A program made the position numbers and the translations under genes. A stretch of DNA of 59,958 bases from positions 1 through 59,958 of the forward strand of contig NZ_WPIK01000019.1 in the NCBI RefSeq assembly GCF_009754915.1, in the 5' to 3' direction. How positions within the stretch are numbered: the first letter of the stretch is position 1; every line of letters starts with the position of its first letter. Origin of the DNA: Mucilaginibacter arboris (GTDB lineage Bacteria > Bacteroidota > Bacteroidia > Sphingobacteriales > Sphingobacteriaceae). The notes under the pieces were generated by a model. The model ran no database searches. It was not told the DNA's origin and saw only the letters and a list, made by a program, of their open reading frames with translations. This document shows, in pieces, positions 1 to 59,958 of the stretch.

Positions 1-110
1 CTATTTAAAAACAGTAAAACCATTGCTTTTTAATTGAATTAAAATGGAAAATGAATTGCAGGTTTTCTTATCAGCCTGATCTTGCTTATCTTCCCTCGAA
101 ATATCTACCG

Positions 111-1631
111 ATGAAAAAACTGACTTTTGCCTTGCTGTTAAGCCTTGCTTCTTTTACCGCTATAAAAGCACAAAACCCCTCTTTTGTAACCGATAGTTTG
201 AACAGTTATGTACAACAGGGCATGAAAGACTGGAATTTGCCGGGACTGGCGATAGCGATTATAAAAGATGGAAAAATAGTAGTAATGAAAGGTTTTGGTG
301 TTCGGGATGTTAAAACCAAAGAACCTGTTGATGAAAATACTTTGTTCCTGATTGCAAGTAACAGTAAACTGTTTACAGCAACAGCTTTATCGCAATTGGA
401 CTATGATAAAAAGTTGTCTTTGGATGATAAGGTCACCAAGTATTTCCCGGATTATAAATTGTACGATCCAAATACAACGGCTTTGGTTACGATCAAAGAT
501 TTGCTTTCGCATCATTTAGGTACAAAAACGTTTCAGGGCGATTTTACTTTCTGGAACAGTAATCTTTCGCGTGAGCAAATCATGGGAAAGATGAAGTTGC
601 TGCAACCATCGCAACAGTTCAGACAGAGTTTTGGCTACTGCAACAGTTGCTTTTTAACGGCAGGCGAGGTGATACCGAAAGTTACCGGAAAACAATGGGA
701 AACTTATATTCAGGATAGTTTGCTTACACCATTAAACATGACTAACACTTACACATTAGGAAAAGGTGCAGCGCAACGAAAAGATATTTCCAAACCTTAC
801 AGTACTGTTTTTACCGGCAAATTATCTGAATTGCCTTATGATTTGGTTGACAACCTTGCACCCGCAGGAAGTTTGGTAAGCAATGTAAAAGATCTGTCTA
901 AATGGATAATGATGCAATTGGATAGCGGCCGTTATCAAGGAAAAAGAATTTTACCGTGGGAAGTATTGCAAAAAACAAGGCAAATGAATACAATTATCTC
1001 AAGCGAAAAATCCACTATTTATCCAAGTCATTATACCGGTTATGGTTTGGGAATCTTTCAAAGAGATTATAATGGAAGGCAGGTTTTTTATCATACTGGC
1101 GGCGCAGATGGTTTTGTAACGAATACTTGTTTTGTGCCCGAAGAAAAGCTGGGTATTGTAATTTTAACCAACAACGATAACCAGGAGTTTTTTGAAGCAT
1201 TGCGTTACCAAATTCTGGATGCTTATTTAGGTGTTCCTTATATAAACAGAAGTAAACAAGTTTTACGTGCTTTTGCGCCCCAATTTGCAGAAAGCGTAAA
1301 AAAGGTAAATACAATGCAGGCACGGGTTAAAGGCAACGCACCAGCTTTGCCTTTAAAAAACTATACCGGCACTTATGTGAATGAACTTTACGGACCAATT
1401 ACCATTACCCAGAATGGAAAAGATTTGCAAGTTAACTTTAACGGACATGCAACTTTAAAAGCAAAACTTCAATATATGGACAACAACGAATGGTTGCTCA
1501 CTTACAACAATCCGGCTTTTGGTATTTTCCCTTTAAAGTTTAAAACTGAACAGGATAAAGTAATTTCAACTTCTATTAAAGTGAATGATTTTTTAGAGTA
1601 TGATCCTTATACTTTTGTAAAACAGGGATAA
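111..1631 (+). CDS. Secreted serine hydrolase, beta-lactamase/PBP4 family
   Basis: The reading frame opens at 51, but a signal peptide (MKKLTFALLLSLASF..AQ) begins at the ATG at 111, so that start is preferred; this gives 506 aa. Serine beta-lactamase-like (class C/esterase EstB) motifs are visible: an SxxK catalytic tetrad SNSK at residues 83-86, a YxN-type YCN in the middle, and HTGG late in the domain. The C-terminal ~100 residues (after about residue 400) look like the DUF3471 beta-domain often fused to such hydrolases. It is probably periplasmic and acts on D-Ala peptides or esters. The substrate cannot be told from sequence, and true beta-lactamase activity is not implied. Confidence 0.85.
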   Translation: MKKLTFALLLSLASFTAIKAQNPSFVTDSLNSYVQQGMKDWNLPGLAIAIIKDGKIVVMKGFGVRDVKTKEPVDENTLFLIASNSKLFTATALSQLDYDKKLSLDDKVTKYFPDYKLYDPNTTALVTIKDLLSHHLGTKTFQGDFTFWNSNLSREQIMGKMKLLQPSQQFRQSFGYCNSCFLTAGEVIPKVTGKQWETYIQDSLLTPLNMTNTYTLGKGAAQRKDISKPYSTVFTGKLSELPYDLVDNLAPAGSLVSNVKDLSKWIMMQLDSGRYQGKRILPWEVLQKTRQMNTIISSEKSTIYPSHYTGYGLGIFQRDYNGRQVFYHTGGADGFVTNTCFVPEEKLGIVILTNNDNQEFFEALRYQILDAYLGVPYINRSKQVLRAFAPQFAESVKKVNTMQARVKGNAPALPLKNYTGTYVNELYGPITITQNGKDLQVNFNGHATLKAKLQYMDNNEWLLTYNNPAFGIFPLKFKTEQDKVISTSIKVNDFLEYDPYTFVKQG

Positions 1632-1635
1632 ACCC

Positions 1636-2271
1636 TCAATTACTAACAACAGGAGCCTTTTTTATATATTCTTTGTTGTCAAGCTGTTGAATAAGCAGAA
1701 CTGCCAGGTCTTCTCTTGTCAGAGAAAATAATTTTACTTTTCCATCGCCTGTGTAACCAATATTTATTTTTCCGGTTGCAGGTTTACTACTTAACATCGG
1801 CAAGCGTAACAATGTCCAATCGAGCCGACTTTGCGTTATATTTTCCCCCAAAGTTATGATGTCGTTATAAACATCTTTCATCAGGTTTTGTACCATAAAA
1901 ACAGCTATGTTAAAACTAAGCTGGAACTTATCATGACTATCTTTGGAAGATGGCGTTGCCGTAGCAATCAGTCTTTTTACGGCATGTTTTTCCATTGCTG
2001 TAATAATATTTTTGATGCCGACAGATATAGCTTGTCCTTTTGTTTTGCCTGTCGGTCCTAAAACACTTATAACAGCATCTGCATCTTTAACTGCGGCTTC
2101 AATTTTATCCGCTTCATCCAATTCACCTTTTACTACTGTCAGTTTTTCGTTTTGAAAAGCTATTTTAGAAGGCGTTCTTGCAAAAGCCGTTACCGAATGT
2201 CCTTCGGCTAATGCTTTCTTTATTACCAAAAGTCCTGTCTCGCCGGACCCGCCAAAAATTGTAATGCGCAT
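1636..2271 (-). CDS. NmrA-like NAD(P)-binding oxidoreductase
   Basis: 211 aa beginning with a Rossmann fold MRITIFGGSGETG (glycine-rich GGSGxTG) followed by an acidic turn typical of atypical short-chain dehydrogenases/NmrA-like NAD(P)H-binding proteins. Such proteins act as quinone or flavin reductases or as redox sensors. The gene is followed convergently by the serine hydrolase and preceded, 20 nt upstream, by the DoxX-like gene, so the two are probably cotranscribed. Both are divergent from an HxlR regulator, a common arrangement for redox- or aldehyde-responsive operons. Substrate unknown. Confidence 0.85.
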   Translation of the reverse strand: MRITIFGGSGETGLLVIKKALAEGHSVTAFARTPSKIAFQNEKLTVVKGELDEADKIEAAVKDADAVISVLGPTGKTKGQAISVGIKNIITAMEKHAVKRLIATATPSSKDSHDKFQLSFNIAVFMVQNLMKDVYNDIITLGENITQSRLDWTLLRLPMLSSKPATGKINIGYTGDGKVKLFSLTREDLAVLLIQQLDNKEYIKKAPVVSN

Positions 2272-2291
2272 TATTAAAATTATTTTTTTAG

Positions 2292-2657
2292 TTATACTAC
2301 AGCTTTATATGTAACAGGTAGAAAAATGCTCCTGTCGCGCAAAAAAGCAGAAATCCAAACCAAAACTATTGGCGTTAAAGCATTTAAAGGGGTTCCGTGA
2401 GAAATTTCTGTTGCCATAGCTCCTGCAAAATAGCAAGACAGCAATATAAAACCAATCTTCATTGTTTTTGGGTAAAGGAACAAGGCTGTAAATACAATTT
2501 CCATCAAACCAAAAAGTATAATATACTTACCAACACCTACTTTAGTAAGGAAACTTTGTACATTACTATTGCCGGTTAATTTCATAATCCCACTGTAAGT
2601 AACCAGCAGTGCAGCAATAGCTGTTATAACTATGGTAATAATTCTTTTTGCTTTCAT
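2292..2657 (-). CDS. DoxX-like membrane protein
   Basis: The frame is open from a TTG at 2681, but the ATG at 2657 (MKAKRIITIVI) is the more natural start and gives 121 aa with four hydrophobic helices. The pattern (helix 1, then SGIMKLTGN, then helices around GLMEIVFTALFLYPKT and FAGAMATEISHGTP) fits the DoxX_2 family of small integral membrane proteins, some linked to redox homeostasis. It lies directly upstream of the NmrA-like gene and shares the intergenic control region with the divergent HxlR regulator. Confidence 0.8.
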   Translation of the reverse strand: MKAKRIITIVITAIAALLVTYSGIMKLTGNSNVQSFLTKVGVGKYIILFGLMEIVFTALFLYPKTMKIGFILLSCYFAGAMATEISHGTPLNALTPIVLVWISAFLRDRSIFLPVTYKAVV

Positions 2658-2712
2658 TTCTAATTGAATTTTAACATCCAAAAAAAAGCTATTTTTGCTA
2701 TATATTTTATAG

Positions 2713-2732
2713 CACTATCTTTTCAGATAGTG
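2713..2732. promoter_or_regulatory. Perfect inverted repeat, putative HxlR operator
   Basis: CACTATCT-tttc-AGATAGTG is a perfect 8-bp inverted repeat with a 4-bp spacer. It sits in the 99-bp gap between the divergent DoxX/NmrA genes and the HxlR regulator gene, with its right arm about 25 nt before the regulator start codon. Position and symmetry suit the dimeric winged-helix regulator next door. Binding is inferred. Confidence 0.6.
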
Positions 2733-2756
2733 GATTTTTAATCCGATGAAGCGAAA

Positions 2757-3128
2757 ATGAATGTTATTGAAGAGAAAAAAGAGCGGACACACCAGGAATG
2801 CACCCTGCTTTTGCCTGCTGTGAGAGATGCGTTGGAAGTTTTAAATGGCAGATGGAAACTGCCGATTATTATTTCCTTGTCATTTGGTGTAAAACGCTTT
2901 AAGCAAATATCTAAAGAATTAAATGGCATTACAGATAAAATGCTATCAAAAGAATTAAAAGATTTGGAAGTAAACCACCTTATCAAACGTACTGTTCATG
3001 ATTCGTTTCCACCAACGGTAGAATATTCTATTACTGAACATGGACAATCCTTAGAAAAAGTAATCATCGAATTGCGAAATTGGGGAGTAGAACATCGCAG
3101 AAAAATTATCGATGAATTTAACCAATAG
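2757..3128 (+). CDS. HxlR-family transcriptional regulator
   Basis: 123 aa, the usual length of HxlR winged-helix regulators. The family pattern is clear: ALEVLNGRWKLPIIISLSFGVKRFKQISKELNGITDKMLSKELKDLEVNHLI followed by the wing and YSITEHGQSLEKV. A cysteine near the N terminus (HQECTLL, residue 14) matches the conserved position that in some HxlR proteins senses quinones or aldehydes. It is divergently transcribed from the DoxX/NmrA pair, which it probably controls through the intervening inverted repeat. Confidence 0.9.
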   Translation: MNVIEEKKERTHQECTLLLPAVRDALEVLNGRWKLPIIISLSFGVKRFKQISKELNGITDKMLSKELKDLEVNHLIKRTVHDSFPPTVEYSITEHGQSLEKVIIELRNWGVEHRRKIIDEFNQ

Positions 3129-3129
3129 C

Positions 3130-3322
3130 GCTGTTCATACGGTTCTTTATATTTTTTAAAATTATCCAGAATTAATTGCCGGCCGTTTCTATGAATTTCT
3201 ATCGGATGTGCAGTTTCTACTTCAAAATTTTTCTGTAACTTTTGTTTCATTTCCTTTGTTAGAAAAATAAATCTTGCATTTTGGCAAACCCTTGTTATCG
3301 GAACCCTCTTTTCTTCAGGCAA
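3130..3322 (-). other. Unrecognised open frame between hxlR-like gene and monooxygenase
   Basis: After the monooxygenase stop codon the minus strand stays open, from a TTG at 3322 and on into the 3' end of the HxlR gene. The part outside the regulator encodes a charged, protein-like stretch (ITRVCQNARFIF.., then a helix rich in K/E, then HPIEIHRNGRQ). No family was recognised. It lacks a good start codon and overlaps an opposing gene, so it may be a gene-end remnant or chance. Confidence 0.25.
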
Positions 3323-3330
3323 TTTTGTTT

Positions 3331-4500
3331 TTAATTTGGGCCTTGACCAAACATTTCTATCAATTTTTTTAGTCCGTCGGGTGAGTGCATAAATTCCGTG
3401 TTGTCCAATGTTTCCTTCCCTATTTCGGCAAATCTTGCAAACATCTGTTTTTCGTAATGCGCTATTGCAGATTTTAAATCAGTAAACTTTTCATTGGTTA
3501 AACTTTCGCTTAATTGCAAAGCATCAAGCATTGCCATATTTACACCTTCGCCAGCATAGGGAGGCATCCAATGAGCTGCATCGCCTATAAGTGTGATGTT
3601 TGTTTTGGCTTCCCATTTTTGATCTAAAGGCATGCAATATTGAGGCCTGGGGATGAATATTGTGTTTTCAACTTCAAATAATTCGAGCCAAATGCTATCC
3701 CAATTGGAGTATTCTTTTTTAAACCATTCCAAAACTTGGTTACTGTTTTTAAAATCAATACCACTGTCTGTAACCCAGTTGGTATCAACTTTCCAGCCAG
3801 TATAAAAGTCCAAACTACCATCGCCTTTGGCACTTACAGATATTGTTTTTGAATCGCCCAATCCCATGATTTTTCCACCTTGTAATAAGTCGTGGATCTT
3901 TGGTGCGTTTTTTTCAGAATCATAAATATTGCCTTCTAATACGGTAACGCCTGAATAAAAAGGCTTGATCGGTGTAACGAACGGACGAATTTTGGATTTA
4001 GCGCCGTCTGCTCCAATTACAATATCGGCAATAACAGTGTTGCCGTTTTCAAAAATTATTTTCCAAGTGTTGTCAATGCTTTCAAGAGAAACCATATGAC
4101 TGTCCCAAACAACGGTATCAGGCTGTAAAGAATCTAATAAAATATTTCTTAATGGGCCACGGTCAATTTCGGGCCTAAACCATTCATCTCCAAAATGGCC
4201 GTTAGGTTCTTCGTTATGTTCATCAAAGAAAATTTTTGCATTTTCATCAACAACACGGACCCGGTCAGCATCAGGTCTATAATTTGCTTTGAAGGCATCC
4301 ATCAAACCTGCTTCTTCAAGTGCCTTTAATCCCGATTCAGTATGCAAGTCAAGTGTTCCGCCCTGTTTCCTTACATCTCTATTGAGATCTCTTTCATACA
4401 CTTTTACATTTGCTCCTTTGAGTTGTAAAAGCCGTGCAAGTGTAAGCCCGCCCGGCCCACCGCCAATGATGGCTATTTTTTTATTTTGAAGTAAATTCAT
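3331..4500 (-). CDS. Tet(X)-like FAD-dependent monooxygenase
   Basis: 389 aa class A flavoprotein monooxygenase. Visible motifs are the N-terminal dinucleotide fold IIGGGPGGLTLARLL, the conserved GGTLDLHTESG after the first strands, the second FAD motif GDAAHWMPPYAGEGVN, and a long C-terminal helix. Overall order, length and the GGTLDLH signature closely resemble tetracycline destructases such as Tet(X), but many chromosomal Bacteroidota homologues have other or unknown substrates. The substrate-pocket region reads LDFYTGW where, from memory, Tet(X) has LHFGISF. It follows the AraC-type regulator gene by 30 nt on the same strand, so the two probably form an operon. Confidence 0.85.
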   Translation of the reverse strand: MNLLQNKKIAIIGGGPGGLTLARLLQLKGANVKVYERDLNRDVRKQGGTLDLHTESGLKALEEAGLMDAFKANYRPDADRVRVVDENAKIFFDEHNEEPNGHFGDEWFRPEIDRGPLRNILLDSLQPDTVVWDSHMVSLESIDNTWKIIFENGNTVIADIVIGADGAKSKIRPFVTPIKPFYSGVTVLEGNIYDSEKNAPKIHDLLQGGKIMGLGDSKTISVSAKGDGSLDFYTGWKVDTNWVTDSGIDFKNSNQVLEWFKKEYSNWDSIWLELFEVENTIFIPRPQYCMPLDQKWEAKTNITLIGDAAHWMPPYAGEGVNMAMLDALQLSESLTNEKFTDLKSAIAHYEKQMFARFAEIGKETLDNTEFMHSPDGLKKLIEMFGQGPN

Positions 4501-4530
4501 TTTACCTTGTTTTTTAATTACAATGCAAAA

Positions 4531-5289
4531 TTACTTTTTGGGCAAAGCTAATAATTGTACAAATCGGTCATTTTTGTTTTTATTTAATTCTTTGGGTGTT
4601 AGGCCTGAATGTTTTTTGATGGCCTTAATAAAATGCGCTTGGTCTGCAAAATTTTGTTCGGGAAAAAATTTACCTTTTTTGATTTGTGGCAACGTTGCAT
4701 AAAACCTTAAAATGGTGCAATACTCTTTTAATGAAATTCCTATATATTGATTAAAATATCGATTGATTTGCCTGCTTGTCCAAAACGATTTTGCTGATAA
4801 TTCTTTAACTGTCATTGAACCGTTTGATAAATAAATGTATTCAAATAACCTGCGTTTTTTATCGTCTACTTTTTTCCCTTTGAGTATGTTGAGTATTTTT
4901 TCAGAAACTTTGTTTGCAAAATTTTCAAAGTTGTTCAGGTCATTGATGCTAATATCCCAAAAGTTATCAGGCAATTGTAATGGATTATTTAGTTGATAAG
5001 CGATAGAAGTTTCAAGAATATATTTAACGGCAAGTAGTTTAAAGCTGACGGCAAAAATGATAGTTTTCGCAGAAAATATTATTTGCGAAGCGTGTATATC
5101 CAAGTCCATAAGCATTGCATTGAAAGGCTCCGTATCAGAATAAGAAAAAAGCACATCAACTCTTCCATCAGGCAAAGTGGCAATATCCTTATCATTGTCT
5201 GAATTATTGACAAGCATCCAAAAACTTTCTACAAAGTTGGAAAGTGTTGCGTTAGGCTTGATTATTTTTAATTGTATGTCGTTCGTCAA
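4531..5289 (-). CDS. AraC-family transcriptional regulator
   Basis: 252 aa. The N-terminal ~130 residues (LKIIKPNATLSNFVESFWML.. then LPDGRVDVLF) look like the DUF6597-type sensor domain common in Bacteroidota AraC proteins. The C-terminal ~100 residues carry the two helix-turn-helix units (MTVKELSAKSFWTSRQINRYFNQYIGISLKEY and FADQAHFIKAIKKHSGLTPKEL). No ATG is available upstream of the conserved region; the only suitable start is a TTG at 5289, preceded in frame by a stop. It lies upstream of the monooxygenase and probably controls it. Confidence 0.85.
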   Translation of the reverse strand: MTNDIQLKIIKPNATLSNFVESFWMLVNNSDNDKDIATLPDGRVDVLFSYSDTEPFNAMLMDLDIHASQIIFSAKTIIFAVSFKLLAVKYILETSIAYQLNNPLQLPDNFWDISINDLNNFENFANKVSEKILNILKGKKVDDKKRRLFEYIYLSNGSMTVKELSAKSFWTSRQINRYFNQYIGISLKEYCTILRFYATLPQIKKGKFFPEQNFADQAHFIKAIKKHSGLTPKELNKNKNDRFVQLLALPKK

Positions 5290-5349
5290 ATGTAGTTATT
5301 TCAAGTTTGCAGGATGTCTTGTTAGGGTTGCCGATAACGTTCCGGTCCT

Positions 5350-5545
5350 GTCGAAGAACGGGAATTTGAAATCCGTTAGCCCGGACCAAAGTTAAATTAA
5401 TGTTTAATTGTTGATGCTTCTTTTACCAGCTAAATTTTGTTCCTTCTGCTAAAACAAAAGCTGATGTTGAAACTGTCGGCCAGTTTTTTTGCCAAATCCA
5501 TATTAGCGGTCCGCTGTTCTTCTTCATCTGTCTATTCAGTTAAAA
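5350..5545 (-). repeat. Composite repeat B, copy 1
   Basis: Read on the minus strand, this stretch matches 49400-49580 on the plus strand: an AATATGG.TTTGGCAAAA block, GCAGAAGGAACAAAATTTAG, a short repeat (TGGTAAAAGAAGCATCAAC), AACTTTGGT, and TTTCAAATTCC.GTTCTT. It fills the upstream region of the AraC gene. The two copies differ by small indels, so both are old. Confidence 0.7.
5413..5437 (+). repeat. Short interspersed repeat (GATGCTTCTTTTACC type)
   Basis: Reads GATGCTTCTTTTACCAGC followed by TAAATTT. This copy lies inside composite repeat B and upstream of the AraC regulator. Confidence 0.75.
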
Positions 5546-5603
5546 ATGTCAATACATAATTTGTTATTTCTTTACGCTCATTATTATTGGCTTTATTGTC
5601 CAT
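5430..5603 (-). pseudogene. Small broken ORF in repeat B
   Basis: Starting at the ATG at 5603, the minus strand encodes 23 residues (MDNKANNNERKEITNYVLTF..), a single in-frame TAG at 5532-5534, and then a further 33 residues in the same frame (TDEEEQRTANMDLAKKLADS..) ending at 5430. The second half resembles the decayed reading frame in repeat B at 49.4 kb. No family was recognised. It looks like a small acidic/helical protein gene that has lost one codon to a stop. Confidence 0.4.
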
Positions 5604-5828
5604 ATTGTTATAAGTTGTATTTGGCAGCTTAATAATTGTTATCCCTATTTAAATATATGGAAATATTGAGATGCACATACCAGTAAAATTGCATTAAGTT
5701 TATTGAGAAAAGGCAGGCTTAGAACAAAATTTTACAAAAGGTTTAGTCTAAAAAACTATATATTTTCTGGTTAAACTACTGCAATTGTAAATGCTCTATC
5801 CATCATAAATCTTTAAAAAACTAAATTT
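5604..5828. other. Gene-free AT-rich leader of the Q/N-rich protein gene
   Basis: No convincing gene in this stretch. It is AT-rich and presumably carries the promoter of the Q/N-rich protein gene that starts at 5829. No clear TAnnTTTG element was picked out with confidence. Confidence 0.4.
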
Positions 5829-6299
5829 ATGAAAACGCTTAAAGTTACAATGTTAGTTGTTATATCTGCCTTAAGTTTTAACCTTACTGATTCAGCCTTT
5901 GCACAAGATCGCGGCAACCGTCAAAATCAAAACGGAAGTTATACCAATCAAAGAAATACAAGTGCTGCAAATCAGCAACAAGGCAACAGCAATCAAAATA
6001 CACAATATTCAAACAGTCAAAATCAAGGCAGCCAAAATTATCAGGGACAAGGTTCTGGCAGGGGAAACAATAATCAATCTTACCAAAACCAGGGAAACCA
6101 AAACTATCAGGGCCAGAATATGCCAAACCGTGGTAGCCAGAATTACCAGAACCAAAGTAGGAATTATGCCGACAGAGATTTCCGTGACCGTGATTTTAGA
6201 GGACGCGACAGGGATTTTGGTTACGGACGCGGCTGGGACAGAAGAGACAGGAACCGTTATGACCATGATTACCGGGACCGTGGCTACCATAACTGGTAA
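5829..6299 (+). CDS. Secreted Q/N/G-rich protein with Arg-Asp-rich tail
   Basis: 156 aa. A signal peptide (MKTLKVTMLVVISALSFN..AFAQ) is followed by about 90 residues dominated by Q, N, S and G (recurring NYQGQ and NQGSQNY units). The tail is made of R, D, Y, F and G (DRDFRDRDFRGRDRDF..). No enzyme-like domain is present. The composition suggests an intrinsically disordered, possibly aggregation-prone or surface-coating protein. It is monocistronic, with its own terminator 10 nt downstream. A longer open frame in another phase across the same DNA (5899-6414) is a composition artefact. Confidence 0.7.
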   Translation: MKTLKVTMLVVISALSFNLTDSAFAQDRGNRQNQNGSYTNQRNTSAANQQQGNSNQNTQYSNSQNQGSQNYQGQGSGRGNNNQSYQNQGNQNYQGQNMPNRGSQNYQNQSRNYADRDFRDRDFRGRDRDFGYGRGWDRRDRNRYDHDYRDRGYHNW

Positions 6300-6308
6300 A
6301 TTAAGCAA

Positions 6309-6337
6309 AAGCCTCACTAATTTAGTGAGGCTTTTTT
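6309..6337 (+). terminator. Rho-independent terminator
   Basis: GCCTCACTAA/TTTAGTGAGGC forms a strong hairpin followed by TTTTTT, directly after the Q/N-rich protein gene. Confidence 0.85.
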
Positions 6338-6435
6338 ATGAAAACTGTTTTGGTAAAACACGTATTAAAATGGAAAAAACTTTTTGTATTTGTGCGGGTT
6401 TTAAAATTACCTGAAATAAATGCAGAATAATTAAT

Positions 6436-7176
6436 ATGGTAAATAGTGCCCTGACAGAAGAAAGCAGACGAATAGAGATGTTGTTGTTAAAAAATGAAGA
6501 AAATAGTAATAAAAAAAGAGTGTTTGCCGATAGAAAAAGGACTAATATTTTAAGCGCGCCGGAAGAAAGAACAATTTTTTACCTGGTAAAAAAAGTACCG
6601 GGTTTTATTACTTCTAACATGCTTACCGGCATTGGTATTGCAGGCAGCGTAATTGTTTTAATTGGTTTTATCCTGGCTAATTATGTAGATCGAAGTTTTC
6701 TTTTATTAGGCGTTATTGGTTTGGTTATCAATTGGTTGGGTGATTCTTTAGACGGACGGATTGCTTATTACCGCAACCAGCCACGCAAATGGTTCGGTTT
6801 TTCTTTGGATATTATTATGGATTGGATTGGCACCGTATTAATCGGATTAGGTTATCTGGTTTACTCTCAGAACGAATATGAATTATTAGCTTTTATTTTT
6901 GTGGTTTTGTATGGATGGGCGATGATCATCTCTCAACTTCGTTATAAAATTACCGATAACTATACGATTGATTCAGGTTTGTTTGGCCCAACAGAAGTCC
7001 GCATATTAATTGCGCTGATTCTTGTTCTGGAAGTTGCCTTTCCGGATTCCATCAAGGTTTGTGGTTTAGTAATGTGCCTCGCACTTTTCATTATCGATCT
7101 AATAGATACCAACAAGCTTTTAAAATTGGGCGATATGCGCGACCAGGCAGAAATGGCTGCTAAAAGAAGCATTTAA
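6436..7176 (+). CDS. CDP-alcohol phosphatidyltransferase family membrane protein
   Basis: 246 aa integral membrane protein. The CDP-alcohol phosphotransferase signature is present as GDSLDGRIAY..(8)..GFSLDIIMD, i.e. D-x2-D-G-x2-A and G-x3-D-x3-D, with the usual arginine after the alanine replaced by tyrosine. About six hydrophobic helices start near residue 55, after a charged 50-residue N-terminal tail. It probably transfers a phospho-alcohol onto, or from, CDP-diacylglycerol in the inner membrane. The substrate is unknown. It is translationally adjacent to the GtrA gene. Confidence 0.85.
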   Translation: MVNSALTEESRRIEMLLLKNEENSNKKRVFADRKRTNILSAPEERTIFYLVKKVPGFITSNMLTGIGIAGSVIVLIGFILANYVDRSFLLLGVIGLVINWLGDSLDGRIAYYRNQPRKWFGFSLDIIMDWIGTVLIGLGYLVYSQNEYELLAFIFVVLYGWAMIISQLRYKITDNYTIDSGLFGPTEVRILIALILVLEVAFPDSIKVCGLVMCLALFIIDLIDTNKLLKLGDMRDQAEMAAKRSI

Positions 7177-7605
7177 ATGGCTTACAAAAAGCCTGTTTTT
7201 ATTTTTGCCAAAGCACAGGTTTCGGCTTTTATAGGTGGTGTTACAGATTATTTAGTAATGATAGCCTGTACCGAATTACTACATGTCCATTACACCATTT
7301 CTATTGTGATAAGCGGGTTAATTGGTGCAGTTGTTAACTTTTCGATCAACCGTTCCTGGGCTTTTCGCGCTCATCAGTCTAATCAATCTCCCATCACTTC
7401 TCAATTAAGTAAATTTATGCTAATGCTTGCAGGAAGTATTTTTTTGAAAGCCGCAGGAACTTATTTGCTAACACAAGGCTTACATCTTGATTACCGCATC
7501 AGCCGGATTATTATTGATATTATTGTTTCGCTTGGTTTCAACTTTATCCTGCAAAACTTCTGGGTGTTTAAAATGCAGCCTGCAACTAACGCAAGAAGAA
7601 GCTGA
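7177..7605 (+). CDS. GtrA-family membrane protein
   Basis: 142 aa with four predicted transmembrane helices and the GtrA pattern: FAKAQVSAFIGGVTDYLVMI.., then GLIGAVVNFSINRSWAF near residue 50-65, and FILQNFWVF at the end. GtrA proteins are thought to move lipid-linked sugars or support cell-surface polysaccharide synthesis. The start codon follows the previous stop immediately, so the two genes form one operon and may act together on a membrane lipid or polyprenyl-linked intermediate. Confidence 0.85.
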   Translation: MAYKKPVFIFAKAQVSAFIGGVTDYLVMIACTELLHVHYTISIVISGLIGAVVNFSINRSWAFRAHQSNQSPITSQLSKFMLMLAGSIFLKAAGTYLLTQGLHLDYRISRIIIDIIVSLGFNFILQNFWVFKMQPATNARRS

Positions 7606-7644
7606 TGCGCTCCTCACCTAAAATATCTGCTATATTTGCAGCTT

Positions 7645-7860
7645 ATGGAAGCTATTCAAATTTCCGGGATTTTTAAAAATGCTATTTGTCGTGCTAAACC
7701 GTTAAGCGAAAACCTGTACAGCATTACGAAGGATACTGTTTTTATAGGTAAAATTTTAAAAGAAAACGGCGGCTGGAACCTGGAAGAAGTTGCCGGGGAA
7801 GATTTAACTGCGGAAAATGTACAGCTAATTGGGGCTTATATCGATAAAAAACGCAGGTAA
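7645..7860 (+). CDS. Small hypothetical protein
   Basis: 71 aa from the ATG at 7645 (an in-frame TTG lies three codons upstream). A short mixed alpha/beta-looking sequence (MEAIQISGIFKN..LYSITKDTVFIGKILKENGGW..) ending in a KKRR tail. No signal peptide or membrane segment and no family recognised. It lies 39 nt after the GtrA gene, possibly as the last gene of that operon. Confidence 0.55.
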   Translation: MEAIQISGIFKNAICRAKPLSENLYSITKDTVFIGKILKENGGWNLEEVAGEDLTAENVQLIGAYIDKKRR

Positions 7861-7911
7861 ATTAATTGTGATTATAGCTTATTGTTAATAGGCTATAAAG
7901 TTTCTTGCACA

Positions 7912-7935
7912 TTTTTTACCGGTAAAAGAAGCATC
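7912..7935 (-). repeat. Short interspersed repeat
   Basis: TTTTTTACCGGTAAAAGAAG followed by CATC, with the symmetric core TTTTACCGGTAAAA. It lies between two convergent genes. Confidence 0.8.
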
Positions 7936-7940
7936 ATCAT

Positions 7941-8279
7941 TTATTGAGCAGTTTTTCTTCTTAACAAATAATTACGCGGACTATTTAGCGGATCGTTGTA
8001 ATTAATTACTTCCCAACCCTTACTGGCCATATAATTTAAGGCATCAATTTCATTGTCAAAAGTTTTAAGTTTTGCAATTAGCTTGTTAATTTCTTCGTCG
8101 GACAAGGCGCTTGTACTGCTATCATGCCCAAAATCAGTACCGATAGCATAGCCAGACCTGAAAGAACGTGTTAATACAAAAATTCTGCAATAAGCATCAT
8201 GCGGTTTAACCCGGGCAGAATCTGTTTGTGCAAAACAAGCAGCAGGCAGCAGCCAGAACAGGAAAAGTAGTTTTTTCAT
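7941..8279 (-). CDS. Small secreted hypothetical protein
   Basis: 112 aa with a clear signal peptide (MKKLLFLFWLLPAACFAQ). The mature part contains ALSDEEINKLIAKLKTFDNEIDALNYMASKGWEVINY, reminiscent of DUF4177-like folds where a residue pair GWE/V closes a small alpha/beta domain, but this is not firm. Probably periplasmic. Monocistronic, convergent with the preceding small gene. Confidence 0.65.
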   Translation of the reverse strand: MKKLLFLFWLLPAACFAQTDSARVKPHDAYCRIFVLTRSFRSGYAIGTDFGHDSSTSALSDEEINKLIAKLKTFDNEIDALNYMASKGWEVINYNDPLNSPRNYLLRRKTAQ

Positions 8280-8486
8280 TAAAATAAGGTGTTGTTTTTA
8301 AATCCATAAACTTAATCCTGGTAAAATTATTTTTTGCAGGATAAAAAATTCCTGGTTTTAACTTATAAGATGAGCAGCTTGTAAAGTTTAAATGCATATT
8401 GATGAGCCTTTCTTCTTTCAGGCCCAGCCGTTCTTTAGGGTAGGAACTTCGGATAATTATTAAAAAACCATAGAGGTAATAAGATA

Positions 8487-8512
8487 AATTTTATGCCGGT
8501 AAAAACAGCATC
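8487..8512 (-). repeat. Short interspersed repeat (ACAG variant)
   Basis: ATTTTATGCCGGTAAAAACA followed by GCATC. It lies in the 277-bp gap (8280-8556) between divergent genes. The rest of that gap shows no gene. Confidence 0.75.
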
Positions 8513-8556
8513 CGGCTTTTAATAGTAATATCCGTATCAATCTGTTTTGTTTTGAT

Positions 8557-9402
8557 ATGGAAATCAGTAGTCGGTTTTATGAAGTAAACGGAATATATTT
8601 ACACGCGGCAGTTGCTGGCCCGCCAAAAGGAAAAGTCATTTTATTTCTGCACGGCTTTCCTGAGTTTTCATTAGGCTGGAAAAAGCAATTGCTGTTTTTT
8701 GCAGAAAAAGGCTATTATGCAATAGCGCCAGACCAGCGCGGATACAACTTCAGCAGTAAACCAAAAGGCGTTAAAGCTTACCGGATAGAAAATTTAGTGG
8801 CCGATGTTGTAGAACTAATCCAACAATTATCAACCCAAAAAGTAATTTTAGTGGGACATGATTGGGGCGGGGCTGTTGCGTGGGAAGTTGCAGGTAGATA
8901 TCCGGAGCTGATCGAAAAACTCATCATCCTGAACATGCCGCATTTAAAAGTAATGCGCGATACGTTGAAGCGTAATTTTCGGCAACTGCTAAAAAGCTGG
9001 TACACTGGTTTCTTCCAGGTCCCGTTTTTGCCCGAGTGGTTCAGCAGTTTGTTCAATTACAAAATATTGGAACAAAGCATGGTCCGGTCGGCTAATAAAA
9101 AAACATTTTCAAATCAGGAACTGGCGCAATATAAATCCGCCTGGCGCAATCCGGGCGCATTAAAAGCGATGATCAACTGGTACAGGGCTTATAAATACAG
9201 CAAACCTGCTTTAAAAAAGATCAGCATTCCAACACTTATTCTTTGGGGGAAAAAAGACAAGTTCCTGTTGCCGCAAATGGCAGAAAAAAGTAACCTGCTT
9301 TGTGCAAGAGGAAAACTGATTATGCTTGAAGATGCCACGCACTGGCTTCATCATGAAAAAGCAGCTAAAGTAAATCGGCTCATTTTAAATTTTCTGTTTT
9401 AA
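8557..9402 (+). CDS. Alpha/beta hydrolase, epoxide-hydrolase-like
   Basis: 281 aa. Oxyanion-hole motif HGFPEF, nucleophile elbow GHDWGG (aspartate nucleophile, as in epoxide hydrolases and haloalkane dehalogenases rather than serine esterases), an acid near WGKKDKFL, and the catalytic histidine in DATHWLHHE. Cytosolic, with no signal peptide. Length and motif order are typical of the epoxide hydrolase/dehalogenase group; the substrate is unknown. Confidence 0.85.
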   Translation: MEISSRFYEVNGIYLHAAVAGPPKGKVILFLHGFPEFSLGWKKQLLFFAEKGYYAIAPDQRGYNFSSKPKGVKAYRIENLVADVVELIQQLSTQKVILVGHDWGGAVAWEVAGRYPELIEKLIILNMPHLKVMRDTLKRNFRQLLKSWYTGFFQVPFLPEWFSSLFNYKILEQSMVRSANKKTFSNQELAQYKSAWRNPGALKAMINWYRAYKYSKPALKKISIPTLILWGKKDKFLLPQMAEKSNLLCARGKLIMLEDATHWLHHEKAAKVNRLILNFLF

Positions 9403-9422
9403 AGTATTTTTGGCCGCAAAGA

Positions 9423-9446
9423 TTTTTTGCCCGTAAAAGAAGCATC
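9423..9446 (-). repeat. Short interspersed repeat
   Basis: TTTTTTGCCCGTAAAAGAAG followed by CATC, 20 nt after the hydrolase stop codon. Confidence 0.75.
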
Positions 9447-9622
9447 GGCAACAGGTGCTAAGGATTAATATTGCCAAAACCTCATTAACTAAAATAATGA
9501 GATATATTAGTAACGATTTTAAAAATATAATAAAAGGAAAATGGGAAAACCTGGTAAGCTCATCTATAAAAAAGATAAGGGCTGACCGTAGCTTTCATTT
9601 TAATTGAAAAACACATATACTG

Positions 9623-10573
9623 ATGAAAATAAAAAAAGCAGTAATTACCGCTGCCGCCCGTGGCGAACGCTTGTACCCGGTTGCGGATACGATACAAAAA
9701 GCCATGCTGCCCGTAATTGATACAGATGGTTTGTACAAGCCTGCCATTCAGATTATTGCTGAAGAAGCTTTTGCCAGCAGTATTGAAGAAATTTGTATTG
9801 TTTGTGCGCCCGGCGATCCGGACCTGTATATAAATGCTTTTACTTCGCTGCGCGATAACCTGCTTAAATCTTTTAAAAGTGTTGATTGGGCAAAGCAACA
9901 AGCAGAAAAAATAACTGATTTATTAAGTCGCCTTCACTTTGCAGAGCAAAAAGAAGCATTAGGCTACGGACATGCTGTTTATTGTGCACGCGAATTTGTT
10001 GGAAACGAACCTTTTTTGTTACTGTTAGGCGATTATTTATATGTATCTGCTTTAAAAGCAAAACGTTGCGCAACTCAGTTAATTGAACTGGCTGTGCAGG
10101 AAGATTGTCCGGTTTCGGCAGTAACTTCTATTATCGAACATCAAATCAACCGTTACGGAACCTTGACCGGAAAGCATGTTCACGAGCAACCAGGCGTTTA
10201 CCAGATTGAAAAGATCATCGAAAAACCATCATTAAGTACAGCAGAACTGGAATTGCAAACTCCGGGACAACGGGCAGGATATTATTTGTGTTTATTTGGG
10301 ATGCACGTTTTTACATCCAAAGTTTTCGATCTGCTTCAAAAATATATCGATAAAAACAGCACGAATATCATGCTGACACCGGTTTTACAGGAATTGGCTG
10401 AGAGCGAAAAATATTTAGCACTGGAAGTAAAAGGAAAACGCTACGACCTAAGCAAAAAACACGGTTTGCTACGTGCACAAATTGCTTTAGGTTTGGCAGG
10501 AGAAGCGCATGATGAAACCTTAACAACTTTGGTTGAATCGCTTACGGAAGCGCAAGGCCGGCAATTAACATAA
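9623..10573 (+). CDS. GalU-like nucleotidyltransferase (UTP-glucose-1-phosphate uridylyltransferase family)
   Basis: 316 aa nucleotidyltransferase-A fold. The N-terminal motif is AAARGERLYPVADTIQKAMLPVID, a variant of the GalU G-x-G-T-R-x-L-P...KEMLPV signature in which the first glycines are replaced (AARGERLYP). Further GalU-like blocks are FAEQKEALGYGHAVYCAREFVGNEPFLLLLGDYLY and IIEKP. It most likely makes an NDP-sugar such as UDP-glucose from a sugar 1-phosphate. It is followed after 24 nt by the kinase/UDPGP fusion gene, suggesting a shared nucleotide-sugar pathway. Confidence 0.8.
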   Translation: MKIKKAVITAAARGERLYPVADTIQKAMLPVIDTDGLYKPAIQIIAEEAFASSIEEICIVCAPGDPDLYINAFTSLRDNLLKSFKSVDWAKQQAEKITDLLSRLHFAEQKEALGYGHAVYCAREFVGNEPFLLLLGDYLYVSALKAKRCATQLIELAVQEDCPVSAVTSIIEHQINRYGTLTGKHVHEQPGVYQIEKIIEKPSLSTAELELQTPGQRAGYYLCLFGMHVFTSKVFDLLQKYIDKNSTNIMLTPVLQELAESEKYLALEVKGKRYDLSKKHGLLRAQIALGLAGEAHDETLTTLVESLTEAQGRQLT

Positions 10574-10597
10574 GCTAACAACCGTAAGAAAAGCAAC

Positions 10598-13500
10598 ATG
10601 AATGTTTTTATAGAAACAATTACCTCTGCGGATGTCAGCAAAAGGAACCGTTCTTTTTTCGAAATCAGCAGGCAATTACCATCCAAAGAACTTTTACAAT
10701 TATTGCGCGAACTGGACGGGTTCCGCAAAACCACACCAAGTTTATACGATAAAGTTCGTGCCATCCAATTTTTATATGCTGGTTTTCGTTTTTTTCTTTC
10801 TGAGAGCAAAGAAATATCACAAACCGGAAAAATCCCTTATAATGGATTTGAAGATTTATTAGCGAGAAGGTTTGAACAAGCGATAACCGTTTTTTTAGCA
10901 GAACTGGATAAAAATGGGCCAAATGCAACTTTATTTAGCGCTTTGGCCGAAAGTTATCACCAGCTGTCTTTCCAAACATTGGCTAATCAGGTGCGCAAAA
11001 GCGTTCGTTCCAGCAAAGGAAATCAATGGATGTTTCGTGTAGGACATCAGGAAGAACATCCGATACATATTCATCCAGCTTTGCTGCAACGTTCGGAAAA
11101 CTCTCTTTTTTATCCGGTTTTGCACGAAAATACTTCCGTTCGGATGGATTTAACACATAGTGGCTGGTCGGATATTTTCTTTTTAGGAATGGATTATCCC
11201 GAAGGAGCACGCGTAGTAAACTTGTCTATCGATTTAGGTGTTTTTGGTCGTGATGCAGCTATTAATCCGCCTTTGCACACTTATTTCCGCGTTATTCCAG
11301 AGCCGGTTCTGCGCTTAACCAGTATCGACTTAAATGTTACCAAAGATGTAACCGATCTGGCCGATCTGTTCAATTTTGGTAATGATTATTTAAGTTTGAT
11401 TAAAGCTGGTGTAATTGCTTCCGGCTTAATTCCGCCTTCTTTTGAAGGGACAAACCAGTCTTTACCAGAAATCCTGACGAGAATTGTTGCGCCGGGAATG
11501 GGCGTAGAACTGGTTACGAGAGTAAACGATATACCAAAAGGCTCGCGTTTTGCAGTTTCTACCAATTTATTGGGTTCTATCATCAGTTTGCTGATGCGGG
11601 CAACCGGACAAACGAAAAACCTGGAAGGCGGACTGGAAGAAAGCGAGCGCCGTTTGGTGGCTTCACGCGCAATTTTGGGCGAATGGATTGGTGGTTCTGG
11701 CGGTGGATGGCAAGATTCTGGTGGCGTATGGCCGGGGATCAAAGCGATCCAGGGAACTTTTGCACAGGAAGGCGACCCCGAATTTGGTATCAGCAGGGGA
11801 ACATTGTTACCACGTCATAGAGTTTTGCAAGGCGAAGAAGCACATCCGGAAGCAGCAGAAAGGATTATGAAATCATTGGTTTTGATGCACGGCGGCATGG
11901 CTTCCAACGTTGGTCCGATCCTGGAAATGGTAAGCGAGAAATATTTGCTCCGCGGAGAAAAAGAATGGAACGCGCGCCAGCAAACCAACCGGATCTACGA
12001 TCAAATTTTAAACGCCATTAAAACCGGCGACATCAAAAGTTTGGGTGCAAGTACGGCAAGCAACTGGGAAGGCCCGATCAAAACCATCATTCCCTGGGCA
12101 AGTACTTTTTTTACCGAGCAAATTATCGCGAAAGCAAAAAAACAGTTTGGAGAAGATTATTACGGCTTTTTGATGCTTGGTGGTATGTCTGGCGGCGGCA
12201 TGGGCATGTTTGTTAACCCCGAAAAATATGAAGATTACAAGTTGAAAGTGCTTGAAATCCTTCAGGAAACCAAAAAAGAACTTTCCAGTTCACTGCCTTT
12301 TGCCATGGAACCTGTGGTTTATAACTGGAGCATTAATAATCGCGGCAGCTGGAGCAATTTGTTAAAAGGAAACAAAGCGTTGATGCCGGAACAGTATTAT
12401 GGCATCCAGGTTTCGGGTTTGGTAAAGCAGGACCCGGCTTCGGTTTCTTATATCCGCCGTGCCGAAATTGATTTTTTCACCACTTATTGCGAGAAGAACA
12501 ATCTCGCTTATCCGCTGCTGCGGACCATTATCAGCAATTTATTTAAAGTTTCTGATCCTTCTTCACAAGGAAACCGAAATGTTGAGAATGAAAAAGCAGA
12601 TTTCATCAAAAAAGAAAATGGCTTTGACTATATCCAGCATGAAGAAATTCGTGAAGAAATGCAAAAAGGATTGATTGGTTTATCAAGAAATCGTTTACCT
12701 GCCGAAACTTTAATTGAAGATGTACAGCCGAACGATGTAACTGATCTTGAAAAAGTTGCTGTAAAAGAAGCAGGTGAGGAAGCAATCAAAGCCGGAAAAG
12801 TTGCCGTAATGAGCCTGGCTGCCGGAATCGGAAGTCGCTGGACGAAAGGCGCAGGTGTGATAAAAGCTATCAATCCATTTGTGGAGATGGAAAGCGAGCA
12901 CCGAAGTTTCCTGGAGATCCATCTGGCAAAAACACGGAAAGTTGCAGAAAAATATCAAACTTCTATTCCGCATATTGTTGCTACGAGTTACCTCACCCAT
13001 GAACCCATCCGCAAGCAACTCGAACTGACGCAAAATTTTGGCAATCAAGGAAGTGTTTACTTATCGCCGGGAAGATCAATCGGACAACGTTTTGTGCCAA
13101 TGGCACGGGATTTAAGTTTTTTGTGGGAAGAAACGCCGCAGGAAACTTTAGATGAAAACAAGCAGAAAGTACGCGATGCCGTGCGCCAAAGCATGATCGG
13201 CTGGGCAAAAGCAAAAGGCGAAGGTTCTGATTATACCGATAATATTGCTGCACAGCGTTTTTCGCCGCTTGGCCACTGGTACGAAGTTTCTAATTTGTTA
13301 CGTAATGGAACACTTGCAAAAATGTTAGCCGAACATCCGCAGTTAGAAACCATCATGCTGCATAATATTGATACGCTTGGCGCTGATATCGATCCGCATG
13401 CGTTAAGTACCCATTTAGGTTCTGGTAATGTGCTCACTTTTGAAATGATCCCGAGACGGATTGAGGATCGTGGAGGAGGTTTAGCACGTGTAAACGGAAG

Positions 13501-13933
13501 CTTACGCTTGCTCGAAGGTTTGGCACAGCCGAGGGAAGAAGATGAGTTGAACTTGAGTTATTACAATTCCAACACAACCTGGATTCAGATTGATTCATTA
13601 TTAAAATTGTTTGGTTTAACGCGTGAAGATCTGCAAAAAGGCGATGAAGCACAATTAGCCAAAGCGGTAAGAAGTGTTGCTGCCCGAATTCCAACTTATG
13701 TAACCATTAAAGATGTAAAATACCGTTGGGGACATGGACAGGAAGATATTTATCCCGTTGCACAAATTGAAAAATTATGGACGGATATGACCGCTTTAAC
13801 CGATCTGAAATGCGGTTATTTAGTTGTTCCCCGTTACCGTGGACAACAAATGAAAGACCCGGCGCAGTTGGATGCCTGGGTTACGGATGGCAGCAAGGAT
13901 TATGTTGAATCGTTGTGTGTGTTTGATAAATAG
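10598..13933 (+). CDS. Fusion of GHMP-kinase-like and UDP-sugar pyrophosphorylase (UDPGP)-like domains
   Basis: 1111 aa, cytosolic. Residues ~1-190 are an unrecognised helical N-terminal region. Residues ~200-600 resemble the GHMP sugar-kinase half of fucokinase/Fkp enzymes: GGSGGGWQDSGG at 365-376 corresponds to the fucokinase GGGWQDQxGG, followed by WPGIKAIQG, and a later glycine-rich GGMSGGGMGMF. The usual ATP loop (GLGTSS) is replaced by IPKGSRFAVSTN at 312-323. From about residue 735 a UDPGP-type pyrophosphorylase domain begins (SLAAGIGSRW, then HRSFLEIHLAKTR, and MLHNIDTLGADIDP). Domain order is the reverse of Fkp, where the pyrophosphorylase comes first. It probably acts with the upstream GalU-like enzyme; the sugar is unknown. 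Confidence 0.75.
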   Translation: MNVFIETITSADVSKRNRSFFEISRQLPSKELLQLLRELDGFRKTTPSLYDKVRAIQFLYAGFRFFLSESKEISQTGKIPYNGFEDLLARRFEQAITVFLAELDKNGPNATLFSALAESYHQLSFQTLANQVRKSVRSSKGNQWMFRVGHQEEHPIHIHPALLQRSENSLFYPVLHENTSVRMDLTHSGWSDIFFLGMDYPEGARVVNLSIDLGVFGRDAAINPPLHTYFRVIPEPVLRLTSIDLNVTKDVTDLADLFNFGNDYLSLIKAGVIASGLIPPSFEGTNQSLPEILTRIVAPGMGVELVTRVNDIPKGSRFAVSTNLLGSIISLLMRATGQTKNLEGGLEESERRLVASRAILGEWIGGSGGGWQDSGGVWPGIKAIQGTFAQEGDPEFGISRGTLLPRHRVLQGEEAHPEAAERIMKSLVLMHGGMASNVGPILEMVSEKYLLRGEKEWNARQQTNRIYDQILNAIKTGDIKSLGASTASNWEGPIKTIIPWASTFFTEQIIAKAKKQFGEDYYGFLMLGGMSGGGMGMFVNPEKYEDYKLKVLEILQETKKELSSSLPFAMEPVVYNWSINNRGSWSNLLKGNKALMPEQYYGIQVSGLVKQDPASVSYIRRAEIDFFTTYCEKNNLAYPLLRTIISNLFKVSDPSSQGNRNVENEKADFIKKENGFDYIQHEEIREEMQKGLIGLSRNRLPAETLIEDVQPNDVTDLEKVAVKEAGEEAIKAGKVAVMSLAAGIGSRWTKGAGVIKAINPFVEMESEHRSFLEIHLAKTRKVAEKYQTSIPHIVATSYLTHEPIRKQLELTQNFGNQGSVYLSPGRSIGQRFVPMARDLSFLWEETPQETLDENKQKVRDAVRQSMIGWAKAKGEGSDYTDNIAAQRFSPLGHWYEVSNLLRNGTLAKMLAEHPQLETIMLHNIDTLGADIDPHALSTHLGSGNVLTFEMIPRRIEDRGGGLARVNGSLRLLEGLAQPREEDELNLSYYNSNTTWIQIDSLLKLFGLTREDLQKGDEAQLAKAVRSVAARIPTYVTIKDVKYRWGHGQEDIYPVAQIEKLWTDMTALTDLKCGYLVVPRYRGQQMKDPAQLDAWVTDGSKDYVESLCVFDK

Positions 13934-13935
13934 TT

Positions 13936-13962
13936 GATGCTGTTTTTATCGGTATAAAATTT
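13936..13962 (+). repeat. Short interspersed repeat (TGTT variant)
   Basis: GATGCTGTTTTTATCGG followed by TATAAAATTT, 3 nt after the stop of the fusion gene and just upstream of the repeat-protein/nuclease cassette. Confidence 0.8.
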
Positions 13963-13996
13963 AAATTTAGATCTCTCATAAAACATTTTTTAAATT

Positions 13997-14338
13997 ATGT
14001 CAACAACAATTCATCGCGGCAGGTCAACAAGTGGCAGCGACATCCTTTATACTTTTGATGGTAAAAGTATTTTTAAAGGTAAATCAACAAGTGGTAGTGA
14101 TACCCTTTATACTTTTGATGGAAAACATATTTACAAAGGCAGGTCAACAAGTGGCAGCGATATAATTTTAACAACTGACGGGAAATCAATTTACAAAGGA
14201 CGATCAACAAGTGGCAGTGATGTTTTATATACGTACGATGGAAAGACTTTATTTAAAGGTAAATCTACGAATGGTAGTGATGCTCTTTATACTATTCAAG
14301 GTTTGATTCCCGTAGGATTATTGGCAATACTAATTTGA
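13997..14338 (+). CDS. Tandem 20-residue repeat protein
   Basis: 113 aa made almost entirely of five copies of a 20-residue unit, KG(R/K)STSGSDxLYTFDGKxI(Y/F), with a short hydrophobic C terminus (IPVGLLAILI). Copies are also similar at the DNA level. The regular alternation of a polar turn (STSGSD) with a short strand (LYTFDGK) suggests a small beta-solenoid or beta-hairpin array; short proteins of this design exist in several phyla without known function. No signal peptide. It is followed 5 nt after its stop by the ATG of a putative PD-(D/E)XK protein, so the pair is one transcription unit, bracketed by short interspersed repeats. Confidence 0.75.
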   Translation: MSTTIHRGRSTSGSDILYTFDGKSIFKGKSTSGSDTLYTFDGKHIYKGRSTSGSDIILTTDGKSIYKGRSTSGSDVLYTYDGKTLFKGKSTNGSDALYTIQGLIPVGLLAILI

Positions 14339-14343
14339 AATAT

Positions 14344-14925
14344 ATGCGTGAAATTGTACTAAAAGTTGTTGAATCAGACGAATTTGCACACAGGCTTAAT
14401 TACATTAACAGAAACTACTCCAACTTAAAACAAGAGAATCTGATACGAAATGCTGTGCTAGAGTTATTGAACGAAAAGTTTTTAGATAATTCAAATAAGG
14501 CGTTTGCGGAACATCCACGCGAAAAAGGAAGTAAGATTGATTTATCTATAGTAAATGATGCTGAGAAGGACAGACCATATTCAATAGAATTTAAGTTTCA
14601 GTACACAAACGATTATAAGCAGTTTGCTGATTACAATCATTTCATAGAAAAGGATTTTCAGCGATCTATATATAAAAAACAATGTGATATGTTTATTCTA
14701 ATTATTTCTTCTTGGGATAAAGACAATAAAAAAGACTACGATGGTAAATGGGGTATTAAAGAAGAGCATTCCTTATCAAGATTTCTTTCTTCAAATGAAA
14801 ATTGGAAAACAAATGTTGGTAATCTGTTTTCAAACTATTCTAATGTCACTTTAGATATAAAAGAAATAACAGTTGAGGAACCTTATTCCACAAATTATAA
14901 TTTATACATAATGAGTAGGGATTAA
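14344..14925 (+). CDS. Putative PD-(D/E)XK nuclease-fold protein
   Basis: 193 aa from the ATG at 14344 (an in-frame TTG at 14335 overlaps the previous stop). Very A/T-rich codon use compared with the neighbours. A helix with acidic residues (around E40) is followed by KIDLSIV (D66) and, after a loop, SIEFKF (E82-x-K84), the spacing expected of a PD-(D/E)XK catalytic core. The rest (DMFILIISSWD strand, then a variable tail) fits a restriction-like fold. No exact family was recognised. The pairing with a repeat protein suggests an effector/partner or defence-type cassette, but that is inference only. Confidence 0.55.
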   Translation: MREIVLKVVESDEFAHRLNYINRNYSNLKQENLIRNAVLELLNEKFLDNSNKAFAEHPREKGSKIDLSIVNDAEKDRPYSIEFKFQYTNDYKQFADYNHFIEKDFQRSIYKKQCDMFILIISSWDKDNKKDYDGKWGIKEEHSLSRFLSSNENWKTNVGNLFSNYSNVTLDIKEITVEEPYSTNYNLYIMSRD

Positions 14926-14950
14926 AATTTATACCGATAAAAGAAGTATC
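14926..14950 (-). repeat. Short interspersed repeat, left arm of an inverted pair
   Basis: AATTTATACCGATAAAAG followed by AAGTATC, starting at the stop codon of the nuclease-like gene. Together with the next copy (14963-14988) it can form a hairpin GATAAAAGAAGTATC / GATGCTTCTTTTATC. Confidence 0.8.
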
Positions 14951-14962
14951 AGTTTTTTTGTT

Positions 14963-14988
14963 GATGCTTCTTTTATCACCCAAAAATT
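14963..14988 (+). repeat. Short interspersed repeat, right arm of an inverted pair
   Basis: GATGCTTCTTTTATCACC followed by CAAAAATT. It overlaps by two bases the stop codon of the convergent GLPGLI gene. The paired arms may serve as a bidirectional terminator. Confidence 0.8.
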
Positions 14989-15757
14989 ACAACAACAAAG
15001 CTTTAAAAGATTCTTTGGCATAATCGCCCCAATCCTTTAAAGCCGCTTGTAAAGTAGTACGCAACTGTTTACTATTTACCGGTTTTCCTTTTGTTGGTGC
15101 GTTGAGGTTTTTGGGGTCGACTGCAACTTCATTTACTTTGGTAGCAAACCAAGTGATGTTTTCGTGCGGTAAGGCAACGCCCAAAATCATGCCGGGCAAA
15201 CCGGCAAAAGATTCTGGCCCGCCCGAAACTGCAATTTCATTAGTATAAAAAGCAACCACATAAATAGAATCCAGCACAATGGCGTTTGCCCTGCGGCAGG
15301 TATAGCCGACAATTTCGCGGGTTTCATCCGTAATTTTCCAGTTGATGTTGCGGATGCTGTCTTTCACCAAAAATGTTTCTTCAAATACTTTTTTTTGACT
15401 AATAAAAGTTCCCGTTCCTAAATCTGTGCGCGTAATATTGTTCTGCGTGGTTTGTGCGCCGCTGAAAAATCCCGACGACATGGTTTCATCTGCATCAGGT
15501 TTAAACATGGTTTTATTCCCCGAAAAATACAGTGTGCTTTTCAACTTTTTAAACTGCGGCTGCGTTTTTTTATACTGATCAAAAGCCTGCTGCATATAGC
15601 TTTCATTGTCTTTGTTGATCTGCTTTTTTATCATCGCAAACATGTTGATGGTTTTCTCAAATTCGATAGAACCAACTGTGGTAAAATGCGTGTTTTGCGC
15701 TTGCATTTGGCTGTAAACAAACAGGCAAACAGCTGTCAGGATAACTTTTTTCATCAT
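14987..15757 (-). CDS. GLPGLI-family secreted protein
   Basis: 256 aa from the ATG at 15757 (MMKKVILTAVCLFVYSQMQAQ signal peptide). The longer frame upstream only overlaps the previous gene. It contains the family motif GLPGMILGV about two thirds in, preceded by CRRANAIVLDSIYVVAFYTNEIAVSGGPESF. GLPGLI proteins are Bacteroidota-specific, periplasmic, and usually encoded next to a TonB-type outer-membrane protein, as here: the start codon is one nucleotide after the stop of the barrel gene. Function unproven; possibly a partner of the barrel in uptake or export. Confidence 0.85.
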   Translation of the reverse strand: MMKKVILTAVCLFVYSQMQAQNTHFTTVGSIEFEKTINMFAMIKKQINKDNESYMQQAFDQYKKTQPQFKKLKSTLYFSGNKTMFKPDADETMSSGFFSGAQTTQNNITRTDLGTGTFISQKKVFEETFLVKDSIRNINWKITDETREIVGYTCRRANAIVLDSIYVVAFYTNEIAVSGGPESFAGLPGMILGVALPHENITWFATKVNEVAVDPKNLNAPTKGKPVNSKQLRTTLQAALKDWGDYAKESFKALLL

Positions 15758-15758
15758 T

Positions 15759-18551
15759 TTATTTTTGAGGGGCACCGCCCATTTTACTAAAATCATACAC
15801 AATTGAAAACATAAAATACCTGCGGATAGTGGTATAAGTGCTTTGGGTAAGCAATGTGCTTGTTGCGCTTCGGTTAAAACCAACATTCTGGTTCAGCAAA
15901 TCATTTCCGCTAATCATCAGCTTTAAACTTTCATCCTTAAAAAAAGCTTTGCTTAGGCTGGCATTGATAATTAAACGCTGAAAATCCTGGTTAAAAGAAG
16001 CTGTTTTGCCTTGATAAGTATATTGCTGGTCGGTACTGATCCTGAATTTTTTAGGCAGATAAATACCAAAATCGCCGTTGGCATTAAAACCTGTCCCGTT
16101 ATTATTGATAGCTGTTAATAATGAAGACTGGCTTCTGGTATAAGTTGGGCCGGCAGACAACGAAACCTCGTACTTTTTTTCTTTGTATTTAGAAAGCCTG
16201 GCGCTAACAGCATAAGTATAGGATTGCGTTTTGTTAAGCACGCCGTTGGTATAGCTGTAGTAAGTATTTCCGTTGGCATTACCGTTTAATCCGGCATCTA
16301 TATCTAATTTTTTGATCTTTTGATAATATCCGCCATAAAAATAAAAATTAGCCGTTTGTTTTCCGCGGAGATTGATGGATTGATAAGTGCTTTTTCCGGC
16401 AGAATCCGTCATGGTATTGCTGATAATTGCGTTGGAAGTGGTTGAGTATCCTAAACTTGTATAAATGGATTGCCCGCTGATAATTTTATAAGAATTATAG
16501 TACATATTGAAACGATTGGTAAAAGACGGCTTCAAATCAGGATTGCCAATAGTAATGTTAAGCGGATCGGTGTTTACGCGTACCGGCTGGATCTGATCTA
16601 AATTCGGTTGGGTATTATTGCCGTTATAATCCATATGGATAGAACGCTGGGCAGAAAACCGGTACTGATAACTGGCCTGCGGGTTGTAATTAATAAAGTT
16701 TCTTTTAAGCTCATTTTGGGTGTAAAGGTCGGTTTGGTCAAAATTTACAGCCGCTATTTTTGTTCCGAAGTTAAAGATGGTCTTGTTTTTTTTATAGTTA
16801 AAAACAGCACCGGCCTGGTTGCTCGTTTGGTTGAGTTTATAATTACTGCTTAGCGTATTATCCACGCGGTCATATTCTCCGGGCAAAGATTGATTGTATG
16901 ATAATCGGTTGATGCTGCTGTTGTTTAAAATAAAACGATAGTTTCCGGTTAGCGTAACCGTTTTTGTCAGCGGCTCAGAAAAAGTAAAGTTCGAATTAAA
17001 AACGCTGCTTTGCAGGTCGGTGGTTTTATACTGGTTAATGCGCTGTGTACTGTCCAACCGGCCCAAATTATTGTAGTAATCAATCTCCGTATTCAGATAA
17101 CCTTTTGTATTGCTCTGATCGAGCGCTTCAGTAAAATTTGCCGAAAACGTGCGGCCTTTTTTCTTAAATTTTTTGGTGTAAAAAAGGCTCGCGTTCAAAA
17201 TTTTCTCGTCGCCATCGTTAGTCAAAATGCGGTTGCTCCGGTTTAGCAAAGTATCGTTTCCGCGCTGGCTGGTTGCCAGATAATTATTTCGGGTTTTATT
17301 GCTTTTGATGGTGCCGTCAATTGTTATTTTTAAGGTTGAAGTGGTATCCAGCTTGATGGAATAGGCAGCATCCAGCTTCTGCCTGAAAATAGAATTATTA
17401 AAATCCTGTGCTGTGTTACTTTTGATTAATCCGGTGGGCAAGGTATTCTGGCTTAAATTATCACGGTTACCTTTTACATTTAAAAATCCGGTTTTATAAT
17501 TGGTGTTGATGCTTTCTTTATCACCATTAAATTTATTATCAAAATGCAAACCGCCGGTTCTGGCTACCGGGATACCCTGCCCGTTGTACCTGCCATCAAA
17601 AGAATCCAAATCGTCTCCGCCGCTAATATAAATGCTCACGCTGCCATCATCACCAATTTCGGTATTCGCGTTGGATGCGCCGTATTTATTGCTGTCTTCC
17701 CAGCCCAAACCCGTTTTGCCGGTATTGGCTAAAGTTCCGTAAGCCGAAAGCTTCTTTTTGCCCCAAAATTTATTGAACAAAAGTTGTTCCTGGTAATATT
17801 TATCAGTTGCTGCACCGGCATCAATTTTACCAAAATAGCCGTTCTTTTTATCTTCTTTTAATTTAATGTTGATGGTTTTCGTTTTTTTGCCATCGTCCAC
17901 ACCAGTAAATGCAGCCTGGTCGCTGCTTTTATCGTATAACTGCACTTTATCAACCATATCGCTGCGAATGTTTTTGGTAACCAAGGTTGGGTCATCGCCA
18001 AAAAATTCTTCTCCATCTACCAGAACCTTGTTTACGACTTGGCCCTGTGCCGTTATTTTTCCGTCTTTATCAACCTGGATGCCGGGCAATTGCTTTAGTA
18101 AATCTTCCACTTTAGCGTTTGGCTGAACTTTAAAGCTACTGGCATCAAACTCTGTAGTATCGCCTTTTATTTTGATGGCTGCCCTGGTGCCTTTAATAAT
18201 TACGCCGGCCAGCAAACGTGCTTTTAGCAGCATTGAAATCCGCTTAAAATCATGTTCTTTGTTGAGGGAATCTAACGAAAAATTTTCCACATAATCGGCA
18301 TAATTAGGGTAGGAGACCAGTAAAATAAACTTGCCCTTATTTAACCCGACGATATTAAAAGTTCCGTCTTCGGCAGCCCGTGTAAATTTGCGTAATGTAG
18401 AATCCTTTGCATTTAAAACTACAACAGTAGTATTATACAGCTTTACATTGGCTACCGTATCGGCAACGCTGCCTTTAATACGGTAACTATTTTGTGCCAG
18501 CAAAAACTGTGAAGCGAAACAAATAAATAAAGTAAGTATTATGCCTTTCAT
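15759..18551 (-). CDS. Outer-membrane beta-barrel protein, TonB-dependent-receptor-like
   Basis: 930 aa. Signal peptide (MKGIILTLFICFASQFLLAQ), a carboxypeptidase-regulatory-like domain at about 22-110 (YRIKGSVADTVANVKLYNTTVVVL..), a plug-like region with VEDLLKQLPGIQVDKDGKITAQGQVVNKVLVDGEEFFGDDPT, then a long barrel with aromatic-rich strands ending ..RRYFMFSIVYDF. This fits the OMP beta-barrel family-3 group found with GLPGLI proteins. It is the first gene of a two-gene operon with the GLPGLI gene. No TonB box was clearly seen. The ligand is unknown. Confidence 0.85.
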   Translation of the reverse strand: MKGIILTLFICFASQFLLAQNSYRIKGSVADTVANVKLYNTTVVVLNAKDSTLRKFTRAAEDGTFNIVGLNKGKFILLVSYPNYADYVENFSLDSLNKEHDFKRISMLLKARLLAGVIIKGTRAAIKIKGDTTEFDASSFKVQPNAKVEDLLKQLPGIQVDKDGKITAQGQVVNKVLVDGEEFFGDDPTLVTKNIRSDMVDKVQLYDKSSDQAAFTGVDDGKKTKTINIKLKEDKKNGYFGKIDAGAATDKYYQEQLLFNKFWGKKKLSAYGTLANTGKTGLGWEDSNKYGASNANTEIGDDGSVSIYISGGDDLDSFDGRYNGQGIPVARTGGLHFDNKFNGDKESINTNYKTGFLNVKGNRDNLSQNTLPTGLIKSNTAQDFNNSIFRQKLDAAYSIKLDTTSTLKITIDGTIKSNKTRNNYLATSQRGNDTLLNRSNRILTNDGDEKILNASLFYTKKFKKKGRTFSANFTEALDQSNTKGYLNTEIDYYNNLGRLDSTQRINQYKTTDLQSSVFNSNFTFSEPLTKTVTLTGNYRFILNNSSINRLSYNQSLPGEYDRVDNTLSSNYKLNQTSNQAGAVFNYKKNKTIFNFGTKIAAVNFDQTDLYTQNELKRNFINYNPQASYQYRFSAQRSIHMDYNGNNTQPNLDQIQPVRVNTDPLNITIGNPDLKPSFTNRFNMYYNSYKIISGQSIYTSLGYSTTSNAIISNTMTDSAGKSTYQSINLRGKQTANFYFYGGYYQKIKKLDIDAGLNGNANGNTYYSYTNGVLNKTQSYTYAVSARLSKYKEKKYEVSLSAGPTYTRSQSSLLTAINNNGTGFNANGDFGIYLPKKFRISTDQQYTYQGKTASFNQDFQRLIINASLSKAFFKDESLKLMISGNDLLNQNVGFNRSATSTLLTQSTYTTIRRYFMFSIVYDFSKMGGAPQK

Positions 18552-18579
18552 ACGCAGAGGTTTATGGGCATCAATATAT

Positions 18580-18606
18580 AACTAAACTTTTAATTATACT
18601 TTAGTT
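18580..18606. promoter_or_regulatory. Inverted repeat upstream of the barrel/GLPGLI operon
   Basis: AACTAAA and TTTAGTT form a 7-bp inverted repeat with a 13-bp AT-rich spacer, about 30 nt upstream of the start codon. It may be an operator or promoter element; no regulator is adjacent. Confidence 0.35.
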
Positions 18607-18665
18607 AGAAGAAAATATTTAGCTTTTTAACTATTTTTAACAAACTGCTTTATACTAAAATTGCA

Positions 18666-18683
18666 GATGCTGTTTTTATCCTG
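18666..18683 (+). repeat. Short interspersed repeat (TGTT variant), left member of an inverted pair
   Basis: GATGCTGTTTTTATCCTG. It pairs with the adjacent reverse copy at 18684-18708 to form an inverted-repeat unit upstream of the barrel gene. Confidence 0.75.
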
Positions 18684-18708
18684 ATTTTATACCGGTAAAA
18701 GAAGCATC
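18684..18708 (-). repeat. Short interspersed repeat overlapping a stop codon
   Basis: ATTTTATACCGGTAAAAG followed by AAGCATC. On the minus strand the TGA stop of the lipoprotein gene (18707-18709) overlaps the GATGCTTC end of this repeat. Confidence 0.8.
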
Positions 18709-19663
18709 AGCTTGTATAACCCCGAACCACTAATAAGATCAAACTATCATGCGCAATACCTAAGGTTTTGCCTGGCGTAATATCCAGATAAAGTTTTAGG
18801 TATCCATCCATAATTCCTTTCATTACTTTGATTATATTTTCCTTTTCATCCGGAAACATTTCTTCCATCGGTTCTACAAAATGCATTTGTCCTTTTGCAT
18901 CAACCTGAACTGCAAAAGTGTGGTAAAAGTCTGCATAAGCTTGATGGATCGTAATACTGTATTCAGGATAAAACAACGTTTCGGGGATGTAGTAACTATC
19001 CAGATCTTTAGCCTTTACCTTTGCATTGGTAACTGCAACATTTGTGCTTTTACTTTTTAATGTAACCGGTTGCTGTGCTGCAAATATTTTTTTGGGATTA
19101 TGCGAAGAGGCGATTGCCAGAGCCCGGATATAAGCCGTATCTTTTTTGGTGGTTCCTTGCAGTGTTTTAGCTTTTTTATGCAATATGTTTTTAAGATAAT
19201 CCTCCGCATAAAAAGTAACGTAAACGTTTGAGTTTTTCCAGCTGATGACCTTGTTTTTTACCGAAAGCACCTGGAAAAAAAGGCTGTCTTTGTTGATTTT
19301 CCTGGCTTTAAACCAGGCGCCGCCCATGTTAAAAATGGAATCGTGGTCTAAAGTTACCGGCAGTTCGTAGTAACGTTTTTTAATATCACTGTACAAATTA
19401 ACAACCGTATCAGATACAAAGTATAATTTCCAGGATGGTTTTAACTGATAACCTTGCGCATTAAAAGAAACGCCGTTATCAAAACGGCGGTAAACTTCTG
19501 TAAAACGGATCCCTGAAATAGTTTTGAAAGAAGTTTTAGTCCTGGCTATCCGTTGTTCGTTGGATTCTTCGGCTGCTGGCGAATGTTTTTCATTAACTTT
19601 TTGTTTACATGAGAAAATGGTAAACACAATAAAATTCAGTATAAAAAAGGAAAAATACTTCAT
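18707..19663 (-). CDS. Hypothetical lipoprotein
   Basis: 318 aa from the ATG at 19663 (MKYFSFFILNFIVFTIFSC), a lipoprotein signal peptide with the acylated cysteine in IFSC; the frame upstream to 19696 runs only through a short repeat. The mature part is a soluble alpha/beta-looking domain with no recognised family (blocks such as FRFTEVYRRFDNGVSF-like and IPETLFYPEYSITIHQAYADFYHTF). Its last codon and stop lie in a copy of the short interspersed repeat. Probably anchored in the outer membrane. Confidence 0.7.
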   Translation of the reverse strand: MKYFSFFILNFIVFTIFSCKQKVNEKHSPAAEESNEQRIARTKTSFKTISGIRFTEVYRRFDNGVSFNAQGYQLKPSWKLYFVSDTVVNLYSDIKKRYYELPVTLDHDSIFNMGGAWFKARKINKDSLFFQVLSVKNKVISWKNSNVYVTFYAEDYLKNILHKKAKTLQGTTKKDTAYIRALAIASSHNPKKIFAAQQPVTLKSKSTNVAVTNAKVKAKDLDSYYIPETLFYPEYSITIHQAYADFYHTFAVQVDAKGQMHFVEPMEEMFPDEKENIIKVMKGIMDGYLKLYLDITPGKTLGIAHDSLILLVVRGYTS

Positions 19664-19690
19664 ATAAAAATAGTACCGATAAAAACAGCA
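19664..19690 (-). repeat. Short interspersed repeat (ACAG variant)
   Basis: ATAAAAATAGTACCGATAAA followed by AACAGCA, immediately upstream of the lipoprotein start codon. Confidence 0.7.
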
Positions 19691-19793
19691 GGACAAATCA
19701 AACTTTGCTTAATTTTTTGTTTTAATTTTTTTTAATAAACGCCAGCTCTTATCAAAATAATAATTAATTTGCTTAAAAATCAATTTAAAAAGT

Positions 19794-19985
19794 ATGAAAA
19801 AGTCCCTTTTGTTATTGCTTGTTTCAACCCTGGCATTTACCCTCTCATTTGCACAAACAAAAAAAGACGGCACACCTGATAAAAGGTATAAGGCCAACAT
19901 GACGGTTAAACAAAAACCAATTCCTACTACCAAGTCTGGTAAGCCTGACATGCGTTACAAAATAAACAAAAAGGCAAAACAGTAG
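19794..19985 (+). CDS. Small secreted basic protein
   Basis: 63 aa: signal peptide MKKSLLLLLVSTLAFTLSFAQ, then a 42-residue mature part very rich in lysine with two similar halves (KKDGTPDKRYKANMT and KSGKPDMRYKINKK). Similar small secreted proteins with the G-x-PDxRYK motif are common in Bacteroidota, with unknown function. It has its own terminator. Confidence 0.75.
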   Translation: MKKSLLLLLVSTLAFTLSFAQTKKDGTPDKRYKANMTVKQKPIPTTKSGKPDMRYKINKKAKQ

Positions 19986-19988
19986 ATA

Positions 19989-20018
19989 GAAAAAGCGGTC
20001 TTTGTACCGCTTTTTTGT
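19989..20018 (+). terminator. Rho-independent terminator
   Basis: AAAAAGCGGT-ctttgt-ACCGCTTTTTT hairpin with a T-run, just after the small basic protein gene. Confidence 0.85.
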
Positions 20019-20373
20019 TTTAAAGTACTTCATTTTTTGGATTTTATCCAACCTTCTCCTTCTATCCTGATTCCTTCTAATACTTTTTCTGTTAAAAATG
20101 CTACCTGTAATGATGCTTTTTAAAAAACTAACTTCGAAAAAGTATAATGCCTAATTATAAGAATTATAAAAATTACTTGCATGAATATTTTAATTTGATA
20201 TTAAAATGAATGCAAAGTTAACTATACAAAGGTTTTTCTTCTTCTTAATTACAAATTTCTTAGAAACTGCCAAAGTGCATTTTTAATTAAAAAACAAATT
20301 CTGTTAGTTTTTTATTTAAGTTATTATCAATTAGTAAACATTTTTTGCTTTTTGATAAAAAAATTGTAACAGA
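20019..20373. other. Gene-free AT-rich intergenic region
   Basis: About 350 bp with no gene seen, between a terminator and the DUF2382 gene. AT-rich, with a partial repeat-like TGATGCTTTTTAAAAAAC near 20110. It presumably holds the promoter of the following stress genes. Confidence 0.4.
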
Positions 20374-20787
20374 ATGAACAATATCGGCAAGACAGAGGAA
20401 CAGCTTAACCTGGCAGAACTGTCAAAAAAAATCCCATTGGTTGAAGAGCGTTTAAATGTTGGTGTAAGGCAGGTAGAAACCGGTACCGTCCGGATCAATA
20501 AAAAAATAATATCCCAGGAAGTAAGCCAGGAAATTCCGGTTACACAAGAAGAAGTACACGTAGAACGGATTGCTATCAATGAATATGTTGAAACCGCACC
20601 TGCAACCCGTTATGAAGGCGATACTACCATAATTCCGGTGGTAAAAGAAGTATTGGTAGTAGAAAAACGACTGATGCTGGTAGAAGAACTGCGCATTACC
20701 AAAAAGCATGTTACTACAACAACTACCATTAACGAGTTGCTTCGAAAAGAAGAGATCGAGATCAGCAGAATAGACACAACACAATAA
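20374..20787 (+). CDS. DUF2382 (YsnF/AvaK-type) protein
   Basis: 137 aa consisting of a DUF2382 domain: IPLVEERLNVGVRQVETGTVRINKKI.., V-x-V-E-R-I-x-I-N, then IPVVKEVLVVEKRLMLVEELRITKK. These domains occur in bacterial general-stress proteins (YsnF-like) and are usually cytosolic. It is 40 nt upstream of a second, larger DUF2382 protein, so the two probably form an operon. Molecular role unknown. Confidence 0.85.
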   Translation: MNNIGKTEEQLNLAELSKKIPLVEERLNVGVRQVETGTVRINKKIISQEVSQEIPVTQEEVHVERIAINEYVETAPATRYEGDTTIIPVVKEVLVVEKRLMLVEELRITKKHVTTTTTINELLRKEEIEISRIDTTQ

Positions 20788-20827
20788 CAAATCAATAAAT
20801 TAATTAACAATTTTAAAAACAGTAATC

Positions 20828-21664
20828 ATGTCACAAACAGTAATTGGAATTTTCGACTATACAAGTGAGGCCCAGGAAGCCGTAAATTACCTTGTAAACA
20901 ATGGTTTTAGCAGATCAGACATTGATTTGTCTTCACGTGCTTCAGAAACAGAAGGAACCTCAGTTTCTAATGATGACGACGAAGATGATAATAGTATTGG
21001 CGGATTCTTTAGTAATCTGTTCGGAAGCAACGATGAAGCCGAAAAATATACTAAAGTCGGCCGTAAAGGTTCTATCGTAACCGTTCACGCAAAAAACGAT
21101 CAGGAAGCTGAAAGTGCAGCTAAAATTTTGGATAACTACGGCGCTATTGACGTTAACGAACGTGCAGAACAATACAAAAGCAGCACTACAGCTTCAGGAC
21201 TTACCGGTGCAGTAAATACAAATGAGGCGGATTCAATCAAAATCATTGAAGAAAAAATGAACGTTGGTAAACGCGAAGTTGAAACTGGCGGAGTGCGTTT
21301 ACGCAGCCGTATTGTGGAACAAGCGGTACACGAAGATGTACGTTTGCGTACAGAACGCGTTCGTGTAGCACGTACAAATGTTAATCGCCCGGCTACTGAA
21401 GCTGATTTGGCCAACTTTAAGGATGCTACTATTGAAATGACAGAGCATGCAGAAGTGCCTGTAGTTGCTAAAGAAGCATTTGTTACCGGCGAAGTTTCTT
21501 TGGAAAAAGAAGTACAGGAAAACAACGAAACCGTGCAAGGAACTGTTCGCAAAACTGAGGTAGATACAGAAAATCTGACCAGTCAGGACAATGCCATTAC
21601 CACAAAAAACAGCATAACAGGCGGAAGTACAACCGCAGGAGATGATGCAGGTTTTTATAAATAA
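20828..21664 (+). CDS. General-stress protein with YflT-like and DUF2382 domains
   Basis: 278 aa. Residues ~1-110 (VIGIFDYTSEAQEAVNYLVNNGFSRSDIDL.., VTVHAKNDQEAESAAKILDNYGA) match the heat-induced stress protein YflT/general stress protein 17M-type domain with an acidic insert. Residues ~135-245 form a DUF2382 domain (KIIEEKMNVGKREVETGGVRLRSRIV...VVAKEAFVTGEVSLEKEVQENNETV). The tail is low-complexity. Same operon as the upstream DUF2382 gene, and followed by a terminator-like hairpin derived from the short repeat. Confidence 0.85.
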   Translation: MSQTVIGIFDYTSEAQEAVNYLVNNGFSRSDIDLSSRASETEGTSVSNDDDEDDNSIGGFFSNLFGSNDEAEKYTKVGRKGSIVTVHAKNDQEAESAAKILDNYGAIDVNERAEQYKSSTTASGLTGAVNTNEADSIKIIEEKMNVGKREVETGGVRLRSRIVEQAVHEDVRLRTERVRVARTNVNRPATEADLANFKDATIEMTEHAEVPVVAKEAFVTGEVSLEKEVQENNETVQGTVRKTEVDTENLTSQDNAITTKNSITGGSTTAGDDAGFYK

Positions 21665-21681
21665 GCCTTTCTGATCAGCAC

Positions 21682-21733
21682 AAAATCCTGGTAAAAGAAG
21701 CGTCAGTAGTAAAATGCTGACGCTTTTTAGTTT
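21682..21733 (+). terminator. Hairpin built from a short interspersed repeat
   Basis: A reverse short repeat (AAAATCCTGGTAAAAGAAG, 21682-21703) continues into GCGTCAG...CTGACGCTTTTTAG. The arms AAGCGTCAG/CTGACGCTT with a T-run make an intrinsic terminator for the stress operon. Here the repeat motif has drifted (GCGTC instead of GCATC) with matching changes on both arms. Confidence 0.7.
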
Positions 21734-21861
21734 TTTTACTTACTAATTTATCAATAATTATGGCAGAATTAAATGTACAATCTGTATGCAGATTTACAAG
21801 AAAAGTATTTGCTTTTAAAACTAATTGTCTATAAATCATATTACTAATAAAATTAAAAATT

Positions 21862-22296
21862 ATGTTTGATCAAATCTTACAACTGGTTAAAGACCAGATG
21901 AGCGGAAACTCTCAAGTAACATCCGCTATTCCAGCCGGACAAGAAGATGCCGTTCATCAGGAAATTGCAAGTCATATTACCAATGGTTTACAAAACCAGG
22001 CTGCAGCATCTGGTGGTGCTGGTGGTTTATTATCCATGTTAACCGGAAGCATGAGTTCTGGCAGCCCGATTACCAGCGCAATAGAAGGCGGACTGGCAAG
22101 TAGCTTAGGCAGTAAATTTGGTTTGCCACCAATGGCCACAGGCGCTATCGCTGCTGCTTTACCTGGCTTATTACAAAAATTTGCCCGTAAAGTTAATGAC
22201 CCTAATGATTCCAGCATTACACCAGATAGTTTGCAAAATTCTCTTTCTGGCGGAAACAGCGGCGGATTATTAGGTAGCTTAAGTAATTTGTTGTAG
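21862..22296 (+). CDS. DUF937-like protein
   Basis: 144 aa, rich in G, S, A and L. MFDQILQLVKDQM.. leads into helices with glycine-rich linkers (GGAGGLLSMLTGSMSSGSPITSAIEGGLASSLGSKFGLPP..) and ends GGLLGSLSNLL, the pattern of DUF937 proteins (YidB-related). Function unknown. It follows the stress operon and has its own terminator. Confidence 0.75.
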   Translation: MFDQILQLVKDQMSGNSQVTSAIPAGQEDAVHQEIASHITNGLQNQAAASGGAGGLLSMLTGSMSSGSPITSAIEGGLASSLGSKFGLPPMATGAIAAALPGLLQKFARKVNDPNDSSITPDSLQNSLSGGNSGGLLGSLSNLL

Positions 22297-22320
22297 TAAA
22301 AACAGTATTGCTATTAATAC

Positions 22321-22352
22321 TAAAGCCAGCACAATTTGTGCTGGCTTTTTTT
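22321..22352 (+). terminator. Rho-independent terminator
   Basis: AAAGCCAGCACAA/TTTGTGCTGGCTTTTTTT: perfect stem with a long T-run after the DUF937-like gene. Confidence 0.9.
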
Positions 22353-22470
22353 ATTTAATTAAAAATAGGATTTTAAGTTTCTTTGTTAAGGTATAATAAG
22401 TAGAAGAGATGGGAATAACTTTTTGTTGATATTTTAAAAAATGTTTAAATTTCTATCATAAAAATTTATA

Positions 22471-22494
22471 GTGCTTCTTTTAAGCCTATAAATT
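22471..22494 (+). repeat. Degenerate short interspersed repeat
   Basis: GTGCTTCTTTTAAGCCTAT followed by AAATT; a drifted copy upstream of the toxin remnant. Confidence 0.5.
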
Positions 22495-22540
22495 CTATAT
22501 TTAAATGTTGTATCGATACAAAAAGAAGTATAGACTAAGG

Positions 22541-22565
22541 ATTTTTATCTGGTAAAAGAAGCATT
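22541..22565 (-). repeat. Short interspersed repeat
   Basis: ATTTTTATCTGGTAAAAG followed by AAGCATT. It lies about 25 bp before the point where the toxin-like gene becomes recognisable. Confidence 0.75.
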
Positions 22566-22589
22566 GCAAGTAAGTTGAATATAATTTAA

Positions 22590-22880
22590 ACAGCTACTAT
22601 TTTTTGGTTGTATGCTGTAAATTTAGCTATTGAAAGGGTAAAAATCAGAGTTGCAGAAGGGGGACATCGTATTCCGGAAGATGTAATTGTAAGATATTGT
22701 TATAAAGGGATTTCTAATTTGAACAATGTCTTTACAAGTTTATGTGATTATTGGATTGTTATTGATAATTCAATTAAACCTTATTCTGTTATTGCAACTG
22801 GTGAAAATGATTCAAGTATCAAAATTAAAAAACAAGAAGATTGGATGAAAATTATAAATTCAGCAAATGGAAAGAACTAA
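22590..22880 (+). pseudogene. 5'-truncated zeta-like/ABC-type ATPase toxin (COG4185-like) remnant
   Basis: Ninety-odd residues match the C-terminal part of small predicted ATPases of the zeta-toxin-like COG4185 group: FWLYAVNLAIERVKIRVAEGGH-x-IPEDVIVRYCYKGISNL...CDYWIVIDNS. The Walker A half, normally ~90 residues upstream, is absent: an in-frame TAA (22587-22589) precedes the first recognisable codon, and only a TTG could start. The remnant overlaps the next small ORF by 14 nt, the arrangement of a toxin-antitoxin pair. Confidence 0.65.
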
Positions 22881-22985
22881 TTTAAAGCATGAAGAATTAA
22901 TTCAAAAAATTGAAAAAGGCTTGGATTTAACTTTTAAAAAATTGAAGTTGTTTAAACTTTTTTTTTGGCCCTCTTTTTTGGGGCC

Positions 22986-23010
22986 GATGCTTCTTTTATC
23001 GCCTAAAAAT
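22986..23010 (+). repeat. Short interspersed repeat inside element A
   Basis: GATGCTTCTTTTATCGCC followed by TAAAAAT. Confidence 0.8.
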
Positions 23011-23056
23011 CACTAAAGACCTATAAGGTTTTCAAAACCTTGTAGGTCTTTAGTGA
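23010..23056. repeat. 47-nt palindrome inside element A
   Basis: Arms TCACTAAAGACCTATAAGG / CCTTGTAGGTCTTTAGTGA around TTTTCAAAA, with one mismatch. The same palindrome occurs in the second copy near 46866-46914. Confidence 0.85.
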
Positions 23057-23071
23057 TTAAATGTAAACACC

Positions 23072-23095
23072 AATTTTACCCGGTAAAAGAAGCAT
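23072..23095 (-). repeat. Short interspersed repeat inside element A
   Basis: AATTTTACCCGGTAAAAG followed by AAGCAT. Confidence 0.8.
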
Positions 23096-23255
23096 GGGCA
23101 CTAAACCTGGGCATGCCGGAGAACCAAATTTAAATGGGCCCAAAAAGTTTAAACAACCTCATTATTAAAAGCCAAACGCCAAACTGGTGGTGTTTTTGTT
23201 TTTTCTGAGAATGGTGTTATCAGGAAAGTCAAGGCTGAAGATGTAAAGGAATAAA

Positions 23256-23288
23256 AAAGGGGTTTCCACTTACCGGAAACCCCTCTTT
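23256..23288. terminator. Terminator hairpin between convergent genes
   Basis: AAGGGGTTTCC-acttacc-GGAAACCCCTCTTT right after the broken antitoxin stop codon and before the convergent clpB end. The T-rich right side suits the plus strand and the A-run on the left suits the minus strand. Confidence 0.75.
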
Positions 23289-23300
23289 AAATATAATTAT

Positions 23301-23326
23301 ATAAAAATAGCCGGTAAAAACAGTAT
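23301..23326 (-). repeat. Short interspersed repeat (ACAG variant)
   Basis: ATAAAAATAGCCGGTAAAAA followed by CAGTAT, 8 nt downstream of the clpB stop codon. Confidence 0.8.
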
Positions 23327-23333
23327 GTATAAA

Positions 23334-25925
23334 TCAGGAATTCAAAAACACAAAGTTGTGGTCAAATTCATCTAATTTAATGTTACTGTCTTTGTTTACT
23401 TTGCCAGCTAATATTTGTTTGGATAGTTCGTTTAGCACCTTTTTTTGGATAACCCGTTTTAGCGGACGGGCGCCAAATTGCGGATCGTAACCTAATTGTC
23501 CTAACCATTCAAGTGCGGCATCGGTAGCTTCAATATGGATGCCCATTTCTTCTAAGGTATGCTGCAATTGGTTAAATTGTAATTTTACAATATTGCCAAT
23601 TTCATCACGGCTTAGCGGGGTGAACATGATGATCTCATCAATCCGGTTTAAAAATTCCGGACGGATAGTTTTACGCAACAGTTCAAACAATTCGTTCTTG
23701 GTTTTCGCAACTACTTCATCATGGTTCAGCTCGTTCAGTATGGTAAAGTTTTCCTGAATAACGTTAGAACCAATGTTGGAAGTCATGATGATGATGGTAT
23801 TTTTAAAGTTTACCACGCGGCCTTTATTATCTGTTAAACGGCCATCATCCAAAACCTGTAACAAGATGTTGAATACATCCGGATGCGCTTTTTCAATCTC
23901 ATCCAGCAAAACCACACTGTATGGTTTCCTGCGGACAGCCTCGGTTAATTGTCCGCCTTCATCATAACCAACATAACCCGGAGGCGCACCGATTAATCTG
24001 GAAACAGCATGGCGTTCCTGATACTCACTCATATCGATCCGTACCAAAGCAGATTCATCATTAAAAAGGTATTCTGCTAATGCCTTTGCTAACTCAGTTT
24101 TACCCACACCGGTTGTTCCCAAAAAGATAAAGGAACCAATTGGCTTACGCGGGTCTTGCAAACCTGCACGGCTTCGGCGGATGGCATCAGAAATTGCTTC
24201 AATCGCTTCTTCCTGGCCGGCTACACGTTTGTGCAGTTCATCTTCTAAATGCAACAGTTTTTCGCGTTCGCTCTGGATCATTTTAGAAACCGGAATACCA
24301 GTCCAACGGGAAACCACACCGGCAATGTCATCGGCTGTAACTTCTTCTTTCAACATACGGCCGTCGCCTTGTTCGTCTTCCAGCTGCTTTTTTAGCTTTT
24401 CAACTTCGGCTTCTGTTTCTTTGATTTTGCCGTAACGTAATTCAGCAACTTTTCCATAATCACCAGCACGTTCTGCCTGTTCCGCTTCCAGTTTATAGTT
24501 TTCTATCTGTTCAATTTTAGAGTTGATGTTATCCACCAAATCCTTTTCACCTTGCCATTTTGCACGGACAGAATCACGTTCGCTGGATAAGTTTGCAATT
24601 TCTTCGCTCAGCTCTTTCACCCGTTTTTCATCGTTTTCGCGTTTAATGGCTTCGCGTTCAATTTCTAACTGCATAATCCGTCGTTCCAGTTCATCTACCA
24701 CTTCCGGAACAGAATCCATTTCCAATCGTAATTTAGAAGCAGCTTCGTCCATTAAATCGATAGCTTTATCTGGTAAAAAGCGATCAGAAATATAACGTTG
24801 CGACATTTCAACCGAAGCAATAATCGCTTCATCTTTAATCCGCACTTTATGGTGGGTTTCGTATTTTTCTTTTATGCCACGGAGAATAGAAATCGCATCC
24901 GCGGTGTCAGGTTCATCAACCGTTACTTTTTGAAAACGACGTTCCAGCGCTTTATCTTTCTCAAAATATTTTTGGTATTCGTTTAAAGTAGTTGCGCCAA
25001 TTGCCCTTAGTTCGCCACGTGCCAACGCAGGTTTTAAAATATTTGCTGCATCCATTGCACCTTCGCCGCCGCCAGCGCCAACCAAAGTATGGATCTCATC
25101 AATAAACAGGATAATTTCTCCATCTGCCTGGGTTACTTCTTTTATCACTGCTTTTAAGCGTTCCTCAAACTCTCCTTTGTATTTCGCGCCGGCAATCAGC
25201 GCGCCCATATCAAGCGAATAAACAGTTTTAGACTTCAGGTTTTCAGGAACATCGCCTTTGATAATCCTGAAAGCAATCCCTTCGGCAATGGCCGTTTTAC
25301 CAACGCCCGGCTCACCAACCAAAATCGGATTGTTTTTAGTACGGCGCGATAAGATCTGGATAACCCGGCGGATCTCTTCATCTCTTCCAATTACCGGATC
25401 AAGCTTGCCTGATTCTGCATATTCATTTAAGTTACGTGCGTATTTATTGAGCGAGTTATAGGTTGCTTCTGCGTTTTGCCCTGTTACTTTATTGGTTCCG
25501 CGCAATTCTAAAATTGCTTTTTTAAGGTCTTTTTCGGTTGCCCCAGAATCTTTGAGTAAAGAACTTGTTTTATCATTAGCCGCTAAAACAGCTAACAAAA
25601 GATGTTCTACAGATACAAATTCGTCTTTAAATTCTTTAACATACGACAATGCTTTTTGCAAAGTACTGTTGGTGCCAGACGATAAATAAACATCACTGCC
25701 GCTAACTTTTGGGTAAGTAGCAATTTGTTCGTCCAGCGAAGTATTAAGCCGGTTTATGTTAACGTTAAGTTTTTTCAGCAAATAATTTACAACGTTTTCA
25801 TCCACCAGCAACATTCCTTTCAGCAAGTGCGCATTTTCTATCGCCTGCTGTTGGTTTCCGGAAGTAATTTCAGATGCTTTCTGAATAGCTTCCTGAGCTT
25901 TTATGGTATAGTTGTTTAAGTTCAT
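23334..25925 (-). CDS. clpB: ATP-dependent disaggregase ClpB
   Basis: 863 aa, full length for the family. Clp N-terminal domain ([17 protein letters not shown]..), first AAA+ module with Walker A GEPGVGKT at 204-211 and Walker [17 protein letters not shown], the long coiled-coil M domain (~residues 400-530, [20 protein letters not shown]-type heptads), second AAA+ module with Walker A GTTGVGKT and the pore motif GYVGYDEGG, and a C-terminal D2-small domain. It works with DnaK/J to resolubilise aggregated protein in the cytosol. It stands alone, divergent from a histidine kinase; a Bacteroidota-type -7 element lies about 30 nt upstream. Confidence 0.97.
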
Positions 25926-25953
25926 AGTAATTACTCTTTTACAAATTCACTAC

Positions 25954-25961
25954 CAAAGCTA
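25954..25961 (-). promoter_or_regulatory. Bacteroidota -7 element (TAGCTTTG) of clpB
   Basis: On the minus strand, TAGCTTTG (pattern TAnnTTTG) lies 28 nt before the clpB ATG, in the divergent region shared with the histidine kinase. A -33 TTTG was not clearly seen. No CIRCE-type inverted repeat was found. Confidence 0.5.
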
Positions 25962-26163
25962 CAAGTTAACAGTAGAAGGGAAAATTTGTCAGGGAGATTT
26001 AATTTGAAAAGACAAAAGGGCAGTGCCGATTATGGAAACGCTTTTTTTAATATAATTGGGGTTAGAAATAATACTTTTAAAAAATATTAGGATTTTGTTT
26101 GTTCAATACGTAAAAATCGTATAACAAATAACATTGCTCAGCCTTTAAGCTAACATAAATAAC

Positions 26164-27510
26164 TTGGACAAGCTCTTTTTTAAAAAAATACCTGCCGGAT
26201 CAAAAGCACAATTTCAGTCTTTTTACCTGCTTCAAAATTTACAAGTAATCAAAATATTTAGTTCCATTTTTTTTTGTTTGAACTTATTTTTACGCATCGT
26301 TTCCTTTTTTTACCAAAAAGATTTAAGCGCTTTTAAATATTACCAGGAACACAACTTTGTAAATTGGATGCATTTACTGGTTTTGCCTTTATTCCTTTTT
26401 CTGGATAGATTACTGTTGATGGCCTATCAGCATAAAACAAAAATCACTATATACGTTACCAGAATTTTTACAATTGCTTTTGGAAGTTATCTTGTAATTA
26501 GCGGTATGTTAACCAGTTTTATGGCGATGCATAATCCGCATAATACCTTAACTTTTTTTATGGTTGCTTTGATCATTACCGCCGGAACATTGGTTTTTGA
26601 AGTGCCGGAAGTAATCATCATCATTGCTGTTATAGAAGCAGTATTTTATGCTTTATTAAAGTTCAATATTGCTAACAACACAGATTTTATCTACAACATT
26701 CTGGCAAGTATAGTATTATCGACCGGTTTTTATATGGTCTCCAGGTATCTCTATACTTACAAATTCAAGAATTTTTTGCAGCTGATCCAAATCGAGCAAA
26801 ACAATATTGAGCTGCAAAAAGCTAGCAACTTTAAAAATGAAGTGCTTGGAATGGTTGCACATGATCTGCGGAATCCGATTGCCGCAATCGAATCTATTGC
26901 TTCGCTGATGGAGATGGACGAGCTTGACAAAGAAACGGGAGAGAACGTAACGATGATTAAAGCATCGTGTGTAAAGGCACGTGAAATTGTAAACGAACTG
27001 CTGGAAGCTGCGCGTGATGAAAGCGATTTAGAACTTGTAACAACCGTGGTTAATGTAAATGAGTTGCTGGTGAGTTTGGTTAACGAATGGAAAAATCAGA
27101 ATGTGGGTAACGAGATTGTTTTTGTATCTGCGGATAAAAACAGCTACTCCAATATTAATACTGAAAAATTTCATCGCGTTTTAGATAACCTGATTACCAA
27201 TGCTGTTAAGTTTTCAGAGCCGGAAGGCAAAATAGAAGTCAGGTTAACAGAAGTTAAGCAAGATGTTTGTATTGAAGTAAAAGATTACGGTATTGGTATT
27301 CCTCAGCATTTATTACCTTATATTTTTGATCGTTTTACCAAATCAAGCCGTAAAGGTTTACGGGGAGAAAAATCAACCGGTTTAGGATTAAACATTGCAC
27401 GCCGGATTGTAGAAAAACACGGCGGAACGATGGAAGCAGAAAGCATAGAAAACGAGGGTTCCATTTTTCGCATCTGTTTACCAAAGGCCGATGCTTCTTT
27501 TACCGCCTAA
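26164..27510 (+). CDS. Membrane-bound sensor histidine kinase
   Basis: 448 aa. About six transmembrane helices span residues ~25-205, with no large periplasmic domain. The kinase core follows: H-box MVAHDLRNPIAAIE (phospho-acceptor H233), N-box DNLITNAVKFS, G1 DYGIGIP, F-box FDRFTKSS, G2 GLGLNIA. No ATG fits the N terminus; a TTG at 26164, after an in-frame stop, is the likely start. No response regulator is adjacent (orphan). The last residues, ADASFTA-stop, are encoded by a copy of the short interspersed repeat. Confidence 0.9.
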   Translation: MDKLFFKKIPAGSKAQFQSFYLLQNLQVIKIFSSIFFCLNLFLRIVSFFYQKDLSAFKYYQEHNFVNWMHLLVLPLFLFLDRLLLMAYQHKTKITIYVTRIFTIAFGSYLVISGMLTSFMAMHNPHNTLTFFMVALIITAGTLVFEVPEVIIIIAVIEAVFYALLKFNIANNTDFIYNILASIVLSTGFYMVSRYLYTYKFKNFLQLIQIEQNNIELQKASNFKNEVLGMVAHDLRNPIAAIESIASLMEMDELDKETGENVTMIKASCVKAREIVNELLEAARDESDLELVTTVVNVNELLVSLVNEWKNQNVGNEIVFVSADKNSYSNINTEKFHRVLDNLITNAVKFSEPEGKIEVRLTEVKQDVCIEVKDYGIGIPQHLLPYIFDRFTKSSRKGLRGEKSTGLGLNIARRIVEKHGGTMEAESIENEGSIFRICLPKADASFTA

Positions 27511-27514
27511 AAAT
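27490..27514 (+). repeat. Short interspersed repeat forming the 3' end of a coding sequence
   Basis: GATGCTTCTTTTACCGCC followed by TAAAAAT. The first 21 bases encode DASFTA and the TAA stop of the histidine kinase; it also abuts the convergent helicase gene. Confidence 0.85.
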
Positions 27515-27515
27515 C

Positions 27516-28937
27516 TTACTCTGCAGCCTTTTCCAGGTAAAAGTTGTCGCTGAAATTAATCAGGAAGAGCTCTTTTGTTGCGCGGGTACACGCAGTATAA
27601 AACCAGCGGAGGAAATCTGTGTTCAACATATCTTCCGTTAAATAACCCTGGTCTACAAAAACTGCGTCCCACTGGCCGCCTTGCGCTTTATGACAGGTTA
27701 CGGCATAAGCAAATTTAATCTGCAAAGCATTAAAATAGGGATTGGCTTTCAGCCCTTCCATTTTTTTCTGGCGGCTGGTTAGGTGTTCGTAATCCTTCAT
27801 CACTTCTTCATAAAAGCGCTGGTTTTCTGATTGAGAAAGACTTGGTGTTTCGGTGTAAAGTGTATTAAGCATCACGGTACAGTCTAAAGTTAAAGCATCT
27901 GCATAATCGGTAAATTCTATTTGTACATCAGCAAACTGAAAACCATACATTTCTCTGATGTTGCGTACTCTTTTTATCTGGCCAATATCTCCGTTGGCAA
28001 TAAAATCTGTGCTGGTTTCTTCATTTTCTTTTAACCAGAAGTAATTGTTGCGCACCACCATTACAAAATCCCCTCCCGTAAGTTCTTCTTCCCGGTACAA
28101 AATACGTGCACGTACTTGCTGGTTGTAACTATTTGCGTTTTTATTGGAACGGCAAATGAGCAACGTGTTTTCTATGCCGTATTTATTGTAGGCATAATTT
28201 AAACCTTCTTCCAACCGTTCGCCAGTCATCCGGTAAATATCTTTAAAACCTTTCGTGGTAATTTGCGGATATTCTGCTTCTTCATTTCGGATCAGGTTCC
28301 GCATTAACGTTACGTTTTCTAAAATACCCGAATTTTTTTCCTGCCGCATCACTTCGGTCAACTCATAACTAAATATTTTCAAATGAAATAAATCTTTCAG
28401 CAACTTTGGCTCGAGAGCAATACTGTGTTCAGAACCAACAGGAGGAAGCTGCGCCGTATCACCAATTAATAAAAGCTTACAATTACGGGAATTATAAACA
28501 TATTCAACCAGGTCGTGTAATAAACTGTTGCCGTTCCCATTGCCTTCTCCAGAAATCATAGAAGCTTCATCAACAATAAACAATGTGTTTTCGTGCAGGT
28601 TATCAGCGGTAGAAAAAGCAAGGTCTGGCGTTACGGCGCTTTTTTTACGGTATATTTTTTTGTGGATGGTAAAAGCTTTCCGGCCCGAGTAACTGCCCAT
28701 TACTTTAGCTGCTCGGCCGGTTGGTGCCAGCAAAACCGACTGGTATTGATAGTTTTTAAGCAGCTTTACCAATGCAGCCAAAGCAGTAGTTTTACCCGTA
28801 CCGGCATATCCTTTCAGGATAAAACAAGTATCTTCATCGGTATTGGTTAAAAAACGGTGCAGCAGGTTAAACAGCTCCATTTGCTGTTGGGTTGGCGTAT
28901 GCGGAAAAGCTTTAAGCAGAAGGCTTTCGTTCATCAT
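27516..28937 (-). CDS. RecD/UvrD-like ATP-dependent DNA helicase
   Basis: 473 aa from the ATG at 28937 (a TTG lies two codons further upstream). Superfamily 1 helicase motifs: Walker A GYAGTGKTT near residues 45-53 of the frame, motif II FIVDEASM, motif III LLIGDTAQLPPV, and the C-terminal UvrD_C_2-type YAVTCHKAQGGQWDAVFVD. The architecture is that of short RecD2/Pif1-like helicases that act 5'-3' alone. Its promoter region is shared with the divergent DUF3822 gene. Common in Bacteroidota; role in repair or replication inferred. Confidence 0.88.
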   Translation of the reverse strand: MMNESLLLKAFPHTPTQQQMELFNLLHRFLTNTDEDTCFILKGYAGTGKTTALAALVKLLKNYQYQSVLLAPTGRAAKVMGSYSGRKAFTIHKKIYRKKSAVTPDLAFSTADNLHENTLFIVDEASMISGEGNGNGNSLLHDLVEYVYNSRNCKLLLIGDTAQLPPVGSEHSIALEPKLLKDLFHLKIFSYELTEVMRQEKNSGILENVTLMRNLIRNEEAEYPQITTKGFKDIYRMTGERLEEGLNYAYNKYGIENTLLICRSNKNANSYNQQVRARILYREEELTGGDFVMVVRNNYFWLKENEETSTDFIANGDIGQIKRVRNIREMYGFQFADVQIEFTDYADALTLDCTVMLNTLYTETPSLSQSENQRFYEEVMKDYEHLTSRQKKMEGLKANPYFNALQIKFAYAVTCHKAQGGQWDAVFVDQGYLTEDMLNTDFLRWFYTACTRATKELFLINFSDNFYLEKAAE

Positions 28938-28984
28938 CCCCAAAAATGACTATAAAAACGGTTAAAGTCTATGCCAAAAATTTT

Positions 28985-28992
28985 TACTTTTG
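28985..28992 (+). promoter_or_regulatory. Bacteroidota -7 element (TACTTTTG)
   Basis: TACTTTTG (TAnnTTTG) lies 7 nt before the ATG at 29000. If used, the transcript of the DUF3822/rsmD operon would be nearly leaderless and could not include the earlier ATG at 28946; this decided the start chosen here. Confidence 0.5.
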
Positions 28993-28999
28993 TTTACCG

Positions 29000-29800
29000 A
29001 TGCACTTTGTCCCGATAAATTATTCCGATCCTGGTTTTAACCCTGTTCACACGGCTGATTTTCAGTTGATGGTTATTTTAAGCCAGGATACTTTTAGCTA
29101 TGCTGTCCGTCATCCTGCAACACAGAGGTTGGTGAGCGTAAGTACAGATAATCCATTAACCGAACTATTTGAACTGCAAAACAACTTGGGTTTATTAACC
29201 TCATCTTACCAAAAAGTTGTTGTAGCGGTTGAAACGCCTAGTTTTTGCCTCGTCCCAAATGCTATTTTTACACCTGATAATTTGCTGGACTTTGCAGCTT
29301 TTTTGTCGGTAAAAGAAGCAGATGTGATTTTAACTGATGAAATAGAAAACGGACAAAACAAGGTTATTTTTACTTTTGATGAAGGGCTGGTACAAAAATT
29401 AGCAGCGCATTTTAATACCACAAAAATTGAATTTGCACCAAAAAGCTGGATAAAAACAGTAATACAAGCAGAACTTCCAGGGCAAAATTTGTATTTGATG
29501 ATCGAAAAGGACCAGTTGCAGGTGTTGTATCCGGAACGGAAAAATGTGCGTTTTTATAACCAGTTTTCCTGCTCAAGTATCGACGAATTAGTTTATTACA
29601 CCGCGCTGGTAGCAGAACAGTTAAAGCTAAAACCACAGGAAACCGCATTGATTATTTGCGGCAGGGCAGAAGCAGGTGATGAACAGGTGCTTCGTTTAAG
29701 GCAGTTTTTTAAAGAAGCCAGTTTATTTAATACACCTGCTTTTAAACAACGCAACAATTTGCAGCAGCATCAGGTAGTTAATTTTTTAGGTTTGATTTAA
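29000..29800 (+). CDS. DUF3822 family protein
   Basis: 266 aa from the ATG at 29000 (MHFVPINYSDPGF..); an in-frame ATG at 28946 would add 18 residues but lies upstream of the likely -7 element. DUF3822 proteins are Bacteroidota-specific, have an ASKHA-like (actin/hexokinase) two-lobed pattern, and almost always precede rsmD, as here (stop and start overlap in TAATG). Function unproven; the conserved linkage suggests a role with ribosomal RNA methylation. A segment near 29299-29322 (FLSVKEAD) resembles the short repeat. Confidence 0.85.
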   Translation: MHFVPINYSDPGFNPVHTADFQLMVILSQDTFSYAVRHPATQRLVSVSTDNPLTELFELQNNLGLLTSSYQKVVVAVETPSFCLVPNAIFTPDNLLDFAAFLSVKEADVILTDEIENGQNKVIFTFDEGLVQKLAAHFNTTKIEFAPKSWIKTVIQAELPGQNLYLMIEKDQLQVLYPERKNVRFYNQFSCSSIDELVYYTALVAEQLKLKPQETALIICGRAEAGDEQVLRLRQFFKEASLFNTPAFKQRNNLQQHQVVNFLGLI

Positions 29801-30342
29801 TGCGGATAATTGGAGGACGTTTAAAAGGGTTACGCTTAAACCCACCCAATAATTTACCGGTGAGGCCAACAACAGACCTGGCCAAAGAAGCATTGTTTAA
29901 CATTTTAAACAATCTGCTGGATTTTGAAGGTTTAAAAGTGCTTGATCTATTTAGCGGGACCGGGAATATTGCGATGGAATTTGCTTCGCGAAATGCAGAA
30001 AAAGTAGTAGCGGTTGACCGTGCAGCACAATGTATATATTATTTAAAAGATATGGCAGCCAAACATCAACTGCCTGAAATTATCACTTTTAAAGCGGATG
30101 TTTTTAAGTTCCTGGAATTGGAAACCGATCAATACGACGTTATTTTTGCTGATCCGCCTTACGATCTGGATAAAATTCCACAATTGCCAAATGCTGTTTT
30201 TATCCGTAATTTGTTGTTAACTAATGGTTTGTTAATTATAGAACATCCATCTTATCAAAATTTAAGCAATCAGCCTAATTTCAGCGAAAAAAGAATTTAT
30301 GGAAATACTGCTTTTTCTTTTTTTAAAATTGAAGGTGTTTAA
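29800..30342 (+). CDS. rsmD: 16S rRNA (guanine966-N2)-methyltransferase RsmD
   Basis: 180 aa. Starts MRIIGGRLKGLRL followed by RPTTDLAKEALFNIL, the RsmD signature. SAM-binding motif I LDLFSGTGNIAMEFASR and the N6/N2-methylase catalytic motif DPPY (FADPPYDLD). It methylates G966 of 16S rRNA in the small-subunit assembly intermediate. It overlaps the upstream DUF3822 gene by one nucleotide, so the two are translationally coupled. Confidence 0.95.
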   Translation: MRIIGGRLKGLRLNPPNNLPVRPTTDLAKEALFNILNNLLDFEGLKVLDLFSGTGNIAMEFASRNAEKVVAVDRAAQCIYYLKDMAAKHQLPEIITFKADVFKFLELETDQYDVIFADPPYDLDKIPQLPNAVFIRNLLLTNGLLIIEHPSYQNLSNQPNFSEKRIYGNTAFSFFKIEGV

Positions 30343-30360
30343 ACTTATTCCGTCTATTTT

Positions 30361-30386
30361 ATATGCTTCTTTTACCATATAAAAAT
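30361..30386 (+). repeat. Short interspersed repeat
   Basis: ATATGCTTCTTTTACCAT followed by ATAAAAAT, 19 nt after the rsmD stop. Confidence 0.75.
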
Positions 30387-30422
30387 CATAATATCTCCGT
30401 ACTTTTTGTAATACTGCAAAAA

Positions 30423-30444
30423 ATACAGGCATAAAAGAAGTATT
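30423..30444 (-). repeat. Short interspersed repeat, degenerate
   Basis: ATACAGGCATAAAAGAAG followed by TATT. It makes a loose inverted pair with the copy at 30361-30386. Confidence 0.6.
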
Positions 30445-30459
30445 ATAATTAAGGCTTAA

Positions 30460-30484
30460 AACAGTTCCATTTTTGGGAACTGTT
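30460..30484. promoter_or_regulatory. Inverted repeat, putative HigA operator
   Basis: AACAGTTCC-attttTG-GGAACTGTT: perfect 9-bp arms with a 7-bp spacer, ending about 20 nt before the toxin start and next to a -7-like TATCTTTG (30488-30495). This is the expected place for autorepression by the HigA-type antitoxin. Confidence 0.7.
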
Positions 30485-30503
30485 TATTATCTTTGATAAA
30501 TCT

Positions 30504-30797
30504 TTGAGAGTTATTGCTAAAAAAACACTTCGCGACTTTTGGGAGATACATCCCGATTGTGTACATCAATTAAAATCTTGGTATCAAGAGGCAAACACTA
30601 ATAATTGGAATAATCCTGCTGAAATTAAAATGAAGTATCCGAGTGCAAGTTTTTTAGCAGATAACAGAGTTGTATTCAATATAAAAGGAAATAGTTATAG
30701 GCTAATTGTTAAAATAAATTACGACTATCAAATGTTGTGGATAAGATTTATTGGCACACATGCAGAATATGATAAAACGGATGCAACAAAAATTTAA
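30504..30797 (+). CDS. higB: HigB-type toxin (mRNA interferase)
   Basis: 97 aa. RVIAKKTLRDFWEIHPDCVHQLKSWYQEA...NNPAEIKMKYPSASFLADNRVVFNIKGNSYRLIVKINY...LWIRFIGTHAEYDK, the typical HigB_toxin family sequence of a RelE-fold ribosome-dependent mRNA interferase. The start is TTG at 30504; no in-frame ATG exists near the conserved N terminus. As is usual for hig loci the toxin gene comes first, followed 5 nt later by the antitoxin. Confidence 0.9.
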   Translation: MRVIAKKTLRDFWEIHPDCVHQLKSWYQEANTNNWNNPAEIKMKYPSASFLADNRVVFNIKGNSYRLIVKINYDYQMLWIRFIGTHAEYDKTDATKI

Positions 30798-30802
30798 ATA
30801 GG

Positions 30803-31159
30803 ATGATTATTAAACCCATTAAGACTGAGCAGGATTATCAACAAGCTTTAAAGCGGCTGGAACAGATTTTCGACTCTAAGAAAAATTCTGCTGAAGGAGA
30901 TGAATTGGAAGTATTGGGAATTTTGATTGCGAAATATGAAGATGAACATTTTCCTGTGGGCTTTCCAGATCCTATTGAAGCTATAAAATTCAGAATGGAG
31001 CAAATGGGATATAACCAAACTGATTTGGCTAAAATGGTTGGCTTAAAAAGCAGGGCAAGCGAAATTTTAAACAGAAAAAGAAAATTATCTTTAGAGATGA
31101 TCCGATTACTCCATGAAAGTTTGAAAATTCCGACAGAGGTTTTGATCCAGGCTTACTAA
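30803..31159 (+). CDS. higA: HigA-type antitoxin
   Basis: 118 aa. N-terminal dimer/toxin-binding region (IKPIKTEQDYQQALKRLEQIFDS..GDELEVLGILIAKYE), then an Xre/Cro-type helix-turn-helix (FRMEQMGYNQTDLAKMVGLKSRASEILNRKRKLSLEMIRLLHESLKIP). It neutralises the upstream HigB and probably binds the 9-bp inverted repeat before the operon. The locus looks intact. Confidence 0.9.
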   Translation: MIIKPIKTEQDYQQALKRLEQIFDSKKNSAEGDELEVLGILIAKYEDEHFPVGFPDPIEAIKFRMEQMGYNQTDLAKMVGLKSRASEILNRKRKLSLEMIRLLHESLKIPTEVLIQAY

Positions 31160-31227
31160 TAAAAATTTAGCTGTTGTTTTTCCTGATCTGAAATTATCAT
31201 ACTTATTTATTCATCTACTAATTAACT

Positions 31228-31689
31228 ATGAAAACTGCCCTTTTTCCCGGTTCTTTTGATCCGGTTACCAAAGCCCATGTTGATATTTTAAAACGGTCAG
31301 TCAGTCTGTTTGATAAAGTTTACGTTGGAATTGGTTTAAACAGCACTAAAAAACCTTTTATTACACCAGAAAAGCGGGAACAAATGCTAAAAGCTGTTTT
31401 TGCAGATGAGCCGCGTATAGAAGTAATTGCTTATGAAGGCTTAACAGTTGAATTTTGTAAACAAATTGGCGCCGCTTACATGATCCGTGGTATCCGTACC
31501 GTTTCTGATTTTGAGTACGAAAAAGCCATTGCCCAAATGAACCATGCTTTAGAACCCGAAATAGAAAGCATATTTATTGTAAGTAAACCGGGTTATTCTT
31601 CCATCAGCTCTACCATTGTGCGCGAAATTTTAAAGTATAACGGCGATGTAAGCCAATTTATCCCTAAAGAGGCACTTCCGTTTCTGTAA
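31228..31689 (+). CDS. coaD: Pantetheine-phosphate adenylyltransferase CoaD
   Basis: 153 aa, full length. ATP-binding motif FPGSFDPVTKAHVDIL (T/H-x-G-H variant TKAH), then RGIRTVSDFEYEKAIAQMN and YSSISSTIVREI. It converts 4'-phosphopantetheine and ATP to dephospho-CoA, the fourth step of CoA synthesis. The last 26 nt overlap the 3' end of the convergent NUDIX gene. Confidence 0.96.
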   Translation: MKTALFPGSFDPVTKAHVDILKRSVSLFDKVYVGIGLNSTKKPFITPEKREQMLKAVFADEPRIEVIAYEGLTVEFCKQIGAAYMIRGIRTVSDFEYEKAIAQMNHALEPEIESIFIVSKPGYSSISSTIVREILKYNGDVSQFIPKEALPFL

Positions 31690-32305
31690 GTAAACCTATA
31701 GTATCCAAAACATCAACAATAGATGGATAGGTATTTTGGGTTAAAATGGTAAATTTTTCGCGCGTAAACCAACATGCCTTGGTGATGCCTTCTTCCTTTT
31801 GCGGTTTTAATTTTTCCTGTCCTTCTGCTTTCATCCGGTACCAGTGTGTTTTTTTCAAAGCCAGTTCTTTGTTACGCTGCGGATAAACGTGATAGGTTTT
31901 ACAAATTTTTCTGCCTGCTTTTTTTACCCGGATACCGCATTCTTCTTCCACCTCCCTCACAGCGGCTTTCCGTGTTTTTTCCCCTTCTTCAATTTTCCCT
32001 TTTGGTAAGTCCCACACACCGTTTCTAAAAATAACCAAGTACTCTTTGCGCTCGTTTCTAACTAAACCGCCTGCTGCTTCAATCAGCCTGACACTTTTAG
32101 CCAGCTTTTTCAAAGTTGATTTGGCATTTTTACACAAAAACAAGAATTTTTGTTTCTCAGCAGAAGCGGAGATAAGCCGATAAAGATTTTTCAAATCAGC
32201 AACCTCAGCACTCAAGTCCTGGTAAACTGTTAAATTTGGGGGTACAGCTTCTGCAACAACCAAAAGTTTCTCGTTGATGTAAATATGAAATATGGTATTT
32301 TCCAT
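31664..32305 (-). CDS. NUDIX hydrolase
   Basis: 213 aa from the ATG at 32305 (MENTIFHIYINEKLLVV); the frame further upstream runs into the intergenic repeat. The N-terminal ~65 residues precede a NUDIX domain with the box GKIEEGEKTRKAAVREVEEECGI (G-x5-E-x7-RE-x2-EE-x-G). It hydrolyses a nucleoside diphosphate linked to another moiety; the substrate is undefined. It is convergent with, and overlaps, coaD. Confidence 0.9.
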   Translation of the reverse strand: MENTIFHIYINEKLLVVAEAVPPNLTVYQDLSAEVADLKNLYRLISASAEKQKFLFLCKNAKSTLKKLAKSVRLIEAAGGLVRNERKEYLVIFRNGVWDLPKGKIEEGEKTRKAAVREVEEECGIRVKKAGRKICKTYHVYPQRNKELALKKTHWYRMKAEGQEKLKPQKEEGITKACWFTREKFTILTQNTYPSIVDVLDTIGLLTETEVPL

Positions 32306-32357
32306 AGTGTGTTTGTCGTGTTTAACCAATAAATTCAGGTTCAGGTTTATGCCTGCC

Positions 32358-32382
32358 AATTTTACCGGCGTAAAAGAAGCAT
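32358..32382 (-). repeat. Short interspersed repeat
   Basis: AATTTTACCGGCGTAAAAG followed by AAGCAT, between the NUDIX gene start and the terminator of the next minus-strand gene. Confidence 0.75.
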
Positions 32383-32406
32383 AAATTATTGTAATCGTTA
32401 AAATAA

Positions 32407-32455
32407 AAAAAGGTTTGCACCGTCAGATTAATTATCTAACCGGCACAAACCTTCA
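32407..32455 (-). terminator. Long imperfect terminator hairpin
   Basis: On the minus strand, AAGGTTTGTGCCGGTTAGAT and ATCTGACGGTGCAAACCTT pair around AATTA with a few mismatches and are followed by TTTTTTAT. It ends the 56-residue gene at 32494-32664. Confidence 0.75.
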
Positions 32456-32493
32456 ATTCGGCTTGATATTGGGCGTATTACATTAATAATGTA

Positions 32494-32664
32494 TTACATT
32501 AGCATCGGAAGCGCACTAAAAATAGTGCTGTAATTTTCAATGGCAATTTCCAGATCCATTTTTACTTTGGTGGTATCACGGTGTTCTGCTTCTGCCATAC
32601 TCAATAAACCACTTTTTTCTTCTATATCGTTACTCAGTTTTTTTAACAAGGCTTGAATTTCCAT
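32494..32664 (-). CDS. Small helical hypothetical protein (56 aa)
   Basis: ATG at 32664, TAA at 32494-32496. The product begins MEIQALLKKLSNDIEEKSG and continues as one amphipathic helix-rich chain (LLSMAEAEHRDTTKVKMDLEIAIENY..), then SALPMLM-stop. The heptad-like pattern suggests a coiled-coil or helical hairpin. It has its own terminator and a plausible upstream region. No family recognised. Short length and coherent composition support a real small gene. Confidence 0.6.
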   Translation of the reverse strand: MEIQALLKKLSNDIEEKSGLLSMAEAEHRDTTKVKMDLEIAIENYSTIFSALPMLM

Positions 32665-33048
32665 AACAATTGTTTTGTTTATCTATCTATACGTAACCAG
32701 TGCTGCTATAGTTATTATTATTTTCATTTTTTTTTAAAATAAAAAATGGTGGAAAATAGCCTGGCATTAGCCGGGGTTTGCAGTAGTGTTGTTTACTAAA
32801 GCAGCACAAGCAACAGCATAAAAAGGGGGGGAGGCAACTTTATAACAAATTAATTGGCCTGATGCCCTAAAACCAGGCAAGATTTTTATCTTTGCTAAGC
32901 TGAAACAGGTACTTTTTAAACAGTGTACCACCCGGCAACTGATTAACAATTATGATAATATTTTTAATAAGGGAAATTAATTTAGCGGCAAAGTGCTTTT
33001 TCAACCCGGAAAATAGCGACAATTTATTTAACCTTACTAATTGCAGCT
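32665..33048. other. Gene-free region upstream of pyrE
   Basis: 384 bp without a convincing gene: an AT-rich stretch, a C/G-poor run near 32710-32750, and a short GGGGGGG run at 32824-32830. It holds the divergent promoters of the small minus-strand gene and pyrE. A 60-codon minus-strand open frame (32767-32949) has no protein-like features. Confidence 0.4.
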
Positions 33049-33690
33049 ATGTTTCATAAATTAGAAGTTGAACAGCAGGTTGCAGAATTTTTATTACAGA
33101 TAAAAGCGATTAAACTACAGCCCGACAAACCTTTTACCTGGGCGTCTGGATGGCAATCGCCTATTTATTGCGATAACCGTTTAACACTTTCCCATCCAAC
33201 CATCCGTACTTACATCCGCCAGCAAATGGTTGCCATGATTCAGGAAGAATTTGGTGCTGTGAGTTGTATTGCAGGTGTAGCAACCGCCGGAATACCCCAA
33301 GGGGTTTTGGTGGCGCAGGAATTGGGGATGCCTTTTTTATACGTACGGGCCAAACCAAAAGAGCACGGGACCGGAAACTTGGTAGAAGGAGAGTTGCACC
33401 GCGGCCAGCGAATTGTAGTAGTGGAAGATTTAATTTCTACCGGTAAAAGCAGCTTGCAGGCTGTAGAAGCCTTGCGTGCAGCAGGCGGAGATGTTGCCGG
33501 TTTAGCAGCTATTTTTACCTACGGTTTGGATGAAGCAACCGAAAATTTTAAAAATGCCCGTTGCCGTTTTGCTACTTTATCAAATTATGCGGCTTTAATT
33601 AAGTATGCAGCGAATCATCAATACGTAAACGATAATCAGATTGAAGTGTTACAGCAATGGCGCACTAATCCGTCTGAGTGGGGGAAGTAG
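33049..33690 (+). CDS. pyrE: Orotate phosphoribosyltransferase
   Basis: 213 aa, full length. Type I PRTase with the PRPP-binding motif VVVEDLISTGKS, the substrate-side KPFTWASGWQSPIYCDNR near the N terminus and the flexible-loop RAKPKEHGTGN. It converts orotate and PRPP to OMP in pyrimidine synthesis. It is followed 24 nt later by an SRPBCC protein gene, often the case in Bacteroidota. Confidence 0.96.
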   Translation: MFHKLEVEQQVAEFLLQIKAIKLQPDKPFTWASGWQSPIYCDNRLTLSHPTIRTYIRQQMVAMIQEEFGAVSCIAGVATAGIPQGVLVAQELGMPFLYVRAKPKEHGTGNLVEGELHRGQRIVVVEDLISTGKSSLQAVEALRAAGGDVAGLAAIFTYGLDEATENFKNARCRFATLSNYAALIKYAANHQYVNDNQIEVLQQWRTNPSEWGK

Positions 33691-33714
33691 TTATTTGAGT
33701 TTAATTTTTTTGTT

Positions 33715-34110
33715 ATGACTGTTATTGAAAGTAAAGTTACCATTAATGCACCTGCTGCATCGGTTTATAATTTTTTAGCTGATCTGAATAATCATCATCA
33801 GTTAATGCCCGAAAACGTGGTGGGGTGGACAGCCACAAAAGATGAAGCCCGTTTTAATATCCAAAATATGGCCAAGCTTGTTCTACAGGTTAGCAACCGT
33901 AACCCAAACGAAATTTTGATTAATGCAGTAGAAGCGCCACCTTTTCCGCTTGAACTAAAATGGCAGATAAAAGAAGCAGGTACGCAAACGCAGGTTTTCT
34001 ACACCATTTCTGCTGATATGAATATGATGATGAAAATGCTGGCAAGTGGCCAGTTACAAAAATTGGCCGATTTTGAAACCCAAAGGTTGAAGGAGCTGGT
34101 TACGAAGTAA
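33715..34110 (+). CDS. SRPBCC-fold (polyketide cyclase/START-like) protein
   Basis: 131 aa. MTVIESKVTINAPAASVYNFLADLNNHHQLMP... with a long C-terminal helix (MMKMLASGQLQKLADFETQRLKELV), the typical helix-grip pattern of SRPBCC proteins. It probably binds a hydrophobic ligand. Ligand and role unknown; adjacency to pyrE suggests cotranscription. Confidence 0.8.
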   Translation: MTVIESKVTINAPAASVYNFLADLNNHHQLMPENVVGWTATKDEARFNIQNMAKLVLQVSNRNPNEILINAVEAPPFPLELKWQIKEAGTQTQVFYTISADMNMMMKMLASGQLQKLADFETQRLKELVTK

Positions 34111-34122
34111 GCTTTCGTTAGC

Positions 34123-34148
34123 AATGCTTCTTTTACCACATAAAAATC
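34123..34148 (+). repeat. Short interspersed repeat
   Basis: AATGCTTCTTTTACCACA followed by TAAAAATC, 12 nt after the SRPBCC gene. Confidence 0.8.
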
Positions 34149-34229
34149 TACATCTTCAAAATTTCTTCTTGTAAAAACAATGTAAGTTTTCTTCACAAAA
34201 CCCTTCATAAAGCTTGTGCTGCGTATATT

Positions 34230-34253
34230 GTTTACAATCGTAAATTTGTAAAC
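34230..34253. promoter_or_regulatory. msrA promoter with overlapping 8-bp inverted repeat
   Basis: TAAATTTG (TAnnTTTG, 34241-34248) lies 7 nt before the msrA ATG. It is enclosed by GTTTACAA (34230-34237) and TTGTAAAC (34246-34253), an exact inverted repeat that could be an operator. Confidence 0.5.
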
Positions 34254-34254
34254 T

Positions 34255-34935
34255 ATGAAAATCCACATCAAAATTTATAACCTTATTTTTGGCGCATTGC
34301 TTTTTGCTTCCTGCGGACAAGCTTCTTCCAATACTTTAACAACTACCGAAGAACCCGGAAAAGATGAAGGTGTACGCAAAATAAACTTAACTGCGCCAAA
34401 AGGGAAAGCAATTGCCGCTTTTGCCGAAGGTTGTTTCTGGTGCTCGGAAGAGATTTTTGAAGATGTAGCAGGCGTAGATTCTGTAATATCAGGTTATTCC
34501 GGCGGTCATACGCAAAACCCAACTTATGAAAAAGTAAGCACCGGAACTACAGGTTATGCCGAATCTGTGTTGGTTTATTATGACCCTAAAAAAGTTTCTT
34601 ATCCCGAATTATTAAAAGTTTTTTATGCTTCGCACGATGCTACAACGAAAGATAAACAAGGGCCGGATGAAGGCACGCAATATCGTTCTGTTGTTTTCTA
34701 TGCAAGTGCGTCAGAAAAAGCAATGGCAGAAACGGCTAAAACCGACGCACTAAAATCAGGTATGTTCCAACGCGCCATTGTTACGCAAATTGTTCCTTTA
34801 ACCGCTTTTTATCGTGCGGAGGAATACCATCAGAATTACGCGAAACACAACAAGGATAATCCTTACATCCAGAATGTATCCGAACAACGTTTCGAACAGT
34901 TTAAAAAAACGTACAAAGGCAAGTTAAAACCTTAA
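34255..34935 (+). CDS. msrA: Peptide-methionine (S)-S-oxide reductase MsrA, lipoprotein
   Basis: 226 aa. A lipoprotein-type signal (LIFGALLFASCGQASS) puts it in the cell envelope. The MsrA domain starts near residue 50, with the catalytic motif GCFWC (nucleophile C60), then ISGYSGGHTQNPTYEKVSTGTTGYAE and YRSVVFY. It reduces methionine-S-sulfoxide in oxidised envelope proteins. No MsrB domain is fused. The thioesterase gene starts 2 nt after its stop, so both are cotranscribed. Confidence 0.93.
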   Translation: MKIHIKIYNLIFGALLFASCGQASSNTLTTTEEPGKDEGVRKINLTAPKGKAIAAFAEGCFWCSEEIFEDVAGVDSVISGYSGGHTQNPTYEKVSTGTTGYAESVLVYYDPKKVSYPELLKVFYASHDATTKDKQGPDEGTQYRSVVFYASASEKAMAETAKTDALKSGMFQRAIVTQIVPLTAFYRAEEYHQNYAKHNKDNPYIQNVSEQRFEQFKKTYKGKLKP

Positions 34936-34936
34936 C

Positions 34937-35329
34937 ATGAATTTTCATACCAGAAAATGGGTAAAGCCGGAAGACCTGAACCCAAACGGTACTTTGTTTG
35001 GAGGCAGTTTATTGATGTGGATTGATGAAGAAGCAGCAATTTATGCTATTTGCCAATTAGATAATCCGCATGTGGTTACTAAATTCATGTCTGAAATTAA
35101 CTTTGTAAGTTCTGCCCGGCAAGGCGATATTATTGAATTGGGAATGGTGGCCACTAATTTTGGCCGTACTTCAATTACCCTGCATTGCGAGGTGCGGAAT
35201 AAAGTTACGCGCAAAAGCATTTTGACCATTGATAAAATTGTTTTTGTAAATGTTGACCATGATGGAAACCCGTTCCCTCATGGTAAAACCCACATTACCA
35301 GTTCAGACGAAAAGTTTAAGAATCAGTAA
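34937..35329 (+). CDS. Acyl-CoA thioesterase, hotdog fold
   Basis: 130 aa. The YciA/BFIT-like pattern NPNGTLFGGSLLMWIDEEAAIYA, with the catalytic acidic pair in DEEA, then FMSEINFVSSARQGDIIELG. It hydrolyses acyl-CoA esters in the cytosol; chain-length preference is unknown. Second gene after msrA. Confidence 0.85.
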   Translation: MNFHTRKWVKPEDLNPNGTLFGGSLLMWIDEEAAIYAICQLDNPHVVTKFMSEINFVSSARQGDIIELGMVATNFGRTSITLHCEVRNKVTRKSILTIDKIVFVNVDHDGNPFPHGKTHITSSDEKFKNQ

Positions 35330-35337
35330 CATTAGCA

Positions 35338-35371
35338 CCATACTGTTTTTATGCCGGTAAAAACAGTATGG
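35338..35371. repeat. Perfectly palindromic double copy of the short repeat
   Basis: Two 14-bp arms CCATACTGTTTTTA / TAAAAACAGTATGG around TGCCGG. It lies 9 nt after the thioesterase stop and could fold into a strong hairpin. This is the cleanest palindromic form of the ACAG variant in the window. Confidence 0.85.
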
Positions 35372-35423
35372 ATTTCCTGAAACATAATATCGGCACGTAG
35401 GTTAACCACACAACCTTTAAATT

Positions 35424-36401
35424 ATGCTATCTGCACATCCCATTCAAAAAATTGTTATTTTTCGCGCCTTGCAATTAGGCGATATGCTATGTTCTGTTCC
35501 TGCTTTCCGCGCTTTGCGTACGGCTTATCCTGATGCACATATTACTTTAGTTGGTTTGCCCTGGGCCGAAAGTTTGATAGACCGTTTTCCGGAATATTTT
35601 AATGCTTTTATTGCTTTTCCGGGTTATCCCGGTTTACCGGAACAGGAAGTAAACCCTGAAAAAATAATTTCTTTTTTGCAGGAAATGCAGCATGAAAAAT
35701 TTGATCTGGCTTTACAAATGCAGGGAAACGGTTCCATTGTAAATCCAATGGTGGAGTTGTTTGGCGCTTTTTATACTGCCGGTTTTTACCGGGAAGAAGA
35801 TTTTCGCCCAAGTTCGTTATATTTAAAATATCCCGAAGGCATCCATGAAATCCACCGGCATTTATTGCTGATGAACCATTTAGGTATTCCCTCTGTTGGG
35901 CAGGAACTGGAGTTTCCGCTTAACAGTTATGATTATGATGCCTTTGATCAGTTAAACTTACAAATCATTCCGCAAAAGTATATTTGTATCCATCCGGGTT
36001 CACGCAGTGTTGCCCGCCAATGGCCGCCTGCTTATTTTGCTGCTTTGGCTGATTATTGCCAGGAGCAGGGATTTGATGTAGTGATAACCGGAACAAAAGA
36101 TGAAGAGCATTTAGCGGCAGAAGTAATGCAAAACATGAAACATGAAGCTTATAATATGGCCGGTAAAACTACTTTAGGTGCTCTTGCAGTAATGATTAAA
36201 AATTCTTATGCCCTGATTGCAAATTGTACAGGCGTATCGCACATTGCTGCAGCTTATGGTACGCCAAGTATCATCATCAGTTTGCATGGCGAGCCGGAAA
36301 GATGGTCGCCATTAAACCAGATGAAACATCGGACTATTGACTGGACCAGGACACCAAATTTTAATTTGGTAAGGGAACAATTAACAGAAGTAGTGCTTTA
36401 G
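35424..36401 (+). CDS. Glycosyltransferase family 9 (heptosyltransferase-like)
   Basis: 325 aa. GT9 pattern: KIVIFRALQLGDMLCSVPAFRALRTAYPDAHITLVGLPWAESL near the N terminus, the C-terminal donor-site block YICIHPGSRSVARQWPP, and ANCTGVSHIAAAYGTPSI. It probably adds a heptose or other sugar to lipopolysaccharide core or an LPS-like lipid at the inner membrane. Solitary; no LPS cluster nearby. Confidence 0.88.
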   Translation: MLSAHPIQKIVIFRALQLGDMLCSVPAFRALRTAYPDAHITLVGLPWAESLIDRFPEYFNAFIAFPGYPGLPEQEVNPEKIISFLQEMQHEKFDLALQMQGNGSIVNPMVELFGAFYTAGFYREEDFRPSSLYLKYPEGIHEIHRHLLLMNHLGIPSVGQELEFPLNSYDYDAFDQLNLQIIPQKYICIHPGSRSVARQWPPAYFAALADYCQEQGFDVVITGTKDEEHLAAEVMQNMKHEAYNMAGKTTLGALAVMIKNSYALIANCTGVSHIAAAYGTPSIIISLHGEPERWSPLNQMKHRTIDWTRTPNFNLVREQLTEVVL

Positions 36402-36455
36402 TAAAATACCGGATAGTTACGGATTTTGGACTAATCAATACAATTTAATTTTAAC

Positions 36456-36497
36456 CAAAAGGGGCTGCTTATAATAAGCAGCCCCTTTTGGTTTAAT
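36456..36497. terminator. Strong bidirectional terminator
   Basis: AACCAAAAGGGGCTGCTTAT / ATAAGCAGCCCCTTTTGGTT: almost perfect 20-bp stem between the convergent GT9 and Ser/Gly-rich protein genes. Confidence 0.9.
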
Positions 36498-36534
36498 CAG
36501 CTAAAAGCTAAAATTCCACAAATATTTTTTACAA

Positions 36535-36954
36535 TTATTTTCGTGGAGGAGTAGTACTACCAGTGCCAGAGCCTGCTCCGGTACCTGAACCTGAAGTTCC
36601 GGTTGTGTTACTTGTACCGGTTCTTCCTGTGCTTCTGCCAGAACGGGATGTTGAACCAGAACTTGTGCCTGTACCTGAAGTTCCGGTTGTGTTACCTGTT
36701 CCCATGGTTGAACCGGAAGTACCTGAATGAGAGCTTCCACTCTTCATCGTACTTTTGCCTGATTTACTTGTACCAGAACTTTTTCTGTGCGTTCTGCCAG
36801 ACTGCGTTCCGCTTGAGTTGCTACCGGTACCCATTGTTGTACCAGAACCCGTTGATCCAGAACCTGTTGAACCAGTTTGGGTTGTCTGTGCCGATGCACT
36901 TTGAAATACCCACATAAACATTGCTAACATCATTGCCACACTTACCTTTTTCAT
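36535..36954 (-). CDS. Secreted Ser/Thr/Gly-rich low-complexity protein
   Basis: 139 aa. Signal peptide MKKVSVAMMLAMFMWVFQSASAQ, then a mature chain built almost only of G, S and T with scattered K/R (GSTGSGSTGSG, TMGTGN, TGTSGTGT) ending PPRK. No domain. Likely a disordered surface or matrix protein. Repetitive DNA makes other frames open too; this frame is chosen for its signal peptide. Confidence 0.65.
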   Translation of the reverse strand: MKKVSVAMMLAMFMWVFQSASAQTTQTGSTGSGSTGSGTTMGTGSNSSGTQSGRTHRKSSGTSKSGKSTMKSGSSHSGTSGSTMGTGNTTGTSGTGTSSGSTSRSGRSTGRTGTSNTTGTSGSGTGAGSGTGSTTPPRK

Positions 36955-37061
36955 AAGAAATAATTTTATTGGTTTAATATGAATATAAACATTGCAAGTT
37001 GATTTCAGTTTTTAATTATTTTTCCTAATAATAGAATTATTAAACCTTTGCAGGTTTTGTT

Positions 37062-37991
37062 TTATAATTTTACGCCTCTCAAAAATTCTTCTACGTTCAT
37101 CCTTTTTTTGCCTTCCAGTTGTACTTCTTTTACCAGGATAAAACCATCGGTACAGGCAAATTTTAAAAAGGTTTTATGGTCTGTAAGAAAGCCGCCAGCA
37201 GATATTGCAGTTTCGGTAATTTGTTTTTCGGCCTTGTATATTTTAAATATTTTATCATTTAAATGGGTAAAAGCAGTTGGGTATGGGCTTAAACCTCTGA
37301 TGAAATTATAAACCTTTTCAACCGGTTGTATCCAATTGACCAGGCAATCATCCTTAAAAATTTTAGGTGCATGTTTTAATGCAGGAGAAGTTTCCTCAAC
37401 CTGTATTAATTCGCTTTGGGGCACTTCTTTAAAGTTATTGTCAGCTATAACCTGTACTGTTTTTACCAGTAAATCTGCACCAATTTTCATCAGCTTATCA
37501 TGTACATCGCCGGCTGTATCTGTTTCTAAAATGCTTGTTTTGTCTGTTAAAATAATATCTCCGGTATCAATTTCGTGTTTCAGAAAAAAGGTGCTTACTC
37601 CGGTTTGGTGTTCTCCGTTAATTATAGCCCAGTTAATTGGCGCGGCACCACGATAATCAGGCAGAAGCGAAGCATGCAGGTTTATGGTTCCTTTTGGCGG
37701 CATACTCCACACAACTTCCGGCAGCATCCGGAAAGCAACCACAACCTGTAAATCTGCCTGCAGCTTTTGCAGTTCCAGCAAAAAATCTGTGTTCTTTAAT
37801 TTTTCAGGCTGAAGCACTTTTAAATTATTTTGTACCGCATATTGTTTTACGCTTGATTGTGAAACCTGCTGGCCTCGTCCTGCCGGTTTATCAGGCGCAG
37901 TAACCACTGCTACTACATCCATTCCGGCTTTTATTAAAGCATCCAGCGAAGCAACTGCAAACTCGGGCGTGCCCATAAAAACGATCTTCAT
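37062..37991 (-). CDS. fmt: Methionyl-tRNA formyltransferase
   Basis: 309 aa, full length. Formyltransferase domain with FMGTPEFAVASLDAL, the folate-site block NLHASLLPDYRGAAPINWAIINGEHQTGVS, and a C-terminal tRNA-binding domain from about residue 205. It formylates initiator Met-tRNA. It lies 8 nt after namZ on the same strand, so it is probably cotranscribed with it. Confidence 0.95.
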   Translation of the reverse strand: MKIVFMGTPEFAVASLDALIKAGMDVVAVVTAPDKPAGRGQQVSQSSVKQYAVQNNLKVLQPEKLKNTDFLLELQKLQADLQVVVAFRMLPEVVWSMPPKGTINLHASLLPDYRGAAPINWAIINGEHQTGVSTFFLKHEIDTGDIILTDKTSILETDTAGDVHDKLMKIGADLLVKTVQVIADNNFKEVPQSELIQVEETSPALKHAPKIFKDDCLVNWIQPVEKVYNFIRGLSPYPTAFTHLNDKIFKIYKAEKQITETAISAGGFLTDHKTFLKFACTDGFILVKEVQLEGKKRMNVEEFLRGVKL

Positions 37992-37999
37992 AACTAATT

Positions 38000-39205
38000 T
38001 TATTTATACAATACGTATTTCTGTCGCATTGCTTTATAACGGCTTAATTCTGGTTCCCAGCTTTGGCGGATTTCTTTTTCACTTTTGCCTGCCATAATTT
38101 GTTCCTTAAAAAGAGTAGTCCCGGCAAGCTTATCAATGTTTCCCATCTGTTTACTTTGCGACATATCAAAGAATTTTTCTTTATACGGATAGGCTTTATA
38201 TAATTCCATCATCCATTTTAAATTGATCTGCCCGCTTTTATGCAGTTTTACTGTATTGTAATTCCTCAAATCCAATCCGTAACAAACCTCATTCTGATGC
38301 AACGGTGTTTCAGATTTTCCTGGAATGCTTACCGGTGTAAAAGAAAACGGATAAATCCCTTTCAAATCCGGGCTGCCTAAAACCGTAAAAGGCATGTAAG
38401 TACCGCGGCCCTGGCTAATTGTTGTACCTTCAAACAAACATAATGACGGATAAAGTAAAACCGATTGCTGCGTATTGAGATTTGGGGAAGGATTTACAGG
38501 CAAAACGTAATCCAGGTCATGCATGTAATTTTTTACAGGTATTACTTTGATTTTGCACTGCATTTTATCCGGAAGCCAACCTTCGCCATTAACCATTTGC
38601 GCAAATTCGCCAATCGTCATTCCGTGTGTAATTGGAACCGGAAACCTGCCAATTCCAGATTTTAACTTCATATCCAAAACCGGACCATCAACAAAAGCAT
38701 TTGGGTTTGGCCGGTCCAAAATGATCAATTCTTTTCCGTTCTCGGCACAAGCTTCCATCACATCAGCCAGCGTATTAATGTTTGTGTAGAAGCGACAGCC
38801 AACATCCTGAATATCAAAAATCATGATGTCAATCGCATCCATGTCTTTTTTAGAAGGTTTTCTTTTTTGACCGTAAAGGGAAATAACCGGAATGCCAGTT
38901 TCTGCATCAATCTCATCGGTAACTTTTGCACCGTTACTGGCGTTGCCGCGAAAGCCATGTTCCGGGCCGAAAATTTCTTTTATACGGATGCCCAGTTTCA
39001 GCAAACTGTCTACACTTGGGACCAACCTTGTTCCAATTACAGAAGTTTGATTGATCACCATTCCCACATTTTTCCCTTTTAAAAGCGGTACGTACAATTC
39101 TGTTTGATCGGCACCGGTTTGTATAGTTGGATTTTGTGCACAACAAAAATTAGCCTGTAAAAGAAGCATGCCAACAACCAGAAAAAGTAGCTTTCTGTTT
39201 CTCAT
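38000..39205 (-). CDS. DUF1343 / NamZ-type exo-beta-N-acetylmuramidase, secreted
   Basis: 401 aa from the ATG at 39205 (MRNRKLLFLVVGMLLLQANFCCAQ signal peptide; an earlier TTG gives seven extra residues). Family blocks: GKNVGMVINQTSVIG, IFGPEHGFRGNASNGAKV, IDIMIFDIQDVGCRFYTNINTL, ILDRPNPN, YLPVNPSPNLNTQQSVLLYPSLCLFEGTTISQGRGT. NamZ-type members remove terminal MurNAc in peptidoglycan recycling. Part of the signal-peptide coding sequence (MLLLQANF) is a copy of the short interspersed repeat. Confidence 0.88.
   Translation of the reverse strand: MRNRKLLFLVVGMLLLQANFCCAQNPTIQTGADQTELYVPLLKGKNVGMVINQTSVIGTRLVPSVDSLLKLGIRIKEIFGPEHGFRGNASNGAKVTDEIDAETGIPVISLYGQKRKPSKKDMDAIDIMIFDIQDVGCRFYTNINTLADVMEACAENGKELIILDRPNPNAFVDGPVLDMKLKSGIGRFPVPITHGMTIGEFAQMVNGEGWLPDKMQCKIKVIPVKNYMHDLDYVLPVNPSPNLNTQQSVLLYPSLCLFEGTTISQGRGTYMPFTVLGSPDLKGIYPFSFTPVSIPGKSETPLHQNEVCYGLDLRNYNTVKLHKSGQINLKWMMELYKAYPYKEKFFDMSQSKQMGNIDKLAGTTLFKEQIMAGKSEKEIRQSWEPELSRYKAMRQKYVLYK
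39145..39169 (-). repeat. Short interspersed repeat inside a signal-peptide coding region
   Basis: AAAAATTAGCCTGTAAAAG followed by AAGCAT on the plus strand; on the minus strand it encodes MLLLQANF of the NamZ-like signal peptide. Confidence 0.75.
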
Positions 39206-39238
39206 AAAAATTATTGTTCTATTCATACTTATATCAGT

Positions 39239-39264
39239 AATGCTTCTTTTATCAGGTAAAAATT
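39239..39264 (+). repeat. Short interspersed repeat
   Basis: AATGCTTCTTTTATCAGG followed by TAAAAATT, in the gap between the divergent namZ-like and permease genes. Confidence 0.8.
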
Positions 39265-39387
39265 ATGAAACAGTAACAAATTGAAAACTAAAACTGACCT
39301 CACGGCGTTCTCCGTTTCAGTATCATCAGTATAGTTTCAGCTTAAAACTGCATCTTTGCCAAGATACAAAAAAATCAATATCCGCAG

Positions 39388-40608
39388 TTGAACATAGCTA
39401 CCTTTATAGCAGGCCGCATCTCTTTCCGCAGCAAACGCACTTTCTCTAAAATGATTGTGCGCATTGCCATTACAGGTATCATGCTGGGTTTGGGCGTCAT
39501 GATTTTGAGCTTGGCCATTGTAAAAGGTTTTAAGCAGGAGATCCGGGAAAAAGTAAGAGGTTTTTCGGGAGATATTCAAATTGTTAAGTACGATTTAAAC
39601 GTTTCTTACGAAAATTCCCCTTTTACTGCAGATCCTGCCTTGCTCCGCCAAATCACTACCAATAATGCATTTACGCATCTTTCGGCTTTTGCTACCAAAC
39701 CGGCAATTATCAAAGCAAATGATGCCATTGAAGGCGTGGTTTTAAAAGGCGTTGACCAAACCTACAACTGGTCTTTCTTTAAGAAAAATATGTCTTCCGG
39801 CCGCGTACTTGATTTTAAAGATTCTGTAGAAGCGCAAAAACAGATCATGATCTCGCAGTTTACAGCAGACCGTTTAAAGCTGAAAGTAGGCGACGATTTC
39901 CTGATGTATTTTGTACAGCAACCTTTGCGGAAACGTAAGTTTAAAATTGTCGGTATTTTTAATGTTGGTGTGGAAGAAGTAGATAAAACCTTTGTAATCG
40001 GTTCGCTTTCGCTCATCAGGCGTTTAAACGACTGGAAGCCGAATGAAGTTGGCGGATATGAACTGCAAATCCCTGATTTTAATCACTTAGAGCAATCAGA
40101 AACAGCATTAAACAATTTTTTGCCGATAGAACTAAAATCATTTACCGTAGAACAATTCTACCCGACTATTTTTGAATGGCTGAGCCTGCTCGATATAAAT
40201 ACGCAAGTTATTTTAGTCTTAATGCTGATTGTTGCAGTAATCAACATGATCTCTGCCTTGCTGATCATGATCCTGGAACGGACCAACATGATCGGAATAC
40301 TTAAAGCAATGGGCGCCAACAACTGGAGCATCCAGCAAATGTTCCTGCTCAATGCACTTTATTTAATTGGTGCCGGCCTGGTATTAGGCAATCTATTTGG
40401 GGTTGGAATAAGCTATTTTCAAAACTACACACACTTTTTCAAGCTCGACCAGGCTTCGTATTACATGAATTTTGTGCCGATCCAACTCCATTTAATGGAT
40501 GTATTGCTGCTTAACATCGGCACATTGGTAGTTTGTGTTTTGGTACTTCTGATACCTTCCATGCTGGTAAGTTCTATTTCGCCGGTTAAAGCAATCCGGT
40601 TTAAATAA
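39388..40608 (+). CDS. FtsX/LolE-type ABC transporter permease
   Basis: 406 aa. One N-terminal transmembrane helix (IVRIAITGIMLGLGVMILSLAIVKGFKQEI), a ~230-residue periplasmic MacB-like domain, then three C-terminal helices with the FtsX pattern (MLIVAVINMISALLIMILERTNMIGILKAMGANNWSIQQMFLLNALYLIGAG). Resembles LolC/E lipoprotein-releasing permeases. Starts at TTG (39388), since no ATG is near the conserved N terminus. No ATPase gene is adjacent. Confidence 0.85.
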   Translation: MNIATFIAGRISFRSKRTFSKMIVRIAITGIMLGLGVMILSLAIVKGFKQEIREKVRGFSGDIQIVKYDLNVSYENSPFTADPALLRQITTNNAFTHLSAFATKPAIIKANDAIEGVVLKGVDQTYNWSFFKKNMSSGRVLDFKDSVEAQKQIMISQFTADRLKLKVGDDFLMYFVQQPLRKRKFKIVGIFNVGVEEVDKTFVIGSLSLIRRLNDWKPNEVGGYELQIPDFNHLEQSETALNNFLPIELKSFTVEQFYPTIFEWLSLLDINTQVILVLMLIVAVINMISALLIMILERTNMIGILKAMGANNWSIQQMFLLNALYLIGAGLVLGNLFGVGISYFQNYTHFFKLDQASYYMNFVPIQLHLMDVLLLNIGTLVVCVLVLLIPSMLVSSISPVKAIRFK

Positions 40609-40777
40609 GGAGCAAAAATTTGCGGAACTGAAACTTATCAATGCAACTTTTATCAGCATAAAACAGTGAAAATATCAGCAGCAGGTACAAAATAAAAATG
40701 CCTTTGCGATAAAAAATTGATTAGAAATTAAAATGGTCAGGTTTTTGTATTTATTTTGAAAACCAAAATCTACTATT

Positions 40778-41641
40778 ATGGAACAAAAACCAACAGATTT
40801 TTCAGCAGCAGAAAAGCAGGGATCTCAACCGGGAATTGAAGCACAAATGGATCCAAAGCCCGAATATATCAGCGAAAATTATAAAGCCGCGGGCAAACTA
40901 AAAGGTAAAAAAGCATTAATTACAGGTGGCGATAGCGGCATTGGCCGTGCCATTGCCGTTCATTTTGCCCGAGAAGGTGCAGATGTGGCCATTGTTTATC
41001 TGGATGAAGATGTAGACGCAGAAGAAACAAAAAAACTGATCGAGGCAGAAGGCCGCAAAGCGTTGCTGATAAAAGGTGATGTAAGCGATCCGGAAACGAG
41101 TGTAAAAGCTGTACAGCAAACCGTTGATGCTTTTGGCAGATTAAATATTCTGGTAAATAATGCGGCACAGCAATATCCGCAAAAAGACCTTTCAGGCATC
41201 AGCAACGAGCAATTAGAAAAAACGTTTAAAACCAACATCTTCGCTCATTTTTACTTCGCAAAAGAAGCATTGAAACATTTGCAGGAAGGCGATTGCATCA
41301 TCAATACTACTTCGGTTACAGCTTACCGTTCTTCGCCAACCCTGCTGGATTATTCTTCCACAAAAGGTGCCATCACAGCTTTTACACGTTCGTTGGGAAC
41401 AAATTTGGCCGAGAAAAAAATACGTGTAAACGGAGTAGCGCCGGGACCAATCTGGACGCCTTTAATTGTTTCCACTTTTGAAGGGGAAAAGATCGAACAA
41501 TTTGGTAAAGAAACGCCGCTTGGCCGTGCTGGCCAGCCATCAGAAGTTGCACCTGCTTATGTTTTTTTAGCTTCGCAGGATGCTTCTTACATCACCGGAC
41601 AAATTATTCATGTTAACGGTGGCGAAGTGGTAAACGCTTAA
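40778..41641 (+). CDS. Short-chain dehydrogenase (YhdF/general-stress type)
   Basis: 287 aa. An N-terminal extension (KQGSQPGIEAQMDPKPEYISENYKAAGKLKGK) typical of YdaD/YhdF-like general-stress SDRs precedes the NAD(P) motif TGGDSGIGRAIA. Further motifs: NNAA, the catalytic serine in TTSVTAY, YSSTKGA (Y-x3-K), and the C-terminal GEVVNA. Cytosolic; substrate unknown. Monocistronic with a downstream terminator. Confidence 0.9.
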   Translation: MEQKPTDFSAAEKQGSQPGIEAQMDPKPEYISENYKAAGKLKGKKALITGGDSGIGRAIAVHFAREGADVAIVYLDEDVDAEETKKLIEAEGRKALLIKGDVSDPETSVKAVQQTVDAFGRLNILVNNAAQQYPQKDLSGISNEQLEKTFKTNIFAHFYFAKEALKHLQEGDCIINTTSVTAYRSSPTLLDYSSTKGAITAFTRSLGTNLAEKKIRVNGVAPGPIWTPLIVSTFEGEKIEQFGKETPLGRAGQPSEVAPAYVFLASQDASYITGQIIHVNGGEVVNA

Positions 41642-41668
41642 ATCAATAAAGTTTTATAAATAAACACA

Positions 41669-41700
41669 ATGGCTGGAAACAACATTCCGGCCATTTTTAT
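41669..41700 (+). terminator. Rho-independent terminator
   Basis: AATGGCTGGAA-acaaca-TTCCGGCCATTTTTA: stem with one G-T pair and a T-run, 27 nt after the SDR gene. Confidence 0.8.
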
Positions 41701-41752
41701 TCGTTTAATTTGTGTTGAAGGCTTTATTTCGAGAAGTTTTTCTTCAAATTTA

Positions 41753-41778
41753 AATGCTTCTTTTACCCGATAAAAAAT
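41753..41778 (+). repeat. Short interspersed repeat overlapping a start codon
   Basis: AATGCTTCTTTTACCCGA followed by TAAAAAAT; its last two bases are the first two of the ATG of the J-domain gene. Confidence 0.8.
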
Positions 41779-42499
41779 GTTATTTCCAACTAAAACTAAT
41801 ATTTATGCTGATGAAACGGTTAAAGTTTTAGAACGGGAAATTGCTGCGCTGGAAGCGGAACTGATTGAATTAGAAACAGAGGTAAACGTTTTTCAATTGC
41901 AAATTCAATCTGCTTTATCAACCCAAATCCACCGGATCCAGGAATTAACAGTTTTATATAAAAATCAAAAACAGGCAAAAAAACTAAAACGCTTAGAACA
42001 GAAAAAGCGCGGCAAAAACTACCGGGAACCAGTTAGTTTGAAAACCCGCAATGCTTCTTTTACCGCACAAAATTTGGTTTCTGCGGATGACCGGCAGGAA
42101 CTAAAACGATTGTATAAAGAAGCCATCGTGCAAATCCATCCTGATAAATTTGTGGATGCTGACAATGAATTAAATGAACGCGCAACGGCTGTAACCGTAA
42201 AATTGAACGAGGTTTATAAAAGCGGAGATTTGGAAGAACTGAACCGTTTGCACGAGCATATCATCAGCGGAAATGCTTTAACTTATGTTCCTGATCGGCC
42301 CAAAACGATAAATGATTTGTCTGCTTTGATGCTGTTTTTACAGCAGAAAAAACAGAAACTGCAACACTTACTGCAAGAAATTAAAACTTCTGCTATCTAT
42401 AAGTTATTTGAAAGCCGAAAAGATATACGGGCATTAATTCAGGAATTAAAAATTCAGTTTGAAGAACGCATTGTTGTGCTGGAAAAGAGAACGAAATAG
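41777..42499 (+). CDS. J-domain protein with coiled-coil flanks
   Basis: 240 aa. Residues ~1-85 form a coiled coil (TVKVLEREIAALEAELIELETEVNVFQLQIQ..). A J-like domain follows at ~105-160 with the HPD motif in EAIVQIHPDKFVDADNELNERATAVTVKLNEVYKSGD. A second helical segment ends the protein. It probably stimulates a DnaK ATPase or is a structural J-like protein. Two short-repeat copies lie in it: one at the start codon and one encoding NASFTAQN near residues 92-99, in the linker before the J domain. Confidence 0.8.
   Translation: MLFPTKTNIYADETVKVLEREIAALEAELIELETEVNVFQLQIQSALSTQIHRIQELTVLYKNQKQAKKLKRLEQKKRGKNYREPVSLKTRNASFTAQNLVSADDRQELKRLYKEAIVQIHPDKFVDADNELNERATAVTVKLNEVYKSGDLEELNRLHEHIISGNALTYVPDRPKTINDLSALMLFLQQKKQKLQHLLQEIKTSAIYKLFESRKDIRALIQELKIQFEERIVVLEKRTK
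42050..42075 (+). repeat. Short interspersed repeat inside a coding sequence
   Basis: AATGCTTCTTTTACCGCA followed by CAAAATTT; it encodes NASFTAQN in the linker between the coiled coil and J domain, the same peptide (ASFTA) that ends the histidine kinase. Confidence 0.8.
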
Positions 42500-42557
42500 C
42501 AGCAACACAATTTTTAAATGCTTCTGTTGGAATTTAAGTTTTAACAAAAGTATTTAC

Positions 42558-43322
42558 ATGACTACTACAAATATCAATACAATCAACCAGGAAAACGACG
42601 ACTTAAAAGAAACACTTGTTTTCTTACATTATTTTGGAGGATCTGCGCAAAGTTGGTTAGGGGTAATGGCACTTTTACAGAACGACTTTAATTGCATTGC
42701 GCTAAATTTGCCTGGCTTTGGCGGAGAACCAGCTTTGCCAGAACCTTCTATTGCTAATTATACTTCTTTTATCAGGGAAAAATTAGAATCGCTTAATATT
42801 GAATCTTATGTTTTGATCGGACATTCCATGGCCGGAAAAATTGCGGTTGATGTTGCAACCAATGAACCAAACTTTGCAGTAAAACAATTGATTTTAGTGG
42901 CGCCTTCCCCGCCAACAGTAGAACATATTTCGGATGAGGAATTGCAACGGATGCTGCATCATCCCAACCAAATAGAAGCAGAAACAACAGCAAGAAAAAA
43001 CACCTTAAAACGATTAACGCAAGAACAATACGAGCTGGTAATTAAGAATAATTTGGAAACAGACCAGAATACCTGGAATTGGTGGTTAACGGAAGGCGTG
43101 AACCATTCAATAGCCGACGATGCTGCCCATTTGTTTTTGCCAATTACGGTTTTGGCTTCCGAAGACGACCCTGCAATTAGTTTTGAAAGTACTTTGAAAG
43201 AAACCATGCCGCATTTGCCGGATGCCAAATTAATTACAACAAAAGGAGTAGGGCATTTAATTCCGATGGAAGCGCCGGAATGGCTGGCAGAACAAATTAA
43301 GCTGGCAATCATCAAAGAATAA
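42558..43322 (+). CDS. Alpha/beta hydrolase
   Basis: 254 aa from the ATG at 42558 (the frame is open 33 codons earlier, overlapping the previous gene, but without family similarity). Oxyanion region FLHYFGGSAQSW, nucleophile elbow GHSMAGK (serine), acid near ASEDDPAI, catalytic histidine in GVGHLIPMEAP. Typical cytosolic esterase/C-C hydrolase-like protein; substrate unknown. Confidence 0.85.
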   Translation: MTTTNINTINQENDDLKETLVFLHYFGGSAQSWLGVMALLQNDFNCIALNLPGFGGEPALPEPSIANYTSFIREKLESLNIESYVLIGHSMAGKIAVDVATNEPNFAVKQLILVAPSPPTVEHISDEELQRMLHHPNQIEAETTARKNTLKRLTQEQYELVIKNNLETDQNTWNWWLTEGVNHSIADDAAHLFLPITVLASEDDPAISFESTLKETMPHLPDAKLITTKGVGHLIPMEAPEWLAEQIKLAIIKE

Positions 43323-43394
43323 ATCAGCATAAAATGATTAGAGTTTGCTGAAATGATACAAGGGTTTAAAATAAGAGATTGATAATTTCGATTG

Positions 43395-44354
43395 ATGAAA
43401 ACGAAGATTTTATTTACAGTATTGCTTGCAATTGCAAGTTTGCTGATCAAAGCACAACCTGTTAAAGTTCATGGAAAGTTGCAAGTGGTAGGAACGCAAT
43501 TGCAGGATGAACACGGACAGCCGGTTGTTTTACGCGGAATGAGTTATGGCTGGCACAATTTCTGGCCGCAATTTTATAATGCCGGAACGGTAAAGTGGCT
43601 GCACCAGGATTGGGACTGTACTGTTTTGCGCGCGGCAATGGGCGTTGACCCGGCAAAAGGATATATCCAGGACCCGGAAGGCTCTAAAGCAATCATCGAA
43701 AAAGTAGTAGATGCTGCTATTAAAGAAGGAATTTATGTGCTGATCGATTTTCACAGCCACAATATTCATTTAAAAGAAGCTAAAACTTTTTTTACTGAAA
43801 TGGCTAAAAAATATGGGGCCAAGCCAAATGTTATCTATGAGATTTTTAACGAGCCAGATGATGAAAAATGGCCGGAAGTAAAAGCTTATGCGCAGGAAAT
43901 CGTTTCAACTATCCGGGCTATTGATCCGGATAACATCATTTTAATTCCGACTACACATTGGGACCAGGATGTAAATATTGCTGCCGACGATCCTTTAACC
44001 GGTGTTAGCAATGTGATGTACACTTGTCATTTTTACGCTGCAACACACAAACAATGGCTGCGCGACCGTTGCGATTATGCTTTGAAAAAAGGCTTACCAA
44101 TATTTATTTCAGAATCGGCAGGAATGGACGCATCAGGCGACGGACCGTTAAATATGCCGGAATGGCTAGTCTGGATCGATTGGGCAGAAAGCCACAAAAT
44201 CAGTTGGATTACGTGGTCGGTTTCTAATAAAGATGAAACCTGCTCTGTGTTGACAAAAGATGCCAACCCAACCGGTAACTGGAAGGAAAGTGATCTGAAA
44301 GAATCTGGTATTAAAACAAGGACGTTTTTGCGAAAGTATAATGGAGCCCAATAG
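43395..44354 (+). CDS. Secreted glycoside hydrolase family 5 (endoglucanase-like)
   Basis: 319 aa from the ATG at 43395. Signal peptide MKTKILFTVLLAIASLLIKAQ, then the GH5 subfamily-2-like domain: VVLRGMSYGWHNFWPQF, VLIDFHSHN, acid/base E153 in IFNEPDD, HFYAATH, nucleophile E240 in FISESAG, and ITWSVSNKDE. Likely hydrolyses beta-1,4-glucan or related chains in the periplasm or outside. No carbohydrate-binding module. Followed by a terminator. Confidence 0.92.
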   Translation: MKTKILFTVLLAIASLLIKAQPVKVHGKLQVVGTQLQDEHGQPVVLRGMSYGWHNFWPQFYNAGTVKWLHQDWDCTVLRAAMGVDPAKGYIQDPEGSKAIIEKVVDAAIKEGIYVLIDFHSHNIHLKEAKTFFTEMAKKYGAKPNVIYEIFNEPDDEKWPEVKAYAQEIVSTIRAIDPDNIILIPTTHWDQDVNIAADDPLTGVSNVMYTCHFYAATHKQWLRDRCDYALKKGLPIFISESAGMDASGDGPLNMPEWLVWIDWAESHKISWITWSVSNKDETCSVLTKDANPTGNWKESDLKESGIKTRTFLRKYNGAQ

Positions 44355-44360
44355 CATAAT

Positions 44361-44389
44361 TATGCCGAAATTGTTTCGGCATGATTTTT
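44361..44389 (+). terminator. Rho-independent terminator
   Basis: ATGCCGAAA-ttg-TTTCGGCAT followed by GATTTTT just after the GH5 gene. Confidence 0.85.
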
Positions 44390-44451
44390 ACAAGCTGATT
44401 TTCCTTTTGTTGCATGTTACTTATTTAATTGGTTATCCAAACTTGGATGCT

Positions 44452-44477
44452 AATTTTTAGGTGATAAAAGAAGTATC
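44452..44477 (-). repeat. Short interspersed repeat
   Basis: AATTTTTAGGTGATAAAAG followed by AAGTATC, between the GH5 terminator and a decayed lipoprotein gene. Confidence 0.75.
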
Positions 44478-44547
44478 AGGAGAGAGTGTACGTTTACTTT
44501 TAACTAATTCATCAATATACACGTATTATTTCTAAAAATTTGGCGAG

Positions 44548-44793
44548 ATGAATGTTGGAATATTAAAAGTGCTCCGTTTTCAAAAACTTCTGTTTATTGT
44601 GATATTTTTTACTTCATGTGCACACGTTGAATCCAAATTTAGATTCTGTCGCTTTTGACTATGTTGTTATACCAAGCAGTGGATAATATGCTTCTCCGGG
44701 AACTTATACTGATGTTACGGAAATCCCAAAATTTTAAATGCCTGGCAGAAGTTATGTTTATTTAGAAAGTATTAAAAAAATCTACTTTATGTA
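44548..44793 (+). pseudogene. Decayed lipoprotein gene
   Basis: ATG at 44548 begins MNVGILKVLRFQKLLFIVIFFTSCAHVE, a lipoprotein signal with cysteine after FFTS; the frame then stops at 44656. A second frame continues plausibly from about 44628 (LNPNLDSVAFDYVVIPSSG-stop-YASPGTYTDVTEIPKF-stop-MPGRSYVYLESIKKI), implying one frameshift and two nonsense changes. No family recognised. The gene looks dead. Confidence 0.5.
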
Positions 44794-44818
44794 ACATCTT
44801 CAATCAACTAAAACAACA

Positions 44819-45428
44819 ATGCCCCAACCTTTTAATTTTTCTGCCGATTACGTGTTAGAAGATGATTTTGTAAAGCTTCGTCCAGTAAAAGAAAGCGATT
44901 ATGAAAACCTTCTTCCTTTTGCTTTAAATGAACAAGAGATATGGAAATATTCTTTAGTTCCAACAGCAGGTGCAGAAAACTTAAAAAATTATATCGATGC
45001 TACATTGGCTGCGCGGGAAGCAGAAAAAGAATATCCGTTTATTGTGTTTTGATAAGCGCCAGAAAAAATATGCCGGAAGCACACGCTTTTACGATATACA
45101 ATTGCATAAATAGACGCTGCAACTGGGTTACACCTGGTACGGAAAAGCTTTTCAGGGTACAGGTTTAAACAAGCACTGCAAGTTTTTACTGCTGCAATTT
45201 GCCTTTGAAAAAATTGGAGTGGAAAGGGTAGAGTTTCGGGCAGATAACAACAATAAAAGAAGCATTGCCGCCATGCAAAGTATCGGTTGCACGGTAGAAG
45301 GCGTACTTCGAAGCCATGCACCTACGCACGATGGAAAACGGCGAGACAGTATTATTTTAAGTATTTTAAAAGACGAATGGTTTGGTACGGTAAAAGAAGC
45401 ACTGGCAGCTAAAATCAGGGTAAAATAG
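44819..45428 (+). pseudogene. GNAT (RimJ/RimL-type) acetyltransferase with frameshift and internal stop
   Basis: The first part (44819-45052) encodes the N-terminal half, LEDDFVKLRPVKESDYENLLPFA.. to EYPFIVF. The frame is then lost at GTGTTTTGATAAG, where one T fewer would give FDKRQKKYAGSTRFYDIQ. In the second frame a TAG (about 45112) interrupts LHK/TLQLGYTWYGKAFQGTGLN before the acetyl-CoA region, followed by an intact C-terminal half to 45428 (VERVEFRADNNNKRSIAAMQSIGCTVEGVLRSH). Two lesions make decay likelier than a single sequencing error. Confidence 0.75.
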
Positions 45429-45475
45429 GTTGAATTTAAAGCCGGGACTTGCTTTTATCTCTGCCTGATAAAAAA

Positions 45476-45505
45476 AATCCGTAGGGAACTTAAACCCTAC
45501 GGATT
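45476..45505 (-). terminator. Minus-strand terminator
   Basis: AATCCGTAGGG / CCCTACGGATT stem; on the minus strand it is followed by TTTTTT. It lies about 25 nt beyond the stop of the small zinc-ribbon-like gene. Confidence 0.8.
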
Positions 45506-45509
45506 GAAA

Positions 45510-45551
45510 AACAAGCACTCTGGTTGCGTTTAAGCAACAGGGTGCTTGTTT
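45510..45551 (-). terminator. Second minus-strand terminator overlapping a gene's last codons
   Basis: On the minus strand, AACAAGCACCCTGTTGC and GCAACCAGAGTGCTTGTT pair around TTAAAC and are followed by TTTTTC. The left arm encodes the last residues NKHPVA of the gene ending at 45530, and its stop codon lies in the loop. Confidence 0.7.
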
Positions 45552-45748
45552 AAGAAAGACGTAACTTTTGTTTTTAACATGTGCGGCTTTCCTTCATGGT
45601 CAAAATTAAAAACGCCGTTAATTATCACTTCATCTTCACAAACCGGACATTCTACTACCATGTTCGTGATCCGTAATTTCTCAATATTAGCTAAATGCTT
45701 TCCTGCTACGCGGATTATTCCGCCATGCTCCGGGCAAATAATTCTCAT
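45530..45748 (-). CDS. Small zinc-ribbon-like hypothetical protein
   Basis: 72 aa from the ATG at 45748 (MRIICPEHGGIIRVAGKHLANIEKL..); the longer frame upstream lacks similarity to a protein. CPEH near the N terminus and CPVCEDEV in the middle supply Cys/His ligands suited to one metal site. No family recognised. The next upstream gene on the same strand is the GreA/Rnk-like gene, 115 nt away. Confidence 0.6.
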   Translation of the reverse strand: MRIICPEHGGIIRVAGKHLANIEKLRITNMVVECPVCEDEVIINGVFNFDHEGKPHMLKTKVTSFLNKHPVA

Positions 45749-45863
45749 GATCTTAAATATTAAGTGGTCTAACAAAAATTTGAGGGTTGACAAGCCCATA
45801 AAAACCTCAACCCGGCACAATGAACAGGTGACAGTTAAAGCCATCACCTGTTTGTATGGATAT

Positions 45864-46247
45864 TTATTTGATTTCTGATACCTTTTCTATTTTATAGGTT
45901 TTTAAACCTTCAGGCATTTCCCAGATCACTTCGTTTCCAACATAATATCCTAACAAAGCAACACCTATGGGAGAAAGGACCGATATTTTTTTGCTTGATA
46001 TTTTTGCTTCAATAGGTGCTACCAGGTCAAAGGTAAGTACCGCTTTGGTTTCCATATCCCTTACCTGTACCGTTGTATTAATGGACACTACATCCAAAGG
46101 CAGGCTTTTATTGGGCAATACTTTGGCAGATTTGAGCTCCTTTTCAAGTTTCTTTTTATTGTAATCCGATAGGTTGGTATTGAATTTTAAATGGTTCTTT
46201 AATAGTCCGTAAATGCCTTTTGACAGGCTTAATTGAATCGCTTCCAT
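45864..46247 (-). CDS. GreA/GreB-family (Rnk-like) protein
   Basis: 127 aa. The C-terminal FKBP-like GreA/GreB domain is clear: VVSINTTVQVRDMETKAVLTFDLVAPIEAKISSKKISVLSPIGVALLGYYVGNEVIWEMPEGLKTYKI. The N-terminal part is a short helix, not the long Gre coiled coil, so it resembles Rnk/Gre-like RNA-polymerase-binding proteins rather than a cleavage factor. It may modulate transcription through the secondary channel. Confidence 0.8.
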   Translation of the reverse strand: MEAIQLSLSKGIYGLLKNHLKFNTNLSDYNKKKLEKELKSAKVLPNKSLPLDVVSINTTVQVRDMETKAVLTFDLVAPIEAKISSKKISVLSPIGVALLGYYVGNEVIWEMPEGLKTYKIEKVSEIK

Positions 46248-46700
46248 GAAATTTGTTTAAATAATAAAAAAAAAAAACGGTTAATGTGGTGCGGTTTCTT
46301 TAATACAACGTCATGTGCGCATTGTAAGTAAAGGTGTAATCAATTTTTATCACTGATTATAAAATCCTTGTTCTTACACCTGCAATCATTTAAATTGAAG
46401 ATTTTTGAATATGACAGTAAGAAAGATTGACCGAAAGGCCCCAACCTTCTGCAGGAAGGGGCTTACTTAATAAAGTCCTTACTGCTCATTTGAAATGAAT
46501 AACCTATGGGGAAATTTAAACGATCAAGGTTACTGCATGAAAAATAGGCTACCTGCAAGCGTAATGCAAGGCAACGTATTGTATCAGCATAAATTAAACT
46601 TAACCTTCCCATTATTAGCAGGCCGTTTTGGATGGCCATTTGTTAAAAGTACGATTTAACTTCTGTTAAACCAAATATTTTATTTGTTAGGGCCTGTTTA
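46248..46700. other. Gene-free, structured intergenic region
   Basis: About 450 bp with no convincing gene. It contains an A-run after 46260, an inverted pair AGGTGTAA/TTACACCT (near 46333 and 46374) and a GGCCCC..GGGGC hairpin region near 46437-46462. A 49-codon minus-strand frame (46463-46612) exists but lacks protein-like features. It could be a long 5' region or an untranslated RNA. Confidence 0.35.
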
Positions 46701-46721
46701 AATTTTTATCATAAGAAATAC

Positions 46722-46746
46722 AATGCTTCTTTTATCGGTAAAAATT
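46722..46746 (+). repeat. Short interspersed repeat
   Basis: AATGCTTCTTTTATCGGT followed by AAAAATT, with a degenerate reverse copy just upstream (46701-46721); both flank element A copy 2. Confidence 0.75.
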
Positions 46747-46825
46747 GATGTCTGATTGATGAGGTTGTTTAAACTTTTTGGTACCAATTAAATTTGATCC
46801 TCCCGGGATGCCTAGGTTTGGTGCC

Positions 46826-46850
46826 CATGCTTCTTTTACAGAGTAAAATT
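46826..46850 (+). repeat. Short interspersed repeat inside element A copy 2
   Basis: CATGCTTCTTTTACAGAG followed by TAAAATT. Confidence 0.75.
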
Positions 46851-46970
46851 GGTGTTTGTATTTAATCACTAACTGGACCTATAAGGTTTTCAAAACCTTA
46901 TAGGTCTTTAGTGATTTACCGAGTAAAATTGGTGTTTACATTTAATCGATCAAAAAAACAATGGTTAACA

Positions 46971-46995
46971 TTTTTTAGGTGATAAAAGAAGCATC
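46971..46995 (-). repeat. Short interspersed repeat inside element A copy 2
   Basis: TTTTTTAGGTGATAAAAG followed by AAGCATC. Confidence 0.8.
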
Positions 46996-47025
46996 AACCT
47001 AAAAAATCAAAATTTAATGGCCAGC

Positions 47026-47050
47026 ATTTTTAGGTGATAAAGGAAGCATC
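47026..47050 (-). repeat. Short interspersed repeat inside element A copy 2, duplicated
   Basis: ATTTTTAGGTGATAAAGG followed by AAGCATC, a diverged duplicate of the copy at 46971-46995. Confidence 0.75.
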
Positions 47051-47204
47051 GGCCCCAAAAAAGAGGGCCAGAAAAAAGTTTAAACAACTTCGATCTTTAA
47101 ATTAAAAGTTATGTAAAATAAGCATCATAAGTTTTTTGATTTAGACAAGTGTTTAATTGCTTACCAGTTAAACAAAAGTTTTATTGTTAAGTTGTATTAC
47201 AACT

Positions 47205-47684
47205 ATGAAACCTATAACTGTAATTATTGAGAGCCCGAAAGGGCAAGGCCATAAATATGACTTTGAGCCAGAAACAAAGTTTTTTAAGTTAAAAAAGGTT
47301 TTACCTGCAGGCTTGGTTTTTCCTTTCGATTTTGGTTTTATACCAAATACCAAAGGCGAAGATGGTGATCCGTTAGATGTTGTTGTGATTTCTGAAATTC
47401 CAACTTTTCCCGGTTGTTCTATGGATTGCAGGATAATTGGTTCAATCAAAGCTAATCAAACCGAAGAAAACGGTGAAACGGTTAGAAACGACCGGTTTTT
47501 AGCCGTACCGGAAGTTTCGCAATTGTTTAAAGAAGTAGATGATGTGGAACATTTGCCAGAAGGAATTATCAATCAGGTTGAAAATTTCTTTAAAAACTAC
47601 AACGAGCAGGCCGGTAAAAAATTTGAACCTTTAGGAAGGATCAAAGCGCAGGAAGCTTTTGACATGATTGAGTTTGAAGATTAG
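47205..47684 (+). CDS. ppa: Inorganic pyrophosphatase
   Basis: 159 aa from the ATG at 47205 (an in-frame start at 47184 lies in a poorer context). Family I pyrophosphatase: ESPKGQGHKYDFEPET, the signature FDFGFIPNTKGEDGDPLDVVV with metal-binding aspartates (EDGDPLD), then IIGSIKANQ. It hydrolyses PPi in the cytosol and drives biosynthetic reactions. It is followed 6 nt later by the 2H phosphoesterase gene. Confidence 0.9.
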   Translation: MKPITVIIESPKGQGHKYDFEPETKFFKLKKVLPAGLVFPFDFGFIPNTKGEDGDPLDVVVISEIPTFPGCSMDCRIIGSIKANQTEENGETVRNDRFLAVPEVSQLFKEVDDVEHLPEGIINQVENFFKNYNEQAGKKFEPLGRIKAQEAFDMIEFED

Positions 47685-47690
47685 CGGTAA

Positions 47691-48215
47691 ATGTTATCAG
47701 AAAACCCGGTTATCCTAACCTTAAAAATTAATGATGACGCTGCCGCTTATTTTACAGAATTAAGAAAAAAACATTTTCCTGCAGAGCGTAATTATTTAGA
47801 TGCACATTTAACTTTGTTTCATCATCTGCCACCAAATGAACCTGCAATTTTAGAGGTGGTAAAAACAGTATCTCTCCGGCAAAACCCAATGGTTTTACAA
47901 GTTATGCAAGTAGTAAGCATCGGCGCCGGTGTAGCTTTTAAGTTGCAAAGTGAAGCGTTGCTAATAATGCATAAAAACCTGCAACAACAATGGCAGGAAT
48001 GGCTTACACCGCAAGATCAGCAAACCTTATGGCCACATATAACTGTTCAAAATAAAGTTGACAGGCAAAAGGCAGTTGGGTTACAACAAGAGTTGAGCAA
48101 AGATTTTAAACCTTTTGAAATACAAGGTTTAGGGTTAACAATTTGGGAATATTTGGGCGGGCCGTGGCAAAAAATAGAAACTTTAAATTTTGACGATCAG
48201 GTTTTGAACCAATAA
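47691..48215 (+). CDS. 2H phosphoesterase (2'-5' RNA ligase-like)
   Basis: 174 aa with the two characteristic H-x-T motifs, HLTLFHHLP near residue 44 and HITVQNK in the second half, as in 2'-5' RNA ligase/cyclic phosphodiesterases. Probably hydrolyses cyclic phosphates in RNA or nucleotides. Probably cotranscribed with ppa. Confidence 0.85.
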   Translation: MLSENPVILTLKINDDAAAYFTELRKKHFPAERNYLDAHLTLFHHLPPNEPAILEVVKTVSLRQNPMVLQVMQVVSIGAGVAFKLQSEALLIMHKNLQQQWQEWLTPQDQQTLWPHITVQNKVDRQKAVGLQQELSKDFKPFEIQGLGLTIWEYLGGPWQKIETLNFDDQVLNQ

Positions 48216-48218
48216 AAA

Positions 48219-48245
48219 AGGCTGCATTTATTAAACGCAGCCTAA
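48219..48245. terminator. Terminator hairpin
   Basis: AGGCTGC-atttattaaac-GCAGCCT with A-run on the left; on the minus strand it gives a T-run and would end a minus-strand transcript, and it also follows the phosphoesterase stop. Confidence 0.7.
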
Positions 48246-48268
48246 ATTTAAAGTATTTATCTTACAGG

Positions 48269-48317
48269 CTTTCGGATTCCCTGTTTGCCTAACTTTCAGG
48301 CTTCTTTCCCATCATCT
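48269..48317 (+). repeat. Direct repeat X1 (copy of the carA 3' end)
   Basis: 49 nt beginning CTTTCGGATT and ending ATCATCT, 40 of 49 positions identical and ungapped to 50764-50812, which contains the last carA codons and adjoining bases. The pair brackets the toxin-antitoxin islet in direct orientation. Confidence 0.55.
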
Positions 48318-48370
48318 ACTGGTCGGGATTTGCAATCCTCGTCCTTTGAACTTCGGATTTCTAATCCAAT

Positions 48371-48431
48371 CTAAACTTTTTATCCGATAAAAACAGCATC
48401 AACAAAAAGGCCGCCTTTTACAGGCAACCTT
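48371..48431 (+). repeat. Composite repeat C, copy 1
   Basis: A short repeat (TTTTATCCGATAAAAACAGC, 48376-48400) followed by AACAAAAAGGCCGCCTTTTA and CAGGCAACCT. The AAAAGGC/GCCTTTT segment can form a small hairpin. Two further copies are at 50231-50290 and 50686-50745. Confidence 0.7.
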
Positions 48432-48479
48432 TCGTAAATAAATCAAATTCTGTATGCTTATTCAAATTTTGTTATTCCG

Positions 48480-48788
48480 TTACTTTCTTACAAAACAATT
48501 CTCAATTATTATTCCGTCTGAACGTTCAAAATCTCTAACATTATCAGTTACCAATATCAGTTTGTTTTCAATTGCTGTTACGCCAATTAGCAAATCAAAT
48601 TCATTGTGCATCGGTTTTCCAATATTTTTTAACCTTACCTTTTCTTTTGCATAAAGAGTTATCGCCCCAAATATTGGAATGATGGTTAGGCCATTTACAA
48701 AATTATCAACAGCTTGGTGTGCTATCGAAGGATTTGTGCTGTTCTCGGCACCGTAGCAAAGTTCTACAACTGTAATTTCAGAAATAAA
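48480..48788 (-). pseudogene. N-terminally truncated VapC-type PIN-domain toxin
   Basis: The minus strand encodes the C-terminal ~100 residues of a PIN toxin: FISEITVVELCYGAEN.., NGLTIIPIFGAITLYAKEKVRLK, NEFDLLIGVTAIENKLILVTDNVRDFERSDGIIIENC. The first ~30 residues with the initial catalytic aspartate (LLDTN-type motif) are missing, and an in-frame TGA stands directly before FISEI. The second acidic cluster (FDLLIG, TDN) remains. It is a dead vapC. Confidence 0.75.
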
Positions 48789-48848
48789 TCAGTTGTACAC
48801 CACCTGCCGACAGTTCGCTGTCCAACAAAAACTTCTTAAATTTGACAT

Positions 48849-49067
48849 ATGAAAATTGCACTTCAATATGTAAATGATATAAATGGTAAGACACAAGCAG
48901 TGCAGCTATCATTGACTGAATGGGAAAAGGTGCTTAATAAGCTAAAAAAATATGAACAGGCTTTAAAATTAAAGTCAGACTTGAAGGAAACTTTTGAACA
49001 AATTGCTATCCTTAAAAAGACTAAAGAACATAAGCAAACTCTAAACGAGTTTTTAGATGAGCTTTAG
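48849..49067 (+). CDS. Antitoxin-like small protein
   Basis: 72 aa. MKIALQYVNDINGKTQAVQLSLTEWEKVLNKLKKYEQALKL.. with a helical C terminus (LNEFLDEL). The size, basic/acidic pattern and the 11-nt overlap with the RelE/ParE-type gene that follows mark it as the antitoxin of that pair. The N-terminal part may form the DNA-binding or dimer region. Confidence 0.75.
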   Translation: MKIALQYVNDINGKTQAVQLSLTEWEKVLNKLKKYEQALKLKSDLKETFEQIAILKKTKEHKQTLNEFLDEL

Positions 49068-49392
49068 TGTTATTCCAAGTGACAAGTTTAAACGTGAAGC
49101 AAAACGACTTGTTAAAAAGTTTCCATCTCTTAATCAAGAACTTGCGGAATTAAATTCCATACTCGAAAAAGAACCGGACAAGGGTACTGCTTTAGGAAGT
49201 GACATTTTCAAAATCCGCATTGTTATCAAAAGTAAGGGCAAAGGTAAAAGCGGTGGTGCCCGTGTGATAACTTATATAGTGACAGATAATAAAGAAGTTT
49301 ATTTACTGACCATTTATGACAAATCAGAATTTGATACTGTTGATGACAAAACCATAAAAGCGATTATAGAAGACCTAAATGCTGACCAATAA
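49057..49392 (+). CDS. RelE/ParE-type toxin
   Basis: 111 aa. FSVIPSDKFKREAKRLVKKFPSLNQELAELNSILEKEPDKGTALGSDIFKIRI.. and GGARVITYIVTDNKEVYLLTIYDKSEFD, a RelE/ParE superfamily fold with the core strand motif ARVITYI.. YLLTIYDKSE. The start overlaps the antitoxin stop by 11 nt. Whether it cleaves mRNA or targets gyrase cannot be told from sequence. Confidence 0.8.
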   Translation: MSFSVIPSDKFKREAKRLVKKFPSLNQELAELNSILEKEPDKGTALGSDIFKIRIVIKSKGKGKSGGARVITYIVTDNKEVYLLTIYDKSEFDTVDDKTIKAIIEDLNADQ

Positions 49393-49399
49393 GGCGAAC

Positions 49400-49580
49400 G
49401 CACAATATGGGTTTGGCAAAAAACTGGCTGATGGAATAAACATCAACTTTTATTTTGCTATTTTGCTTTAGTTCCGGCAGAAGGAACAAAATTTAGTTGG
49501 TAAAAGAAGCATCAACATTTGAATATAAATTTAACTTTGGTTTGGTCTGACGTGTTTCAAATTCCAGTTCTTTGCCAAGC
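49400..49580 (+). repeat. Composite repeat B, copy 2
   Basis: Matches the reverse complement of 5350-5545, including CAGAAGGAACAAAATTTAG, a short repeat at 49490-49513 (TTTAGTTGGTAAAAGAAGC) and TTTCAAATTCCAGTTCTT. It starts 8 nt after the toxin gene. The reading frame seen in copy 1 is broken here. Confidence 0.7.
49490..49513 (-). repeat. Short interspersed repeat inside repeat B
   Basis: AATTTAGTTGGTAAAAGAAG followed by CATC. Confidence 0.75.
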
Positions 49581-49690
49581 CTTTTCCGTTGTGCGCCATA
49601 TTTCCGAACCGTTTAAAATGCTAAACAACCTTTTAAATTAATTATTTTATTAGACTATAATAATTTTCTAATTTTAAAAAAACGTTTACA

Positions 49691-50116
49691 ATGAAAAAAG
49701 CAATCGTTACTTTTTATTCCATTTTTGCAACACTCTTAATGTTAGAGTTTCTGCTGACTGTTTGGTCAATTATTTTTCATAAATCATTTTTTTTGAGCGA
49801 CACACTATTCAAGAATGACAACTTCATTATCCGCTTACTGATTCTTGTTGTTTGCTCATTGAGCTTACTTCAGATTTACCAATTGCTCATTAAAGGAAAA
49901 AATTTAACATCAATAAACTTTTGGATGTTATTGATGCTAAATTCCACATGCACCGTTTACTTAAAATATAGTAATGACTTTATTAATGCGGCTTATTTAA
50001 AAGTAAATACTGCTTTATTTTCAACAAGTTTCTTTATTTGGATAATGTTCCTTTTACTTGGAGTATCCTATAAGTCAATCACCTCAACTTTACTGAAAAG
50101 TCAAATAGCATTATAA
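49691..50116 (+). CDS. Hypothetical membrane protein
   Basis: 141 aa with four hydrophobic segments (FYSIFATLLMLEFLLTVWSII, FIIRLLILVVCSLSLLQIYQLLI, NFWMLLMLNSTCTVYL, TSFFIWIMFLLLGVSY). No family recognised. Very A/T-rich codon use. It is part of the accessory islet next to carA, alone in orientation between repeat B and repeat C. Confidence 0.6.
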   Translation: MKKAIVTFYSIFATLLMLEFLLTVWSIIFHKSFFLSDTLFKNDNFIIRLLILVVCSLSLLQIYQLLIKGKNLTSINFWMLLMLNSTCTVYLKYSNDFINAAYLKVNTALFSTSFFIWIMFLLLGVSYKSITSTLLKSQIAL

Positions 50117-50230
50117 GTCAAATTGTATCTTTTTATTTAGCTTTTTCTTTAAATAAATTCAGGACGAAGATAATACCTCCTGCTAGTCCGGATTTGTACT
50201 CCGGTCTTTCGAGTTTCAGATTTTAAATCT

Positions 50231-50290
50231 TTAAACTTTTATCCCAAAAAAACGGCATCAATAAAAAGACAATCTTTTCAGGTAGCCTTT
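50231..50290 (+). repeat. Composite repeat C, copy 2 (degenerate)
   Basis: TTAAACTTTTATCCCAAAAA.. with the short repeat drifted to CCCAAAAAAACGGCATC, then AATAAAAAGACAATCTTTTC. The paired AAAAGGC/GCCTTTT hairpin is lost. Confidence 0.6.
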
Positions 50291-50291
50291 C

Positions 50292-50333
50292 TATTTGTAT
50301 TTTAATTTTCTACGTAGAAAGAAAATACAAATA
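50292..50333. repeat. 42-nt palindrome downstream of the orphan VapB-like gene
   Basis: Outer arms TATTTGTATTTT / AAAATACAAATA and inner palindrome TTTCTACGTAGAAA. It sits 20 nt after the antitoxin stop, where a vapC gene would normally start, and may act as its terminator. Confidence 0.7.
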
Positions 50334-50353
50334 CTTATATCAAGCAATACCCA

Positions 50354-50596
50354 TTAAAATTCAATTTCCTTACTCTTGAAATTCGTGTTTGCTTTGATAT
50401 CAGCGATGATGAGTTCTTCTGCTGATTTTTGAGATGAAAATGCACCAAAAGAATTATAAAACCTGCTTTCAACAGTGTCGTTATCGTTTTTTAATAATTT
50501 TGAAAGGCTTTCAATTAACTCAATTTTATTTAGTGAACTTAAGCCTTTAAACAAATCGGTATAAGTTTCAATCAAGTGTTTGTCTGTAAAAGTCAT
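50354..50596 (-). CDS. Orphan VapB-type antitoxin-like protein
   Basis: 80 aa: MTFTDKHLIETYTDLFKGLSSLNKIELIESLSKLLK.. FYNSFGAFSSQKSAEELIIADIKAN, ending FKSKEIEF. This pattern (helical N terminus, then SFGAF-x-SE/KSAEELI-x-DI) is that of small antitoxins found directly upstream of PIN-domain toxins in Bacteroidota. Here no PIN gene follows immediately; the truncated vapC lies 1.6 kb further along the same strand. Confidence 0.65.
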   Translation of the reverse strand: MTFTDKHLIETYTDLFKGLSSLNKIELIESLSKLLKNDNDTVESRFYNSFGAFSSQKSAEELIIADIKANTNFKSKEIEF

Positions 50597-50685
50597 TCTG
50601 TTTGATCTGTGTAATTAAAGTTACAGATTTTTCTTCACGCAAGAAATAAAAAATGTAGAAGCTAACTTCTTTCGCTTTACTTGAA

Positions 50686-50745
50686 ATAAACTTTTATCCG
50701 ATAAAAACAGCATCAATAAAAAGGCCGCCTTTTTACAAGCAGCCT
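50686..50745 (+). repeat. Composite repeat C, copy 3
   Basis: ATAAACTTTTATCCGATAAA.. short repeat (50691-50714), then AATAAAAAGGCCGCCTTTTT and ACAAGCAGCCT. It lies downstream of carA and the AAAAAGGC/GCCTTTTT part may be its terminator. Confidence 0.7.
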
Positions 50746-50763
50746 GATTATATCTAATTCTAA

Positions 50764-50812
50764 CTTTCGGATTTCCCGTCTTCCTAACTTTCTGACTTTT
50801 TCCCAATCATCT
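50764..50812 (+). repeat. Direct repeat X3 (carA 3' end)
   Basis: Counterpart of X1. It covers the codons MIGKKSES and stop of carA on the minus strand and the following ~20 bases. Confidence 0.55.
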
Positions 50813-51896
50813 CCACAAAATCATCAAACAAATACCTTGAATCATGTGGGCCAGGAGAAGCTTCCGGGTGATACTGAACAGAAAAAGCTTTTTTACCTTT
50901 TACACGAATACCTTCAATCGAATTATCATTCAGGTTGATGTGCGTAATTTCTACTTTGTCAGAGTTTCTTACAGCATCTTGTACCACACCAAAACCATGA
51001 TTTTGTGAAGTAACTTCGCAATGGTTTTTAATAATATTTTTAACCGGATGATTGATGCCGCGATGTCCGTTAAACATTTTCTGTGTTGGAATATCATTTG
51101 CTAAAGCCAGTAATTGATGGCCCAAACAAATACCAAACATTGGTTTATCAGCCTCTAAAATATTTTTTACTGTATTGATTGCATAATCCATTGCAGCAGG
51201 ATCGCCGGGACCGTTGGAAATAAAGTAACCATCGGGAGCAAATTCCTGCATTTCTTCAAATGTAGTATAAGAAGGAAAAACACGTGCAAAAACACCACGC
51301 TCAGAAAAATTACGCAGGATGTTTTTCTTCACACCCAAATCTAAAACGGCAACCCGGTATTTAGAATTTTCATCACCAATATCATAAGTTTCATTAGTAG
51401 AAACCTGAGATGAAAGTTCAAGTCCTTCCATAGAAGGAACTTCGTTAAGCTTTGCTTTTAATGCATCCAAATCTAAAATTTCCGAAGAAATAATGGCATT
51501 CATGGCGCCTTTATCGCGGATATGGCGCACCAGTTCACGGGTATCAATATCAGAAATAGAAACGATATTTTGTTCCTGGAAGTAATCCTGGATAGATAAA
51601 TCAGCCTCTTTGCGGCTGTACTGGATGTTGTAGTTCTTGCAAACCAGGCCTGCAATCTGGATCTGCCCGGATTCTGTTTCATCATGATGGATACCATAAT
51701 TGCCGATATGCGCATTGGTGGTAACCATAATTTGCCCGAAGTAGGAAGGGTCGGTAAAAATTTCCTGGTAACCCGTCATGCCGGTATTAAAGCAAATTTC
51801 GCCTACCGTTGTACCGATTTTTCCGGCAGCTTTTCCATGGTAAACAGTACCGTCGGCCAGTAATAAAACTGCCGGAAGTTTGGTGAAGTTAGTCAT
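50784..51896 (-). CDS. carA: Carbamoyl-phosphate synthase small subunit
   Basis: 370 aa, full length. The N-terminal CPSase small-chain domain (LLADGTVYHGKAAGKIGTTVGEICFNTGMTGYQEIFTDPSYFGQIMVTTNAHIGNYG) is followed by a class I glutamine amidotransferase with FGICLGHQLLA (nucleophilic cysteine) and the histidine-glutamate part VQYHPEASPGPHDS. It supplies ammonia for carbamoyl phosphate, feeding pyrimidine and arginine synthesis. The large subunit gene is not in the window. Its 3' end is part of the direct repeat bounding an accessory islet. Confidence 0.96.
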   Translation of the reverse strand: MTNFTKLPAVLLLADGTVYHGKAAGKIGTTVGEICFNTGMTGYQEIFTDPSYFGQIMVTTNAHIGNYGIHHDETESGQIQIAGLVCKNYNIQYSRKEADLSIQDYFQEQNIVSISDIDTRELVRHIRDKGAMNAIISSEILDLDALKAKLNEVPSMEGLELSSQVSTNETYDIGDENSKYRVAVLDLGVKKNILRNFSERGVFARVFPSYTTFEEMQEFAPDGYFISNGPGDPAAMDYAINTVKNILEADKPMFGICLGHQLLALANDIPTQKMFNGHRGINHPVKNIIKNHCEVTSQNHGFGVVQDAVRNSDKVEITHINLNDNSIEGIRVKGKKAFSVQYHPEASPGPHDSRYLFDDFVEMIGKKSES

Positions 51897-51905
51897 GTCT
51901 TATCA

Positions 51906-51931
51906 AAAAAAAGGTGGATAAAAGAAGTATT
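51906..51931 (-). repeat. Short interspersed repeat
   Basis: AAAAAAGGTGGATAAAAGAAG followed by TATT, 9 nt upstream of the carA start, in the carA/panB divergent region. Confidence 0.7.
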
Positions 51932-52104
51932 CCCCAAAGGAAAAACAAGGGTGAAGCAGGCACGAAAAAATGAAAAAATAGCTTCTGAATTCACAGGGGA
52001 CAAAGGTAGTTTTTCTGCCGGATTTTTAGAAACAGAATTTAATGATTTTACAAACGGTTATTCTACATTTACAGTTTTAAAAATACAGCTTAAAAGATTA
52101 CAAG

Positions 52105-52920
52105 ATGTCTGTAAACAAAGAAGTTAAGAGAATAACCACCAATACTTTGCAGGAAATGAAGCAGCGCGGTGAGAAGATTTCTATGCTTACCGCATACGAT
52201 TTTTCGATGGCAACGATTGTAGAAGATGCCGGAATTGATGTGATGCTGGTTGGCGATTCGGCTTCCAACGTAATGGCCGGTCACGAAACTACCTTGCCCA
52301 TAACGCTTGATCAGATGGTTTATCACGCTTCGTCTGTTGTTCGTGCAGCTAAAAAAGCGCTGGTGGTGGTAGATTTGCCTTTTGGTTCTTACCAGGGAAA
52401 CTCTAAAGAAGCGCTGAATTCTGCTATCCGGATTATGAAAGAAGCCGGAGCGCACGCTGTAAAAATGGAAGGCGGAACGGAAATTGCAGAATCGGTTACC
52501 CGTATTCTGGCGGCTGGGATCCCGGTGATGGGACATTTAGGTTTAACGCCGCAATCCATTTACAAATTTGGAACTTATACGGTTAGGGCAAAGGAAGAAA
52601 CAGAAGCGATGAAACTAAAATCAGATGCGTTGGCTTTGCAGGAATTAGGTTGTTTTGGTGTGGTACTGGAAAAAATACCCGCAAAATTAGCACAGGAAGT
52701 AACCGAAAGTCTTGCTATTCCAACCATTGGCATTGGTGCAGGTGGCAATTGCGACGGACAGGTTTTGGTAATCCACGATATGTTGGGCATGAACAAAGGG
52801 TTTAAACCACGCTTTTTACGCCAGTATGCTAACCTGTTTGAAGAGATGAGCGGCGCAGTAAAAGCTTATATTCAAGATGTAAAGTCGAAAGATTTCCCGG
52901 GAGAGAAGGAGCAGTATTGA
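52105..52920 (+). CDS. panB: 3-methyl-2-oxobutanoate hydroxymethyltransferase
   Basis: 271 aa, full length. [52 protein letters not shown] with metal-binding D and E residues, [26 protein letters not shown]-type block ([27 protein letters not shown]). It makes ketopantoate from ketoisovalerate in pantothenate synthesis. panC is not adjacent. Confidence 0.95.
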
Positions 52921-52935
52921 TTTTTTTTCGCCCTG

Positions 52936-52981
52936 CTGCCATTCCTCCTAACATCTGAATGCCAAGAGGAATGCTTTTTTT
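52936..52981 (+). terminator. Terminator whose U-tract is a short repeat
   Basis: ATTCCTC ... GAGGAAT arms with a ~20-nt loop, followed by GCTTTTTTTATC, which is the start of the short repeat at 52970-52995. It ends panB. Confidence 0.6.
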
Positions 52982-52995
52982 ATCACCTAAAAATC
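52970..52995 (+). repeat. Short interspersed repeat containing the purE stop codon
   Basis: AATGCTTTTTTTATCACC followed by TAAAAATC. The purE stop TAG (52987-52989 on the minus strand) lies in its tail. Confidence 0.75.
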
Positions 52996-53511
52996 AGAAG
53001 GGAAACCTTCTTTTTTCATTTCAGCGGCAGCATCTTCTACTTTTTTCGCCAGTTGGTTTTTATATTGAATGAGGTTTTGAACGAGATATTCATCTCCAAC
53101 AGCTAAGATCTGTGCAGCTAAAATTCCAGCGTTTTTGGCTGCATTTAAAGCAACGGTTGCGACAGGAATACCATTTGGCATTTGCAGGATTGATAACACA
53201 GAATCCCAGCCATCAATAGAATTACCGGATTTAACCGGTACACCAATTACCGGCAAATGCGTAAGTGAAGCTACCATCCCGGGCAAATGTGCGGCACCGC
53301 CAGCACCGGCAATGATCACTTTTAAACCACGGTCGGCAGCAGATTTGGCATAACTAAACATGCGTTCAGGCGTGCGATGTGCTGAAACTACAGTTATTTC
53401 AAATGCTACGCCTAATTCTTGTAAAACATCGGCAGCATCCTGCATGACTGGCAAATCTGATTTGCTGCCCATAATGATGGCTACTTTAATAGTATTTTGT
53501 GTTTGGTTCAT
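52987..53511 (-). CDS. purE: N5-carboxyaminoimidazole ribonucleotide mutase
   Basis: 174 aa. Class I PurE: IMGSKSDLPVM, VVSAHRTPERMFSYAK, GAGGAAHLPGMVA, PVIGVPVKSGNS. It converts N5-CAIR to CAIR in purine synthesis. It is the second gene after purK (98 nt between). The last codons and the stop run into a short interspersed repeat. Confidence 0.95.
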   Translation of the reverse strand: MNQTQNTIKVAIIMGSKSDLPVMQDAADVLQELGVAFEITVVSAHRTPERMFSYAKSAADRGLKVIIAGAGGAAHLPGMVASLTHLPVIGVPVKSGNSIDGWDSVLSILQMPNGIPVATVALNAAKNAGILAAQILAVGDEYLVQNLIQYKNQLAKKVEDAAAEMKKEGFPSDF

Positions 53512-53610
53512 AGGCTGTAATTAATAGTTTATGGCCAAGATTACAAGTTCAACAATAATGGTCAGAGAATATTTATAGTAGCTTCTATCAACTATAAACT
53601 CTGAACAAAC

Positions 53611-54750
53611 TTAACTCACCACCTTTAAAGTCTTCTGCACATACCGTGCTTTTTCAATCGCTTTCTCCCGATCGGCATCTATTGCCGTTACATGTCCCAT
53701 TTTACGCATCGGTTTAGTTAAAGCTTTGCCATAAAGATGGACGTAAACGCCTTCCAGTTTTAAAATTTCTTCCAGATTTTGATAAACAGCTGGCCCTTCG
53801 TGTCCTTCTTCACCCAAAATGTTAACCATTACTGCATTATTCAGGCAAGCGGTATTGCCCAGTGGCTGATTAAAAATAGCGCGTAAATGCTGCTCAAATT
53901 GAGAAACCACATTGCCTTCTATGGTTTGATGGCCGCTGTTGTGCGTACGCGGTGCTAATTCGTTAACCAATATGTTTCCGTGTTTGTCCAGAAACATTTC
54001 TACCGCAAGTAAACCAACAATATTCAGTTTTTCTGCAATCTGGATGGCAATGTGTTCTGCCCTTTCATGAATTTCAAAGTTTAACAGCGACGGCGAAATC
54101 AGGAACTCCACTAAATTTGCTTCCGGGTTAAACTCCATTTCTACCATCGGAAAAGTTTTTACTTCGCCAAGTGCATTTCTGGCTACGATTACGGCAATCT
54201 CTTTTTCAAAATCAATCAATTCTTCAATTACGCTGGGTTCTGTAAAAGCATTTTCCAGATACGATTCATCCCAAACCTTGTAAACGCCACGTCCGTCGTA
54301 ACCATCTTTTCTTAATTTCTGAATGTAAGGGTAATGAAAATGTTTTTCTTTTAGTTCCTCCACAGACGAAATGATCTTAAAAGCAGCAGTTGGAATATCG
54401 TTCTCTTTAAAAAACTGTTTTTGCAGGCCTTTGTCCTGGATGAGCCGGATAATACGCGATTGCGGGTAAACCAGTACGCCTTCTTTTTCTAATTGTGCCA
54501 GCGCATCTACGTTTACTTTTTCAATCTCAATCGTCAGCAAATCTGCTTGTTTGCCAAAATTGTAAACAGTTTCGTAATCGCTTAAAGAACCTACTACAAA
54601 CTCGTCGCACAGCTTTTTACATGGCGCGTTGCGGTCGGGGTCAAGCACTTTAACCGTTACATTGTAATTAATGGCTTGCTGGATCAGCATTCGCCCTAAC
54701 TGTCCGCCGCCTAAAATGCCAAGCTTTAAATCTCCGTAAAATGCTTTCAT
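53611..54750 (-). CDS. purK: N5-carboxyaminoimidazole ribonucleotide synthase
   Basis: 379 aa from the ATG at 54750 (a TTG frame 21 codons earlier runs through the promoter). ATP-grasp fold: LGILGGGQLGRMLIQQAINYNV, KLRKDGYDGRGVYK, EELIDFEKEIAVIVARN, VNELAPRTHNSGHQTIE. It makes N5-CAIR from AIR, ATP and bicarbonate. Upstream of purE, forming an operon; divergent from icd. Confidence 0.95.
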   Translation of the reverse strand: MKAFYGDLKLGILGGGQLGRMLIQQAINYNVTVKVLDPDRNAPCKKLCDEFVVGSLSDYETVYNFGKQADLLTIEIEKVNVDALAQLEKEGVLVYPQSRIIRLIQDKGLQKQFFKENDIPTAAFKIISSVEELKEKHFHYPYIQKLRKDGYDGRGVYKVWDESYLENAFTEPSVIEELIDFEKEIAVIVARNALGEVKTFPMVEMEFNPEANLVEFLISPSLLNFEIHERAEHIAIQIAEKLNIVGLLAVEMFLDKHGNILVNELAPRTHNSGHQTIEGNVVSQFEQHLRAIFNQPLGNTACLNNAVMVNILGEEGHEGPAVYQNLEEILKLEGVYVHLYGKALTKPMRKMGHVTAIDADREKAIEKARYVQKTLKVVS

Positions 54751-54770
54751 GTGCTGTTGCAAGTTTAAGG

Positions 54771-54778
54771 CAAAAATA
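54771..54778 (-). promoter_or_regulatory. Bacteroidota -7 element (TATTTTTG) of purK
   Basis: TATTTTTG on the minus strand, 20 nt before the purK ATG chosen here. It supports that start over the upstream TTG. Confidence 0.5.
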
Positions 54779-54830
54779 CGAATTAGACGAACCAATTTGC
54801 TTGTAACAGGCAATTTGCAGTAGTTAGCTG

Positions 54831-54838
54831 TATATTTG
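54831..54838 (+). promoter_or_regulatory. Bacteroidota -7 element (TATATTTG) of icd
   Basis: TATATTTG on the plus strand, 17 nt before the icd ATG; a TTTG at 54814-54817 is closer than the usual -33 spacing. Confidence 0.5.
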
Positions 54839-54855
54839 CCGCCTTACCAGATTTA

Positions 54856-56322
54856 ATGTTAATGAAAACCAAAGTAGCAGTTGCCAAAGGGGATGGAATA
54901 GGACCGGAAATTATGGATGCCGTTCTTAACATTTTTAAAGCCAGCGGTGTGCAGTTGGATTATGAATTTGTGGAGATGGGAAAATCTTATTTTGATGCAG
55001 GCCACTCCACCGGCATGACTGCCCGAGCTAAAGAAACCATTGAAAACCTGGGGCTTTTATTTAAAGGCCCGATGGAAACACCAAAAGGTAAAGGTGTAAA
55101 AAGTATTAATGTTACTGCACGAAAAGTTTGGAACACTTATGCCAACCAACGCGATTTCAGGACATTAAACGGTGTAAATACAGTGTTTTCAAGGGCAGGC
55201 GTAAATATCAATTTAACTATCATCCGCGAAAACCTGGAAGATACTTATGGCGGTATCGAGCATTTGCTTACCAATGATGTTGCTGTTGCCCGCCGTATTA
55301 TTACACGCCCCGGCTCAGAACAGGTAATTAAGTATGCTTTTGAAATGGCAAAGCGAAAAGGTTATACCAAATTAGCCTGCGGACATAAAGCCAATATCAT
55401 GAAGCTAACGGATGGTATGTTCCTGGAAACATTTTATGAGATTGCTAAAAGTTACCCGGAAATACAAGCTACCGATATTATTGTTGATGATTTGTGCATG
55501 AAACTGGTTAGCCGGCCGGAAACTTTTGAAGCTATTGTATTGACCAATTTACAAGGCGATATTGTTTCTGATCTGTGTGCCGGTTTGGTTGGCGGTTTAG
55601 GTTTTGCACCTTCTGCTAACATTGGTGATTTTATTTCGATTTTTGAAGCCGTTCACGGAACTGCGCCGGATATTGCAGGCCGTAATATTGCTAATCCAAC
55701 TGCTTTATTGTTATCCGGCGTAGCCATGCTGCGTTATTTAGGTTTAACAGAAAATGCCGCAACCATAGAAAATGCGCTGTTATATACCTTAGAGCAAGGC
55801 GTACATACCGGTGACTTTGGCGATAAAAATACGCCTTCCAGCAATACTACTGATTTTGCAAATGCCATTATTGCTAACCTGGGCAAAGCGCCGGAAAAAG
55901 GAAGCGCAGCATTACAGGCCAATTTTGAAAAGGCAACCAAAGCAGGCGAAAAACCAACCCGAAATAAAGTTACCGAAACGGAACCGGGCATCTCCGAAGA
56001 AATTATGGGCGCCGATATTTTTGTTGAAACTGTATTGCAGCCAAAACAATTAGCAGAACTGGCACAAAGCAAGCTAAACAATCAGTTTAAACTGGTGATG
56101 ATTTCTAACCGCGGTACACAAATATGGCCAACAGGTTCTGTTTTTACTGAATTGACTAATCAATCACGCTTTCGTTTTGAGAAAAACGAAGGACAGGAAA
56201 TCAACGCGAAAGATATTTTTAATCTGGCAGCTAATATTTCTGAGGTGATTAATGTTTGTTCTGTTGAGTTTCTGAAAAAATTTGGCGGCAAGCCAGGTTA
56301 CTCGCTGGCACAGGGACAATAG
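54856..56322 (+). CDS. icd: NADP-type isocitrate dehydrogenase with C-terminal extension
   Basis: 488 aa, longer than E. coli Icd because of a ~150-residue C-terminal domain (from about 340, then FVETVLQPKQLAELAQ.., QIWPTGSVFTELTNQSRFRFE), as in Thermus-type IDHs. Catalytic region: VAVAKGDGIGPEIMDAV, ETPKGKGVKSINVTARKVWNTYANQRDFRTL, IRENLEDTYGG, KANIMKLTDG, VDDLCMKLV, and EAVHGTAPDIAGRNIANPTA. It oxidises isocitrate to 2-oxoglutarate in the TCA cycle. A second ATG lies two codons in. NAD versus NADP use is not certain from sequence alone. Confidence 0.88.
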   Translation: MLMKTKVAVAKGDGIGPEIMDAVLNIFKASGVQLDYEFVEMGKSYFDAGHSTGMTARAKETIENLGLLFKGPMETPKGKGVKSINVTARKVWNTYANQRDFRTLNGVNTVFSRAGVNINLTIIRENLEDTYGGIEHLLTNDVAVARRIITRPGSEQVIKYAFEMAKRKGYTKLACGHKANIMKLTDGMFLETFYEIAKSYPEIQATDIIVDDLCMKLVSRPETFEAIVLTNLQGDIVSDLCAGLVGGLGFAPSANIGDFISIFEAVHGTAPDIAGRNIANPTALLLSGVAMLRYLGLTENAATIENALLYTLEQGVHTGDFGDKNTPSSNTTDFANAIIANLGKAPEKGSAALQANFEKATKAGEKPTRNKVTETEPGISEEIMGADIFVETVLQPKQLAELAQSKLNNQFKLVMISNRGTQIWPTGSVFTELTNQSRFRFEKNEGQEINAKDIFNLAANISEVINVCSVEFLKKFGGKPGYSLAQGQ

Positions 56323-56332
56323 TTCGATACCG

Positions 56333-56357
56333 ATTTTTATGCCATAAAAGAAGCATT
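56333..56357 (-). repeat. Short interspersed repeat
   Basis: ATTTTTATGCCATAAAAG followed by AAGCATT, 10 nt after icd. With ATGCTTTTTTTG at 56376-56387 it can form a terminator hairpin (AAGCAT/ATGCTT). Confidence 0.75.
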
Positions 56358-56440
56358 CAGTTTTAATTAGCCGGATGCTTTTTTTGTTGATCACCACTTG
56401 CTTGTTCCCCTTCGTTCCAGTGTTTATCAGCAGGAATAGT

Positions 56441-56466
56441 CATGCTTCTTTTATCGGCATAAAATT
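56441..56466 (+). repeat. Short interspersed repeat
   Basis: CATGCTTCTTTTATCGGC followed by ATAAAATT, upstream of the GH13 gene. Confidence 0.8.
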
Positions 56467-56544
56467 ATTTCATTCCTGTTTCCCAATATCAAAAACAGGA
56501 AATTGCAAGGGTTGTTATGATGTTTCTCTTCACGCTGATACTTT

Positions 56545-58230
56545 ATGAAAAACGTTTGCCTCTTTTTATTGCTTTTTTTTCTTGTCTTAACGTCAGCTTT
56601 CTCCCAAAATAACCCGCCGAACAATAAGAATTTATGGTATAAAAACAGCATCATCTATAATTTGGATGTACGTACTTTTAAGGATAGCAATGGTGATGGT
56701 TACGGGGATTTTAAAGGATTAACTTCTAAGCTGGATTATTTAAAAAATTTAGGCGTTGAGATAATCTGGCTTTCGCCTTTTCAGCCTTCTCCGCTTTTAG
56801 ATGATGGTTACGACATCACCAATTTTTTTGGCATCGACCCAAAATGCGGCACAAAAAAAGATTTTGACGAATTTATGCAGCAGGCAAAAGCACACCATGT
56901 TCGGGTAATTATGGATATGGTGCTTAATCATACCTCCAACCAGCATCAATGGTTTCAGCAAGCCGAAAACAGCGATACTTCCAAATATCATTTCTGGTAT
57001 GTTTGGACGAAAACCCGTCCGAAAGATTATAACAAAGGCATGGTTTTTCCGGGGGTCCAAAAAGAAATATGGTCCTTAGACCCCAAATTGAATGAATATT
57101 ACTATCACCGTTTTTACAAGTTTCAGCCCGATTTAAACTACGATAACCCTATGGTTAAAGCAGAAGCATATCATATTTTAGGTTACTGGCTGAAGCAGGG
57201 AATGGATGGTTTTCGTTTGGACGCCGTGCCTTTTATTATTGAAGAAATGCGGCCGGGAGCAAAAAACCTGGGCCACGATTTTGATTTCATCACCCAGATG
57301 CGCCACTATGTACAAGCACAAAAACCAGATGCTTTTTTATTGGGTGAAGCCAATGTGCTGCCAAAGGAAAACCAGGATTATTTTGGTAAAAAAGGGGAAC
57401 GCATGCAAATGCTGTTTAACTTTTTTGCTAACCAGCACCTTTTTTATGCTTTAGCAACCGGTAAGTTAGATGAGTATAAAAAAGCTTTACAAGAAACCGA
57501 TAATATTCCGCCTGCCTCTCAATGGGCAAATTTTTTGCGGAACCACGATGAAGTAGATTTGGGCCGGTTAAGCAATGCACAACGCGAGCAGGTTTATCAA
57601 AAAATGGGTCCGCAAAAAAACATGCAGTTATATAACAGAGGAATCAGGCGGCGGCTCACTACGATGTTGCATAACTCTTTACAATTAAAAATGGCGTACA
57701 GCCTGTTGTTTTCTTTGCCGGGAACACCTGTCATGCGTTATGGCGATGAAATTGGAATGGGAGATGATTTAAACTTAAAAGAACGCTTGTCCGTAAGAAC
57801 GCCAATGCAATGGTCGGATGAAAAAAATGCAGGGTTTACAAATGCAGCAAAACCTTTCCGTCCGGTAATTAGTCAGGGTGAATACAATTACCACTTGGTT
57901 AATGTGGCAACAGAGCAAAAAGAGCCAAAATCATTATACAACTGGATGGCAAAACTGATAAAAATAAGAAAAACCTGCCCCGAATTTAGTTTTGGAGAAT
58001 GGGAAATTATTCCTTCCGGTTCGCCTGAAATCCTGGCTATTCAATATAATTATCTTGGAAAAACATTAATCACCTTACATAATTTCAGCAATAAAAGTGA
58101 GCAAGCAATGCTTTCTTTATCGCCCAAAAAACTAACCGATCTGCTGGAAAATAACACGAATAGCACGATAAACGGTAAATTTAAAACGGCTTTAAATGGT
58201 TATAGCTTTAAATGGTACCGTTTGAATTAG
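56545..58230 (+). CDS. Secreted GH13 alpha-amylase-family enzyme (trehalose synthase-like)
   Basis: 561 aa. Signal peptide MKNVCLFLLLFFLVLTSAFSQ, then a GH13 barrel: WYKNSIIYNLDVRTFKDSNGDGYGDFKGL, MDMVLNHTS, nucleophile D226 in GFRLDAV, acid/base E268 in LLGEAN, D335 in FLRNHDEVD, and GTPVMRYGDEIGMGDDL. A beta-sandwich domain ends the protein. The sequence around the catalytic sites resembles trehalose synthase/GH13 subfamily-16 enzymes, but secretion argues for an extracytoplasmic alpha-glucan or disaccharide role. Confidence 0.88.
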   Translation: MKNVCLFLLLFFLVLTSAFSQNNPPNNKNLWYKNSIIYNLDVRTFKDSNGDGYGDFKGLTSKLDYLKNLGVEIIWLSPFQPSPLLDDGYDITNFFGIDPKCGTKKDFDEFMQQAKAHHVRVIMDMVLNHTSNQHQWFQQAENSDTSKYHFWYVWTKTRPKDYNKGMVFPGVQKEIWSLDPKLNEYYYHRFYKFQPDLNYDNPMVKAEAYHILGYWLKQGMDGFRLDAVPFIIEEMRPGAKNLGHDFDFITQMRHYVQAQKPDAFLLGEANVLPKENQDYFGKKGERMQMLFNFFANQHLFYALATGKLDEYKKALQETDNIPPASQWANFLRNHDEVDLGRLSNAQREQVYQKMGPQKNMQLYNRGIRRRLTTMLHNSLQLKMAYSLLFSLPGTPVMRYGDEIGMGDDLNLKERLSVRTPMQWSDEKNAGFTNAAKPFRPVISQGEYNYHLVNVATEQKEPKSLYNWMAKLIKIRKTCPEFSFGEWEIIPSGSPEILAIQYNYLGKTLITLHNFSNKSEQAMLSLSPKKLTDLLENNTNSTINGKFKTALNGYSFKWYRLN

Positions 58231-58251
58231 CGCCGAAAATATATCTTGACT

Positions 58252-58276
58252 GATGCTTCTTTTAGCAGGTAAAAAT
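58252..58276 (+). repeat. Short interspersed repeat
   Basis: GATGCTTCTTTTAGCAGG followed by TAAAAAT, 21 nt after the GH13 gene. Confidence 0.8.
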
Positions 58277-58377
58277 ATTGGCAGCATTAAAAGCAAGATA
58301 CTGATTCGTTGAATTTAACAAAAAATAAGATTGTACCTTTATACAGCAAAAATTGAAATATTAACCCTAAAACCGTT

Positions 58378-59520
58378 GTGCTATTGAATAAAATTGTACC
58401 TCCTGATGCCAAATGGGCCTTTGCCTTAATTACGCTGATTGCCTTAGGGTTTTTAATTATTGAAGGGAAGTTTATTCTTTGTCCGCTGGTTTTTGCCATG
58501 CTGTTCTCCCTGTTACTGCTTCCGGTTGGCAAGTACCTCGAAGAAAAATGGAAGCTGCACCGCAGCGCAGCTTCTATGGGCGCTGTTTTATTAATGCTGG
58601 CAATTGTTGCGCTGGTTTTATACCTGGTGGCTTCGCAAATTGCCGATTTGCTGGATGACTGGCCTCAGCTTCAATCGCAATTAACCAGTTCGTATTACCA
58701 CTTGGTAGATTGGATCAAGACCAACTTCCATATAACTGCACGTCGACAAATGAATATTGTGCATAGTGCAACCAGCAAAATTTCTGATACGAACAGTGGT
58801 GATGCCATTAGTGTTACTGTGCTCACGGCATCTTCCGTTCTGATTTTCTGGGTTTTTGTTGTTATTGATACCTTCTTTCTGCTTTTTTACCGAAAACTGC
58901 TGCTGCAATTTTTAATCGCGATTTTTAAAAAGGAAAATGCCATAGCTGTTTACGAAGTAGTAGAACGCATTAAATACATGGTCAGTAAATATATTACCGG
59001 TTTATTACTCGAAATGATGGTTATTTCTACCATTTGCTGTACTGTTTTTTTAATTGGCGGCGTTCGGTATGCTTTATTGCTTGGGCTAATTACCGGGCTT
59101 TTTAACGTTATCCCTTATATTGGCATTGCAACAGCTTTGCTTATAAATGTGCTGATTACTTTAAGCACCACAGCCGCCATAAGCAAAATTCTTTTAGTGA
59201 TTGTAACCATCGTTATCATTCATTTGATTGATAGTAACATTTTGCTGCCGATGATTGTTGGTTCACAGGTTCGCATCAATGCTTTGATTACCATTCTCGG
59301 TGTTATTTTGGGTGAAATGTTGTGGGGGATTCCGGGCATGTTTTTATCAATTCCAACCATTGCCATCCTGAAAATTATTTTTGACCGGGTCGAAAGTTTA
59401 CAACCCTGGGGATTATTATTGGGTGATGAAATTATCCCGGAAAAGGAAATTGAAACCAAGGTTTTTGTGGAGGAAGAGGAAATTGCTTCAAAAACTGAAG
59501 CCAAGACGTTAGAAAGCTAA
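58378..59520 (+). CDS. AI-2E family (TqsA/PerM-type) permease
   Basis: 380 aa integral membrane protein with ~8 helices and the family blocks PLVFAMLFSLLLLPVGKYLEEKW, LLLGLITGLFNVIPYIGIATALLINVL, DSNILLPMIVGSQVRINALITILGVILGEMLWGIPGMFLSIPTIAILKIIFD. The start is GTG at 58378 or TTG at 58384; no ATG fits. A charged glutamate-rich C-terminal tail follows. Members export or transport small molecules or ions; the substrate here is unknown. Confidence 0.85.
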   Translation: MLLNKIVPPDAKWAFALITLIALGFLIIEGKFILCPLVFAMLFSLLLLPVGKYLEEKWKLHRSAASMGAVLLMLAIVALVLYLVASQIADLLDDWPQLQSQLTSSYYHLVDWIKTNFHITARRQMNIVHSATSKISDTNSGDAISVTVLTASSVLIFWVFVVIDTFFLLFYRKLLLQFLIAIFKKENAIAVYEVVERIKYMVSKYITGLLLEMMVISTICCTVFLIGGVRYALLLGLITGLFNVIPYIGIATALLINVLITLSTTAAISKILLVIVTIVIIHLIDSNILLPMIVGSQVRINALITILGVILGEMLWGIPGMFLSIPTIAILKIIFDRVESLQPWGLLLGDEIIPEKEIETKVFVEEEEIASKTEAKTLES

Positions 59521-59583
59521 GTTGTTTGGAATAAATAAAAAGTTGCGATTTGTAAATAGAACAATTCAGAGAAAATATTAGAG

Positions 59584-59958
59584 ATGAAACCTGTTTTTTT
59601 AATTCTGTCTTTTTTGCTTATAAGTCTATTAATACAAAAAAACCAATTAAGCCTTCTAAGGCTGGAAAGTTTATTGGAAAAACAATTTCGATTAAAGGAT
59701 ACGTTCATAATATCAAATCTAATTCAAAATCTCATACATTGTCGTTGGAACTTAGTGATCGAAGTAATACGAAAGAAGTATTAACACTCATCGTTCATAA
59801 AAAGAATTTTTCAAAAAATTACAATCGTTTTTATAAAAATCTAAAAAATCAGACGATTGATTTTACAGGTAGAGTTAAAAAAACAAATGGAAGGAATGTT
59901 GTATTTACAGAAGCAGACACGCTTAAAATTAATTTTGAAATTGAAGTTGTGCAGCAAT
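59584..59958 (+). pseudogene. Frameshifted secreted OB-fold-like protein, cut by window end
   Basis: ATG at 59584 begins MKPVFLILSFLLISLLIQ, a signal peptide. After C-AAAAAAA-CC (59636-59642) this frame is lost. The +1-shifted frame reads TKKPIKPSKAGKFIGKTISIKG.. HTLSLELSDRSNTKEVLTLIVHK.., YKNLKNQTIDFTGRV and VVFTEADTLKI to the window end. One extra A would fuse signal peptide and domain (IQKKPIKPSKAG). The beta-rich pattern suits an OB fold. Full length unknown. Confidence 0.55.

Follow-up and report, generated by a model that had tools for sequence, protein, structure and literature searches.

How does a short repeated sequence come to write the end of a histidine kinase? In the window, the whole stretch of 59,958 nucleotides of Mucilaginibacter arboris DNA analysed here, a sensor histidine kinase ORF (HisKA, HATPase_c; 26164..27510, + strand, start codon uncertain) closes within a motif copy (27490..27514, +) made up of a core, a YCRS element and an A/T tract. 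The + strand of this copy reads GATGCTTCTTTTACCGCCTAAAAAT and is translated in the kinase frame as D-A-S-F-T-A-stop, with the TAA at 27508–27510 inside the copy, which bears out the proposal of a sequence-only reading of this DNA that a repeat copy gives the kinase both its C-terminus (DASFTA) and its stop. Since HATPase_c (Pfam) ends at residue 442 of the 448-residue protein, the repeat-encoded end is a tail beyond the domain. An orthologue of the kinase is absent from both congeners, the best partial matches having 30–36% identity, and the matches to the kinase in a scan of the named genomes were confined to distant kinases of Nostoc and Mariprofundus. The same reading had the repeat supply two other stops in the window. 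For purE (AIRC; 52987..53511, −) this stands, as its TAG (52987–52989, −) lies wholly within a copy of the TT variant (52971..52995, +). For the ORF at 18707–19696 (−) the contact is slighter: the copy at 18684..18708 (−) touches the TGA, overlapping it with its first bases only (...TGATGCTTC...). This ORF, called a lipoprotein in that reading, gave no Pfam family and no match to a strict lipobox regex, and has a looser candidate lipobox, IFSC, at its N-terminus.

The kinase copy is one of many. ATGCTTCTTTTA occurs in the window in 25 exact copies and in 18 with one mismatch, as against 0–2 and 0–3, respectively, in five first-order Markov resamplings of the window, so the repeat is far above chance. 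Core copies stand at 5414..5425 (+), 7923..7934 (−), 9434..9445 (−), 22553..22564 (−), 32371..32382 (−), 39158..39169 (−), 39240..39251 (+), 41754..41765 (+), 44465..44476 (−), 45254..45265 (−), 46723..46734 (+), 49501..49512 (−), 51919..51930 (−) and 56442..56453 (+); further copies are given below with the features that they illustrate. No RNA family was found in the window at gathering scores. Elsewhere in the window, 60-bp tandem repeats (68–75% identity to the first stretch) occupy 14018–14317 inside ORF 13997–14338, and ORF 20828–21664 matches the YsnF/AvaK domain model (TIGR02271) at a score below cut-off.

Anatomy and genus restriction of the motif

Aligned copies have some 25 bp in common and little beyond, their flanks being unconserved, and the shared part can be written ATRCT(TC/GT)TTTTA-YCRS-nn-WWWWWW(T), that is, a core followed by YCRS, a spacer of any two bases and a run of six A/T bases. 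In genic copies positions +19 to +22 of the tract are 93–96% A/T with A and T mixed, so that base-pair weakness is kept more than any letter. Core positions 5–6 are coupled: over all sampled genus DNA they read TC in 430 copies, GT in 173 and GC in 7, vs 124 expected for GC under independence, which suggests either one recogniser with two accepted readings or two recognisers. The TC and GT forms swap at the same sites between congeners; in the window, GT copies are found at 8500..8511, 22297..22308, 23315..23326, 48388..48399 and 50702..50713 (all −) and, within genes, at 30191..30202 (+), 42329..42340 (+), 47860..47871 (−) and 56640..56651 (−). Across 139 aligned copies, congener identity amounts to 0.94–0.97 at core positions 0–1, 3–4 and 7–11, to 0.71–0.84 at the degenerate positions 2, 5 and 6, to 0.80–0.92 in the AT tract (+18 to +24) and to 0.776 outside the motif, the first of these sets and the AT tract being the best protected. 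The motif core is protected in genic copies as well: among 80 genic copy-by-congener pairs the 12-mer is identical in 45 and a family 12-mer in 67, whereas phase-matched control 12-mers are identical in 158 of 1,600 (9.9%), and genic copies are 93% identical to the congeners in the core vs 80% in the flanks.

Genome-wide, the window's genome (4,163,231 bases) holds 982 exact copies on the forward and 965 on the reverse strand, whereas the reversed control pattern occurs once on the former and not at all on the latter. Two congeners hold 1055/1059 and 598/520, and each of the remaining 117 genomes of the exact-copy search at most 10. The degenerate core ATRCTKYTTTTA gives 3,246 copies in the window's genome and 3,710 and 2,655 in the two congeners, which is one per 1.1–1.4 kb (genomes of 3.8–4.2 Mb), compared to 14–69 in seven genera from elsewhere in the family, for which the reversed control yields 25–34. 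A 15-base form of the motif is present 1,229 times in the window's genome and at most three times in each of the 394 other genomes of a phylum sample that included no congener. No viral contig was found with the full motif. The possibility that other genera have dialects of their own was rejected on 11-mer counts in 15 other genomes (20–100 kb per genome; short contigs of G011, G015, G016, G020 and G022 left out), in which no 11-mer occurred more than six times. Spacing of the motif is Poisson-like (CV 0.995), and perfect copies outnumber singly mismatched ones in the samples: 193 vs 133 in 457 kb of G000, 89 vs 79 in G002 and 62 vs 31 in G001.

Gene ends, C-termini and inverted pairs

Copy density is 0.35 per kb in genes; in the gaps between them it is 2.15 where the flanking genes diverge, 2.99 where they are codirectional and 3.99 where they converge. 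Copies are concentrated within 60 bp 3′ of stop codons, in codirectional gaps with a peak 10–20 bp past the stop whichever way the copy points (26 same, 21 opposite). In the window such copies lie directly 3′ of ORFs 10598–13933 (13937..13948, +, GT form), 33715–34110 (34124..34135, +), 54856–56322 (56345..56356, −) and 56545–58230 (58253..58264, +). Among 751 called genus genes, the motif covers the codon 15 bases past the stop in 131, the stop in 41 and the codon 30 bases before the stop in 8. Copies thus do crowd gene ends, as had been claimed from the window, and the stops are the shoulder of the motif peak, not its target. Within genes, where 255 of the 638 sampled copies reside ("genic" being approximate, since genes were called with a simple codon-score script), density is 0.40 copies per kb in core vs 0.27 in accessory genes (75 vs 7 copies); in the 80 bases past genes it is 4.6 vs 6.3 (68 vs 15 copies). 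The further proposal that the repeat remodels C-termini fails in orthologue pairs having at least 60% identity and aligning to within 40 residues of the end. C-terminal lengths agree in 20 of 25 pairs with the motif at both stops, in 11 of 13 (5/5 and 6/8) with the motif at only one and in 148 of 177 with the motif at neither, and, as they agree with or without the motif, the ends are not remodelled.

Neighbouring copies less than 40 bp apart are predominantly inverted (33 inverted vs 6 direct, p = 1.4e-5, among 638 sampled copies), and 27 of these 33 inverted pairs lie outside called genes. A second inverted excess is seen at 70–100 bp (28 vs 4), with no significant one at 40–70 bp (14 vs 8) or 100–150 bp (6 vs 11). 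At 70–100 bp the inward orientation accounts for 23 of the 32 neighbour pairs, and 12 of these 23 come from the 120 kb of G001 that was sampled. Three short inverted pairs that were folded gave strong hairpins. Inverted pairs in the window include ATGCTGTTTTTA (+) with ATGCTTCTTTTA (−) at 18667..18707, an outward-facing pair forming a long hairpin at 14926..14988 (−20.8 kcal/mol with RNA parameters), two GT-form copies at 35340..35369 and an inward pair at 30363..30374 (+) and 30432..30443 (−). Some longer inward pairs sit within MITE-like elements, a few of which have GTTTAAA-type ends. One such element in the window (22947..23157) has GTTGTTTAAAC terminal repeats around an inward motif pair (22987..22998, +; 23084..23095, −) and an inner palindrome, and a second (46764..47088) has the same GTTGTTTAAAC ends and more motif copies, among them 46827..46838 (+) and 46983..46994 (−). 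The inward excess at 70–100 bp is only partly explained by MITE-like elements.

A putative uptake sequence and its rivals

The reading that we favour, with a probability just over one half, is that the motif is a site of DNA-protein recognition, working as a DNA uptake (self-recognition) sequence, that has accumulated mainly by point mutation and is held by recognition. That the motif was built largely by point mutation, is kept by recognition and is confined to the genus we regard as highly probable; an uptake receptor as the recogniser, competence of the genus and a role for the protein encoded upstream of comEC are what we infer beyond this. A surface receptor of the competence machinery would prefer DNA with the motif, and motif-bearing DNA would enter via ComEC and then replace homologous alleles, every round of uptake adding slightly to copy number (molecular drive). 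Copies would settle at the least costly places, mostly right past stop codons, so that a few would end up with a stop codon inside them, that of the kinase being an example.

As to the machinery, ComEC is found in all three genus genomes and in 22 of 24 other genomes, so its presence is not diagnostic. In the three genus genomes no N_methyl pilin was found at E ≤ 0.001 and no type II/IV secretion ATPase (PF00437) above cut-off, for which reason we do not assign the motif to the known pilus-read uptake sequences; pilin and ATPase are both present in G003, G007 and G012, which stand for three further genera of the family. The three genus genomes likewise gave no match to DUF5689, to which a Riemerella protein required for transformation belongs. 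At the comEC locus (L157:9823-13995, G000:C78) the gene immediately upstream of comEC, on the same strand, encodes a 682-residue secreted-looking protein whose N-terminus weakly matches a helix-hairpin-helix model (PF12836, E = 0.019, below cut-off) and whose C-terminus looks like an outer-membrane barrel; this protein is a possible DNA-uptake gate. A PDB sequence search with this protein gave no matches. It is matched at 14 of 15 comEC loci (in G011 partially, at 26% identity), and at the fifteenth, in G015, the contig ends less than 700 bases from comEC. Because comEC and this neighbour occur family-wide, including in genera lacking the motif, the pair cannot alone explain a genus-specific motif, and no genus-specific receptor was found.

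Copy number, genus restriction, the compact flankless motif, the excess of perfect over mismatched copies, the substitution origin set out below, strand balance, inverted pairs and the dialect-like TC/GT forms argue for uptake, as does comEC in all three genus genomes with the gene of the secreted-looking, weakly helix-hairpin-helix protein directly upstream. Arguing against it are the missing N_methyl pilin and above-cut-off ATPase, whereas the DUS of Neisseriaceae is read by a pilin, ComP (available text of PMC3630211); the failure to find DUF5689 or a genus-specific receptor; a peak past stops that exceeds what simple tolerance needs; the MITE-like carriers of copies; and the Poisson-like spacing. 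A more specific version, which we put forward tentatively, is an independent self-recognition uptake sequence that works without type IV pili through a different receptor, perhaps the comEC-upstream protein, in which case MITE-like elements with paired copies could use the same gate.

The main rival to uptake, clearly less likely, is that an abundant genus-specific protein inside the cell, one that organises the nucleoid or chromosome or serves repair or replication, binds DNA at the motif, copies arising by point mutation and being retained through selection for chromosome function. The footprint-like conservation, the presence of copies both inside and outside genes and on either strand, and the failure to find type IV pilus proteins in the genus are all consistent with such a protein. 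Chi- and KOPS-like signals are expected to show strand polarity. The motif has no chromosomal strand bias, in the 982/965 exact copies or on a 397-kb contig, where 154 family copies on the + strand vs 137 on the − strand and no strongly polar 40-kb bin led us to reject a chi- or KOPS-like role. Furthermore, thousands of sites, some of them amino-acid-changing, would seem a high price for a structural role, no candidate for the protein emerged, and the excess of perfect over singly mismatched copies is, in the accessible text of PMC1626085, unlike the sites of regulatory proteins.

Far less probable is a mobile repeat family (REP/REPIN or MITE), inserting at gene ends and decaying afterwards, an explanation in line with the insertion family of the sequence-only reading. 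Contig C1 has 121 genic copies, of which 22 have a usable protein alignment to other genera (E ≤ 1e-15, at least 45% identity), and 20 of these 22 show no gap in the majority of such alignments, a gap near the motif occurring in 4 of 85 alignments in total. The genic copies stand where other genera have other codons, and some alter amino acids. Within the genus, 182 anchored comparisons of genic copies comprise 142 in place, 34 substituted, 5 with small core gaps, 1 unalignable and none block-missing; these and the following rows are copy-by-genome comparisons in both directions, not independent events, and rows without an anchor (306 genic, 432 intergenic, 82 inward-pair) were left out. Other intergenic copies (n = 152 anchored) were kept in 110 comparisons, substituted in 8, small-gapped in 22, unalignable in 6 and block-missing in 6, and inward pairs (n = 26 anchored) were kept in 15, substituted in 2 and block-missing in 9, the 9 coming from three loci. 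On these alignments the testable genic copies arose by substitution, not by insertion, and a mobile-repeat origin is refuted for them. Genic copies in the window include 7161..7172 (−), 7733..7744 (+, ATACTGTTTTTA), 20642..20653 (−), 42051..42062 (+) and 42760..42771 (+, ATACTTCTTTTA). The idea of an insertion family can hold for some inward pairs and for a few other intergenic copies: some inward pairs 60–115 bp apart do lie in short elements, the window has two elements with repeated ends, two 150–170-bp motif-pair blocks of G001 are missing from both other species, and, as MITE-like elements carry motif copies, insertion does contribute. Y1 transposase genes are present, but in 18 of 27 genomes and with few in the genus (2, 1 and 1), and inward pairs hold only 62 of the 638 sampled copies. 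Flank conservation is lacking beyond about 25 bp.

Equally improbable is a transcription-termination or 3′-end signal, to which the peak within 60 bp past stops, the higher density in convergent than in divergent gaps and the strong hairpins of the folded pairs would point, as the two orientations are equally common past stops rather than fixed, two in five copies are genic and inverted neighbour pairs under 40 bp are few. Inverted pairs may act secondarily as terminators, as proposed for the DUS pairs of Neisseria in the part of PMC3630211 available.

Significance and likeness to known systems

Uptake sequences are the clearest sign of bacteria choosing the DNA of their own kind, and those found as experimentally established in the accessible literature belong to Pasteurellaceae and Neisseriaceae, with type IV pilus systems thought to be the readers. 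If the uptake reading is true, a third, unrelated and pilin-less case would indicate that self-recognition evolves repeatedly and through a different uptake gate, and a new lineage would be at hand in which to test whether uptake sequences bring about sex with kin or are a side effect of it. Should the uptake reading fail, a genus-restricted motif of some 3,000 copies, largely point-mutational, is a strong unexplained genomic pattern. Riemerella columbina belongs to the same phylum as the motif-bearing genus. As far as the available text of PMC7965970 goes, this species prefers its own DNA, and putative uptake k-mers are given for two Riemerella species and Flavobacterium johnsoniae, the visible ones being A-rich strings with function left open; R. 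anatipestifer is competent without pilus homologues (PMC8459023, in the part available). Apart from those k-mers, the accessible portions of the open-licence literature contained no uptake sequence that we recognised for the phylum, and no report of the motif was recognised in what they hold on uptake sequences or repeats in the lineage or phylum.

The motif resembles REP/REPIN and MITE families in that some inward pairs lie in short elements that one congener has, and another lacks, as a whole block. It differs from them in that the majority of copies stand singly or within genes and keep their position wherever this can be compared, the genic ones having been made by substitution. HIP1 of cyanobacteria is a highly iterated short palindrome that is also found within genes; iteration and genic occurrence are shared, but the motif is asymmetric and carries an AT tract. 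The closer likenesses are to uptake sequences. For DUS, the available text of PMC3630211 describes clade-specific dialects, inverted pairs and permissive intergenic DNA, and the motif likewise has thousands of clade-restricted copies, interchangeable forms, hairpin-forming inverted pairs and a preference for permissive intergenic DNA, but its sequence is unrelated, it has an AT tract and there is no ComP-type pilin candidate. USS and DUS occur about once per kb with many copies in coding sequence and with more perfect than singly mismatched copies, and USS arise by mutation, not insertion, as argued from a test of the kind applied here to genic copies, and have AT-rich motifs 3′ of the core (PMC1626085, in part); a minor pilin is predicted as the USS reader in the accessible text of PMC12616744, and PMC2346458, as far as available, describes a USS bias to termini inside genes and also names a bias to genome-maintenance genes. 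With the USS of Pasteurellaceae the motif shares a short core of strong consensus, a 3′ AT-rich tract, a density of about one per kb, genic as well as intergenic copies and an origin by point mutation. It differs in its unrelated sequence, in having one AT tract vs two, in crowding just outside genes, past the stop, rather than inside their termini, and in belonging to a genus in which no type IV pilin was found and uptake is putative. In the hallmarks tested, namely strong consensus, 3′ AT tract, about one copy per kb and inverted pairs, the motif matches the sequences of USS and DUS.
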